The notes under the pieces were generated by a model. That model saw only the letters and a list, made by a program, of their open reading frames with translations, was not told the origin of the DNA and ran no database searches. Made by a program: the position numbers and the translations under genes. This document shows positions 1 to 64,000 of a DNA stretch of 64,000 nucleotides, one piece after another (position 1 is the stretch's first letter; every line of letters begins with the position of its first letter). Source of the stretch: Procambarus clarkii (lineage: Eukaryota; Arthropoda; Malacostraca; Decapoda; Cambaridae); contig NC_091181.1 of the NCBI RefSeq assembly GCF_040958095.1, positions 21,637,875 through 21,701,874 on the forward strand, read 5' to 3'.

Positions 1-345
1 ATTCAAGATTCATAAGAGAATTGATAGAGTAGATAAAGACAGGCTATTTAACAAAGGGGGCACACGCACTAGGGGGAGACAGGTGGAAACTGAGTGCCCA
101 AATGAGCCACACAGATATTAGAAAGAACTTTTTTGGTGTCAGAGTGGTTGACAAATGGAATGCATTAGGAAGTGATGTGGTGGAGGCTGACTCCATAGAC
201 AGTTTCAGGTGTAGATTTGATAGAGCCCAATAGGCTCAGGAACCTGTACACCTGTTGACTGACGGTTGAGAGGCGGGACCAAAGAGCCAGATCTCAACCC
301 CCACAGGCACAATTAGGTGAGTACAATTAGGTGAGTACACACACA
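1..345 (+). mobile_element. LINE-A 3' fragment (CR1/L2-like non-LTR retrotransposon)
   Basis: This is the extreme C-terminal coding part and 3' tail of a non-LTR retrotransposon. Translated, it gives the family pattern of an RTRG(H/D)RWK block, then a FFxVRVV(N/D)xWNAL block, then VEADSI and a phenylalanine-rich end near 215. The stop is followed by a tail with AGGCGGGACCAAAGAGCC and two AGGTGAGTACA units (about 310-340). The same tail recurs at 729-790, 1400-1535, 15300-15395 and 16075-16185. It is 5'-truncated by the window edge and cannot be active. Confidence 0.8.
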
Positions 346-346
346 A

Positions 347-651
347 GGGGCCGGTGGCTGGCTGGACAGCACGCTGGACGAGTGATCCTGTGGTCCCAGG
401 CTCGATTCCCGGCGCCGGCGAGAAACAATGGACAGAGTTTCTTTCACCCTGATGCACCTGTTACTTAGCAGTAAATAGGTACCTGGGAGTTAGTCAGCTG
501 TCACGGGCTGCTTCCTGGGATGTTTGTGTATGTGGTGTGGTGTGGGGGGAAAAAATTAGTAGTTAGTAACAGTTGATTGACAGTTGAGAGGCGGGCAGGA
601 AGAGCAGAGCTCAACCCCAGCAAGCACAACTAGGTGAATACAACTAGGTGA

Positions 652-654
<3 letters not shown>
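347..654 (+). mobile_element. tRNA-derived SINE, tail type A
   Basis: The head (about 347-420) is tRNA-like, with an A-box-like stretch and a clear B box (GGCTCGATTCC) near 399. The central block TTTCTTTCACCCTGATGC follows, then CCTGTTACYTAGCAGTAAATAGG and a GCTGCTTCCTGGG block. The 3' part (about 575-654) matches the LINE-A tail: TTGACAGTTGAGAGGCGGG, a CTCAACCCC block and two AGGTGAATACA units. A SINE of this kind would be mobilised by the LINE that shares its tail, here LINE-A; that is inference from the shared sequence. Confidence 0.8.

Positions 655-728
<74 letters not shown>
655..728. repeat. (CA)n microsatellite
   Basis: Pure CA dinucleotide repeat, directly continuous with the AATACACACAC end of the preceding SINE tail, suggesting it grew from that tail. 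Confidence 0.95.
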
Positions 729-729
<1 letters not shown>

Positions 730-790
730 GGCGGGACCAAAGAGCCAAAGCTCAACCCCCGCAAGCACAATTAGGTGAGTATACACAATG
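729..790 (+). mobile_element. LINE-A tail fragment
   Basis: Sixty bases that match the LINE-A 3' tail: AGGCGGGACCAAAGAGCC, a CTCAACCCCCGCAAGCAC block and one AGGTGAGTATACA unit. No coding part is left. Confidence 0.75.
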
Positions 791-1535
791 AATGAATGAA
801 ACTAGGCGGTGGAAACAGGAGGCCAGACACAGGATACAGAATGGCAGATGAAGTACTTCATGAAACGGACAGAAAAAAAGGTCTAAGACTTGATATCACA
901 CCAAACCTGTCTCCTGAAGCCCACATAGAATGAATAACATCTGCGGCATACGCTAGACTGGCTAACATCCGAACAGCCTTCAGGAACCTGTGTAATAAGA
1001 CCAATCCTGGAGTATGTGGCCCCTGCATGGAGCCTGTACCTTGTCAAGCACAAGACGAAGCTGGAAAAGGATCAGAGGTATGCCATTAGACTAGTCCCAG
1101 AACTAAGAGGCATGAGTTACGACGAAAAGCTGCGGGAAATGCACCTCATGACACTGGAAGACAGAAGAGCAAGGGAAGACATGATCACTACCTAAAAATC
1201 CTCATGGGAATTGACAGGGTAGACAGGGATAAATTGTTTAACACTGCTGGAACGCGAACAAGGGGACACAGGTGGAAACTAAGTACCCAAATGAGCCACA
1301 GGGACGTTAGAAAGAACTTTTTCAGTGTCAGAGTAGTTAACAGGTGGAATGCATTAGGCAGTGATTTGGTGGAGGCTGACTCCATACACAGCTTCAATTG
1401 TAGATATGATAGAACCCAGTAGGCTCAGGAACCTGTACATTAGTTGACTGACAGTTGAAAGGTGGGACCAAAGAGCCAGAGATCAACCCCCACAAGCACA
1501 ACTAGGTGAGTACAAACAGGTGAGTACACACACTC
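791..1535 (+). mobile_element. LINE-A 5'-truncated copy, RT C-terminus and tail
   Basis: It begins in the RT thumb region and aligns with 19255-19460 of the longer copy, with the LDITPNLSPEAHI block near 885-930 and the AAYARLANIR block near 935-970. It then has a deletion and frameshift (about 985-1000) and runs through the C-terminal FFSVRVVNRWNALGSD segment to a stop near 1422. The tail with two AGGTGAGTACA-like units follows (1500-1535). Nonsense changes (for example at about 930) make it a pseudo-copy. Confidence 0.85.
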
Positions 1536-1570
1536 ACACAGACACACACATACAGGTGTGGCGCCTGTAT

Positions 1571-1890
1571 AGGGCCGATGGCTGTGGGGACAGCACGCTT
1601 GATACGCAGTCATGTAGACAGGGGGTTCAATTCCCGGGGCCGGCAGAAACAAATGGGCAGAGTTTCTTTCACCCTGATGCCCCTGTTACCTAGCAGTAAA
1701 CAGGTACCTGGGGGTTAGACAGCTATTGCAGGCTGCTTCCTGGGGTGTGTGTGGGTGTGGGTGTGGGGAAGAAAAAAGTAAATAATAATAGTTAGTAACA
1801 GTTGATTGACGGTTGAGAGGCGGGCCAAAAGAGCAGAGCTCAAGCCCCGCAAGCACAACTAGATGAATACAACTAGGTGAATACAGGTGA
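1571..1890 (+). mobile_element. tRNA-derived SINE, tail type A
   Basis: Second copy of the 347-654 SINE: degraded tRNA-like head with B box GGTTCAATTCC near 1625, central TTTCTTTCACCCTGATGC block near 1662-1680, TAGCAGTAAACAGGTACC, then a GT-rich stretch. The 3' end again equals the LINE-A tail (GTTGAGAGGCGGG, CAAGCACAACTAG, AGGTGAATACA). It sits directly after the LINE-A tail at 1535. Confidence 0.8.
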
Positions 1891-2250
1891 GGCTGGATGT
1901 GTTAAATAGGCCAAAGGGAGAAGATAGAAAACAAAAAACTAAATTTGATCACTAAATAAAAAATAGTAACGGGAATCAACAAACTTGATAAGGAAGAACT
2001 CTTGATAAGGTAGAACTCTTGATAAGGAAGAACTCTTGATAAGGAAAGGTACCGAAAAAACGTTAAAAAGTTCACTTTTGGAAACATAATGGTAGACGGT
2101 TGGAACAAGTAAAATGAGAAGGTGGTGGAGGCCAAAACCGTCAGTAGTTTCATAGCGTTATAGGACCACCAGTACTGGTAAGTCGGAACACCACGAGCGT
2201 AGCTCTCATCCTGTAACTACACTTAAGTAATTACACGCACACACACACAC
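1891..2250 (+). mobile_element. LINE-C 3' fragment (related CR1-like family)
   Basis: The segment ends in a decayed C-terminal coding motif (GTGGTGGAGGCC reading as VVEA followed by a K-V-S-S-F block near 2120-2155). Its tail, GTAACTACACTTAAGTAATTACAC, runs into (CA)n. The motif order is that of LINE-A but the tail differs, so this is a separate subfamily. An 18-20 bp direct repeat (AGAACTCTTGATAAGG, three copies, 1995-2045) lies upstream. Nothing here can encode a functional protein. Confidence 0.6.
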
Positions 2251-2282
2251 ATACAATATCCTCAACAAACACTCACATTCAC
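2236..2282. repeat. Left remnant of the AC-rich minisatellite hit by the foldback
   Basis: The CA tract and the CATACAATATCCTCAACAAACAC stretch resemble the 27-bp unit at 11986-13280. The foldback element therefore appears to have split this repeat. The last six bases (2277-2282, ATTCAC) are the left target-site duplication. Confidence 0.6.
2277..2282. other. Left target-site duplication ATTCAC
   Basis: Six bases immediately outside the AGTAGTAGGG terminus, identical to 11980-11985. Confidence 0.85.
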
Positions 2283-4079
2283 AGTAGTAGGGAGTAAGAC
2301 GCCCAGGTGATTTTTTTTTTCAGGCCAGAGATCACCTGTGAGGCATAAGACGCACAGGTGATATTTTGTTCGAGGACAAATATCACGCGTATGGCTTCGG
2401 GTTTTCAGGTCAAATATCCCGCATATGGCTTCAGGTTTTTCAGGTAAATTTTGTCAGTCACAGATTTTAGAATTTTGTCAAAGTTCTTATAATGAAAATA
2501 ATGTTATACGAGTTTGTTAAAGTTCTTATGATGAAAATAATTTCCGAGACTTTAGAAGTTTGTTAAAGTTCTTATCATGAAATAATGTCATACGAGTTTT
2601 GTTAAAAGTTCTTATTTGTTTCTTACTTAGAAACTTGTATATTGCTATATATCTGAATCATTTCACTGCCTCTCCCGCTCGTACCTCACACCCGCTCCCT
2701 CCCCCCCCCCCCCTTACCTCACAATATCTCGCGTCGCCTTTATTTACCTTATGCCAGCCAGCCAGACGCTGCATGCAGGTCACCTCTTATCTTATCTTAT
2801 CTTATCTTCTCCATAATATCTGGACCGTCCCTCTCTCTCTCTCTCTCTCTCTCTCCTTCATATTGTTCATTCATAGTTCCTTTTCATTAAACTATTCAGT
2901 TTTACATATATAAACAAAGTCAAGGGACTAGCTCATGTTCCCACCTTAGTTTTACTAATACATCTTCTTTAGTATCCAATCATTTTCTTCGAGATTTAAA
3001 ACACAGCTATTTCAAACGTATTAAAATACAATAATTTGGTATCGAGCTCCAGCTCCTATCCCCGCCTTAGTCCCCCTGTCGTATAATGAATACTAACAGT
3101 CCAATCCCTCTAAAATTTAAAAATAATCATATTTCAAACGTAGTTCAATACAGTAATTTAGTTATCGAGCTCCAGCTCTTGTCCTCTACCTTAGTTCCCT
3201 CTTGGGTCTTCGGTATTATCCTACCAAATTCCCTGAAATTTCTACCCTCTGTATTTCAGACGTAGTTTAGTAAATCCAAACAATTATCAAACTCTAGCTC
3301 TTGTCCCCCAGCTTAGTTCATTTGTACAAGATCGTTAGTAACAGATCAATTTCCCCCGAAATTTAAAGCAGACATACTTCAAAGTTAGTAAATAAGATCA
3401 AGTCAGCTACTGAGCTCCAGCTCTCATCCCCCACCCTACTCCACCCTCAAGTCTTTGTTAATATCCTATCAATTTCCCCAAAATTTTTTACCCTCTGTAT
3501 TTCAGACATAGTAAATAAGATGTAAACAATTATAAAACTCTAGCTCTTGTCCTCTGTCCAAGTTCACTCATGTAAATTCATTACTATCAGTCCAAATCCC
3601 CCTGAGATTTAAACACCCAACTACATTTTCAGACATAGTAAATAAAAACCAGTTCAGTTATCAAGTTTCAACTATTGTCCCCCAGCTTAGTTCATTTTGT
3701 ACAAATTCTTTATTTTCCAACTAAATCACCCTGAGATTTAAGATCACCTTATTTCTAACGAAGTAAAATTAATCTGGACATTAGCAAAGTTCCATTTCCT
3801 CAGTCTTAGATCATCGAACATAATTATATCCGATCAAGTCCCTCTCCAGCCTATCTGTTTATCAGAGTAATTACCTTACCCTCTTTGTCTTTCCTCAACT
3901 AAAATAGTCAAATGTAACTTTTTCAACACTTTCGTAACTAAAATTATATGCCGCTAAGTAAGAAAAATAGTCAAATGTAACTTTTTCAGCACTTTCGTAA
4001 AAATTATATGTCGTTAAGTAAGAAAAATAGTCAAAGGTGCTCTCCGTAACACCAAAGTTACTCTTCGAGATAACAAAAG

Positions 4080-5640
4080 ACACTCTCAAACACTCAAAAA
4101 TTTACTCGCATCCTCAAAGTTATTCTCAGTCATCAAAAAGTTAATCTCAGTCATCAAAATGCTATTCTCTAAGTAGCCTTTCATTCATCAGAGAAACTTT
4201 CTAAGACATCTTCGTTCATTAAAGTTAATCTCAGAGGCATAAAAGTTATTCTCAGAGTCATCAAAAAGTTAATCTCAGTCATCAAAATGCTATTCTCTAA
4301 GTAACCTTTCGTTCATCAGAGAATCTTTCTAAGACATCTTCGTTCATTAAAGTTAATCTCAGAGGCATAAAAGTTTTTCTCAGAGCTATCAAACTTATTC
4401 TCGATGCCATCAAAAAGTATTTTCTCGTTCATCAAAGTTAATCTCAAGAGTTAACAAAGGTAATCTCTAACTCACTTTCGTTCAACATATTAATTCTCTA
4501 AGTCCTCAAAGTTATTCTCTAAGACAACAAAGTTATTCTCTAAGACAACAAAGTCTTTCTAAGAGCTATCAAACTTGTTCTCAAAGTCATCAAAGTTATT
4601 CCAAGAGACGTCAAAGTTAATCTAAGACATCATCTTTCATCAAAGATATTCTCTCTAAGCCATCAATGTTCTTCTCTAAGACATAAATGTTATTCTCTAA
4701 GACAAAGTCTTTCTCAGAGCTATCAAACTTGTTCTCAAAGTCATCAAAGTTATTCCAAGAGACGTCAAAGTTAATCTAAGACATCATCTTTCATCAAAGA
4801 TATTCTCTCTAAGCCATCAATGTTCTTCTCTAAGACATAAAAGTTATTCTCTAAGACAACAAAGTCTTTCTCAGAGCTATCAAACTTGTTCTCAAAGTCA
4901 TCAAAGTTATTCCAAGAGACGTCAAAGTTAATCTAAGACATCATCTTTCATCAAAGATATTCTCTCTAAGCCATCAATGTTCTTCTCCAAGACATAAAAG
5001 TTATTCTCTATGTCATCAAAAAGTTATTCTCTATGTCATCAAAAAGTTATTCTCTGAGCTAACAAAATACTACTCATGTTCTCAAAGACATTCTCAAAGT
5101 CATCAAAGTTATTCTAAGAGCTATCAAACTTGTTCTCAAAGTCATCAAAGTTATTCACAGAGTCATCAAAGTTATTCTCTAACTCACTTTTGTTCATTAA
5201 AGTTAATTTCTATGTTATAAAAGTTTTTCTCAGAGACATCTAAAGTTAATCTTGCTCATAAAAGTTGTTCTCAAAGAAATAAAAGTTATTCTCAGAGACA
5301 TCTAAAGTTAATCTTGCTCATCAAAGTTGTTCTCTAAGACATAAAAGTTATTCTCAGAGTCATCAAAAGTTGTTCTCTAAGACATCAATGTTGCTATCTA
5401 AGACATCAAAGATGTTCTCTAAATCATAAAAGTTAATCTTTAAGTCACCTTCGTTCATTAGAGAAACTTTCCAATCCATATTCGTAGACCAAAGTTATTC
5501 TCAGAGTCATCAAAGTGATCTCTAATTCACCTTCGTTCTCCAAAAGTTGTTCTCTAAGACACCTTCGTTCATCAAAGAAACTCTCCTTCTTCCATCATGT
5601 TATTCTTTAAGACATCTTCAGTCATAAAATTTCTCTCCAA
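4080..5640 (+). repeat. Tandem ATCAAAGTTATTCTCTAAG repeats, left arm
   Basis: Irregular tandem units of roughly 25-32 bp built on ATCAAAGTTATTCTC. From about 4545 to 5010 they are organised as about three larger units of some 150-160 bp carrying GAGACGTCAAAG and CATCATCTTTCATC. The reverse complement is at about 8815-9780, with two of the larger units. Confidence 0.8.
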
Positions 5641-5744
5641 AATGTAACTAGTTCAGCTTTTCATACCAAACCTGCACTTCTGTTAAAATATATTTTCTTA
5701 GTCGCTTTACCCTAAAACTGTTCTCTGAACTACACTGTTCAAAC

Positions 5745-6540
5745 CTAACTTTACCTATCCTAACTTAACTTACCTTACCTTTACCTATCTTACCTAACTT
5801 AACCTTCATAACCTAACTTTACCTATCCTAACATAACTTACCTTACCTTACCTTACCTTACCTATCTTACCTAACTTTACCTATCTTACCTAACTTAACC
5901 TGCATAACCTAACTTTACCTATCCTAACATAACTTACCTTACCTTACCTATCTTACCTAACTTTACCTATCTTACCTAACTTAACCTTCATAACCTAACT
6001 TTACCTATCTTACCTAACTTTACCTATCTTACCTAACTTAACCTTCATAACCTAACTTTAACTATCCTAACATAACTTACCTTACCTTACCTATCTTACC
6101 TAACTTTACCTATCCTAACATAACTTACCTTACCTTACCTATCATACCTAACCTAACTTACCTACATTTACCTAACTTAACCTGCTTAACCTAACTTTAC
6201 CTATCCTAACTTAACTTACCTAACTTATCCTGCTTAATCTAACTTACCTACATTACCTAACTTAACCTGCTTAACCTAACTTACATAATTTAACCTAACT
6301 TATCCTGCTTAACCTAACTTACCTTATCTTACCTAACCTAACTTGCTTAACCTAACTTGCTTAACCTAACTTACATAATTTAACCTGCTTAACCTAACTT
6401 ACATAACTTAACCTGCTTAACCTAACTTATATAACTTATCTTACCTATCCTAACGTAACCTAACTTGCTTTACCTAACTTAATCTTACATTCCCAAACTG
6501 ATGTATCCTAACTTATCTAGTCCAACCAGACATGATCTAA
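5745..6540 (+). repeat. CCTAA-rich tandem repeats, left arm
   Basis: Degenerate units of about 10 bp such as ACCTAACTTT and ACCTATCTT. The CCTAA core matches the complement of the arthropod telomeric repeat TTAGG, but spacing is irregular and it is not a (TTAGG)n array. The mirror copy lies at about 7960-8710. Confidence 0.8.
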
Positions 6541-7066
6541 CTTACATAATTATTCCTGCTTGTCTTTTGTGTTTCGTCAATCATTGTCTCATATTCATTT
6601 ACTCATTTCAAGGGTTAATTTCTCAAATGGACATTTCTGCATTTCAAGTGTTATTTGTTTAAGATTGGGTGTTTAACCATTTCAAAGGATTTTTGTTATA
6701 TATGGGAATTTACTCGTTTCAAGGGCAAATTTTTAAAATGGTCATTTTTGCAGATCAAGGGTTATTTGTTAAAGTTCATCAAGTTGCTCATAAGTTTTAT
6801 TTATTATGTTTGTTATTATTTATTCTTATTCCCCAACCCCTTAACCTAACCTCTTGTAATCTTAGTGTATTTAGTAGGTTCTATCATATGTTCTTAATCC
6901 CCAACCCTTTAACCTAACCTTTCAGATGTAGTTTATTGTGTTTTTGACGTATTTGTTGAATATATTATCCTTTTCATAACCTTTCAGATGTAGTTTTGTT
7001 TCTCCTTTGTATATTTTTACCCAAACCCACCATCCCACTTATCCTTCTTTCCTTCTTTTACTTTGT

Positions 7067-7415
7067 TTTCACATATAAGTTCATTCTTTATCTTAGAAAT
7101 AATAAAATTACAATAGTAAAGAATCAGATCTACTAAGACTTGAAATTGAGAAAAACAAGAGAACAAGTGAGTGAGAGCATGAAAAGAGGAGAAAAAAGTA
7201 AGAGAGAGGGGGGAGGAAGAGCATGGGAGCACTAAGACTTGAATTTGAGAAAAGAAAAACTAAGTGAATGAGAGTGAGGGTGAGAGAATGGGAGCATTAA
7301 GACTTGAATTTGAGAAAGAAGAGAGCATTTGAGCAAATGAGTGAGAGAGAGGGGGAGGAAGAGAGAGAATAAGGGAGAGAGATAGAAAAGGAGGGTTAGA
7401 AGGAGTAGGAGAAAC
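7067..7415. other. Asymmetric spacer at the palindrome centre
   Basis: About 350 bp with no reverse-complement partner. It is purine-rich (GAGAGA, GGGGAGGAAGAG) and contains three copies of TAAGACTTGAA(T/A)TTGAGAAA at about 7133, 7231 and 7300. It would be the loop if the element folded. Confidence 0.7.
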
Positions 7416-10400
7416 AAAGTAAAAGAAGGAAAGAAGGATAAGTGGGATGGTGGGTTTGGGTAAAAATATACAAAAGGAGAAACAAAACTACATCTGAAAG
7501 GTTATGAAAAGGATAATATATTCAACAAATACGTCAAAAACACAATAAACTACATCTGAAAGGTTAGGTTAAAGGGTTGGGGAATAAGAACATATGATAG
7601 AACCTACTAAATACACTAAGATTACAAGAGGTTAGGTTAAGGGGTTGGGGAATAAGAATAAATGATAAAAAACATAATAAATACAACTTATGAGCAACTT
7701 GAGGAACTTTAACAAATAACCCTTGATCTGCAAAAATGACCATTTGAGAAATTTGCCCTTGAAACGTGTAAATTCCCATATATAACAAAAATCCTTTGAA
7801 ATGGTTAAACACCCAATCTTAAACAAATAACACTTGAAATGCAGAAATGTCCATTTGAGAAATTAACCCTTGAAATGAGTAAATGAATATGAGACAATGA
7901 TTGACGAAACACAAAAGACAAGCAGGAATAATTATGTAAGTTAGATCATGTCTGGTTGGACTAGATAAGTTAGGATACATCAGTTTGGGAATGTAAGATT
8001 AAGTTAGGTAAAGCAAGTTAGGTTACGTAAGGATAGGTAAGATAAGTTATATAAGTTAGGTTAAGCAGGTTAAGTTATGTAAGTTAGTTTAAGCAGGTTA
8101 AATTATGTAAGTTAGGTTAGGCAAGCTAGGTTAGGTAAGGTAAGGTAAGTTAGGTTAAGCAGGATAAGTTAGATTAAATTATGTAAGTTAGGTTAAGCAG
8201 GTTAAGTTAGGTAATGTAGGTAAATTAGGTTAAGCAGGATAAGTTAGGTAAGTTAAGTTAGGATAGGTAAAGTTAGGTTAAGCAGGTTAAGTTAGGTAAA
8301 TGTAGGTAAGTTAGGTTAGGTATGATAGGTAAGGTAAGGTAAGTTATATTAGGATAGGTAAAGTTAGGTAAGATAGGTAAGGTAAGGTAAGTTATGTTGG
8401 GATAGGTAAAGTTAGGTTATGAAGGTTAAGTTAGGTAAGATAGGTAAAGTTAGGTAAGATAGGTAAAGTTAGGTTATGAAGGTTAAGTTAGGTAAGATAG
8501 GTAAAGTTAGGTAAGATAGGTAAGGTAAGGTAAGTTATGTTAGGATAGGTAAGGTTAGGTTATGCAGGTTAAGTTAGGTAAGATAGGTAAAGTTAGGTAA
8601 GATAGGTAAGGTAAGGTAAGGTAAGTTATGTTAGGATAGGTAAAGTTAGGTTATGAAGGTTAAGTTAGGTAAGATAGGTAAAGGTAAGGTAAGTTAAGTT
8701 AGGATAGGTAAAGTTAGGTTTGAACAGTGTAGTTCAGAGAACAGTTTTAGGGTAAAGCGACTAAGAAAATATATTTTAACAGAAGTGCAGGTTTGGTATG
8801 AAAAGCTGAACTAGTTACATTTTGGAGAGAAATTTTATGACTGAAGATGTCTTAAAGAATAACATGATGGAAGAAGGAGAGTTTCTTTGATGAACGAAGG
8901 TGTCTTAGAGAACAACTTTTGGAGAACGAAGGTGAATTAGAGATCACTTTGATGACTCTGAGAATAACTTTGGTCAACGAATATGGATTGGAAAGTTTCT
9001 CTAATGAACGAAGGTGACTTAAAGATTAACTTTTATGATTTAGAGAACATCTTTGATGTCTTAGATAGCAACATTGATGTTTTAGAGAACAACGTTTGAT
9101 GACTCTGAGAATAACTTTTATGTCTTAGAGAACAACTTTGATGAGCAAGATTAACTTTAGATGTCTCTGAGAATAACTTTTATTTCTTTGAGAACAACTT
9201 TTATGAGCAAGATTAACTTTAGATGTCTCTGAGAAAAACTTTTATAACATAGAAATTAACTTTAATGAACAAAAGTGAGTTAGAGAATAACTTTGATGAC
9301 TCTGTGAATAACTTTGATGACTTTGAGAACAAGTTTGATAGCTCTTAGAATAACTTTGATGACTTTGAGAATGTCTTTGAGAACATGAGTAGTATTTTGT
9401 TAGCTCAGAGAATAACTTTTTGATGACATAGAGAATAACTTTTTGATGACATAGAGAATAACTTTTATGTCTTGGAGAAGAACATTGATGGCTTAGAGAG
9501 AATATCTTTGATGAAAGATGATGTCTTAGATTAACTTTGACGTCTCTTGGAATAACTTTGATGACTTTGAGAACAAGTTTGATAGCTCTGAGAAAGACTT
9601 TGTTGTCTTAGAGAATAACTTTTATGTCTTAGAGAAGAACATTGATGGCTTAGAGAGAATATCTTTGATGAAAGATGATGTCTTAGATTAACTTTGACGT
9701 CTCTTGGAATAACTTTGATGACTTTGAGAACAAGTTTGATAGCTCTGAGAAAGACTTTGTTGTCTTAGAGAATAACTTTGAGGACATGATGTACATGAAA
9801 ACATGACAAAGAACATAGAGAACATACGGGGAAAATGGTAGAAAACAGAAAAAATGAGAAAAACAGGTGAAAAAAATATGAACTGAGCATGCTGTGAACA
9901 TTTGTAGAACATGGAATGAACACAGAAAACATGGAAAAAAATGTGAAGAACACAGCTGAATATAGAGAAAATATGTAAATACAGTATGATTATTGAAAGT
10001 TTGGATATATTGGGGATGAGAAGGTAAGGGAGGGGAAGGGTAAGGTGATTATTCTGATAAACAGAAAGGCTGGAGAGGGACTTGATCGGATATAATTATG
10101 TTCGATGATCTAAGACAGAGGAAATGGAGCTTGGCTAATGTCCAGATTAATTTTACTACGTTAGAAATAAGGTGATCTTAAATCTCAGGGTGATTTAGTT
10201 GGAAAATAAAGAACTTGTACAAAATGAACTAAGCTGGGGGACAAGAGTTGAAACTTGATAACTGAAATGGTTTTTATTTACTATGTCTGAAAATGTAGTT
10301 GGGTGTTTAAATCTCAGGGGGATTTGGACTGATAGTAATGAATTCACAGGAGTGAACTTGGACAGAGGACAAGAGCTCGAGTTTTATAATTATTTACATC

Positions 10401-11979
10401 ATATTTACTATGTCTGAAATACAGAGGGTAAAAATTTCGGGGAAATTGATGGGTTATTTACAAATATACGAGAGAGAACTAAGTTGGGGACGAGAGCTGG
10501 AGCTCGAAAACTGTTTTGGTCTTATTTACGGTGTCTGAAATACAGAGGGTAAAAATTTCAGGGAAATTGATGGGTTATTTACAAAGATACGAAAGAGAAC
10601 TAAGGTGGGGACGAGAGCTGGAGCTCGATAACTGTTTTGATCTTATTTACGGTGTCTGAAATACAGAGGGTAAAAATTTCAGGGGAATTGATTAGATATT
10701 AACGAAGATACGAGAGAGAGCTAAGGCGGAGGATAAGAGCTAGAGTTCGGTAACTGTTTGCATTTACTAAACTATGTCTGAAATACAGAGGGTAGAAATT
10801 TCGGGGAATTTGAATAGGTATTAACGAAGATACGAGAGAGAGCTAAGGCGGAGGACAAGAGCTAGAGTTTGGTAACTAAATTACTGTATTGAACTACGTT
10901 TGAAATATGATTATTTTAAAATTTTAGAGGGATTGGACTGATAGTATTCATTATACGACAGGGGACTAAGGCGGGATAGGAGCTGGAGCTCGATAACAAA
11001 ATTATTGTATTTTAATACGTTTGAAATAGCTGTGTTTTAAATCTTGAAGAAAATGATTGGATACTAAAGAAGATGTATTAGTAAAACTAAGGTGGGAACG
11101 TGAGCTAGTCCCTTGACTTTGTTTATATATGTAAAACGGAATAGTTTAATGAAAAGGAACTATGAATGAACAATATGAAGGAGAGGGACGGTCCAGATAT
11201 TATTATGGAGAAGATAAGATAAGATAAGAGGTGACCTGCACGAGGCGTCTGGCTGACCGGCGTAAGGTAAATACAGGTGACGCGAGAGATTGTGAGGTAA
11301 AGGGGGGAGGGAGGGGTTTGAGGTACAAGCGGGAGAAGCAGGGGAGAGGCAGTGAAATGATTCAGATATATAGCAATATACTAGTTTCTAAGTAAGAATC
11401 CAACTTAAACATATACAGCCTAAATATCTGTTTATTATCAGTAGGAACTCTGAAGAAAATTCTCCCATAGGAACTTTAACAAACTCGTATGACATTATTT
11501 TCGTCATATGAACTCTTAACAAACTTCTATAATCTCAGAAATTACTCACTCATAAGAAATCCTTAATCCCAAATCTGTGACTCCCCAAATTCACCTGAAA
11601 CCCCCAAGCGCTACACGTGATTTTAGACCTCAAAACCCCCAAGCACTACACGTGATTTTTTCAGAAGTTGAAAACAGGCAAAATATGTCCGTAGAGTTTA
11701 TCTGGAAATGTTGTGACACAAACACGATATTTTCTAAAAATTTTCTTTAAGATTTTCCTACTTATTTTCCTCATAAGAACGCTTAACAAACCTCTAAAAT
11801 CTCAGAAATTATTTTCCTCATAAGAATTCCTTAATTCAAAATCTGTGACTCCCCAAATTAGCCTGAAAACCCCCAAGCGCTACATGTGATATTTTCAATT
11901 TACCTGAAAACCCCCAAGCGCTACACGTGATTTTTTCCCCAGAAAAAAAAATCACCTTTGGCGCTTACCCCCTACTACT
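7416..11979 (-). repeat. Right arm of the foldback
   Basis: Reverse complement of the left arm. Matched landmarks include GTTTGAACAGTGTAGTTC near 8720 (left 5730), CATTATACGACAGGGG near 10950 (left 3085), the AAGATAAGATAAGA block near 11215 (left 2795) and the end at 11979 (left 2283). At about 9780-10060 it carries a segment (ACATGAAAACATGACAAAG and on) that I cannot pair, so the arms are not identical. Confidence 0.85.
7960..8710 (-). repeat. TTAGG-like tandem repeats, right arm
   Basis: Mirror of the left-arm array, read as TTAGGTAAGATAGGTAAAG and variants. Confidence 0.8.
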
Positions 11980-11985
11980 ATTCAC
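11980..11985. other. Right target-site duplication ATTCAC
   Basis: Six bases immediately outside the CCCTACTACT terminus, identical to 2277-2282. Confidence 0.85.
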
Positions 11986-13280
11986 CCCCCACCCAACACA
12001 CACACACACACACACACACACATTCAACGACCCCCCACAACACACACGCACACATACAATCCCCCCCACAAGACACACACACACACATACCACCACCCCC
12101 CACAACACACGCACACACACATACCACCTCCCCCCCCACAACACACGCACACACACATACCACCACCCCTCACAACACATACACACACACATACAACCCC
12201 CCCACAATACACGCACACATACCATCCCCCCCAAAACACACACAAATACAAACAATCCCCCACAACACACACACACACAAACTACCCCCCCCCCCCAAAA
12301 AAAACAAACATACGAAACACATAAAACCCTCACAAACACACGCACACATACAACCCTCAACAACACACGCACACATACAACCCTCAACAACACACGCACA
12401 CATACAACCCTCAACAACACACGCACACATACAACCCTCAACAACACACGCACACATACAACCCTCAACAACACACGCACACATACAACCCTCAACAACA
12501 CACGCACACATACAACCCTCAACAACACACGCACACATACAACCCTCACAAACACACGCACACATACAACCCTCAACAACACACGCACACATACAACCCT
12601 CAACAACACACCACACATACAACCCTCAACAACACACGCACACATACAACCCTCAACACACACGCACACATACAACCCTCAACAACACACGCACACATAC
12701 AACCCTCAACAACACACCACACATACAACCCTCAACAACACACGCACACATACAACCCTCAACAACACACGCACACATACAACCCTCAACAACACACGCA
12801 CACATACAACCCTCAACACACACGCACACATACAACCCTCAACAACACACCACACATACAACCCTCAACAACACACCACACATACAACCCTCAACAACAC
12901 ACCACACATACAACCCTCAACAACACACCACACATACAACCCTCAACAACACACCACACATACAACCCTCAACAACACACCACACATACAACCCTCAACA
13001 ACACACCACACATACAACCCTCAACAACACACGCACACATACAACCCTCAACAACACACGCACACATACAACCCTCAACAACACACCACACATACAACCC
13101 TCAACAACACACGCACACATACAACCCTCAACAACACACGCACACATACAACCCTCAACAACACACGCACACATACAACCCTCAACAACACACGCACACA
13201 TACAACCCTCAACAACACACGCACACATACAACCCTCAACAACACACGCACACATACAACCACTCCACAACACATTCACA
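11986..13280. repeat. Minisatellite A, 27-bp (and 26-bp) unit
   Basis: From about 12330 the array is regular: unit CACATACAACCCTCAACAAC plus ACACGCA, 27 bp, with a 26-bp variant lacking one base (ACACCACACAT) common at 12840-13090. The left part (11986-12330) is a degenerate version with C-runs. Because 27 is a multiple of three, long open frames run through it on both strands; these are not genes. Confidence 0.93.
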
Positions 13281-13282
13281 CA

Positions 13283-13454
13283 GGGTCTGATAGCTGAGTA
13301 GACAACGCACTGGACTCGTAATCTTAGGGACCGGGTTCGATCCCTGGTGATGGCAGCAACAAAATTGGCAGAGTTTCTTTCACCCTGATGCCACTGTTAC
13401 CTAGCAGTAAATAGGTACCTGGGGGTTAGACACCTGTTACGGGTTGCTTCCTGG
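13283..13454 (+). mobile_element. tRNA-derived SINE, tRNA-Thr(CGT)-like head
   Basis: The head has a B box GGTTCGATCCC near 13336 and an anticodon-loop-like CTCGTAA near 13315, matching the loop of threonine tRNA(CGT). The central TTTCTTTCACCCTGATGC block, TAGCAGTAAATAGGTACC and GGGTTGCTTCCTGG follow. The copy ends in (GT)n rather than a recognisable tail. Confidence 0.8.
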
Positions 13455-14870
<1,416 letters not shown>

Positions 14871-14901
14871 TTTGTTTGTGTGTGATGTTTGTTTGTTTGT
14901 T

Positions 14902-14938
<37 letters not shown>

Positions 14939-15060
14939 GAAAAAAATTATTATTAGTTAGTGACAGTTGATTGATTGACAGGTGGGAGGCGGGCCGAAAA
15001 AGCAGAGCTCAACCCCCGCAAGCACCACTAGGTGAATACAACTATGTGAATACAGACATT
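14871..15060 (+). mobile_element. TTTG/TG microsatellite and SINE type A tail
   Basis: (TTTG)n and (TG)n (14871-14935) are followed by a SINE 3' part: TTATTAGTTAGTGACAG, GTGGGAGGCGGGCC, CTCAACCCCCGCAAGCAC and two AGGTGAATACA-like units. The tRNA head is missing. Confidence 0.7.
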
Positions 15061-15202
15061 AAACCTCCCTCACATAACACACACACACACAACCCCCCCC
15101 CACACATACACATACATCACCCCTCAACATACACATATAACACCCCCAACCCATACGTACAATCCCCCAACACCAACATAAACATAAACATTTGTCAACC
15201 AC
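15061..15202. repeat. AC-rich minisatellite B, first patch
   Basis: Irregular CACACATACA and ACCCCCAAC units continuous with the preceding SINE tail. Confidence 0.7.
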
Positions 15203-15395
15203 ATTGAGTGGCTGACAAATGGAATGCATTACGCAGTGATGTGGTGGAGGCTGACTCCATACACAGTTTCAGGTGTAGATAATATAGAGCCCAATAGGCT
15301 CAGGAACCTGTACAACAGTTGATTAACAGTTGAGTGGCGGGACCAAAGAGCCAGAGCTCAATCCCCGCAAGCACAAATAGATGAGTACAACCCAA
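15203..15395 (+). mobile_element. LINE-A 3' end fragment
   Basis: It begins at GAGTGGCTGACAAATGGAAT (the xVADKWNAL part), continues through GTGGAGGCTGACTCCATACA, and ends with the tail GGCGGGACCAAAGAGCCAGA and one GATGAGTACAAC unit that merges with the AC-rich repeat. Confidence 0.8.
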
Positions 15396-15769
15396 TACAA
15401 ACACACATACAACACTCCAACACAAACATACAAAACACTCAACACACATACAAGCAATCAAAACTCATACACATACAACCCACCTAACACGCACATACAA
15501 GCTCCCAACACACACACACACACATAACCCCCCCCCCCCACCCACCCAATACACACATTCACATTCACAACTCCCCAACTCGCACACACACAACTCCGCC
15601 GCAAACACACAAATAAGCCACCCAACACACGCACATACGACCCATCAATACACACACATAAACCCCCAACACACATATACAACCCCCAAACACACATACA
15701 ACCCCCAAACATACATACACCCACCCTCCAACACACATATACAAGACCCCCAACACACACATACAACCT
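15396..15769. repeat. AC-rich minisatellite B, second patch
   Basis: Irregular units of about 20-23 bp of the form CAACACACATACAACCCCC, less homogeneous than the patch at 19467-21715. Confidence 0.85.
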
Positions 15770-16185
15770 TAAGGGGAGACATGATAACCACCTACAAAAT
15801 TCTCAGGGGAACTGACAGGGAGGACAAATACAAACTCTTCAGCACGGGTGGAACACGAACAAGGGGACACAGGTGGAAATTTAGTACCTAAATGAGCCAC
15901 AGAGACATTTGAAAGATTTTTTTCAGTGTCAGAGTAGTTAACAGATGGAATGTACAAGTGATGTTTTTTATTATTATTATTTTCTACCACAGACGTGGCC
16001 ACACTTACAATGCAATGATGTTGTAGAGGCAGACTCCATGCACAGTTTCAAATGTAGATATAATAGAGTCCAGTAGGCTCAGGAATCTGTACACCAGTTC
16101 ATTGACAGTTGAGAGGCGGGAACAAAGAGCCAAAGTTCAATCCCCGCAAACACAACTAGGTGAATACAACCAGGTGAGTACACAC
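15770..16185 (+). mobile_element. LINE-A C-terminal fragment with a 48-bp insertion
   Basis: It covers the ACATGATAACCACCTACAAAATTCT region, RTRGHRWK-coding sequence (15848-15880), FFSVRVVNRWN-coding sequence (15920-15955) and the tail with AGGTGAATACA and AGGTGAGTACA. Between 15963 and 16011 a T-rich segment (TTTTTTATTATTATTATTTT then CTACCACAGACGTGGCCAC) interrupts the conserved WNA...DVVEA stretch. Stops make it non-coding. Confidence 0.8.
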
Positions 16186-16965
16186 ACAAACCCCCAACAC
16201 ACAAATATCACACCCACATCACACACATACAACCCCCCCCCCCCCATCACACACACACAAGCCTCCTAACACACACACACACACGCAAGCTACCAACATA
16301 CACATACACATACAACACCAACATACACATACAACCCAATTTACACGCACATAAACCCTCCATCACACATACGAGCCCCCAAACACACACATACAACCCC
16401 CAACGCACACAAGCCCACCAACACTCAAATACAACCCCTCCAACACACACACACACATGCGGCCCCCTCCCAACAAACACATATACATGTCCAACAAAAC
16501 ACACATACAACCCCTCCAACACACACACATACAACCCCCCAATACGCACACATACAAGCCCACAAACACACACACTTACAACCCCCCAACACACACAAAT
16601 ACATTCCCCAACACACACATATACAAGCCCCCAACACACACACATACAACCCCCCAACACACACACATACAACCCCCCAACACACACACATACAACCCCC
16701 AACACACACACATACAACCCCCAACACATACACATACAACCCCCCAACACACACACATATACAACCCCCCAACACACACACAAACAAGAGCCCAACACAC
16801 AAATACAACCCCCCTCCCCAACACACATATACAAGCCCCCCAACACACACACAAACAAGAGCCCCAACACACACATATACAACCCCCCAACACACACACA
16901 TACAAGCTCCCAACACACAAATACAACCCCCCCAACACACATATACAAGCTCCCCAACACACAAG
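16186..16965. repeat. AC-rich minisatellite B, third patch
   Basis: Units such as CCCCCAACACACACACATACAA (about 20-24 bp) with variable C and CA runs. It directly abuts the start of the long LINE-A copy. Confidence 0.9.
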
Positions 16966-17018
16966 AGGAGGATGATGTAGGCTCATCCTCACAGGAGGAT
17001 GAGCCTACCCAAGTAGCA

Positions 17019-18060
17019 ATGACCATGGAACAACTTCCTACACTTGTGGGGAGTGTGGGTGAAATTGGATATAAGAAAGTGAGCTTCAAGGTAATGTACT
17101 CAAACATTGATGAGATTACCAATAAAGCAAGTGAACTGGCAGAAAGGGCGCAAGTAGAAAACCCTGATGTAATAGGACTCATGGAAACAAAGTTGTCAGG
17201 AGTCATAACAGATGCTGTGTTTCCAAATGACTACTATATAGTAAGGAAAGAGAGGGAAGGGAGAGGAGGTGGAGGAGTGGCCCTGCTGATAAGGAAGGAC
17301 TGGAGTTTTGATGAGATGAAAATTTCGGACTGTGACGGGTTCAGAGATTACATAACAAGAACTATAACAATGGGTGGACCTAAGATAATAGTGGCAGTCA
17401 TTTACAACCCTCCTCTAAATGACAGAAGACCTAGACAGGAGTTTGATAGGAACAACATGGCAACCATTAATATAATAGAGAGAACAGCTTCAGTTGCCTG
17501 CAGGAATGGCTCACAGACTCTTAATCATGGGAGATTTCAACCATGGAAAGATAGACTGGGAGAATGGATAGCCACATGGTGGTGTAGATACGTGGAGAGC
17601 TAAACTCTTGGAAGTGGCAACAAGGAACTTTCTGAGCCAGAATGTCAAGGAACCCACAAGAGTGAGAGGCAATGATGAACCAGCTAGACTCGACTTGATA
17701 TTCACCCTGAATGAGTCAGAAATAAGGGAAGTCAAAATTGAAACCCTCATAGGAATGAGTGACCACAGTGTACTGACCTTTGAGTACTTGGTGGAGGTAG
17801 GGATAACCTATCCAAGGATGGGAGCAGAGGGAAAAAGACTGAATTACCGAAGAGGAAAATATGACGAGATGAGGAACTTCCTCAGGGGAATACCATGGGA
17901 AACAGAACTTAGAGACAAGAATGTGCAGGACATGATGGATTTTGTCACCCAGAAGTGCCAGGAAGCTGCAGACAGGTTTATCCCCGTCCAAAAGGAGAAA
18001 AACGAAAAACAACAGAAAACCCATGATTCAACCAGGAATGCAAGGCAGCGAAGCAACTGA
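17019..18060 (+). pseudogene. LINE-A APE-type endonuclease domain, frameshifted
   Basis: The domain nicks target DNA for target-primed reverse transcription. Visible parts in order: YSNIDEITNKASEL near 17098-17140 (the Y-x-N opening), DVIGLMETKL near 17165-17195 with the catalytic E, GGGGVALLIRK near 17265-17300, VIYNPPL near 17400, MGDFNHGKIDW near 17528-17560 (in a different frame from the previous block), RLDLIFT near 17690, and GMSDHSVLTFEY near 17755-17790 with the SDH catalytic triad part. The frame changes at about 17515 and again before the end near 18056, so it cannot yield an intact protein. Catalytic residues themselves look preserved, indicating moderate age. Confidence 0.88.
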
Positions 18061-19466
18061 GTAAAAGAGCATGGAGAAACTACAGAAATAACAGAACACC
18101 GGAGAGCAGGGAGAGATACCAGAGGGCCAGAAATGAGTACCTCAGAGTGAGGAGGGAAGCAGAGAGACAGTTTAAAAATGATATAGCGAGTAAAGCCAAG
18201 ACCCAACCAAAGCTGCTCCACAGACACATCAGGAGGAAAACAGCAGTGAAAGAACAAGTGATGAAACTGAGAAAAGGGGAGAACAGATACACAGAGAAAC
18301 ACAAGGTGTGTGAAGAACTCAACAAGAGATTCCAGGAGGTCTTCACAATAGAACAAGGACAAGCCCTTGCAATAAATGAGGAGGCGGCAAACCAAGCAAC
18401 CTTGGAGTAATTTGACCTCACCAGTGATGAGGTCAAGGGTGTCTGCTGGAGCTGGATGTGACAAAGGCTGTTGGGCCTGACAGAATCTCACTATGGATAC
18501 TAAAGGAAGGTGCAGAAGCACTAAGTGTGCCACTCTCTATGGTGTATAACAGGTCACTGGAAACAGGAGACTTACCAGAAAGTTGGAAGACAGCTAACGT
18601 AGTCCCAGTATACAAGAAGGGTGACAGTCAAGAGGCACTGAACTACAGTCCAATTTCCCTAACTTGTATACCATGCAAGGTGATGGAGAAGATTGTGAGG
18701 AAAAGGCTCGTAGAGCATCTGGAGGGAAATAACTTTCTAACGCACCACCAACATGGGTTCAGGGATGGTAAATCGTGCCTCACAGGTTTAATAGAATTCA
18801 ATGACCAGGTAACAAAAATTAGGCAGGAAAGAGAAGGGTGGGCCGACTGCATTTTCCTGGACTGCCAAAAAGCCTTTAACACAGTACCCCATAAAAGGCT
18901 GTTAAAAAAGTTGGAGCATCATGCAGGTGTAGAAGGGAAGGTGCTCCAGTGGATAAGGGAGTACGTAAGCAACAGGAAACAGCGAGTAACGGTGAGGGGG
19001 GAGACATCAGAGTGGCGAGATGTCACCAGCGGAGTCCCACAGGGCTCAGTACTTGGACCCATCCTGTTTCTAATATAAGTAAACGATCTTCCGGAGGGTA
19101 TAGACTTGTTTCTCTCAATGTTTGCTGATGATGCAAAAATTATAAGAAGAATCAAGACGGATGAAAATAGACAGAGACTACAGGATGACCTGGACAAACT
19201 GGAGGAATGGTCTAGAAAATGGCTGCTAAAGTTCAACTCGGGAAAGTGTAAGGTGATGAAATTAGGCGAAGGGAGCAGGAGGCTGAACACAAGGTATCAT
19301 CTGGGAGGTGAAATCCTGCAAGAGTCAAATAGAGAGAAAGATCTGGGGGTTGATATCACACCGAACCTGTCCCCAGAGGCCCACATCAAAAGAATATCAT
19401 CAGCGGCATATGCTAGACTGGCCAACATAAGAATTGCCTTTAGAAACTTGCGTAAGAAACTTGTAC
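18061..19466 (+). pseudogene. LINE-A reverse transcriptase domain with one nonsense codon
   Basis: A linker rich in K, R and E (18061-18410) leads into the RT: GPDRISLWILKEGAEAL (about 18475-18525), PVYKKGD (18605), SPISLTCIPCKVMEKIV (18650-18700), HGFRDGKSCLTGLIEF (18750-18800), FLDCQKAFNTVPHKRLL (18853-18905), SGVPQGSVLGPILFLI (19028-19075), FADDAKI (from 19121) and LGVDITPNLSPEAHI (19347-19390). The stop at 19076-19078 lies where relatives have Y in LIYVND; both sides are in the same frame, so it is a single nonsense change. The catalytic FADD is intact. No RNase H follows, which fits the CR1/L2 group. Confidence 0.92.
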
Positions 19467-21715
19467 GACCTCCCCAACAAACAAATACGAGCTCTCCCGA
19501 CACACACATAGAATCTTCCAACACATATACAAGCCCCCAACACACACATAAAAGCCTACAACACACATACAACCCCCCAACACACACACATATATACAAC
19601 TCCCCAACACACATACATAAAACCCTCCAACACACACATGTACAACCCCCCCAACACACACACATTTATAACCCCCCAACACACACATACAACCCCCAAC
19701 ACACACATGTACAACCCCTAATACACACATACAACCCCCCAACACACACATGTACTACCTCCCACACACACACACATACAACCCCCAACACACACATATA
19801 CAACCCCCCATCACACACATACAACCCCCCAACACACACATATACAACCCCCCCCATCACACACATGTACAACCCCCCAACACACACACATACAACCCCC
19901 AACACACACATGTACTACCTCCCAACACACACATATACAACCCCAACACACACATATACAACCCCCCATCACACACATACAACCCCCCAACACATACATA
20001 TACAACCCCCCTAACACACACATATACAACCCCCCAACACACACATATACAACCCCCCAACACACATGTACAACCCCCCCAACACACACTTAATCAACCC
20101 CCCAAAACACACATATACAACCCCCCAACACACACATACAACCCCCCAACACACACATACAACCCCCCCAACACACACACATATATACAACTCCCCAACA
20201 CACATACATAAAACCCTCCAACACACACATGTACAACCCCCCCATCACACACACATGTACAACCCCCCATCACACACATACAACCCCCCCAACACACACA
20301 TATACAACCCCCCCAACACACACATATACAACCCCCCAACACACACATATACAACCCCCCAACACACACATGTACTACCTCCCAACACACACATATACAA
20401 CCCCCCAACACACACATATACAACCCCCCCAACACACACATATACAACCCCCCAACACACACATATACAACCCCCCAACACACACATGTACTACCTCCCA
20501 ACACACACACATACAACACCACAACACACACATGTACTACCTCCCAACACACACACATACAACCCCCATCACACACATACAACCCCCCAACACACACATA
20601 TACAACCCCCAACACACACATGTACTACCTCCCAACACACACATATACAACCCCCCAACACACATGTACAACCCCCCCAACACACACTTAATCAACCCCC
20701 CAAAACACACATATACAACCCCCCCAACACACACATATACAATCCCCCAACACACACATACAACCCCCCAACACACACATACAACCCCCCAACACACACA
20801 CATACAACCCCCAACACACACATACAACCACCCAACACACACATACATCCCCCCCAACACACACATATACAACCCCCCATCACACACATACAACCCCCCC
20901 AACACACACATATACAACCCCCCCAACACACACATATACAACCCCCCAAAACACACATATACAACCCCCCAACACACACATGTACTACCTCCCAACACAC
21001 ACATATACAACCCCCCAACACACACAAATACAACCCCCCAACACACACATGTACTACCTCCCAACACACACATATACAACCCCCCAACACACACATGTAC
21101 TACCTCCCAACACACACATATACAACCCCCCAACACACATGTACAACCCCCCCAACACACACATAATCAACCCCCCAAAACACACATATACAACCCCCCC
21201 CAACACACACACATATACAATCCCCCAACACACACACACACATACAACCCCCAACGCACACATACAACCCCCCAACACACACATACAACCCCCCAACACA
21301 AACATACAACCCCTCCATCACACACATACAACCCCCAACACACACACATACAACCCCCAACACACACATACAACCCCCCAACACACACATACAACCCCCA
21401 ACACACACACATACAACCCCCAACACACACATACAACCCCCCCAACACACACATATACAACCCCCCAACACACACATGTACAACCCCCCAACACACACAT
21501 GCACAACCTCCCAACACACACATGTACTACCCCCCCAAGACACATGCACAGCCCCCCAACACACACACATACAACCCCCAACACACACACATACAACCCC
21601 CAACACACACACATACAACCCCCAACACACACATACAACCCCCAACACACACATGTACTACCCCCCCAAGACACATGCACAGCCCCCCAACACACACACA
21701 ATACACTTAAATACA
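19467..21715. repeat. AC-rich minisatellite B, main array
   Basis: Regular units of about 22-24 bp: CCCCCCAACACACACATATA plus CAA, with subtypes CATGTACTACCTC, CATCACACACATACAA and ATTTAATCAACC-like variants. Larger blocks repeat, for example TTAATCAACCCCCCAAAACAC near 20090, 20690 and (as ATAATCAACC) 21162, implying duplications of several hundred bp. All long ORFs here are repeat artefacts. Confidence 0.95.
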
Positions 21716-22030
21716 ATATTAACCAACCATTAAGTATCACTCAAACCCCAGGCCGTCACTAGGAGAGATACACAGCATACCTCGCAGTATACTCACAAGG
21801 AGTGAGTATACCTTCCTAATTGTTGACTATATTCAGGAGAAATGTATACCTTGTCAGGTGATCAGTATGAGCTCTAATGGTGGGCCGAATATTTATTTCC
21901 TGCGATAGATCTAGAGGCCAACAGCAAACTCGAACGTCCAGTAGACGCCGCTGTTGGGTAGTTAGCGCCTTGTGGCCGGCCCGGCGGCGCTGAGTCATAC
22001 ACCAGCACCGGCCAGTTGCTTCCTGTGAGG
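21716..22030. other. Unique-looking spacer between two minisatellites
   Basis: About 315 bp of ordinary-complexity sequence. I see no coding region, RNA gene or recognisable element. A short inverted stretch (AGTATACTCACAAGGAGTGAGTATAC, about 21787-21812) could form a hairpin. Confidence 0.5.
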
Positions 22031-23034
22031 TGTGGGTGGCGGGTGTGTGGTGGCACCCTCCTGTGTTGAGTACTGTGTGGTGACACTCTCCTGTGTTGAC
22101 TACTGTGTGGTGACACACTCCTGTGTTGACTACTGTGTGGTGACACCCTCCTGTGATGACTACTGTGTGGTGACACCCTCCTGCGATGACTACTGTGTGG
22201 TGACACCCTCCTGTGTTGACTACTGTGTGGTGACACTCTCCTGTGTTGACTACTGTGTGTTGACTACTGTGGTGTGACACCCTCCTGTGTTGACTACTGT
22301 GTAGTGACACCCTCCTGTGTTGACTACTGTGTGGTGACACTCTCCTGTGTTGACTACTGTGTGGTGACACTCTCCTGTGTTGACTACTGTGTGGTGACAC
22401 CTTCCTGTCTTGACTACTGTGTGGTGACACTCTCCTGTCTTGACTACTGTGTGGTGACACTCTCCTGTGTTGACTACTGTGTGGTGACACCCTCCTGTGT
22501 TGACTACTGTGTGGTGGCACTCTCCTGTGTTGACTACTGTGTGGTGACACTCTCCTGTGTTGACTACTGTGTGGTGACTCTCCTGTGTTGACTACTGTGT
22601 GGTGACACTCTCCTGTGTTGACTACTGTGTGGTGACACTCTCCTGTGTTGACTACTGTGTGGTGACACTCTCCTGTGTTGACTACTGTGTGGTGACACTC
22701 TCCTGTGTTGACTACTGTGTGGTGACACTCTCCTGTGTTGACTACTGTGTGGTGACACCCTCCTGTGTTGACTACTGTGTGGTAACACCCTCCTGTGTTG
22801 ACTACTGTGTGGTGACACCCTCCTGTGTTGACTACTGTGTGGTGACACCCTCCTGTGTTGACTACTGTGTGGTGACACACTCCTGTGTTGACTACTGTGT
22901 GGTGACACTCTCCTGTGTTGACTACTGTGTGGTGACACTCTCCTGTGTTGACTACTGTGTGTTGACTACTGTGTGGTGACACCCTCCTGTGTTGACTACT
23001 GTGTGGTGACACCCTCCTGTGTTGACTACTGTGT

Positions 23035-24240
23035 GTTGACTGTGTGGTGACACCCTCCTGTGTTGACTACTGTGTGGTGACACCCTCCTGTGGTGACGCT
23101 CTCCTGTGTTGACTACTGTGTGTTGACTACTGTGTGGTGACACCCTCCTGTGTTGACTACTGTGTGGTGACACTCTCCTGTGTTGACTACTGTGTGGTGA
23201 CACTCTCCTGTGATGACTACTGTGTGGTGACACTCTCCTGTGTTGCCTACTGTGTGGTGACACCCTCCTGTGTTGACTACAGTGTGGTGACACCCTCCTG
23301 TGATGACTACGGTGGGGTGACACCCTCCTGTGTTGACTACTGTGTGGTGACACTCTCCTGTGTTGACTACTGTGTGGTGACACTCTCCTGTGTTGACTAC
23401 TGTGTGGTGACACCCTCCTGCGATGACTACTGTGTGGTGACACTCTCCTGTCTTGACTACTGTGTGGTGACACTCTCCTGTGTTGACTACTGTGTGTTGA
23501 CTGTGTGGTGACACTCTCCTGTGTTGACTACTGTGAGGTGACACTCTCCTGTGTTGACTGCTGTGTGGTGACACTCTCCTGTGTTGACTACTGTGTGGTG
23601 ACACCCTCCTGTGTTGACTACTGTGTGGTGACACTCTCCTGTGTTGACTACTGTGTGGTGACACCCTCCTGTGTTGACTACTGTGTGTTGACACCCTCCT
23701 GTGTTGACTACTGTGTGTTGACTACTGTGTGGTGACACTCTCCTGTGTTGACTACTGTGTGTTGACTGCTGTGTGGTGACACTCTCCTGTGTTGACTACT
23801 GTGTGGTGACACCCTCCTGTGTTGACTACTGTGTGTTGACACCCTCCTGTGTTGACTACTGTGTGTTGACTGCTGTGTGGTGACACTCTCCTGTGTTGAC
23901 TACTGTGTGGTGACACCCTCCTGTGTTGACTGTGTGGTGACACTCTCCTGTGTTGACTACTGTGTGGTGACACTCTCCTGTGTTGACTACTGTGTGTTGA
24001 CTGTATGGTGACACCCTCCTGTGTTGATTACTATGTGGTGACACCCTCCTGTGTTGATTACTGAGTGGTGACACCCTCCTGTGTTGACTACTGTGTGGTG
24101 ACACCCTCCTGTGTTGACTACTGTGTGGTGACACCCTCCTGTGTTGACTACTGTGTGGTGACACCCTCCTGTGTTGACTACTGTGTGGTGACACTCTCCT
24201 GTGTTGACTACTGTGTGGTGACACTCTCCTGTGTTGACTA
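23035..24240. repeat. First copy of a large duplication inside minisatellite C
   Basis: It carries rare unit variants in a fixed order: ACGCTCTCC, CTGTGATGACTAC, TGTTGCCTAC, GACTACAGTGTGG, GACTACGGTGGGG and GTTGATTACTATGTGG. The same order occurs at about 25245-26540. Confidence 0.85.
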
Positions 24241-25244
24241 CTGTGTGTTGACTGTGTGGTGACACCCTCCTGTGTTGACTACTGTGTGGTGACACTCTCC
24301 TGTGTTGACTACTGTGTGGTGACACTCTCCTGTGTTGACTACTGTGTGGTGACACTCTCCTGTGTTGACTACTGTGTGGTGACACTCTCCTGTGTTGACT
24401 ACTGTGTGGTGACACTCTCCTGTGTTGACTACTGTGTGGTGACACTCTCCTGTGTTGACTACTGTGTGGTGACACTCTCCTGTGTTGACTACTGTGTGGT
24501 GACACTCTCCTGTGTTGACTACTGTGTGGTGACACTCTCCTGTGTTGACTACTGTGTGGTGACACTCTCCTGTGTTGACTACTGTGTGGTGACACTCTCC
24601 TGTGTTGACTACTGTGTGTTGATTGTGTGGTGACACCCTCCTGTGTTGACTACTGTGTGGTGACACTCTCCTGTGTTGACTACTGTGTGGTGACACTCTC
24701 CTGTGTTGACTACTGTGTGGTGACACCCTCCTGTGTTGACTACTGTGTGGTGACACCCTCCTGTGTTGACTACTGTGTGGTGACACTCTCCTGTGTTGAC
24801 TACTGTGTGGTGACACACTACTGTGTGTTGACTACTGTGTGGTGACACCCTCCTGTGTTGACTGCTGTGTGGTGACACTCTCCTGTGTTGACTACTGTGT
24901 GGTGACACCCTCCTGTGTTGACTACTGTGTGTTGACACCCTCCTGTGTTGACTACTGTGTGTTGACTACTGTGTCGAGAGACCCTCCACTCCCGTGTGGA
25001 CTGCTGTGTCGATAGACCCCCCCTCCCGTGTGGACTGCTGTGTCGAGAGACCCCCCTCCCGTGTGGACTGCTGTGTCGATAGAGCCCCCCCCCCTCCCGT
25101 GTGGACTGCTGTGTCGAGAGACCCCCCTCCCTTGTGGACTGCTGTGTCGAGAGACCCCCCCCCCCCTCCCGTGTGGACTGCTGTGTGGTGACACCCTCCT
25201 GTGTTGACTACTGTGTGGTGACACCCTCCTGTGTTGACTACTGT

Positions 25245-26540
25245 GTGTTGACTGTGTGGTGACACCCTCCTGTGTTGACTACTGTGTGGTGACACCCTCC
25301 TGTGTTGACTACTGTGTGGTGACGCTCTCCTGTGTTGACTACTGTGTGTTGACTACTGTGTGGTGACACCCTCCTGTGTTGACTACTGTGTGGTGACACT
25401 CTCCTGTGTTGACTACTGTGTTGACTACTGTGTGGTGACACTCTCCTGTGATGACTACTGTGTGGTGACACTCTCCTGTGTTGCCTACTGTGTGGTGACA
25501 CCCTCCTGTGTTGACTACAGTGTGGTGACACCCTCTTGTGATGACTACGGTGGGGTGACACCCTCCTGTGTTGACTACTGTGTGGTGACACTCTCCTGTG
25601 TTGACTACTGTGTGGTGACACTCTCCTGTCTTGACTACTGTGTGGTGACACCCTCCTGCGATGACTACTGTGTGGTGACACTCTCCTGTCTTGACTACTG
25701 TGTGGTGACACTCTCCTGTGTTGACTACTGTGTGTTGACTGTGTGGTGACACTCTCCTGTGTTGACTACTGTGTGTTGACTGCTGTGTGGTGACACCCTC
25801 CTGTGTTGACTACTGTGTGGTGACACTCTCCTGTGTTGACTGCTGTGTGGTGACACTCTCCTGTGTTGACTACTGTGTGGTGACACCCTCCTGTGTTGAC
25901 TACTGTGTGGTGACACTCTCCTGTGTTGACTACTGTGTGGTGACACCCTCCTGTGTTGACTACTGTGTGGTGACACCCTCCTGTGTTGACTACTGTGTGT
26001 TGACACCCTCCTGTGTTGACTACTGTGTGTTGACTACTGTGTGGTGACACTCTCCTGTGTTGACTACTGTGTGTTGACTGCTGTGTGGTGACACTCTCCT
26101 GTGTTGACTACTGTGTGGTGACACCCTCCTGTGTTGACTACTGTGTGTTGACACCCTCCTGTGTTGACTACTGTGTGTTGACTGCTGTGTGGTGACACTC
26201 TCCTGTGTTGACTACTGTGTGGTGACACCCTCCTGTGTTGACTGTGTGGTGACACTCTCCTGTGTTGACTACTGTGTGGTGACACTCTCCTGTGTTGACT
26301 ACTGTGTGTTGACTGTATGGTGACACCCTCCTGTGTTGATTACTATGTGGTGACACCCTCCTGTGTTGATTACTGAGTGGTGACACCCTCCTGTGTTGAC
26401 TACTGTGTGGTGACACCCTCCTGTGTTGACTACTGTGTGGTGACACCCTCCTGTGTTGACTACTGTGTGGTGACACTCTCCTGTGTTGACTACTGTGTGG
26501 TGACACTCTCCTGTGTTGACTACTGTGTGGTGACACTCTC
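25245..26540. repeat. Second copy of the large duplication inside minisatellite C
   Basis: Same ordered variants as 23035-24240. The offset grows from 2238 bp (TGTTGCCTAC) to 2312 bp (GTTGATTACTATG), showing whole-unit indels after duplication. Confidence 0.85.
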
Positions 26541-29500
26541 CTGTGTTGACTACTGTGTGGTGACACTCTCCTGTGTTGACTACTGTGTGGTGACACTCTC
26601 CTGTGTTGACTACTGTGTGGTGACACTCTCCTGTGTTGACTACTGTGTGGTGACACTCTCCTGTGTTGACTACTGTGTGGTGACACTCTCCTGTGTTGAC
26701 TACTGTGTGGTGACACTCTCCTGTGTTGACTACTGTGTGGTGACACTCTCCTGTGTTGACTACTGTGTGGTGACACTCTCCCGTGTGGACTGCTGTGTCG
26801 AGGCACCCCCCCCTCCCGTGTGGACTGCTGTGTCGAGGGACCCCCCCCTCCCGTGTGGACTGCTGTGTTGAGAGACCCCCCTCCCGTGTGGACTGCTGTG
26901 TCGAGATACCCCCCCTCCCGTGTGGACTGCTGTCGAGATACCCTCCCTCCCGTGTGGACTGCTGTGTCGAGAGAGCCCCCCTCCCGTGTGGACTGCTGTG
27001 TCGAGAGACCCCCCTCCCGTGTGGACTGCTGTGTCGAGAGACCCCCCCTCCCGTGTGGACTGCTGTGTCGAGAGACCCCCCCTCCCGTGTGGACTGCTGT
27101 GTCGAGAGACCCCCCCTCCCGTGTGGACTGCTGTCGAGAGACCCCCCCTCCCGTGTGGACTGCTGTGTCGAGAGACCCCCCCTCTCGTGTGGACTGCTGT
27201 GTCGAGAGACCCCCCCCCCACTCCCGTGTGGACTGCTGTGTCGAGAGACCACCCCCCTCCCGTATGGACTGCTGTGTCGAGACCCCCCCCCCTCCCGTGT
27301 GGACTGCTGTGTCGAGAGACCCCCCCTCCAGTGTGGACTGCTGTGTCGAGAGACCCCCCTCCCGTGTGGACTGCTGTGTCAAGACCCCCCCCCTCCCGTG
27401 TGGACTGCTGTGTCGAGAGACTCCCCCTCCCGTGTGGACTGCTGTGTCGAGACCCCCCCCTCCCGTGTGGACTGCTGTGTCGAGACCCCCCTCCCGTGTA
27501 GACTGCTGTGTCGAGACCCCCCCCCCTCCCGTGTGGACTGTGTCGAGAGACCCCCCCCTCCTGTGTGGACTGCTGTGTCGAGAGACCCCCCCCCCCCCGT
27601 GTGGAATGCTGTGTCGAGGGACCCCCCCCCCTCCCGTGTGGACTGCTGTGTCGAGAGACCCCCCCCCCCTCCCGCGTGGACTGCTGTGTCGAGAGACCCC
27701 CCCTCCCGTGTGGAAGGCTGTGTCGAGGGACCCCCCCCTCCCGTGTGGAAGGCTGTGTCGAGAGACCCCCCCTCCCGTGTGGACTGCTGTGTCGAGAGAC
27801 CCCCCCCCCCTCCCGTGTGGACTGCTGTGTCGAGAGACCACCCCCTCCCGTGTGGACTGCTGTGTCGAGACCCCCCCCCCCCCTCCCGTATGGACTGCTG
27901 TGTCGAGAGACCCCCCTCCCGTGTGGACTGCTGTGTCGAGAGACCCCCCCCCTCCCGTGTGGAATGCTTTGTCGAGGGACCCCCCCCCTCCCGTGTGGAA
28001 TGCTGTGTCGAGGGACCCCCCCCTCCCGTGTGGACTGCTGTGTCGAGAGACCCCCCTCCCGTGTGGACTGCTGTGTCGAGAGACCCCCCCTCCCGTGTGG
28101 ACTGATGTGTCGAGACCCCCCCCTCCCGTGTGGACTGCTGTGTCGAGAGACCCCCTCCCGTGTTGACTGCTGTGTCGAGAGACCCCCTCCCGTGTGGACT
28201 GCTGTGTCGAGGCACCCCCCCCCCCTCCCGTGTGGACTGCTGTGTCGAGGGACCCCCCCCCCTCCCGTGTTAACTGCTGTGTCGAGGGACCCCCCCCCTC
28301 CCGTGTGGACTGCTGTGTCGAGAGACCCCCCCTCCCGTGTGGACTGCTGTGTCGAGAGACCCCCCCCTCCCGTGTGGACTGCTGTGTCGAGATACCCCCC
28401 CTCCCGTGTGGACTGCTGTGTCGAGAGACCCCCTCCCGTGTGGACTGCTGTGTCGAGAGACCCCCCCTCCCGTGTGGACTGCTGTGTCGAGAGACCCCCT
28501 CCCGTGTGGACTGCTGTGTCGAGAGACCCCCCCTCCCGTGTGGACTGCTGTGTCGAGAGACCCCCCTCCCGTGTGGACTGCTGTGTCGAGAGACCCCCCC
28601 TCTCGTGTGGACTGCTGTGTCGAGAGACCCCCCCCACTCCCGTGTGGACTGCTGTGTCGAGAGACCACCCCCCTCCCGTATGGACTGCTGTGTCGAGACC
28701 CCCCCCTCCCGTGTGGACTGCTGTGTCGAGAGACCCCCCCTCCAGTGTGGACTGCTGTGTCGAGAGACCCCCCTCCCGTGTGGACTGCTGTGTCGAGAGA
28801 CCCCCCCTCCCGTGTGGACTGCTGTGTCGAGAGACCCCCCTCCCGTGTGGACTGCTGTGTCGAGAGACTCCCCCTCCCGTGTGGCCTGCTGTGTCGAGAG
28901 ACCCCCCCCCTCCCGTGTGGACTGCTGTGTCGAGAGACCCCCCTCCCGTGTGGACTGCTGTGTCGAGAGACCCCCCTCCCGTGTGGACTGCTGTGTCGAG
29001 AGACCCCCCCTCCCGTGTGGACTGCTGTGTCGAGAGACCCCCCCTCCCGTGTGGACTGCTGTGTCGAGAGACCCCCCTCTCGTGTGGACTGCTGTGTCGA
29101 GAGACCCCCCCCCACTCCCGTGTGGACTGCTGTGTCGAGAGACCACCCCCCTCCCGTATGGACTGCTGTGTCGAGAGACCCCCCTCCCGTGTGGACTGCT
29201 GTGTCGAGAGACCCCCCTCCAGTGTGGACTGCTGTGTCGAGAGACCCCCCTCCCGTGTGGACTGCTGTGTCGAGACCCCCCCTCCCGTGTGGACTGCTGT
29301 GTCGAGACCCCCCTCCCGTGTAGACTGTGTCGAGAGACCCCCCCCCCCCGTGTGGAATGCTGTGTCGAGGGACCCCCCCCCCTCACATGTGGACGGCTGT
29401 GTCGAGAGACCCCCCCCCCCTCCCGTGTGGACTGCTGTGTCGAGACCCCCCTCCCGCGTGGACTGCTGTGTCGAGAGACCCCCCCCCTCCCGCGTGGACT

Positions 29501-31204
29501 GCTGTGTCGAGAGACCCCCCCCCCTCCCGTGTGGAATGCTGTGTCGAGGGACCCCCCCCTCCCGTGTGGAAGGCTGTGTCGAGAGCCCCCACCTCCCGTG
29601 TGGACTGCTGTGTCGAGAGACCCCCCCCCCCTCCCGTGTGGACTGCTGTGTCGAGAGACCACCCCCCTCCCGTGTGGACTGCTGTGTCGAGACCCCCCCC
29701 TCCCGTGTGGACTGCTGTGTCGAGAGACCCCCCCTCCCGTGTGGACTGCTGTGTCGAGAGACCCCCCTCCCGTGTGGACTGCTGTGTCGAGAGACTCCCC
29801 CTCCCGTGTGGCCTGCTGTGTCGAGAGACCCCCCCCCTCCCGTGTGGACTGCTGTGTCGAGAGACCCCCCTCCCGTGTGGACTGCTGTGTCGAGACACAC
29901 CCCCTCCCGTGTGGACTGCTGTGTCGAGACACTCCCCCTCCCGTGTGGAATGCTGTGTCAAGGGACCCCCCCCCTCCCGTGTGGACTGCTGTGTCGAGAG
30001 ACCCCCCTCCCGTGTGGACTGCTGTGTCGAGACCCCCCCTCCCGTGTGGACTGCTGTGTCGAGAGACCCCCCTCCCGTGTGGACTGCTGTGTCGAGAGAC
30101 CCCCCTCCCGTGTGGACTGCTGTGTCGAGAGACCCCCCTCCCGTGTGGACTGCTGTGTCGAGACCCCCCCCTCCTGTGTGGACTGCTGTGTAGAGAGACC
30201 CCCCCTCCCGTGTGGACTGCTGTGTCGAGAGACCCCCCCCCCTCCCGTGTGGACTGCTGTGTCGAGAGACCCCCCTCCCGTGTTGACTGCTGTGTCGAGA
30301 GACCCCCCCCCCCTCCTGTGTGGACTGCTGTGTCGAGGGACCCCCCCCCTCCCGTGTGGACTGCTGTGTCGAGAGACCCCCCTCCCGCGTGGACTGCTGT
30401 GTCGAGAGACCCCCCCCCCCCCCTCCCGTGTGGAATGCTGTGTCGAGAGACCCCCCCCCCTCCCGTGTGGAATGCTGTGTCGAGAGACCCCCCCCCCCCC
30501 TCCCGTGTGGAATGTTGTGTCGAGGGACCCCCCCCCCCCCTCCCGTGTGGAATGCTGTGTCGAGGGACCCCCCACCCCCTCCCGTGTGGAATGCTGTGTC
30601 GAGAGACCCCCCCCCCCTCCCGTGTGGACTGCTGTGTCGAGAGACCCCCCCCCTCCCGTGTGGAATGCTGTGTCGAGAGACCCCCCCCCCCTCCCGTGTG
30701 GACTGCTGTGTCGTGGGACCCCCCCCCCTCCTGTGTGGACTGCTTTGTCGAGGGACCCCCCCCCCTCCCGTGTGGACTGCTGTGTCGAGAGACCCCCCTC
30801 CCGTGTGGACTGCTGTGTCGAGAGACCCCCCTCCCGTGTGGACTGATGTGTCGAGAGACCCCCCCTCCCGTGTGGACTGCTGTGTCGAGGCACCCCCCCC
30901 CCTCCCGTGTGGACTGCTGTGTCGTGGGACCCCCCCCCCTCCCGTGTGGACTGCTGTGTCGAAAGACCCCCCTCCCGTGTGGGCTGCTGTGTCGAGAGAC
31001 CCCCCCCCCTCCCGTGTGGACTGCTGTGTCGAGAGACCCCCCCCCCCTTCCCGTGTGGACTGCTGTGTCGAGAGACCCCCCCCCTCTCCCGTGTGGACTG
31101 CTGTGTCGAGAGACCCCCTCCCGTGTGGACTGCTGTGTGGTGACGCTGGCGTCTGTGTTGTCAGCCATTACGTCAGACCATTGTCAACGTGTCAGACAAT
31201 TACG

Positions 31205-33945
31205 TCTTACACTTCTCTCTCCCTGATCTGGAAGACAATCAGCAAGATAGCAAGTTTTTTCAGATGCCTCGACTGTCCTCCTCCGTGGTTCTATTGTGGT
31301 GGATCCTGTGTCGGCCGTGAACGAACAGGGTTCTCAATTTCGACTGTTAGCTTTTGCTCTCTTCCTCCTCCTCCATTCCTCACTCGCAAGCCCCTTCTTA
31401 AATCTTCTCCCCTTAGATTTTTGCACTTCTCTTTGCCTTGTCTATAATCTTTTCCCTCTCAGAACTCGTCTGTTCTGGCTCTCTGCAGTTCTACGGTGAC
31501 GGGCTCGGAAGATATTCATTATTAGATGCTTTGCCATCTCCCTCCATACACGTTTCAGTATTTATCGAGTTTTTATAACCATGTCTGGGAGTCATCAGTC
31601 CCTGAGAACTGGCTTGAGTCAAGTTTTTCCTATTCAGAAAACCGGTTCTCTAGGGTCATCCCCTGAAGGCTTTCTCCCCGTTGCTCTCGTCAGTTGCGTC
31701 TGCAAACTTTGAGCAAATGGTCAATGTCCATCTGATGTGGTTCTTGGAAATAGTGATAGTTCTATCACTATCTCTCCCTTTCTCCATTTGCCTTTCGCAA
31801 GTGTTGCACCACGACTGATGTCCGCGTGAACTTAGAGGTCTATATTGGTACTGTCTTGGCTGCAAAGACCTCCGTTGTTGCTGTCATTTTTGACCTGGAA
31901 AAGGCCTATCACCAGGCCACCTGGTGATACCGTATTCTGTCCCGACTCGGTTCTTTTGGCCTTCGTGGGGATCTCCCTCCTTTCTTGCAGAGCTTCCTCT
32001 TTTGTAGTTCCTTTTAAGTACGGTTTGGTACCGCTCTCTGCCTCCTTTCCGCAATACGAATGTGTGGCCCAAGGTAGTGTTCTGAGCACTACTATTTCTC
32101 TTGTTAACCTCAAAGGTCTTCTTTCCTCCCTTCCCTCTGACATTTTCTCCGCTCTTTATGTTGACGATCTTGCCCTCAGCCGTCAAGGTGATAACTCGTC
32201 TTTCCTCCAGCGGCGACTTCAACTTGGGGTTGATGCCGTGTCGTCCTGGGCCACCAATCTTGGCTTCAAGTTCTCTCCAGCTAAGACTTGTGCTATGACC
32301 CTTTTTCTGAAGCAGGTCGTTCTTCGACCCCCTCTGTCGCTTTATGGTTATCCTCTTTTGTATAAGGATTATGCTAAAACTTGTGGGGTTAAATTTTGAC
32401 ACTCGTTGTCTTGGTCGCTTAAGGTCTTCTCCCATACTTCCTGGGAAGCTGATAGGCGCACGCTCTCCTCTTTACATTCCTCTCTCGTGCTGTCTAAACT
32501 CGACTAAGGCTGTCCTGCTTACTCGTCTGCCTCTCACTCCACCCTTCGTTGTCTTGATGCTTTTCACAATACTGGGCTCTGCCTTAGCTCTGGTACCTTT
32601 CGTTCGACCCCTACCCAGAGCTTGTCTGTTTAAACCGACATCCTGTCTCTTATAGGATCGCCGTGATGGCTACTGTCTTTGCTACTTTCAACGGTCCTTA
32701 CAACACTCTCGCTTATGTCGTACTTTGACCATTACCCATCCTGTGGGTCACCTTCCTTTTCACCACCTATTCTTTCTGTCCTGTTGTCTCGCCTCCAAGG
32801 TTCTCAGTTTGTGTTGCCAATGTTTGTCCTCGTGTCATTCTGTCCCTGCCACCATGGAGGGTCCTTCTTCCACAGTTTTGTAGAACCTTGACCTGCATTA
32901 TTAAGGCTTTTACCCCTCCTACATGTCTGAAAAGCTTTTTCCTTGCTCACTTTTCTTCACACATCCGCTCCATCTCAGTCTTCACAGATGGGTTCAAGTC
33001 TGCAGATGGTGTAGGCTACTCCACCGTGTTTCTTGACTGCACCTACATGTGTCGCCTGCCTCCGGTGACTAGCTGACACAGCTGAACTTTATGCAATTTT
33101 GTTTGCTCCTCATCACCTGCTTCCTCACTGTAATTCTTCCGTTGTTGTTGTAGTTGACTCACGCAGTCCTCTCATGGCTCTGGACTACTTTAATTCTGTC
33201 CGAAATTCAATAGTGGTTGTTTCTAAACGCCAGCAGATTTAAGACAGTGGAGTTTTTCTGGGTTATCAAGCCATATTGGTTTTAACTTAAATAAGCATGC
33301 GAACGCTGCCGGGAAGGAGACTATCCACACTTCTCCCATTTCCCGCAAAGGTGTTCCTTATTTCGACTTCTACCCTGTTATTCATTCCTTGATCGATGCC
33401 AGTTGGCCTGATCGCTGGTCTTCTGTTATTGGTAAGAAGCTGCGTGCTTTAAAAAGGTAGTGTCCCCATGGCCTTCCTCCTATCACTTAACCGTCGGAAG
33501 GATACGGCTCTGGCTAGTTTAAATATTGGCCATACACGCTTAACTCACGGACACTTAATGGAGCGCTGCCCTGCTCCTTATTGTCTGAACTGCAATGCCC
33601 CTCTTACGGTCGTGCATATCCTTGTTGAATGTCCTGACTTCCAGGAAGTGCGTGCATCTTGCTTTCTGACTGTCCATCACGGTCACCTGTCCCTCGATAG
33701 TATCCTTGGTGAATTAGATGCTTTTTATGTTTGCTTTAGGTGCTTTTGTTCTCGTATTTGCATCCTTAGTGATCTTTAGCGCCTTTTGTTCTCGTATTTG
33801 CATCCTTAGTGATCTTTAGCGCCTTTTGTTCTCGTATTTGCATCCTTAGTGATCTTTAGCGCCTTTTGAATATCTCACACTTTTGATGGTGCTACATAGC
33901 CTCCCTGGCTTGGTGCCTGTTGTTCATAATTACTTATTTCTAGTT
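31205..33945 (+). mobile_element. LINE-B copy 1, 5'-truncated, decayed
   Basis: It starts with CTGATCTGGAAGACAATCAG, matching 41760 in copy 2, and runs through RT, RNase H and a zinc-binding end. RT: AAKTSVVAVIFDLEKAY near 31860-31905, a VAQGSVLSTT block (Q-G-S-V kept) near 32070 and YVDD intact at 32157-32168. RNase H: VFTDGFKSADGVGYS near 32980. End: CPAPYCLNCNAPLTVVHI and LVECPDF near 33570-33645. Multiple frameshifts and stops separate these blocks, so it is a pseudo-copy. The RNase H plus terminal CxxC...H...C arrangement points to the I/Nimb-like group of LINEs. Confidence 0.88.
33741..33860. repeat. 40-bp tandem triplication at the LINE-B copy 1 3' end
   Basis: Three near-exact 40-bp units starting (G/T)GCTTTTGTT or GCCTTTTGTT and containing CATCCTTAGTGATCTTTAGC. 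Copy 2 has this sequence once, so the expansion is private to copy 1. Confidence 0.9.
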
Positions 33946-34454
33946 AAGCTTAGATGAGGTGTTTAGATTCTGTTTGTGATCCAGACCAACAGGTTAGGTG
34001 TTGATTCTGTTGTATATGAAGTACCTGGGAGAAGCATTTATTGAATTGTTGCTCAGTGGAGTGAAGCACTTGTTTCGGAAGTGTTCGGATGTCATCAGTA
34101 GAATTGTGTAAACTATTTTTCATTCATAAACGGGGTTTGGCAGCTGGATTCACGAGCTTGGATCTTTGTATGCAAGGACGGGCTACTTAACATCCTAGTT
34201 GTCTAGTTCGGTTGTCGATACCTTAACAATGATCTTCAGTGGGCGTTTTTGTCTAATGCAGAGCGCAGTAAATCAATATAAATGATTTACTGCACTGTAA
34301 ATTATTTAAACTCTGTAAATGATTTACAGTAAATCTGTGATTAAAATGAATAAAGTATATTAGTCACTTGTAAATCACGACACTCAAAAATCTCATTTCA
34401 GATTCTGAACAAAAGTTTTCAACGTTGAGAATTGACATCGGCTGTTGAGGCTCA
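33946..34454 (+). promoter_or_regulatory. Upstream region of the brambleberry-like gene
   Basis: About 500 bp between the LINE-B 3' end and the first codon; this is where promoter and 5' UTR should lie, but I cannot mark a start site. Two perfect AT-rich inverted repeats are present: GCAGTAAATCA / TGATTTACTGC (34265-34275 and 34283-34293) and CTGTAAAT-G-ATTTACAG (34313-34329). A GAATAAAGTATATTAG stretch near 34348 is AT-rich, with no clear TATA box spacing. Confidence 0.35.
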
Positions 34455-34651
34455 ATGAAGATGGAGTTGCTGAGTCGGGTTGTGGCGGCTGTGGTGCTGG
34501 CTGGTGTGGTGGTGGTGCTGGCTGGTGTGGTGGTGGTGGCAGTGACGTCGAGGAGAGCACCGCCACTTCCAGCCAGTGACGCCATGGAGGCCATCGCCAG
34601 GGAGGGCAAACACCACTACGAAGTCATCACCAAAGAATCCCAGATGCCGAG
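34455..34651 (+). CDS. bmb: bmb-like exon 1 (start codon, signal anchor)
   Basis: It starts at ATG 34455 (a second ATG lies two codons on) and encodes a V/A/L-rich hydrophobic stretch followed by an acidic/basic segment ending SQMPR. The donor is CCGAG|GTTGGT with phase 2. The open frame continues past the donor to 34724, but that part is related to the repeat that grew into the intron 1 minisatellite and is not expected to be coding. Confidence 0.72.
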
Positions 34652-37600
34652 GTTGGTGTCCAGACGGCCAGGACTAACTCTCGTTCATAATACCACGCCC
34701 AAGTACCCATTGTGTGAACGGTAGTGGACCCCCCATGTATCCATCCTGTGGGCGATAGTGAGCCCCTATGGGCATCCTGTGGGCGATAGTGAGCCCCTAT
34801 GGGCATCCTGTGGGCGATAGTGAGCCCCTATGGGCATCCTGTGGCCGATAGTGAACCCTCATGGCCATCTTATGGGTGGTAGTGGACCCCCTTGGTCATC
34901 CATTGGGCAACAGTCGACCCTCATGGCCAATCCTGTGGTGATAGTGGACCCCCTTGGTCATCCTGTGGGCGGTAGTGGACCCCCTTGGTCATCCTGTGGG
35001 CGGTAGTGGACCCCCTTGGTCATCCTGTGGGCGGTAGTGGACCCCCTTGGTCATCCTGTGGGCGGTAGTGGACCCCCTTGGTCATCCTGTGGGCGGTAGT
35101 GGACCCCCTTGGTCATCCTGTGGGCGGTAGTGGACCCCCTTGGTCATCCTGTGGGCGGTAGTGGACCCCCTTGGTCATCCTGTGGGCGGTAGTGGACCCC
35201 CTTGGCCATCCTGTGGGCGGTAGTGGACCCCCTTGGCCATCCTGTGGGCGGTAGTGGACCCCCTTGGTCATCCTGTGGGCGGTAGTGGACCCCCTTGGCC
35301 ATCCTGTGGGCGGTAGTGGACCCCCTTGGCCATCCTGTGGGCGGTAGTGGACCCCCTTGGCCATCCTGTGGGCGGTCGTGGACCCCCGTGGCCATCCTGT
35401 GGGCGGTCGTGGACCCCCGTGGCCATCCTGTGGGCGGTCGTTGACCCCCGTGGCCATCCTGTGGGCGGTCGTTGACCCCCTTGGCCATCCTGTGGGCGGT
35501 CGTTGACCCCCTTGGCCATCCTGTGGGCGGTCGTTGACCCCCTTGGCCATCCTGTGGGCGGTCGTTGACCCCCGTGGCCATCCTGTGGGCGGTCGTTGAC
35601 CCCCGTGGCCATCCTGTGGGCGGTCGTGGACCTCCGTGGCCATCCTGTGGGCAGTCGTTGACCCCCGTGGCCATCCTGTGGGCGGTCGTGGACCCCCGTG
35701 GCCATCCTGTGGGCGGTAGTGGACCCCCGTGGCCATCCTGTGGGCGGTCGTGGACCCCCGTGGCCATCCTGTGGGCGGTCGTGGACCCCCGTGGCCATCC
35801 TGTGGGCGGTCGTGGACCCCCGTGGCCATCCTGTGGGCGGTCGTGGACCCCCGTGGCCATCCTGTGGGCGGTCGTGGACCCCCGTGGCCATCCTGTGGGC
35901 GGTCGTGGACCCCCGTGGCCATCCTGTGGGCGGTCGTGGACCCCCGTGGCCATCCTGTGGGCGGTCGTGGACCCCCGTGGCCATCCTGTGGGCGGTCGTG
36001 GACCCCCGTGGCCATCCTGTGGGCGGTCGTTGACCCCCGTGGCCATCCTGTGGGCGGTCGTTGACCCCCGTGGCCATCCTGTGGGCGGTCGTGGACCCCC
36101 GTGGCCATCCTGTGGACCTCCGTGGCCATCCTGTGGGCGGTCGTGGACCCCCGTGGCCATCCTGTGGGCGGTCGTGGACCCCCGTGGCCATCCTGTGGGC
36201 GGTAGTGGACCCCCCCCCCCCCCGTGTCCATCCTGTGGGCGGTAGTGGACCCCCCCCCGTGTCCATCCTGTGGGCGGTAGTGGACCCCCCCCCCGTGTCT
36301 ATCCTGTGGGCGGTAGTGGACCCCCCCCCGTGTCCATCCTGTGGGCGGTAGTGGACCCCCCCGTGTCCGTCCTGTGGGCGGTCGTGGACCCCCGTGGCCA
36401 TCCTGTGGGCGGTCGTGGACCCCCCGTGTCCATCCTGTGGGCGGTAGTGGACCCTCCCCTGTGTCCATCCTGTGGGCGGTAGTGGACCCCCCCCGTGTCC
36501 ATCCTGTGGGCGGTAGTGGACCCCCCCGTGTCCATCCTGTGGGCGGTAGTGGACCCCCCCCCCCGTGTCCATCCTGTAGGCGGTAGTGGACCCCCCCCCC
36601 CCCCGTGTCCATCCTGTGGGCGGTAGTGGACCCCCCCCCCCCCCGTGTCCATCCTGTGGGCGGTAGTGGACCCCCCCGTGTCCATCCTGTGGGCGGTAGT
36701 GGACCCCCCCGTGTCCATCCTGTGGGCGGTAGTGGACCCCCCCGTGTCCATCCTGTGGGCGGTAGTGGACCCCCCCGTGTCCATCCTGTGGGCGGTAGTG
36801 GACCCCCCCCCCCCCCCCGTGTCCATCCTGTGGGCGGTAGTGGACCCCCCCCCCCGTGTCCATCCTGTGGGCGGTAGTGGACCCCCCCGTGTCCATCCTG
36901 TGGGCGGTAGTGGACCCCCCCATGTCCATCCTGTGGGAGGTAGTGGACCCTCCCCCTATACCTATTTTGTGGGTGGTAGTGGTCCCCCCCCCCCCTACAT
37001 ATCTTGTGGGCGGTAGTGGACCCCCCCCCATGTCCATCCTGTGGGCGGTAGTGGACCCTCCCCCTATACCTATTTTGTGGGTGGTAGTGGTCCCCCCCCT
37101 ACTTATCTTGTGGGCGGTAGTGGACCCCCCCCCCCATGTCCATCCTGTGGGCGGTAGTGGACCCTCCCCCTATACCTATTTTGTGGGTGGTAGTGGTCCC
37201 CCCCCCCTACATATCTTGTGGGCGGTACTGGACCCCCCCCCCATGTCCATCCTGTGGGCGGTAGTGGACCCTCCCCCTATACCTATTTTGTGGGTGGTAG
37301 TGGTCCCCCCCCCCCCTACATATCTTGTGGGCGGTAGTGGACCCCCCCCCCCCCATGTCCATCCTGTGGGCGGTAGTGGACCCTCCCCCTATAACTATTT
37401 TGTGGGTGGTAGTGGTCCCCCCCTACATATCCTGTGGGCGGTAGTGGACATCCCCCACACCAATCCTGTACGTCGTAGTGGATTCCCTTTACCTACCTTG
37501 TGAGCTGTAGTGGGCCCCCATTCCTGTCCTGAAGGCAGTATTGGACCGGCCCATACTACCCTGTGAGCCGGTGTGAACCCCCCCCCCATACCTACCCTGT

Positions 37601-40600
37601 GGGGGATAGTGGACATCCCCCATACCCATCCTGAGGCGGTAGTGGAGAATATTGGAGACAATGGGCTCATGGACTGAACAACAAAGTTTAGCTAAGGAAG
37701 TTTGAGCCTTGATAAACTGATGGACCCCCCCCCCCTCTTTACCATGGTGTGAGAGAGGTCAGGACGACTGTATCCTCACAATGTCCAACAACACGGACAC
37801 AGTCTAGAGCAGGGACTACACCAGTCCTAATGAGTGTGTCTGGGTGTCGCCCCAGAGCAGGGATTCTAGCAGGGACTACACCAGTCCTAATGAGCGTGTC
37901 TGGGTGTCGCCCCATCTTCCTGATGGGCGCACCTCCACTATCACGCCCATCTTCCCAGTATTCTGATTATCTGTTGCGTGACGAGCTTGAACTAACGTGC
38001 CCCCTCCCTATCTGGCCCATTGTCGTCGTCAGGGGGCTTGGTGGGCAACTGCCAGTGTGTGATGCTTCATGGGTCAGTCCTCTGTCCTTTTGAGGCCTGG
38101 TGCTCCTGCTGCTGTCATTACCAATTTTGCCATATGTCTTTTCCTTTTCTTTGTGTTTCATATTTCTTTCCTCCCCCCCTCCTCCCCTTCTCCTTTCTAA
38201 TTGTCATATCCCTCCGACCTTTCGCCAATCTTGATCATTCTTTCAGACTACTTCTGTTTTGATGTCCGGATGTTTGGGGATACATACCTCTCATCTGTAG
38301 AACTGTAGTACCCAATGTCTCGAGCAAGGAGACGCTTTAATTGTCAATCCTCCTTTCGTCGCTGAACCCGATCTTGACAGACTGACGGTTCTTAAGGTGG
38401 ATTGTGGGGGCTTGTACTCACTACGCACCCCTAGGAGGCCCTGGCCAGACCAGCAACATGTCTCTTGTTGGGTGTCCTATCTAGTTGCGGCCCCGTGGTG
38501 GGTGAGGGGACACATTCGTGAATGAAAGTATTACCTCTCGTTTTCATGTCTCTGAATACTGTTCCTCTTATGACTTCTCAGGCACGTGGGTTGGGCGACC
38601 AAGCCACTGAGTCGGACTGAGATGGAAGACCGGGCTTTGTAGCCCCCGCTACATTGGGGCCAGACCTAGCTCCTCCTTTGACCCTCCTGACTACTCCCCC
38701 TGGCTCCCCTCCCTCCTCTGTGGTTGGGTCGAGCCACAGACCCCCAATGGTAACCACCTCGTCCCATGGCACAGCTCAATCTCTCATTGTGACTACTGCA
38801 CATTTTATCCCCTTTCTCTTGGGGGTTCACAATGTCTTTCCCGCCACGGCCGCACTCCCACGATCCCATCCCATACTAATATGTACCAAGCTTTGTTTGG
38901 TCCTGCTTTGTGGGCTAAATACTTTGATCTCCTTCCTTTGGATTCTACACCACCTGCCGATTTCGCATTCCATAAACACTTTGTTGATTCGGTGGATGCC
39001 TCTGTTACTTTTAACCCCACCCGTTTAGGTACACATGTCATCGCTGCTCCTTCACCGGAAGCAGCTACACGCTTAGCCACATTGTCCTGCATTGCCCCTG
39101 TTTGAGTCTCCAAGTGCTCGGTTAAATGCCAATGTTGGCACTGTTCTCCTCTTGCACCATGTTTCAACTGGTGTTAGGGACCTAAAAGACTGCCATGAGG
39201 ATATTAAACATATCCTCAAAGCCCAAGGCCATCCTTTCCTCCAGGTGGACACGTTTACTCGACCCCATCATGGTCACCGCCATCAGCCCCTTCGAGTTGT
39301 GAAAATCGCCTTCAATAGTAGGTCCCTTCCACCGTTCATCATTCTTGCTGGTGCCAGGTGCTCCGTTCAGAACTACATCCCTCTCTCCTAGACTTTGTAA
39401 TAAGTGCTGGAAGTTCTGGCATGGTGCCCTCAATTGCTCTTGTCTTGTGTGTGTATGTCCCATGTGTGGGGATGATAGCCACTCCAAGACAGATTGCTTA
39501 TCTCCCCAGGCTTGCTGCCTCAATTGCGGTGAGGCCCACCCTTCCTTCTCCTGCACGTGTATCCACTAAAAGCTTGATGAAGCCGTCCTCAACTTGAAAC
39601 ACCGGGATCGTTTGACTTTTCCTGAAGCGAGACGCCAAGTCCGCCATCTCCACCCTTTCACTGGCTTATCGTATGCTCGCGTGTTGCATTTTACTTCTCC
39701 TCGTCCTTCCCTCCTTCCTCAGTCCCGCAACCGTTTCCAGGTCTTGGACCCAGACACGCCCACCACCTCTTCCCCACGTTCCTTAATGTTCTGTCCCAGA
39801 AAGTCTTCCTTCTCATTCTCCTTCTATAATTTACCCCCTCCCAACCCTGTCCGTAATGTCTCCTGTGTCTTATTCTCCTTCTCCCTGGTCGGAGCCGGTC
39901 GGCCGAGCGGACAGCACGCTGGACTTGTGATCCTGGGTTCGATCCCAGGTGCCGGCGAGAAATAATGGGCAGAGTTTCTTTCACCCTATGCCCCTGTTAC
40001 CTAGCAGTAAAATAGGTACCTGGGTGTTAGCCAGCTGTCATAGGCTGCTTCCTGGGGGTGGAGGCCTGGTCGAGGACTGGACCGCGGGGGACACTAAAAA
40101 GCCCCAAAATCATCTCAAGATAACCTCCCCCTGATCATTCTTCCAGACCCTCCCCACAGTCTCTTGGCCCTCCATGCCAACTGTCTGTCCAGGCAGATGT
40201 CTATCATCCTCCCAGCAATCTTCATGTTGTTCTCTCCCGTTCTTCTCCTGCTGAGACCATTCAGTCTATCGCCCATTATGTTGTTGCTGGAACACCTCTC
40301 TCTTAGTCAGAAACGTAAACCTGGCTCCTCTACTTCCTCCTCCCAAGCGGGTAAGAAGGCATCACTTTCTTCCTCGCCCCCCAACTCTGACTCTATCGCT
40401 ATGTTCTCTCCCATTTCGGTGGTCTGGCCCAGCTATGGAGGTTTCTTTCGCCCCCGATTCCCTCTCGGTTGCTACCCTCGCTGAGGTGCGCTCCCCGGTT
40501 TCTGCCCCACCTCCTCCTGTCATCAACAGCCCCTCTCGTTTCTCTCTCCCTCCTCCGGACCCTGTCCGTCTGCCTCTGGTCTGTCCTCCCGCTCTCTTCC

Positions 40601-43600
40601 CTCCATCCTTTCTTCCCACCCATGCCCCCTAACCCTGATCCTGAGCTTTTTAATGTACTATGTTCTTTTTTACCTTTGTTTCTTCATTGTTTTCCGTTGC
40701 TGTAGTTTCTCTTTTAGATAATGTCTATTCTTCAATGGAATATTCGTGAATTTTATGCCAACTTCCATGAACTCTAACTCCTGATTACACAGTTTTCACC
40801 ACTTTGTGTTGGTCTCCAGGAACTGATGCTTGGTGCTCGTCATGGTCGCTTTCGTGGTTATTCCTTTCTTTCTCCCCCCCCCCCCAGCTCTTGCTGGGGC
40901 CCATAACTCTACTGCTCTCTTGATTCGTACTGATATGCCCTTCTTTTCTCTACTGTTTCCATCGCCTATCCATTGTTCTGCTGCTCGTGTTTTTGAGAGT
41001 AAATGGTATACAGTCTGTTCCATTTATCTCCCCCTCCCAAATGTCCCGCTTTTCCTTCCTGATCTCAAGCACCTCCTGGACTCCTTGCCAGAACTAGTGC
41101 TCCTGTTGGGTGCTTTCAACTGTCAACATACCCTCTGGGGTGATGTGCTGACAAACACCCATGGCCGCCTTCTCGAACAGTTTATCCTCTCTTCTTCCCT
41201 GTTTCTTCTGAATTCTGGAGAGCTCATCCATGTGGACTCTCGAACATGCACCCTTTCCTGTCTTGATCTTTCTCTCTGCTCGTCGTCCCGTTAATTAGAT
41301 CTCATGTAGCTTGTTCTTGATGACCTCCATAAGTGACCATTTCCCCATCCTTGTTACCTTTTTCTCTTTTCACCCTCCCCGTTGTTTCCCTAGGTAGCAA
41401 TTTGCCAAAGCTGACTGGAACCTATTCACCCTCCGTACTACTCTCTCTGACTTCTCCTCTCTGCCTCTTCTTTGTGCCCTCCACCTTTCTCATGACACCG
41501 TCTTCGATGCAGCCCTCTGCATTATTCCTGGCTCTAAATCCTGGAGTACGCGAAAGTGTGTTCCCTGGTGGAATGTGGACTGTGCTCGAGCTGTCTGCTG
41601 TAAGTGTGAAGCCTTGAAGAAACACTGCCGCTGGCAGATGGCCGATTCTTTTATTTTGTTTTGGAAAGCAAGTGCGGTGGCCCGTAGGACTATCCATACA
41701 GCTGAGCGTGAGAGTTGGAAATGTTATGTTTCCACCATTACATACGATACTCCTCTGCCACAGATCTGGAAGAAGATCCACAAGATTGAAGGCAAGTTCG
41801 TTCCAGATGTCTCGCCGGTTCTTCACCTCCGAGGTTCTCTTGTGGCGGACCCAGTGCAGGTTGTGACCAAACTGGGTTCCCACTTTTCTTCTGTTAGCTC
41901 TGGTTCTCATCTTCCTTAATCCTTCCTTCCTTCATGAGCCCGTTCTTGAACCCCATCCATTAGATTTCCACACTCATCTCCGCCTTCCCTATAACGATCC
42001 CTTCTCTCTCTCTGAACTTCAGTCTGCCTTGGACCTCTGCAGTTCTAGGGCAGCGGGCTTGGGTGTCATTCATTATGAGATGCTTCGCCATCACCCTCCT
42101 TGCATGTCTAGGTATTTACTGAGTCTGTATAATCAGGTCTGGGGAGTCGTCGTCAGTCCCTGAGGACTAGCTGGATGCCGTTGTGGTTCCTATTCGGAAA
42201 ACGGGGTCTCTCGGGACTTCCCCTAAGGATTTCCGCCCTATTGCCCTCACGAGTTGGCTGCAAACTCTTTGAGCGTATGGTAAATGTTCGTCTGATGTGG
42301 TTCTTGGCACACCATCACCACCTCTCTCCTTCTTAATTTGGTTTTCGCAAGTGCCGTAGCACGACTGATGTCCTGGTGAACTTGGAAGTCTTTATTCCTA
42401 TTGCTTTTGCTGCAAAGACCTCAGTCGTTGCTGTCCTTTTTGACCTGGAAAAGGCTTATGACACAACCTGGAGATGCCATATTCTGTCCCAACATTGTTC
42501 TTTTGGCCTTCGTAGTAATCTCCCTCTCTTCCTCCAAAACTTCCTCTCTCGTCGTTTCTTTCGAGTCAGGCTTGGTTCCACTCTCTCTGCCTCTTTTCGG
42601 CAATACGTAGGTGTGCCCCAGGGTAGTGTTCTGAGCATTACTCTTTTCCTGGTTGCCCTCAATGGTCTTCTTTCCTCCCTTCCTTCTGGCATCTTCTCTC
42701 CTCTTTATGTCGACTATCTTACTCTTTCCTGTCAAGGTGATGATTCGTCTCTCCTTCAACGGGGGGCTTCAACTTGCGATTGATGCCGTGTCGTCTTGGG
42801 CTATTGATCATGGCTAGCCGGTTCTCTGCAACTAACACTTGTGCGATGACTTATACTCGAAAGCTTGTCGTCCTTTGTCGACGCTTTATGATCATCCCTT
42901 TTGTACAAAGATTTGGCGAAGCTTTTGGGGTTAATCTTTGACACTCATTTGTCTTGGTCGCCCAATATCTCTTACCTCTGTGTTGAATGCTCTAAGGTCC
43001 TTAACATACTAAGGGTTCTGTCACATACTTCTTGGAGAGCGGATAGGTGCACGCCCCTCTCATTGCATTCCTCTCCTACTGTCTAATCTCGATTATGGTT
43101 GCCCTGCTTAATCTTCTGCTTCTCCTTCTACTCTTCGCTATCATGATCCTCTGCATCATACTGGGTTGCACCTCAGCTCTGGTGCTTTTCGTTCGACTCC
43201 TGCCCTCAGCTTGTACGTTGACACTGGATTCCTGTCTCTCCAAGACCGCCGGGATCGCTACTGTCGTTGCTACCTTGAATGGTCCTAACAACACACTCAC
43301 TCTTGCCTGTGTCGTGCTTTGACTTTTCCCCCCTCCTCTAGTTCCTGTTCCCCTTCACCACCACCCTCTTTGTCAGGTTGTCTCGCCTGCAACATTCTTT
43401 TTCGGTTAGTATTACTAATATTTCTCCTCGTGTTGTACTGTTCTTGCCTCTATGAAGGGTCCCCCTTCCTCAATATCGCAAATCCCTGACCCACATCACC
43501 AAAGATTTTACCCCTCCTAAAGTTCTGAAACGCGTTTTCCTTGAACACATTTCTTAACATTCCCGCTCAGTTTCCATCTTCACTGATAGGTCTAAGTCTG

Positions 43601-46600
43601 CAGACGGTGTAGACTACTGTTGTTTTTCCTGACCACACCAATAGTGTCGCCTGCCTTCAGAGACTTGGCATCTTCACAGCAGAACTTTATGCTATTCTCT
43701 ATGTTCTTCGTCGCCTGCTTTCTTGCTGTCAAACCAACTTTGTGGTTGTAGTCGACTCTCGCAGTGCCCTCATGGCCCTGGAGTCCTTTAGTCCAGTCCA
43801 TCCGGTGATTGTCGAGATTCAACATTGGCTGTTTCTTATCTCCAGTAGATTTGAGACAATTGAGTTTTGCTGGATTCCCAGCCATATTGGTCCCTCTTTA
43901 AATGAGCATGCAGACGCTGCCACTAAGGAAGCTATCCTCACTTGTCCCATCTCCCGTAAAGGTATTCCTTATTCCGACCTTTATCCTGTTATTCATTCCT
44001 CCATCCTTACCCGTTGGCAAGGTTGTTGGTCGTTTGTTACTGGTAACAAACTGCGTACTCTTAAGGGTAGCGTGTCCCTGTGTCCGTCCTTCTACCACCT
44101 TAACCGGCGATGGGAAACAGCTCTGGCAGGGCTGTGTATTGGCCATACACACTTAACTCACGGACACTTAATAGAGCGCTGCCCTGCTCCATATTGTCCT
44201 AACTGCATTGTCCCTCTTACAGTTGTGCATATCCGTGTCGAATGTCCTGACTTCCAGGACGAGCGTATGTCTTGCTTTCCGACTGTCGCCTGCGGTCACT
44301 TTTCCCTCGATAGAATTCTTGGTGAATCTGATGCTTTTGATATCATTCGCCTAATGCGTTTCTGTTCTCATATTGGCATCCTCAGTGATATTTACCGCCC
44401 TCTGATTATTCCACACATTTGATGATGCTACAAAGTCTCTTGACTTGGTGCCTTCTTTGATAATTACATACTTGATTTAACGTGGACACAGTATATATAG
44501 GTTTCTTTGTATTAGTGTACATATTGCTTTTACCTAGTCACTTCTTTCATTTACCTATTTTCCTTTATTTTCGTTGGTGTTAGGTACGGGGATTGCTACC
44601 AGGCCACGCTCCGGGACCTGCACGACGGCTGCTCTGACCTCACCGATGAGGTAATCAATTGGCGTAGGGACCAGGGCCAGCGCCAGCCTGTCATAGGCAC
44701 CAGGGCCAGTGTAAGCCTGGCATAGGCACCAGGGCCTGCACCAGCCTGGCGTAGGCACCATGGCCTGCATCAGCCTGTCATAGGCACTATGGTCCACACC
44801 AGCCCGGTGTAGGCCTTGCATTTCATTAACATTTTTTATTGCAAAAAAAAATAAGTTCAATGCTTGGTTTAAAACTACTTTCTAGGTAATTTTGCTAATG
44901 GACAAAAAATGTAATATATGGGTAATATAGCCATGCATGATGTAGGTTCCAAATGTTGAATCCTTTGACTTGACATGATGGCTGTTGCCTCAGGTGCAGA
45001 GTCGTCTGGCGTTGGCCTTCACCAACTGCTACGTGGCCAGGTTCGGGTGGGCGGTGTATCCGTGTGGCCCTAAGCAGCCCCTGGCTGCCTGCATGCGCCA
45101 CCTGGATTCTCGTGCTGCCTCGGTTTACTCGGCCATGCTATCCAACACCCTGGCCATGTGTCACTTCCTGCAAGCCCAGGCTTGGCACAGTGCCACCACA
45201 CACGCTGTACACAGGTCAGCTTCTGCTCTAGTTTCAAAATTCTGAAGTGTTATCATCCCATCAGGCAACCTAACTACAACTTTTTACGATTTGAATGTTT
45301 TTACAACGTTTATTAAAGTTTTATTTTGGTTGAAATTGTTTAGTTGTTTGCTTGTTTAGCAGACGCCACGGTAACAATACCTTTAATCACTAACTGGTGC
45401 TCTTCCTATAGCCTGCAGGAGGCATCAGAGAAAGTGAGCTCGCAGCTGTCGCAGGCTGTGGACTCCGCTGCGGCCCTCACGCTGCAGATGGACACCCAGA
45501 TCACGGAGTCCCGCCAGGCCCTCAAGCACGCATTCTTGGAGATAAGGTCAAAACTGCTTTTATCACTCATAGGACTTGTATGATTTAGGATAATGCAGGA
45601 AAGTATGTTATAATAATGGGTTCCAGGGATTCTTTTTTTTTAACTATTATGCTGCATCATATCCTGTGAGTGTTAATGGAAGTGGACACAAATATTGGTG
45701 AAGGGTATGAACCCCTTCACATGGTGCTTGTATAGGAGAAATGGGGTGATTGTGCACACGGGCAGGGAAAAGGGGTGTTTGTGCTCATGTGCATGATAAC
45801 GGGGTGTGCTTGTGCATATGTGATGGGGAAGAAGTGTGCTTGTGCACATTGGCATAGAAAGGGGTGCTTGTGTATACATGCGTAGGGGAAGGGGGTTGTG
45901 TGTGCACATGTGCAGGGGAAGGGGGTTGCTTGTGAACATGTGCAGGGGAAGGGGGTTGCTTGTGAACATGTGCATGGGAAGGGGGGTGCTTGTGTACACG
46001 TGTAGGGGAAGGGGGTTGTGTGTGCCCATGTGCAGGAGAAGGGGGTTGCTTGTGCCCATGTGCAGGGGAAGGGGGTTGCTTGTGCACATGTGCAGGGGAA
46101 GGGGATTACTTGTGCACATGCGCAGGGGAAGGGGGTTGCTTGTGCACATGTGCAGGGGAAGGGGGTTGCTTGTACACATGTGCAGGGGAAGGGGATTGCT
46201 TGTACACATGTGCAGGGGATGGGGGTTGCTTATGCACATGTGCAGGGGAAGGGGGTTGCTTGTGCACATGTGCAGGGGATGGGGATGTGCTAGTGCACAA
46301 GTGCACGTGAGGGGGAGGGTTTGCCAATGTGCTTGTGCTATGCTACCACTCTGAATCTGGTTGTCTACTCACAGGGAGTCTACGGCCGAGCAGAGAGGGC
46401 TGATCATCGACGTGTTCGACCGTGTGGCCGAGCTCCAGAGCCTCCTGATGGGCGAGTTCTCCTGGTTTTATGCCGTTCGTATCAGTCTCTTTATACTGTT
46501 ATTAATTCTTATTGGTGGTGGAGGATGTGGCTGGCAAGACCTTGGTCGCGGGTTCGCGCCGCCTCACAGCCCTGGTGGATTTTCTCAGTCTTTAATGTTG

Positions 46601-46630
46601 TGTACTTTCTATCATATTAACTGTAAATAA
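34455..46630 (+). CDS. bmb: Brambleberry-like nuclear fusion (karyogamy) protein gene, five exons, span including introns
   Basis: Brambleberry (the animal relative of yeast Kar5 and plant GEX1) is a nuclear-envelope protein needed for fusion of pronuclei or karyomeres. Exons 34455-34651, 44584-44650, 44994-45214, 45412-45546 and 46375-46630 join in phase at all four GT-AG junctions to give 291 residues. Features: hydrophobic signal or anchor (residues about 6-31); a cysteine-rich domain with C70, C82, C100, C112, C121 and C144 around QSRLALAFTNC and YPC; a predicted coiled coil (about 160-206); GEFSWFY at 233-239; and a membrane segment (about 235-253). Family assignment is from remembered motif order, not a search. 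Known relatives continue beyond the membrane segment with a second one, so the true 3' end may lie further downstream. Intron 1 is about 9.9 kb and filled with repeats. Confidence 0.78.
34690..37725 (-). mobile_element. LINE-D 3' UTR remnant hosting minisatellite D
   Basis: The edges match the LINE-D 3' UTR at 58920-59060. On the left, TTCATAATACCACGCCCAAG corresponds to TTCATTTATTATGCACCCCA. On the right, ATTGGAGACAATGGGCTCAT followed by GGACTGAACAACAAAG and TTTAGCTAAG corresponds to the CATAATCGGTTCAGGGACTG region and TTTAGCTAAGCAAG. The single CCATACCCATCTTGTGGGCGG unit of the 58.9 kb copy sits exactly where the array is. Confidence 0.65.
34735..37640. repeat. Minisatellite D, 31-bp unit, in intron 1
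   Basis: Unit CATCCTGTGGGCGGTAGTGG plus ACCCCCTTGGT, 31 bp. Sub-blocks: CTTGGTCATCC units (34930-35360), CGTGGCCATCC with GGTCGTGG (35360-36190), GTGTCCATCC with variable C-runs (36190-36930) and five higher-order units of 106-112 bp (about 36935-37440). Because 31 is not a multiple of three, successive units use all three frames, giving long repetitive ORFs without meaning. Confidence 0.95.
37804..37915. repeat. 60-bp tandem duplication
   Basis: Two near-identical units at an exact 60-bp offset, each with AGCAGGGACTACACCAGTCC and TGTCTGGGTGTCGCCCCA. No coding role is visible. Confidence 0.85.
38575..40640 (+). pseudogene. LINE-B copy 2 ORF1, zinc-knuckle nucleic-acid-binding protein, broken
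   Basis: Recognisable blocks: proline/serine-rich N-terminus (GPDLAPPLTLLTTPP near 38655), YQALFGPALWAKYFDLLPLD near 38885-38945, VTFNPTRLGTHVIAA near 39007-39050, HPFLQVDTFTRPHHG near 39230-39275, then three zinc knuckles: CNKCWKFWHGALNC (about 39400-39440), CPMCGDDSHSKTDC and CLNCGEAHPSFSCTC (39460-39555). FPEARRQVRHL follows near 39618, then the SINE, then the serine-rich tail with SQKRKPGSS. Several frameshifts and stops break it. The protein would coat the element RNA in the retrotransposition particle. Confidence 0.82.
39893..40133 (+). mobile_element. tRNA-derived SINE, tail type B, nested in LINE-B ORF1
   Basis: Head with B box GGTTCGATCCC (about 39938) and an anticodon-loop-like CTTGTGA (39925), then TTTCTTTCACCCTATGCC, TAGCAGTAAAATAGGTACC, GGCTGCTTCCTGGG, GGTCGAGGACTGGACCGCGG, GGGGACACT and a 3' end AATCATCTCAAGATAACCTC. 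Flanks CCCTGGTC and CCCTGATC are a likely slightly diverged 8-bp target duplication. It interrupts sequence that is continuous in copy 3 near 61250. Confidence 0.9.
40721..44422 (+). pseudogene. LINE-B copy 2 ORF2 (endonuclease, RT, RNase H, zinc end), broken
   Basis: ORF2 opens at ATG 40721 with MSILQWN(I/V)RE, followed by LQELMLGARHGRF, and LLLGAFNCQH (family GDFN with D lost) near 41105. The RT has VLFDLEKAYDTTW near 42435-42470, VGVPQGSVLSITLF near 42605-42650 and YVDY at 42705-42716, where the second catalytic aspartate is replaced, so it would be dead even if the frame were restored. RNase H: VVVVDSRSALMAL near 43742, CWIPSHIGPSLNEHAD near 43870-43915. The 226-codon final frame (43742-44422) ends with CPAPYCPNCIVPLTVVHI plus a later VECPDF, the terminal zinc-binding motif. 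Frame breaks are many upstream of 43742. Confidence 0.88.
44584..44650 (+). CDS. bmb: bmb-like exon 2
   Basis: Sixty-seven bases after a good pyrimidine tract and TTAG acceptor. It completes an R codon with exon 1, then encodes YGDCYQATLRDLHDGCSDL and TDE. Donor GAG|GTAATC, phase 0. The two cysteines begin the family's cysteine-rich domain. It lies about 110 bp after the end of LINE-B copy 2. Confidence 0.78.
44994..45214 (+). CDS. bmb: bmb-like exon 3, core cysteine-rich domain
   Basis: Acceptor CCTCAG|GTGCAG and donor CACAG|GTCAGC. It encodes VQSRLALAFTNC, VYPCG, AACMRHLD and the MCHFLQAQAW block, the most diagnostic part of the Kar5/Brambleberry family. It ends in phase 2. This is the strongest exon of the gene. 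Confidence 0.85.
45412..45546 (+). CDS. bmb: bmb-like exon 4, coiled-coil region
   Basis: Acceptor CTATAG|CCTGCA and donor ATAAG|GTCAAA, phase 2 at both ends. It encodes LQEASEKVSSQLSQAVDSA and ITESRQALKHAFLEI, a heptad-like helix as expected between the cysteine domain and the membrane anchor. Confidence 0.8.
45700..46320. repeat. 30-bp minisatellite in bmb-like intron 4
   Basis: Unit GTGCACATGTGCAGGGGAAG plus GGGGTTGCTT, 30 bp, homogeneous from about 45890 to 46290 and degenerate on the left. It accounts for most of intron 4 (45547-46374) and ends about 55 bp before the exon 5 acceptor. Frames through it are open by unit length only. Confidence 0.92.
46375..46630 (+). CDS. bmb: bmb-like exon 5, GEFSWFY and membrane segment; 3' limit uncertain
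   Basis: Acceptor CTCACAG|GGAGTC. It encodes ESTAEQRGLIIDVFDRVAEL, then MGEFSWFY and a leucine/isoleucine-rich membrane segment, with a stop at 46628-46630. After about residue 255 the sequence (GGGGCGWQDLG and on) shows no family resemblance. Either the exon really ends at a donor inside 46460-46560 and further exons lie outside what I can recognise, or this species' protein is shorter. Confidence 0.7.
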
Positions 46631-47544
46631 TGAAAGTGTGTACACAATCTACACAAGGATATACAAAGCTTATTATACACAAGTCTAAAAATTAGCCTGA
46701 TTTCAGCACTGTGACAACTTCATTATTTATGTTGTACAAGAAAATATTTGGTAGAAGTGATGATGGAATATCTAAGGTAAATAGGAGGGGGAGGGGACCT
46801 TTTGATAAGCCGGCGGCATCCTGTTTTCGTCGAGGCCACTAGAGTTAGTGGCCTCTCGGGTAAATCTCTCTCGGGTCCCGATATTGGCATGCGGTTGGGC
46901 CAATAGCCTGCCCGAAGGATATTGCCCTCTCCGCCCGAAGGAAGGAACAACTATGTTCTCCCCCAAGAATGAAGGAACAACTATGTTCTCCCCCAAGAAT
47001 GAAGGATTTATCAAGGGAAAGCGCCAAGCCATTACGACTATATAGCCCTGGGATGGGGTCAGTATAAGGATTTGGGATTTAACGGGTTAAGAAATTTCTT
47101 TGTAATTTACTTAACGGTATCTACCGGAGGAGTGAGATCTTAGCTCCTCATCCTGCCTACAAGCCTTGCACATTTTGTTTCAATTTAACAATAACTAAAA
47201 AAATTTCTTGCGATCCTTTAGCTCATTTCAGTTTCTAGCTTCCATTGTCGGAAATATTTACCTGTGGGATCTGTGTTTATTTAATTTTTTATTATTAAAG
47301 TAATTATATTTTATTTACTATTTAATTATTTCTTTAGAGAGTGGACTGTACAGATTTGATTTATCCCACCAATAAAAATCCATCACAAACTTGGGGAGTT
47401 TTATGATTTCAACTACGCAAGATTTTACCTATTACTTGCTTGTATTGATAATACTAAATTTAAATGTTATATAAATCTACCAATTATTATTGCAATTATT
47501 TAAAATACACCACACCTTAGCTATTATAGTAGTAGACGTTCTAG
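46631..47544. other. Non-coding stretch after bmb exon 5, with a probable dispersed repeat
   Basis: 46780-47100 (GGCATCCTGTTTTCGTCGAG, GAAAGCGCCAAGCCATTACG and GGGATGGGGTCAGTATAAGG) looks like a 3' end of a dispersed element that I associate with decapod genomes, but I cannot name it. It includes an exact 30-bp duplication (46941-46970 and 46971-47000). 47100-47544 is AT-rich with nothing I can identify. Confidence 0.4.
46941..47000. repeat. Exact 30-bp direct duplication
   Basis: Two identical units beginning GAAGGAACAACTATGTTCTC and ending CCCCCAAGAAT. Confidence 0.9.
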
Positions 47545-47705
47545 ATGGCCAGGTCGGACAAGACTGTTACGTGGTTTAGCGTCTCTAGCGAGCAGGATCA
47601 GAAAATATTGTCATGGGGGTTTAGCGTCTCTAGTGAGCATGATCGGACAATATTGTCCTGTGGTCTAGCATCTATAGTGAGCAGGATTGGTCAAGATTGT
47701 CCACA
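47545..47705. repeat. About 53-bp tandem repeat, three copies
   Basis: Diverged units with TTAGCGTCTCTAG(C/T)GAGCA, then GGATC, and ATATTGTC(C/A)(T/A); copies begin near 47572, 47625 and 47673. Confidence 0.75.
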
Positions 47706-47825
47706 ATGATAACCTCTAGACGTCTTGGTTTACCTGCCAACGAAATACACCGTAAAATTTACTACATTCAGTGTATTCATATTATCAATGGAATGATCAG
47801 TAATCACATTTGGTATAAAGATATC

Positions 47826-47859
47826 AAATATTCTGACCAATATTTTGGTCAGAATATTT
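47826..47859. other. Perfect 14-bp hairpin
   Basis: AAATATTCTGACCA and its reverse complement TGGTCAGAATATTT are separated by six bases. No terminator or RNA gene can be claimed in a eukaryote from this alone. Confidence 0.6.
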
Positions 47860-48242
47860 TTATTCATGTTTTGAAAATATAACACAACATCAAAGACACT
47901 TGGGATCTAGCATGTAGAAATGTGATTTTTCTTAAATTTTCGCGAAATAACGGCAAAGTTAAACAGTGAGTTCTGGACCAATCACATTCTCCTCGTTGAG
48001 TTCCACGATGGCCGGGCCCCTCTCTCACCTGGCGGAGATCTCGTTCCCAGATGCGTTACTGGTGTTTTTAGAGTAAAATTAATCAATATTTTGGGTTAGT
48101 TACTGAACGACGTAGCAATAATATTACTCGTATTCAAGAGCAAATTTGTCACGTTAAAATTATCATTCTTTTATGACAAAGATAATTTAATTAGTTTAAT
48201 TAATAAAATAACAGCAGCAATTTATTATTGCATGTTGTAGTA
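47860..48242. other. AT-rich stretch without recognisable feature
   Basis: No ORF of note, no RNA gene and no family resemblance seen. Confidence 0.4.
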
Positions 48243-48815
48243 AGGAATTTATGGGTGACGTGGGAAGTTTCCTACATCCATCTGTGTCCTCTTGAACTGC
48301 TTTTTCTCAATCTGAAGAGGTTACCTTTGTCCACCTTATCGATTCCCCTCAGTATCTTAAGGTATCTTGTATGATGTGATCAAATCCTCTGTTCCTACTA
48401 TTTTCTAGGGGTTAAGATTACTTCATTAGCCAATTTTGGTATCTAAGCCCTCTTAACTCTGGCTCCAATCTTGTTGCAAACCATTGTACTTTTTCAGCTT
48501 TAAAGGCATGGAAAGCTTTATGCTTTCTATACCGGTGCTGGATATTTCAGTAATAGTCCATAAAATGTTGTGTAGATTGCCTTGAAGGAGTCCTGATACT
48601 TTGGCATTGCCACACATGCTGTCGATGTTATCCTGTTTATGTACGGAAATTTTTCCACCAAGAGGCTGTGCGTGTTAGTAGCTTTGCAGGAACACCGATA
48701 TTAAGTACTCTCACAACCTGATGCACCTTCTTATACATAAATAAGTTAGTGTTCCTCCGGTGTAAGTGTGTGAATTATATCCACTCCCAGATTTTTCACT
48801 CCGATTCTTGTAGCT

Positions 48816-50005
48816 GCCTTTCCCGTATGGTGTAGCTGCCTACCCCCGTATGGTGGAGCTGCCTACCCCCGTATGGTGTAGCTGCCTACCCCCGTATGGC
48901 GGAGCTGCCTACCCCCGTATGGTGTAGCTGCCTACCCCCGTATGGTGGAGCTGCCTACCCCCGTATGGTGGAGCTGCCTTCCCCCGATTGGTGGAGCTGC
49001 CTTCCCCCGTATGGTGGAGCTGCCTTCCCCAGTATGGTGGAGCTGCCTTCCCCCGTATGGTGGAGCTGCCTTCCCCCGTATGGTGGAGCTGCCTTCCCCC
49101 GTATGGTGGAGCTGCCTTCCCCCGTATGGTGGAGCTGCCTTCCCCCGTATGGTGGAGCTGCCTTCCCCCGTATGGTGGAGCTGCCTTCCCCCGTATGGTG
49201 GAGCTGCCTACCCCCGTATGGTGGAGCTGCCTTCCCCCGTATGGTGGAGCTGCCTTCCCCCGTATGGTGGAGCTGCCTTTCCCGTATGGTGTAGCTGCCT
49301 TTCCCCGTATGGTGGAGCTGCCTTTCCCCGTATGGTGTAGCTGCCTTTCCCGTATGGTGTAGCTGCCTTCCCCCGTATGGTGGAGCTGCCTTCCCCCGTA
49401 TGGTGGAGCTGCCTTCCCCCGTATGGTGGAGCTGCCTACCCCCGTATGGTGGAGCTGCCTACCCCCGTATGGTGGAGCTGCCTACCCCCGTATGGTGGAG
49501 CTGCCTACCCCCGTATGGTGGAGCTGCCTACCCCCGTATGGTGGAGCTGCCTACCCCCGTATGGTGGAGCTGCCTACCCCCGTATGGTGGAGCTGCCTAC
49601 CCCCGTATGGTGGAGCTGCCTGCCCCCCTTCGTATGGTGGCGCTGCCTGCCCCCCTTCGTATGGTGGCGCTGCCTGCCCCCCTTCGTATGGTGGCGCTGC
49701 CTGCCCCCCTTCGTATGGTGGCGCTGCCTGCCCCCCTTCGTATGGTGGCGCTGCCTGCCCCCCTTCGTATGGTGGCGCTGCCTGCCCCCCTTCGTATGGT
49801 GGCGCTGCCTGGCCCCCTTCGTATGGTGGCGCTGCCTGGCCCCCTTCGTATGGTGGCGCTGCCTGGCCCCCTTCGTATGGTGGCGCTGCCTGGCCCCCCT
49901 TCGTATGGTGGCGCTGCCTGGCCCCCCTTCGTATGGTGGCGCTGCCTGCCCCCCTTCGTATGGTGGCGCTGCCTGCCCCCCTTCGTATGGTGGCGCTGCC
50001 TTCTG
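48816..50005. repeat. Minisatellite E, 23-bp and 27-bp units
   Basis: The first part (48816-49615) has the 23-bp unit CGTATGGTGGAGCTGCCTTC plus CCC with T/A variants. The second (49616-50005) has the 27-bp unit CGTATGGTGGCGCTGCCTGC plus CCCCCTT. It lies in RT coding sequence of the minus-strand LINE, between the codons for GNGEESRR and those for RIRVKNLGVD. Confidence 0.94.
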
Positions 50006-50084
50006 CTCTCCTCTCCGTTTCCCATCTTCAATACCTTAAACATATTGTGATTGAATTCCAACACCCATTTGTTTGACTACTCTT

Positions 50085-51344
50085 TGTAACAGTAGAACTG
50101 TTAATATAGAAGGCTAGAGGTCTAATATTAAAAGCTGGCGTTCACTAGACGGTTGGATGCTCTGTTTGGAAAAATATGCCGAGAGATTGTAGTTTGAACT
50201 GAAAGGCTAGGAAAGGTAACCCCTCCCCCTTCCAAGGGATTAGAGCTTATGGGCGGAAACAAGGAGTGCCACATGTTCCTTGTCTAATTCCTCAATTTAG
50301 GAAAATTCATTTATTAAATTAACGGTAGCAATAACCAATCTCGTTTAAGTACTTATGTTAGGTTAACATGAATTTAGAGTAAAGATCCAGGCTCATATGT
50401 TGTCAGAGAGACAATTGACGTCATTTAGAATAGAGGACTAGTTCGATCTGGCTCGGTTGAGCCTATGTAATTGCCATCAGTTTCAATAGGAATTCAATCA
50501 CCTAGGGTGGTCGGTAAATAAGATTAGCTTTTTCAGTTAACCTTGCATGCTGGTCTGGCAGCCAGTAGGCTGGCGGAGTTCAACTTCACAGCTTGGAGGT
50601 TACAAAGTAAGTTAGTGTGGCTGTGAAAATCGAAGGGTCAAAACCTTCCCCTAAAAGCAGGCAGTCCCTCTCGCCGAGCTTGTGTTATTTAAGGTAAAAA
50701 GAATCTGTGTTTAAAGTGCAGTGTAGAATCCACATTATTTTGTAGTCAATACCATTGCCTCTATGTTAGAGAGATTTTCAATTAAAGTATATTTCAGTTT
50801 CGGGAGTGTTTATTTAATAACATTTTGTAAATTAATGATTAATTGAATGAAGACTTTTGTGTAGTGAATTTCCCAACCCAATTATATTTTCCCTGCGTTT
50901 TTGTTGTTGTTGATTATTAAACTCCAGTGAACTTTACATGCATCTCTGTCTATTAATATATATTATGATCATTTTTGTAACTTAGTTAATTCCACACTTT
51001 TAAAGTAATCTCATCCCTCCTTTTGGATAATTGGGGATCCACTTTAGAAGATTATGCCCAATTGACGGTATCCTACTTCACCGTCAAATGGGGAGGGGGG
51101 GGGGGGAATTATTCATGGGGTTTTATGAGGACAGGTAGTGGCGGGGTTCTCAGAGTTTGCAGTGTAGCATAGAAAGTACAGTGTCCTAGTGTCGTGATAC
51201 TTAGGCAATTTTTAACGCCAAGGTCACAAGGGTTGTTAACGGAAAATTACATAAAGAACTTTTAATTATAACGACCAGCATTCAACCAGTTTGTGAGGTT
51301 AAAGGCTGGCCCCCGTTACAATGTAACGGGGCCCAGCTGTAACA
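50085..51344. mobile_element. Second TG..CA-bounded insertion in the LINE (candidate solo LTR)
   Basis: The left end TGTAACAG and right end CTGTAACA are near-perfect inverted ends. Flanks TCTT (50081-50084) and GCTT (51345-51348) could be a 4-bp duplication with one change. Removing the segment makes the LINE's DIDTL and WSNKWVLEF blocks adjacent, as in relatives. No coding region is seen inside; the right part has an inverted pair around CCCGTTACAATGTAACGGGG (51313-51332). LTR identity is inference. Confidence 0.5.
51313..51332. other. Perfect GC/AT palindrome near the right end of the candidate LTR
   Basis: CCCGTTACA-AT-GTAACGGG type inverted repeat: CCCCGTTACA pairs with TGTAACGGGG with no spacer. 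Confidence 0.7.
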
Positions 51345-52860
51345 GCTTAGTGTGTCAATGTCCTCCTGTAACTACTTGCACTCATTTGTTTTGATGTTCA
51401 TCAGCTTTGTATTATTTCCAAACACTATCATGTCTGAGTTCACTCCCTCTGGGGCAGGTCGTTCACATAAGTTAGGAACAGTCCTACGAGAGAGCCTTGC
51501 GGGACCCCATTTGTTTGTTACAATCATCCAGCTCGAAACTGCCTCTCTGGCTCTTCTTTTTGTCCATCAGGTAGTTCCTTACCCCAGTCCTGTGTTGTCA
51601 GTTATCCCAGCCTGGGTCAAAATCTTGTTCAGCTGCCTTTCATGGAGAACAGTGTCAAACTCGTTTTGCCAGTCTTGAAAAAGTCTACCTAGTGTTACAG
51701 GCCCTCGTCCAATATCTTCCCTTATTCAGCAAGAAGTCATATCGTGCATGTTCCTCGAGATGCAGGGATTCATTTGATAAGGTAATGACGAGCACGAGTA
51801 CTTATTTGCGGAGAAAAGGCCAAAACTAAAATATCTTTGCAGGGGGGCTTATGCCCTTGATGTATACACGATGGCAACGGACCGACCAGGATTGCGTCAA
51901 AATGTGAGGGCGCCAGCCGTTTGACGATTGGCTGGCCATGGTCACGTGTCGAATTTGACCAATAGGGAGCCCGCCCCCTCAGGGCTGTGACGTCACCAGG
52001 CTGAGGGCTTGAAGAGCGCCAGGCGCTCAGACACACGACCCTTAGCAGAGTGTGGACGTTGCACTGGTGGGGGCTCTCGAGTATGGAGTTTGAGCTCTCA
52101 CAGTAAATTTATGCAGCCTAGCGTGCGCCATAGTGGCTACGGATAACTAGTGTATTTCAGGGAAGTACGTGGAAGCAGAGTTTAGTGGGCGGAAGAGCGC
52201 CAAGAGCTCATTGCTGTTAATCTATGATGGAGGCGAACTGGGAGGGCAATGTGGAGCCCTGCTGGTAATGCTCCAACACGACGTGAGAGCTGCTGCGACT
52301 GCGTCACATCCACTGAGGACTTGGGTGACATCGCGTTCAGATCTTTAAGAACTGGTCTCAGTGAAGGAGCGAGTAAGGGAGACTACGTGCGTGGGAACTA
52401 CTGGTAGAACCAGTTTGGACGAACTGCAATTTGGGAGTTAAGACGGCGATGACGCATTGGTTCACGACTCCTGTGGACCTGTGACTCTTGACCGGAATGC
52501 CAAAGAGCGACCTAGAAACAGAGGACCACTACGACCATTGGAGTTCAGGTGACTGAGGGCAGGATGTGCTAAGGTAGATCAGTAATTCCCTCCCACTTTC
52601 CCTTAAGAATTAGGCGAGTTAGGCCCATTAAGACATATATATATTAGCATGTTCTTAGTATCTTTTGAGCAAGGTTAGGCTGTAGGTCAGCCTATATATT
52701 ATCTACTACCTGGTGGAGGCAGCGAGTGGCATGTGTGACAGAGCTTTGGTGACAGCGTGTCTACGAGGAGCGGAGCCGCATGAGAGGGGGGCTGAGGTCC
52801 TTTTAAATTCGCCCAGCTGATTCGAGTTGCCGGATGCAGCCAGAGGAATAGGAACAGGGA

Positions 52861-52909
52861 GAATATACATATATATAGCTGATGACATCTGATATATATA
52901 TGTATATTC
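52861..52909. other. 17-bp AT hairpin inside the candidate LTR
   Basis: GAATATACATATATATA and TATATATATGTATATTC pair perfectly around a 15-base loop. Confidence 0.75.
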
Positions 52910-53275
52910 TATAAACATATATCTTGCATGTTCATTGTAGTATTTTCCTGCAGTAAACTTTGTTTATTTTTACCATTGACTTTGTGTGTCCTCCATCTCA
53001 TTGAGCAGTTCAGTGAAGGTGATAATATATTGCACCACACTAATAATATCAAAGTAACCCAGGGCTGGCAACATTATACCAGTTTGAATTCAAGCATTGC
53101 TGGGATGCAAAGACGAATAACCCAGCTGGCAACCAGTGAAAAGAAGATTTCAAGGGAATACCAGAGGGTCTGGTATATTATTGTACGTGTCTCGGTGGCA
53201 TGCCCGGTGTAGGTGCTGCAAGCTGCAGGGTCGAGTACCTGCAGTCTGTGCTGGGCTTTCTCCTCTCCTCGTAGG

Positions 53276-53529
53276 GGGCCTCGTAGCCTGGTGGATAGCG
53301 CGCAGGACTCGTAATTCTGTGGCGCGGTTTCGATTCCCGCACGAGGCAGAAACAAATGGGCAAAGTTTCTTTCACCCTGAATGCCCCTGTTACCTAGCAG
53401 TAAATAGGTACCTGGGAGTTAGTCAGCTGTCACGGGCTGCTTCCTGGGGGTGGAGGCCTGGTCGAGGACCGGGCCGCGGGGACACTAAAGAGCCCCGAAA
53501 TCATCTCAAGATAACCTCAAGATAACCTC
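53276..53529 (+). mobile_element. tRNA-derived SINE, tail type B, with intact acceptor stem
   Basis: The head folds like a tRNA: acceptor stem GCCTCGT / ACGAGGC (7 of 7 pairs), B box GGTTTCGATTCC, and an anticodon arm CAGGA-CTCGTAA-TTCTG whose loop is that of threonine tRNA(CGT). The central block TTTCTTTCACCCTGAATGCC and the type B end follow, with AAGATAACCTC repeated twice at 53508-53528. It is the best preserved SINE in the window. Length about 254 bp. Confidence 0.9.
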
Positions 53530-53850
53530 CTCCACAGGTTCAAGGTCGGATCGTGGGCTACGACCCAACTCGTGGCAAGACTTAGAGAGCTCTCTGGGTG
53601 GACAATGGTACCCAGGTAGAGGGGGAGCGAAGACCGGCAGTGAAGTGTTACAGTATTCAGTAACATAGCATCTCCGTTGTTTCGCTGCATCTGCCGTCAC
53701 TCAAGGCCAAAGGACTCTGTGACACTAGCCTTCCTAATTTGTCTTGGTAACCTTGTCAAAAAACTCAACTAAATTTGTTAGGCACGACTTTTCTAGTCTA
53801 AATCCATGTTGATATTTTCAGGCGATTCTCTCAAGGTTTCTCTCATTATC

Positions 53851-54835
53851 TCAAGATCCTTGAGAATAAGTATCTCTTTGATATTCCCAGAGTCAAACTA
53901 AATCTGTGCAAACACTCCATGGCAGGAAGGAGGTACAAGATATTTATGGGAATGCAGTGTACGAGAAGGGAAAGGTACATTGAAACAACGGGTCACCTAT
54001 GGTGTGTTGAACGCTAAAAAACGGGATTAGTGTTATGAATTCTCCCTTCATTTCCCAGCAGGGGAAATGTTAAGCTCTATATTCTATATAGATATAGTTC
54101 TATAATGTTAAGCGTCGACGAAGAGAGGATGCTGCCAGCACCGTGATAAATTACCGCGGGAAAGTAACCAGAGACATAGAAGGACTATACACAGACCTGC
54201 TGGACACTCAACATGGATACTGGAAACCTGTATAAACTTGAGAGAACGGAATTTCCAGCTGGTTTCTAGTGGTGTCCTGTAGTGCATACCGGTGCACTGG
54301 AGTGTACGGGGTCCTAGTTTTGGTAATTCTTGCTCTAAACCTCTCTTGTTTGGAGTCTGCTTAGCCAAGACTTTCGTTATTAATACTAATAACGCTCGTT
54401 CGTTCGTTAATACTACAGTGGGCAAAGTTAGAGAAACAAGGTTACATCTGTGAGCAAAGTTACAGCCAGGAGCAAGTTTACATGAAATTGTGTTGCAAGT
54501 GAGGAAGGGAGGGGGGGGGTAACGGTTCTGGTCACCAGGCCTCTTGCGCTGTGACGTCACAGGCACCCCGTGACCATAGGAAGCTTCGTGATTTGACGAG
54601 GCACCTAGGCCTTTGATGAGCTGGAATTGGTGGATTAAAGACAGGGTAGAAGTGTACCTCAGTTCTCGCCTTGCGGAGACAAAGCATTCTGGCCTGTGTT
54701 TTGAAGAAGAGTTGTCTCGTAGTTCAGCCAAACTACGTGAAACACAGTTTGTAGCTACAATTAAGTAACTCATTTATCATACCGTTAACGCGGGTGTACT
54801 GTGAGAGAATCTAGAATTTACGGCGAATGGTATTT
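53851..54835. other. Non-coding stretch with a GC-rich CRE-containing block
   Basis: The minus-strand frame at 54108-54773 (221 codons) has no recognisable domain and I do not call it a gene. At 54552 is the palindrome TGACGTCA and 47 bases on is AGGCACCTAGGCCT. The same pair with similar spacing occurs at 57294 and 57339, so part of this stretch belongs to an unidentified repeat or LTR-like family. Confidence 0.45.
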
Positions 54836-54910
54836 CGATTAAGAGAAATAATTGAAGAAATAATTAATATTAAGAAATAGTCTCATCCGCGTGGTCTCGA
54901 CAGGAGGCAA

Positions 54911-55876
54911 CAGAGTGTGTGTGAGTGTGTGAGTGTGTGAGTGTGTGAGTGTGTGAGTGTGTGAGTGTGTGAGTGTGTGTGAGTGTGTGTGAGTGTGTGT
55001 GAGTGTGTGTGAGTGTGTGTGAGTGTGTGTGAGTGTGTGTGAGTGTGTGTGAGTGTGTGTGAGTGTGTGTGAGTGTGTGTGAGTGTGTGTGAGTGTGTGT
55101 GAGTGTGTGTGAGTGTGTGTGAGTGTGTGTGAGTGTGTGTGAGTGTGTGTGAGTGTGTGTGAGTGTGTGTGAGTGTGTGTGAGTGTGTGTGAGTGTGTGT
55201 GAGTGTGTGTGAGTGTGTGTGAGTGTGTGTGAGTGTGTGTGAGTGTGTGTGAGTGTGTGTGAGTGTGTGTGAGTGTGTGTGAGTGTGTGTGAGTGTGTGT
55301 GAGTGTGTGTGAGTGTGTGTGAGTGTGTGTGAGTGTGTGTGAGTGTGTGTGAGTGTGTGTGAGTGTGTGTGAGTGTGTGTGAGTGTGTGTGAGTGTGTGT
55401 GTGTGAGTGTGTGTGTGTGAGTGTGTGTGTGTGAGTGTGTGTGTGTGAGTGTGTGTGTGTGAGTGTGTGTGTGTGAGTGTGTGTGTGTGAGTGTGTGTGT
55501 GTGAGTGTGTGTGTGTGAGTGTGTGTGTGTGAGTGTGTGTGTGTGAGTGTGTGTGTGTGAGTGTGTGTGTGTGAGTGTGTGTGTGTGAGTGTGTGTGTGT
55601 GAGTGTGTGTGTGTGAGTGTGTGTGTGTGAGTGTGTGTGTGTGTGTGTGTGTGAGTGTGTGTGTGAGTGTGTGTGTGTGTGTGTGAGTGTGTGTGTGAGT
55701 GTGTGTGAGTGAGTGTGAGTGTGTGTGAGTGTGTGTGTGTGTGTGTGTGAGTGTGTGTGTGTGTGTGTGTGAGTGTGTGTGTGTGTGTGTGAGTGTGTGT
55801 GTGTGTGTGTGAGTGTGTGTGAGTGTGTGTGAGTGTGTGAGTGTGTGTGTGTGTGAGTGTGTGAGTGTGTGTGTGT

Positions 55877-55910
<34 letters not shown>

Positions 55911-55960
55911 GTGTGTGTGTGTGTGAGTGTGTGTGAGTGTGTGCGCGCGCGTGCATGCGC
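54911..55960. repeat. (GTGTGTGA)n-type array, 1 kb
   Basis: An initial 6-8 bp part, then very regular 8-bp GTGTGTGA units (about 54980-55400), then 10-bp GTGTGTGTGA units (about 55400-55635), then mixed units, ending in GCGCGCGTGCATGCGCGCG (about 55944-55962), which is alternating purine-pyrimidine. The 350-codon frames of H, T, S and L are artefacts. Confidence 0.97.
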
Positions 55961-55962
55961 GC

Positions 55963-58365
55963 GTGCGTGTCTGTGATCCGCGTACATAGTCATATTCTGT
56001 AGTCATCATACATTAATGACTACGACAACTGACTAAATGGGGATTGTGGAAAGTTTGTCTCCACTGTTTGTGGAAAGCTTCCTGTAGTAAATTAGTGAAA
56101 TTATGGACCACCGTTGTGGACATTAAATTCCCGCCGACCGTGTCAATATCACCTCGCCTTACCACATGCTGTGCGAACATCGTCCAAGCTCGTGGTGTAT
56201 GTACAAATCATCCTGGCGAGCCATTAATGCTGGGAGCCTCCACCAACTCGCTCTCGCCACGGGCACGCCGCGGGCACGACGCTGTGATCATCTTCCAGCA
56301 CCCGGTGTTCAAACATGTTGAACAACTGTGTCTTGAGAGATTTTTGGGCAGTGATGATAGATTTTATATTAGTACTGAGCTGTGTAACTGTGTTTGCTTG
56401 TCTGCACAACAAGGACTTGGTATAATCTTTAATCGGCTAATTAAGGATTCAGCGAGTTAATTAGGGGGTTAATTAACGTCACCAGGGGAATGCACATTGC
56501 TTTGATGAGGGGAACTGTTGTGTGGACTACAGTATTCAGTTTAACGTAAGATGTTTAGTATTGATTATGTCTGTGGGACAGTTAGTCACTCATGTAATTA
56601 GGGGTAATTAACGCCATGAACGTGAATTTTACATAGACTTGTTTGAAAAGCGGCCGAGAGGGTGGCAGCATTGTTTAACGTAATTCGTTCTGATTAATTA
56701 GCTGTTAATTTAACAGTAATGAAGGTAATTACTCGCTGAATGTTTGATGGGTCTAGTGTTTTAGTAATTATGGTTAGCGAGTTATCGTCTTGACTGTTGT
56801 GACTTGTCGGTGGAAGACCACTGTGTGATTAACGTTGAATGCTTTGTTGCTGACTGCCAGGTTACAGTAAATTAACGTAATTAATCACTGAGATTAAGTA
56901 GTGTAATTTGTTATACTATTGTTTGATTGTTGTCTTGTGGGGACGAGCGTTAAAGTAACTTAGGATTACCGGCGAAGTGTTTCATGAACCCAACTTCCTT
57001 TGCTTTGATTGCATTGTAATATAGTTGCAGAGTGCTACATGCACTTGTGTGGTGTTGGATGAAAGCTTATGCTAAGGACCATCGTTTAAGACTAGCCAGA
57101 GGTCTATGACTGCTCTGTAGAGAGAGTTACAGAATTGATCCTGTTTTCTGTGAAATGTGATTTGAGAGAGTGAGTGTGGTACAAGAGGGTGCTCGCTAGC
57201 CAACGGTTTTAGAGGTTGGGGGGACAGAGGGGTGAACGTCACCTCCCCCACCATGTGAGGTATGATGCCATACTCCTAGGCCTCCCCTCCTTGTGACGTC
57301 ATGGGACGCCTCATGGTGAGGGCGTCTGTGATTCGTCTAGGCACCTCGGCCTCGTGTTTGTTTAGGCGCGAAAGGCGGTGATTCGTAGCAGCATGATAGG
57401 CTGTGCCGGCTTTGTGCTGATTGATCAAGACAAGGTGGGGGGGAGACGGGCGTTTTGAGTTTCCCGAGCCCGCCAAATCGGCAGTCTGGAGAGGGCGAGC
57501 AAGCGGGCTGGATGTCCAGGAAGGTGGGGGTAGCGTCTGCCACCTCCACCCCCGTTATCGCTGTGTCGTCCTTATTTAACGGACAATTGGTGGAATAGGG
57601 CAGGGCCTCCCAGTGTAATTGAGGTGAGATTACAGGCCCCTGTTGGACTTGAAATTCCACCTTGCTGTGTCTGCCATGTGGTGACGCCGGCCATTATGAC
57701 ACCCGGTGTACGAGCAAGGCATGCTCTGGTGTGAGGTGGGGGTGAGTGTGACTGCCACCCACGTTGTGTATGCCTGTGGCTGCCAGCCAGCCAGCCTGAG
57801 GCAACTCCCATGTGCGCACCGCTCCGTGACCAGACACCATGGGGCCACGTGAGGGCCACCCCGCGCACCAGCTCATCCTGGGTGGGGCGCTGTGATGCCC
57901 CGCGCTACTCTGTGGCCATCCCTTAGGGCCACGCGGTGGCCACATGCCCTGGTCACACCTAAGGGCCACACCTAGTCGATGCACGTGGGAGCGAGCAAGA
58001 TGTTCTTGAGCAAGTGAGGTCATGACTGGGGAAATGGATGAATGAGAGTGGTAATCGTAAGTACACAATGAAATTGTTAGTGTCTCAGGAATGTTGTTAA
58101 TTCTGGTAACAGCTGTGTTGTTCCATGGTGCCTGCCAGGCGAGGGAAGCAGCTGAGAGACCGCTGTCTGTACTGACGTCCAGGTGACTGTTTGTGATGTA
58201 CCTGGAGAACGACTTTATACACAGAACCACACATGTATAGATATATTTTGTGTAGACTGACTCTAGTATGTAACCGGTCAGTTTAGAGATTTACATGTAA
58301 GTGATCCAAGTCTGTCGATTCTATATAATCGTTCAGAGTCTGGATTAATGCCATGTTGCCGCATG
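55963..58365. other. Low-repeat region with no gene I can recognise
   Basis: It contains AT-rich stretches with many TTAATTA motifs (56450-56900) and GC-rich stretches (57240-57960). At 57294 is TGACGTCA, followed 45 bases later by AGGCACCTCGGCCT, shared with 54.6 kb. The open frames here have no domain I know. A 5' exon or promoter of an unseen gene cannot be excluded. Confidence 0.35.
56044..56460 (+). CDS. Hypothetical ORF, 138 codons, unrecognised
   Basis: I do not recognise the product. The frame is cysteine- and serine-containing with no signal peptide, repeat or catalytic motif I can name (it includes SPRARRGHDAVIIFQHPVF). It lies in low-repeat sequence, ends just before a TTAATTAGG tract, and shows no clear splice sites in support. 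Chance openness is quite likely. Confidence 0.15.
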   Translation: MWKVCLHCLWKASCSKLVKLWTTVVDIKFPPTVSISPRLTTCCANIVQARGVCTNHPGEPLMLGASTNSLSPRARRGHDAVIIFQHPVFKHVEQLCLERFLGSDDRFYISTELCNCVCLSAQQGLGIIFNRLIKDSAS

Positions 58366-58482
58366 TAAAATAGGTACCTGGGTGTTAGTCAGCTGTCGCG
58401 GGCCGCTTCCTGGGTGAGGAGGCCTGGTCGAAGACCGGGCCGTGGGGACACTAAAGCCCCGAAATCATCTCAAGATAACTAT
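58366..58482 (+). mobile_element. SINE type B, 3' half only
   Basis: It starts at AAAATAGGTACCTGGGTG and continues with GTCAGCTGTCGCGGGCCGCT, GGCCTGGTCGAAGACCGGGC, GGGGACACTAAAG and ATCATCTCAAGATAAC. The tRNA head and central block are absent. Confidence 0.85.
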
Positions 58483-58592
58483 CCCCCCTCCCCCTCATCC
58501 CCTCTCAATCATTCATTCGCTTTCTCTCTCCCTTAGGCGGGCCATGTTCCCCACATACAAATTCCAAGCTTGCGCTGTTAGCAAGGTAACTA

Positions 58593-58594
<2 letters not shown>

Positions 58595-58680
<86 letters not shown>

Positions 58681-58690
58681 AATATATATA
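58595..58690. repeat. (CA)n then (TA)n microsatellite
   Basis: A short CA run passes into about 70 bp of pure TA, then AATAATATATAATATATT. Confidence 0.95.
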
Positions 58691-58919
58691 ATATATTATC
58701 ATTATTATTATTATTATTATAATATTCTAAAACCATCCCTCAGTAACTCAGTAAGTCAAACAGCAACAGTGGACTGAAGACTAATATGCTATGGGATAGA
58801 CTGCTTCTCTCTCGAGTTGAGCCATTAGTGAAACAGCCGGCTTCAATTTGGTAGGACATAGGATCTACAGTTTCATCAGGCTTACCTTATGCCATTAGTA
58901 CTGTATGATAGTTTAGTTC
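58691..58919. other. Short unannotated stretch
   Basis: An ATT-rich start (58690-58720) followed by about 200 bp in which I see no gene, RNA or known repeat. Confidence 0.4.
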
Positions 58920-59402
58920 ATTTATTATGCACCCCATACCCATCTTGTGGGCGGCATTGGAAAGGGTTACAGAGGCACATAATCGGTTCAGGGACTGAAA
59001 TCCACATTTCATTTAGCTAAGCAAGTTACAATCATTATGAGCTAGTTACAAAATTTAATATAAGTCATCACACCGACAATGGGTTCGAGATTGACCACAA
59101 GTACAGTTTCGAAATTAAGCAGTGTCAATTTCACTTGGCCTCTGATCTACAAGATGTTGTTGAAGTTCTCGGTGTACTGCTGCTCTCAGATTGATCATTG
59201 ACAATCCAAGGTTAGACTCAACGACTCCTTTAAAGGGAGATTCTTTGGCTAACTTATCAGCTCTATCATACATTCGGAGGCCAACATGAGATAGAGACCA
59301 CATGAAATGGACTCTGTTACCATCCTTAATAATTTTGTTGTATTTCGTCTCTAGCTTCGGACACGAGCATGTTACAGTTATGTCTTTAAGAGTTGAGAGC
59401 AT
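58920..59402 (-). pseudogene. LINE-D RNase H C-terminus and 3' UTR, minus strand
   Basis: The minus-strand frame at 59115-59402 (95 codons) has WSLSHVGLRMYDRADKLAKE, the HVG...DRAD...AK block typical of RNase H domains in LINE ORF2 (the last catalytic aspartate is within DRAD). It differs clearly from the LINE-B sequence (SHIGPSLNEHAD), so it is another family. Downstream on the minus strand (59110-58920) is a 3' UTR containing CCGCCCACAAGATGGGTATG, the likely ancestor of minisatellite D. It is truncated by LINE-B copy 3 at about 59405. Confidence 0.75.
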
Positions 59403-59898
59403 TTAAGGATGATAACCCCCCTCCCCGCTCAGCTCGTTGATGCCGTGAGGGGGGCTTAGTGGGCGGCTGCTGGAGTGTGATGCTCCTTGGGACAGACCTC
59501 TGTCCTTTTCTAGCCTTGTGCTCCTGCTGCTGTCCTCTCCAATTCTGCTGAGCACCTTTTCCTTCTGTTTCGTTTTTCTCCCCCCTCTTCTCATATCTGC
59601 TTGTCATTTCCTGCCGGCCTTTTGCTTGTTTTGGTTCTTTCTTTGGACTTCTTCTATTTTGACGCCCGGGTGCTTGAGGAGGCATACTCTTGCACCCGTA
59701 GAACTGTTGTACCCGACGTCTTGAGCGAGGGGGAACGTTTTATTGTCAATCCCCCTTTCGTCGCTAAACTCGATCGCGACGGACTGACGGTTCTTAAGGT
59801 GGCGTTTGTGGGGTATATACTCACAACGCACCACTAGGGGGCCCCGGCATGATCGGCGATAGCTTCCTGTTGGGTGTCCTGCCTCTAATTGTGGCTCC

Positions 59899-61848
59899 AT
59901 GGTGGGTACGGGGCCACATTCGTGGATGAATTTCTTTCTCTTCGTCTCTATGTCGATAAATGTTTCTGTTATACCCTCTCAGGCGCGTGGGGTGGGCGAC
60001 CAAGCGCCCGAGTCGGCCTGTAGTGGAAGACCGGGCTCTGTAGCTCCCGCTGCGTTGGGCCCCGACCTTGCTCCTCCTTTGACCGTCCTGACTTCTTCCC
60101 CCAGCTCCCCTCCCTCCTCTGTGGTTGGATCGAGCCTCCAGCCCCCAGTGGGGACCACTTCGTCCCCTTGTGCGGCTAAGTCTCTCGTTGTGACTACTGC
60201 GCCTTTTGACCCCTCTCTGCGCCCAGGCCGCACTCGCTCGATTCCTTCCTGTACTGACGCGTATCAGGCCTTGTTTGGTCCCGCTTCATGGGCCAAATAC
60301 TTTGATCTCCTCCCTCTTGATTCTGCACCTCCTGACGATTTCTCCCTCCATCGGCATCTTGTTGATTCCGTGGATCTGTCTGTTACCTTCAACCCCACTC
60401 GTCTCGGTACACATGTCGTTGCTGCTGCTCCTCAGGATGCAGCTTCCCGCTTGGCAGCCTTGTCTTGCCTTGGCGAGATCCCTGTTTGGGTCTTCAAGAA
60501 CGTTCAGATGAATGCCAGTATTGGCACTATTCTCCTCCCACCCCATGTTGCAACCGTTGTTCGGAATCTGCAGGATTGCCACGATGATATTCGGCATATC
60601 CTTGACGCCCAAGGCCATTCTGTCCTCCAGGTTGACTCGTTTACTCGTCCCCATCGTGGTCGTCGCCGTCAACCCCTTCGTGTTGTGAAGATCACCTTTG
60701 ATGGTAGGACCCTTTCATCCTCTGTCATTCTTGCTGGTGCTAGGTGCTCTTTCCAGGAGTATATTCCTTCTCCTCGGCTTTGTAACAAGTGCTGGAGGTT
60801 TGGGCATGATGCCCTCCGCTGCTCTGGGACTGACTGTCTCTGTTCTTTGTGTGGGGGTGAAGGTCACTCTGTCAGAGTGCAATTCTTCCCAAGCTCGCTG
60901 CCTGAACTGCGGTGAGGCCCATCCTGCCTTCTCCCGTGCCTGTATCCATTACAAGCTTGAGGCAGCCGTCCTCAACTTGAAGCATCGGGAGCATTTATCT
61001 TTTCCTGAGGCGAGGCGCCAGGTTCGCCGGCTCCCGCCATATGCTAACGTCTCTTATGCTCGCGTGTTGCGCTCTTCCTCTCCTCGTCCTTCCCTCCTTC
61101 CTCACTCACAACCGTTTCCGGGCCTTGGACCCTGATACGCCCACTGCCCCCACCTCTGTTCCTTTGAGTTCTGTCCCGAAGGGTCCCCCTCCTGGTCTTC
61201 TGTCTGGGGTTCCCCTTCTTTGTACCCAGTCTGTCGTGTCTCCTGTGTCTTCTTCCTCGTCTCCCTCCGATCCTCCTTCCCATCCTCTTCCTCCATCTAT
61301 TGACTCTCCCCGCCACCTGTCGGTGCAGGCGGATGTCCATCGCTCTCCTACCGGCCGTCGTGTGTGCACTCGTTCGGCTTCTCCTGTTGAGACACTGGAA
61401 TCCGTTCCACGGTACGTAGTTGCTGGGACACCGGTCTCTTTAAGTCAGAAGCGTAAGCCTGGCTCCTCTCCTTCCTCCTCCTCGGCAAGTAAGAAGGCTT
61501 CGCTTTCTTCCTCAGCCCCTACTTCTGGCTCTGTTACTCCTTCCCCTCCTATTTTAGTGATTGCGCCCCCTGTTCCTGCTATGGAGGTTTCTTTGGCCTC
61601 TGCTTCCTTTCGGTTGCTGCTCTTGCTGAGGTGCGCTCCCCTCTTTCTGCTCCCCCTCTTCCTGCTGCTGTCTTTGACTGCTCCTCTCCGTTGTCTCCTC
61701 CTCTTCCTCTTCCTCCTCCTCCTCCTCCGTACCCGCCTGCCCACCTCTGGTCTGTACTCGCGCTTCCTTCCCTCCGTCTCTGCTCAGTTTACCCATGCCC
61801 CCCTAACCCTGACTTTGCTGACCCTGATCCTGACCCTGATATTCTTTA
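59899..61848 (+). pseudogene. LINE-B copy 3 ORF1, zinc-knuckle protein with frameshifts
   Basis: The longest frame is 338 codons from ATG 59899: a P/S-rich N-terminus, YQALFGPASWAKYFDLLPLD (about 60258-60318), VTFNPTRLGTHVVAAA (60385-60430), IPVWVFKNVQMNASIGTILL (60478-60537), HSVLQVDSFTRPHRG and KITFDGRTLSSSVILAGARC. The first knuckle is CNKCWRFGHDALRC (about 60783-60824). Near 60870 the frame shifts and the next frame supplies the second knuckle (ending HS..EC) and the third, CLNCGEAHPAFSRAC. A further shift near 61110 continues into a serine-rich region with SQKRKPGSS, and another near 61630 leads to the stop near 61848. It is probably an RNA chaperone of the element; the CX2CX4HX4C pattern is typical. 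Confidence 0.85.
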
Positions 61849-61917
61849 ACAAGCTGTGTTGCTCTTTCGCCTTTGTTTCTTCCTTGTTCTCTGTTGTCGT
61901 CCTTTCCCTTATCGTCG

Positions 61918-64000
61918 ATGTCTATTCTTCAATGGAACGTTCGAGGTTATTACGCCAATTTCCTCGAACTCCAACTTCTGATTTCGCGGTTTTTGCCCCT
62001 TTGTGTCTGTCTCCAGGAGCCGATGCTTGGTGCTCGTCCTGGTCGTTTTCGTGGCTATTCCTTTCTCTCCCCCCCCCCCCAGCCATTGCTGGGGCTCCTA
62101 ATTCTTCTGCTCTCTTGATTCGCGCTGATGTTCCCTTTGTTCTTTACTTTTTCCTTTGCCTCTCCATTGTTCTGCTGCTCGTATCTTTGTGGAGAAATGG
62201 TACACAGTTTGTTCCATTTATCTCCCGCCGAGTGTCCCGCTTTCTCTTCCTGATTTGAAACACCTCTTGGACTCTTTGCCGGAGCCTGTGCTCCTGCTGG
62301 GTGACTTCAATTGACGTCATCCTCTTTCGGGTGATGTTCTGACGAATACCCGGGGTCGCCTTCTTGAGCCGTTTCTCCTCTCTTCTTCCCTGTCTCTTCT
62401 GAATTCTGGTGAGCCCACTCATTTGGACTCTCGGACTCGCACCCTTTCCTGTCTTGATCTTTCTTTCTGCTCTTCTTCTCTTTACTTAGATTTCACGTGA
62501 CAGGTTCTTGATGACCTCCATGGAAAGTAATCATTTCTCTATCCTTGTTTCCTTTTTCTCGTTTCGCCCTTCCCTTTCTTTTCCTAGGTGGCAGTTTGCT
62601 AAAGCGGACTGGAACCTATTTACCCTCAGTGCTGCTCTCTCTGACCTCTCCCTTCTGCCTCTCCCTCGCGCTCTCCTCCTTTTTCATGACACTGTCTTCG
62701 ACGCTGCCCTCAGCTCTATTCCTCGTTCTTCCTCTCGGGATCCACGGAAGTGTGTTCCCTGGTGGAATGCGGACTGTGCTCGGGCTGTAAGCGTGCAGCC
62801 TGGAAGAGGCACCGCCGTCGGCAGACGACCAATTCTTTTCTTTTCTTTCGAAAAGCGAGTGCGGTGGCCCATAGGGCCATCTGTACGGCTAAACGTGAAT
62901 GTTGGGCGTGTTATGTCTCAACAATTACGTCTGAAACTCCTCTGCCCCAGATCTGGAAGCGTATCCGCAAGATAACGGGTAAGTTCGTTCCCGATGTTTC
63001 ACCAGTCCTTCACCTCCATGATACTCTTGTGGCGGACCCGTTGCAGGTCGCTTCAGTACTGGGTTCCCACTTTTCTTCTGTTAGCTCTGGTCTTCGTCTT
63101 CCCCAATCTTTCCTTCTTCGTAAACCTGTCCTTGAGTCTCGTCCTTTAGATTTCTGCACTGGTCTTCAGCTTCCCTATAATGATCCCATCTCTCTCTCCT
63201 GAACTTCGTTCTGCCCTGGCCCTCTGCGGTTCTACGGCGGAGGGCTCCGAAGGTATTCATTATGAGATGCTTCGCCATCTCCCTCTGTGCGCGTCTCAGT
63301 ATTTACTGAGTCTGTATAATCGGATCTGGGAGTCGTCGTCAGTCTGAGGACTGGCTCGATGCCGTTGTCCTCCCGGTTTGCAAACCGGGGTCTCTGGGTA
63401 CTTCCCCTAAGGACTTTTGCCCTATTGCCCTCACAAGTTGCGTCTGAAACCAGTTTGAACGTATGGTTAACGTTCGTCGGATGTGGTTCCTGGAACACCG
63501 TCACCAGCTCTCCCCTTCTCAATTTAGTTTCCGCAAGTGCCGCAGCACGACAGATGTCCTGGTGAACTTGGAGGTCTATATTCATACTGCTTTTGCTGCG
63601 AAGACCTCTGTTGTTGCCATCCTTTTTGACCTGGAAAAGGCTTACGACACCACTTGGCAGTATCATATTCTATCTCAACTTCATTCTTTTGGCCTTCGCG
63701 GTCATCTCCCTCTTTCTCCACAGCTTCCTCTCTCGTCGTTCCTTTCGGGTGCGCCTTGGTACCGCTCTCTCTGCCACTTTTCAGCAATACGAAGGTGTGC
63801 CCCAGGGTAGTGTTCTGAGCACTACTCTTTTTCTGGTTGCCCTCAATGGTCTTCTTTCCTCTCTTCCTTCAGGTGTCTTCTCCGCTCTCTATGTCGATGA
63901 TCTTACCCTTTGCTGTCAGGGTGATGATTCGCCTCTTCTTCAGCGCCGGCTTCAACTTGCGATTGATGCCGTGTCGTCTTGGGCCACCGATCATGGCTTC
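61918..64000 (+). pseudogene. LINE-B copy 3 ORF2, endonuclease and partial RT, broken and cut by window end
   Basis: It opens at ATG 61918 (MSILQWNVRGYYANF), then LQEPMLGARPGRFRGYSFLS with the catalytic E of the APE-type endonuclease. It goes out of frame in a C-run near 62080. LLLGDFN near 62300-62314 is followed by an in-frame TGA where copy 2 has TGT. The RT starts later: VVAILFDLEKAYDTTW near 63610-63655, EGVPQGSVLSTTLFLVALNG near 63793-63850, YVDD intact at 63890-63901 and AVSSWATDHGF at the edge. Compared with copy 2 the catalytic aspartates remain, but several frameshifts prevent a full product. Confidence 0.87.

Follow-up and report, generated by a model that had tools for sequence, protein, structure and literature searches.

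Mavericks, or Polintons, are usually viewed as virus-like, gene-rich elements. The parts of PMC8097293 drawn on here give the vertebrate Maverick signature as (AGT)2//(ACT)2, the commonest end motif, plus a perfect 6-bp target-site duplication (TSD), and report intact copies of 12.7-24.6 kb with terminal inverted repeats (TIRs) of 46-1,447 bp. Long TIRs are also described for foldback elements. According to extracts of PMC3573991, Galileo belongs to the P superfamily, with a P transposase, 7-bp flanking duplications and TIRs that in D. mojavensis reach about 1.3 kb; the same text mentions inverted-repeat expansion for Polintons too. Tetris, a foldback element of Drosophila virilis, is presented in the extract of PMC4079207 as a satellite source with 8-10 bp TSDs and TIRs of up to 1.7 kb, and its authors assign it to Mutator. 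Endogenous nimaviruses of crustaceans are coding and target telomere repeats, 28S rDNA or AT repeats; in the excerpt of PMC10871703, a TIR (46 bp) is described for the sesarmid ones only.

The palindromic element reported here, from the crayfish Procambarus clarkii, shares the (AGT)2//(ACT)2 ends, the perfect 6-bp TSD and a long TIR with the vertebrate Mavericks of PMC8097293, and the crayfish members of 12.7-18.5 kb are in the same length range; unlike those Mavericks as there described, it is 9.7 kb long, without genes and almost wholly inverted repeat. It resembles the Galileo 2T/2RT forms, which are TIR-only non-autonomous copies, and Galileo TIRs are said in the extracts to lengthen through internal tandem repeats and recruited inner DNA (PMC3573991). 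However, the duplication of Galileo is 7 bp, in contrast to 6 bp in the crayfish family. The modular long TIRs with tandem repeats and without an ORF recall Tetris as characterized in the extract of PMC4079207, but not its TSD of 8-10 bp: a 7-bp or 8-bp duplication was found in none of the 25 crayfish end pairs. With endogenous nimaviruses the element has in common a crustacean host, the character of a virus-like giant mobile element and arthropod telomere-type repeats. An endogenous nimavirus, a candidate prompted by a TTAGG-like array, was rejected: nimaviruses insert into such repeats, whereas here the repeats lie inside the element, and the excerpt of PMC10871703 shows them without such ends, the sesarmid TIR being another sequence. 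In the open-access literature searched, no non-autonomous or palindromic Maverick was found. We consider it very probable that the crayfish element is a non-autonomous, non-coding palindromic Maverick/Polinton derivative, which depends in trans on a coding Maverick that shares its ends for both movement and multiplication.

Architecture and gene content

The window, i.e. the whole stretch of 64,000 nucleotides that was analysed, contains the following features.

2277..2282, no strand: left target-site duplication ATTCAC
2283-11979: whole palindromic element, 9,697 bp
2283..2298, plus strand: left end AGTAGTAGGGAGTAAG, which fits the Maverick (AGT)2 end motif
2283..3900, plus strand: left outer TIR (limits approximate), made up of subterminal repeats (2283-2640), unique sequence (2641-3030), 121-bp-type repeats (3031-3720) and unique sequence (3721-3900), these limits also approximate
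3901..4684, no strand: left-arm segment unpaired in the right arm of the window copy
4685..7068, plus strand: left inner palindrome arm, 98.07% identical to the right arm; it contains 21/157-bp arrays and, at 5742-6487, a degenerate TTAGG-like array
7069..7411, no strand: asymmetric purine-rich centre, 343 bp
7412..9779, minus strand: right inner palindrome arm, in which the TTAGG-like array recurs in mirror image at about 7994-8720
9780..10025, no strand: right-arm segment unpaired in the left arm of the window copy
10026..11979, minus strand: right outer TIR (limits approximate)
11964..11979, minus strand: right end AGTAGTAGGGGGTAAG, in minus-strand reading
11980..11985, no strand: right target-site duplication ATTCAC

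The best inverted match within the element joins 4685-7068 to 9779-7412 at 98.07% over 2,388 columns, and dinucleotide shuffles of the sequence gave an inverted match at E 1e-5 in 0 of 20 cases, which shows the palindrome to be real. The outer TIR measures 1.6-1.95 kb, and its arms are about 90-91% identical in their non-tandem parts. The outermost 340-600 bp of the arms are alignable only with large gaps (85-92% outside the gaps versus 61%, in two alignments). Both arms start with AGTAGTAGGG(A/G)GTAAG, as the sequence-only reading had noticed. That reading also let homology run inward for about 4.6-4.8 kb per arm; the whole arms have this length and are palindromic, but they are not continuous, being interrupted by the unpaired segments and the asymmetric centre.

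None of the 27 open frames of at least 60 codons lying wholly in the element had a Pfam match above the cut-off, so none of them showed a Maverick gene (polymerase B, integrase, ATPase, protease or capsid) by Pfam, and the element is therefore filed only as a non-autonomous derivative. The 40 frames outside the element that were also searched were selected as longer, non-repetitive ones. Translated frames from the TIR and from the inner arm had no matches in protein databases, and five exact patterns retrieved no other copies from IMG/VR viral contigs. Over the window, Rfam recognized a single tRNA and nothing else.

Copies in the crayfish genome and their target-site duplications

Across the 4.03 Gb genome to which the window belongs, the end 16-mer has 439 matches, versus 51 for the reversed control. 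Among the 100 matches listed of these 439, 46 places form 23 inward pairs, 9.3-18.5 kb apart, and 54 have no inward partner by the exact 16-mer. A second full copy, at C2:29989518-30002611 (13,094 bp; the C2 copy), is a palindrome with the same centre. Mid-points were examined in five of the 23 pairs, and three of these (L075, L076 and L077) are palindromes whose centres are palindromic at 99.8-100% and 84-89% homologous to that of the window, so that the central region 7069-7411 is common to the C2 copy and three other elements. The middle of L079 (18.5 kb) is neither palindromic nor recognisably coding. The five verified palindromes, of 9.7 to 13.1 kb, each lie on a different large contig. 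Because a second full copy exists and three of five mid-points are palindromic with the same centre, the palindrome is the mobile unit, and the window palindrome has transposed as such with 6-bp duplications.

A perfect 6-bp TSD is present in 21 of 25 end pairs, as against 6 of 600 control cross-pairs, and the search suggested earlier, for the same ends with 6-bp duplications, has thus brought other copies to light. Among the remaining four pairs, three have one mismatch and are apparently copies of one event, and one, at the edge of a tandem array, has no TSD. The two C1 pairs go back to a single insertion whose surrounding segment was duplicated, as their identical 1,500-bp flank shows, and three pairs at C7:44.5-45.6M share flanks and look like a single insertion; when repeated insertions are counted once, the perfect TSD is found in 20 of 22. 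The termini of the window element and the C2 copy read AGTAGT...ACTACT, i.e. (AGT)2//(ACT)2, while the 23 further pairs were chosen by the (AGT)2 motif and hence provide no independent test of it.

ATTCAC was correctly seen on both sides of the window element. Because both flanks are CA-rich, this match is modest evidence by itself: of the 200 x 200 possible choices of boundaries, 0.66% yield equal 6-mers, and for random flank pairs the rate ranges from 0.19% (600-bp flanks) up to 3.4% (60-bp flanks). The duplication is secured by the TSDs of the other copies. When one ATTCAC was deleted to see whether the flanking minisatellite would come back into register, the score was 23 for these six bases, as against 20 with no base and 25 with three bases removed. 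The duplication of the C2 copy, CACCAC, sits inside a (CAC)n stretch and is weak proof alone. Comparison of the 2-kb flanks of the window element with those of the C2 copy and of eight further ends shows only scattered repeats in common, the nearest on the window side being about 410 bp from the element edge; homology between copies accordingly stops at the ends.

Similarity of the arms

The arms of the C2 copy are 94.7-100% identical per 500-column block with gaps left out, 13 of 14 blocks reaching 98-100%, to its very ends. Near the centre, arm identity within each of the four other palindromes is 99-100%, but different copies diverge by about 2-16%; the arms have therefore been re-copied from each other. 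Both stretches unpaired in the window copy have counterparts in each arm of the C2 copy: the pieces of 3901-4684 match at 94-95% at best and 9780-10025 at 82% over 181 columns. Within the family, the window copy represents an older and shortened member: it would have inserted long ago and then lost different segments from each arm, its outer arms drifting to about 90%, with 98% kept only beside the centre, where later conversion may have acted or the sequence may be younger.

The palindrome might plausibly go back to a single ancestral event in which one end of an element was duplicated head to head. Protein-primed replication would then displace a single strand that could fold into a full-length hairpin and be filled in, which in each cycle would make the two arms identical again. 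Defective palindromic genomes arise in other protein-primed linear replicons; a literature search on this subject gave nothing direct. Hairpin copying is a proposal, and gene conversion after insertion would likewise yield similar arms. It is a serious possibility that, in the same mobile family, the likeness of the arms comes solely from chromosomal conversion after insertion and not from hairpins, as the window copy, with 98% just near the centre and 90% in the outer arms, would suggest; against this stand the 99.8-100% centres of three other copies and the high identity of the C2 arms out to their ends, which is simplest if the arms were equal when inserted.

Relation to Mavericks

An element of 16,140 bp at C9:33079804-33095943 (L078) has the same ends, the TSD TCTCTT and a middle that is not palindromic. 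This middle carries a family-B DNA polymerase fragment, named from the motifs KLISNGLYGK, YTDTDS and KPKTYS...KCKGIP, which we take to be those of polymerase B, and from a match to the PHROG_1907 DNA polymerase (E 9.5e-7). The fragment was not recognized by Pfam, whose one sub-threshold row fell on its repetitive tail; three pattern matches among viral contigs gave no confirmed one, and the comparison with solved structures gave nothing meaningful. No integrase was found in the approximately 1.96 kb of L078 examined. The subterminal DNA of L078 also matches the window element: past the 16-mer, the subterminal sequences L063 and L064 score 32-46.5 against the window TIRs, versus a shuffle maximum of 19.5-27 (200 simple shuffles each). 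An element with the same ends and polymerase B motifs, of the kind that the sequence-only reading had proposed to look for, is present in the genome, and an element of the L078 type could move the palindromes in trans.

The 6-bp TSDs, the (AGT)2//(ACT)2 ends, the long TIRs and this coding relative in the same genome together support the earlier suggestion of a giant non-autonomous Polinton/Maverick derivative; the documented cases of the end motif come from vertebrates rather than crustaceans. Very probably, the insertion was made by a Maverick integrase that recognized the (AGT)2 ends. A cut-and-paste foldback element of the P/Galileo or Mutator/Tetris type, with long repetitive TIRs and (AGT)2 ends by chance, is improbable: TIR-only Galileo copies and Tetris, as far as the cited extracts describe them, look alike in their long TIRs, internal tandem repeats and lack of genes, but the prevailing 6-bp TSD is neither that of Galileo nor that of Tetris, the end motif is that of Mavericks, and a polymerase fragment of family B lies in an element with the same ends.

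Large palindromes can form locally, and the ATTCAC match is weak alone; however, an inverted duplication of local DNA in place, with a coincidental match of the ends, is refuted by the C2 copy and scarcely conceivable, since the same palindrome, centre and ends recur elsewhere with other flanks and their own TSDs, as expected of a palindrome that moved as a unit. Long-read libraries are known to produce near-perfect palindromes as artefacts, but, judged from the assembly, an inversion made by fold-back reads has a negligible probability, given window arms 2-10% apart with arm-specific deletions, the same palindrome in different flanks and exact 6-bp duplications in most pairs.

If the Maverick derivation holds, the palindromes might, by analogy and tentatively, be regarded as hairpin satellites of Mavericks that retain replication and integration ends only, with one arm templating the other in each cycle, and that may compete with the coding Maverick or be packaged by it. 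With nothing but their ends, Mavericks seem to have given rise to a gene-less palindrome family, which has five verified members; numerous further end pairs are about as long. The cis requirements of the Maverick integrase, a possible replication of Mavericks by way of free linear or hairpin molecules, and the possible existence of defective Maverick parasites, as in viruses, have thereby become testable, and the family shows concretely where giant palindromes and satellite arrays of crustacean genomes can come from.

Architecture of the window element and of a second full copy

The window element (2283-11979; 9,697 bp) is AT-rich, with segment GC contents of 0.32-0.38 versus 0.44-0.49 in three nearby flank stretches. 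Both of its ends read AGTAGTAGGG(A/G)GTAAG, and ATTCAC lies on either side. The sequence-only reading held that homology runs inward along the arms, and the top inverted match indeed spans 2,388 columns at 98.07% identity (no inverted match in any of 20 shuffles); however, the arms are not continuous, the order being outer terminal inverted repeat (TIR), non-matching stretch, inner arm and 343-bp centre. Pfam finds no family above cut-off in any of the element's 27 wholly internal stop-to-stop frames of at least 60 codons, and the weak rows for Band_3_cyto (E 0.17) and Duc1 (E 0.05) are attributed to chance. The content is tandem repeats, namely a 121-bp type, 21/157-bp arrays and a degenerate TTAGG-like array, the last inside both arms:

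Window 5742-6487: degenerate arthropod-telomere-like (TTAGG/AACCT) array
Window 7994-8720: degenerate arthropod-telomere-like (TTAGG/AACCT) array

Part of a second copy was found in one (L013) of 24 blindly sampled 10-kb stretches of the genome (240 kb). Among the best 60 rows for these stretches, L018 contributed a TTAGG-like array only (2368-2600, related to the window arrays), and L005 and L016 short simple-sequence matches only. The whole copy (C2:29989518-30002611; 13,094 bp) has arms of about 6.5 kb, ends reading AGTAGTAGGGAGTA and CACCAC on both sides. With indels left out, 12 of its 14 500-column arm blocks are at least 99% identical, and the other two 98.2% and 94.7%. Its outer arm matches the window element at 92% over 534 columns, and the arrays and the whole centre are common to both copies at 88-96%. 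Two window stretches have no partner in their own opposite arm; pieces of 3901-4684 occur in both C2 arms (best 94-95%), and 9780-10025 does so at 82%. Because both lie in both arms of the longer copy, the simplest reading is that the window copy is a longer palindrome minus different segments from each arm.

Other repeats of the window

No further pieces of the element were detected elsewhere in the window by blastn (E 1e-3). Among 40 chosen frames outside it, Pfam gave reverse transcriptase in four and retrotransposon endonuclease in one above cut-off, one additional reverse transcriptase row and CzcE below it, and no Maverick (Polinton, a virus-like transposon) genes. Much of the remaining window consists of large minisatellite arrays, each about 1 to 4.8 kb long with units of 10-34 bp.

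Window 14324-14864, 18431-19075, 31836-32396, 40827-42780: non-LTR retrotransposon fragments (reverse transcriptase, endonuclease)
Window 12317-13282, 19521-21698, 22044-31138, 34741-37456, 48812-50003, 54913-55943: minisatellite arrays

For the reverse transcriptase at 18431-19075, the nearest relative that carries an organism name is from Procambarus clarkii (61% identity), and a nearer one, at 93%, is from a metagenome source. A tRNA-like match at 53278-53348 (37.7 bits, above the Rfam gathering score) is possibly a SINE head.

The element transposes as a palindrome

The end 16-mer has 439 matches (223 + 216) in the 4,027,284,227-base genome, where the window occupies C32:21637875-21701874, versus 51 (22 + 29) for the reversed pattern. 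Among 100 places listed of the 439, inward-facing neighbours within 30 kb form 23 pairs of 9,266 to 18,549 bp, and 54 places lack an inward partner with the exact 16-mer within that distance. When the window element and the C2 copy are included, 21 of 25 pairs have a perfect 6-bp duplication, three have one mismatch, and the last, which is where a tandem array of ends has its edge, lacks a duplication; no pair has a 7-bp duplication. In the control, 6 of 600 mismatched left-right combinations match at 6 bp, and when copies of one insertion are counted once, 20 of 22 duplications are perfect. Flanks of copies have only scattered repeats in common, the nearest on the window side about 410 bp from the element edge.

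The central 1.6 kb was read in five of the 23 pairs. Three mid-points (C3:47.12M, C5:40.68M and C8:39.85M) are palindromic at 99.8-100%, and match the window centre at 84-89% and the C2-copy centre at about 90-96%. The inverted match is absent from the central 1.6 kb of the other two. One, C2:919860-938408 (18.5 kb), is built there to a good extent from the same arm modules, with most of the best matches at 93-99%, and Pfam finds no family above cut-off in its largest frame; the other, C9:33079804-33095943, bears a polymerase fragment. The same palindrome with 6-bp duplications at other places shows that the element transposes as a palindrome with 6-bp staggered insertion, bearing out the expectations that it moves as one unit, that other copies share its ends and duplications, and that homology stops at its edges.

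Some copies may have other origins. Three elements in C7:44506753-45648507, one of them inverted, share their flanks and an imperfect duplication (CTTCCT/CTCCCT), and are probably segmental copies of a single insertion. An element with 1,500 bp of identical flank is found twice, inverted, about 250 kb apart (L028-L031); either the segment around it was duplicated in inverted orientation or the assembly contains it twice:

C1:57692598-57704878: element and flank
C1:57945526-57957791: element and flank

Among the 100 places listed, C2:23500572-23517693 holds 13 ends that all point the same way, spaced 1,646 or 323 bp apart; this tandem array, made from a Maverick end, resembles a satellite arising from a TIR.

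Probable kinship with Mavericks

In the C9 element, which is 16,140 bp long and flanked by the duplication TCTCTT, a frame of 361 codons contains the motifs KLISNGLYGK, YTDTDS and KPKTYS...KCKGIP, which we take to be family B polymerase and KxY motifs. The frame is unmatched by Pfam and matches PHROG_1907, DNA polymerase, at E 9.5e-7; an element with the same ends and polymerase-B motifs is present. In each of four comparisons with the window TIRs, the subterminal 104 bp of the C9 element beyond the 16-mer outscored all 200 shuffles.

According to PMC8097293, the end motifs of vertebrate Mavericks are conserved, with 5'-(AGT)2//(ACT)2-3' the commonest, their 6-bp duplications are perfect, and the elements measure 12.7-24.6 kb with TIRs 46-1,447 bp long; PMC12220804 links 6-bp duplications to retroviral-type integrase. 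The window element has the same end motif, duplication length and long TIR, and together with the polymerase-bearing relative these features are hard to explain other than by Maverick kinship. Since it lacks genes of its own, we file it as a non-autonomous derivative, not a Maverick proper, on whose ends a Maverick integrase would work in trans.

Close to the centre, the two arms of one copy agree at 99.8-100% in three copies and at about 99% in the C2 copy, but from copy to copy these modules diverge by about 2-16%. With less certainty, we infer from this that the arms serve as templates for one another. Protein-primed, strand-displacing replication through a hairpin intermediate would re-copy them every cycle; chromosomal gene conversion is the rival cause of the same likeness. 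All five palindromes seen have a single common centre, suggesting that a single inverted duplication founded them.

Reduction of transposons to long repetitive TIRs is already known from Galileo (PMC3573991, which also mentions Polinton inverted-repeat expansion) and Tetris (PMC4079207). In the open-access literature searched, no gene-less palindromic Maverick family turned up.
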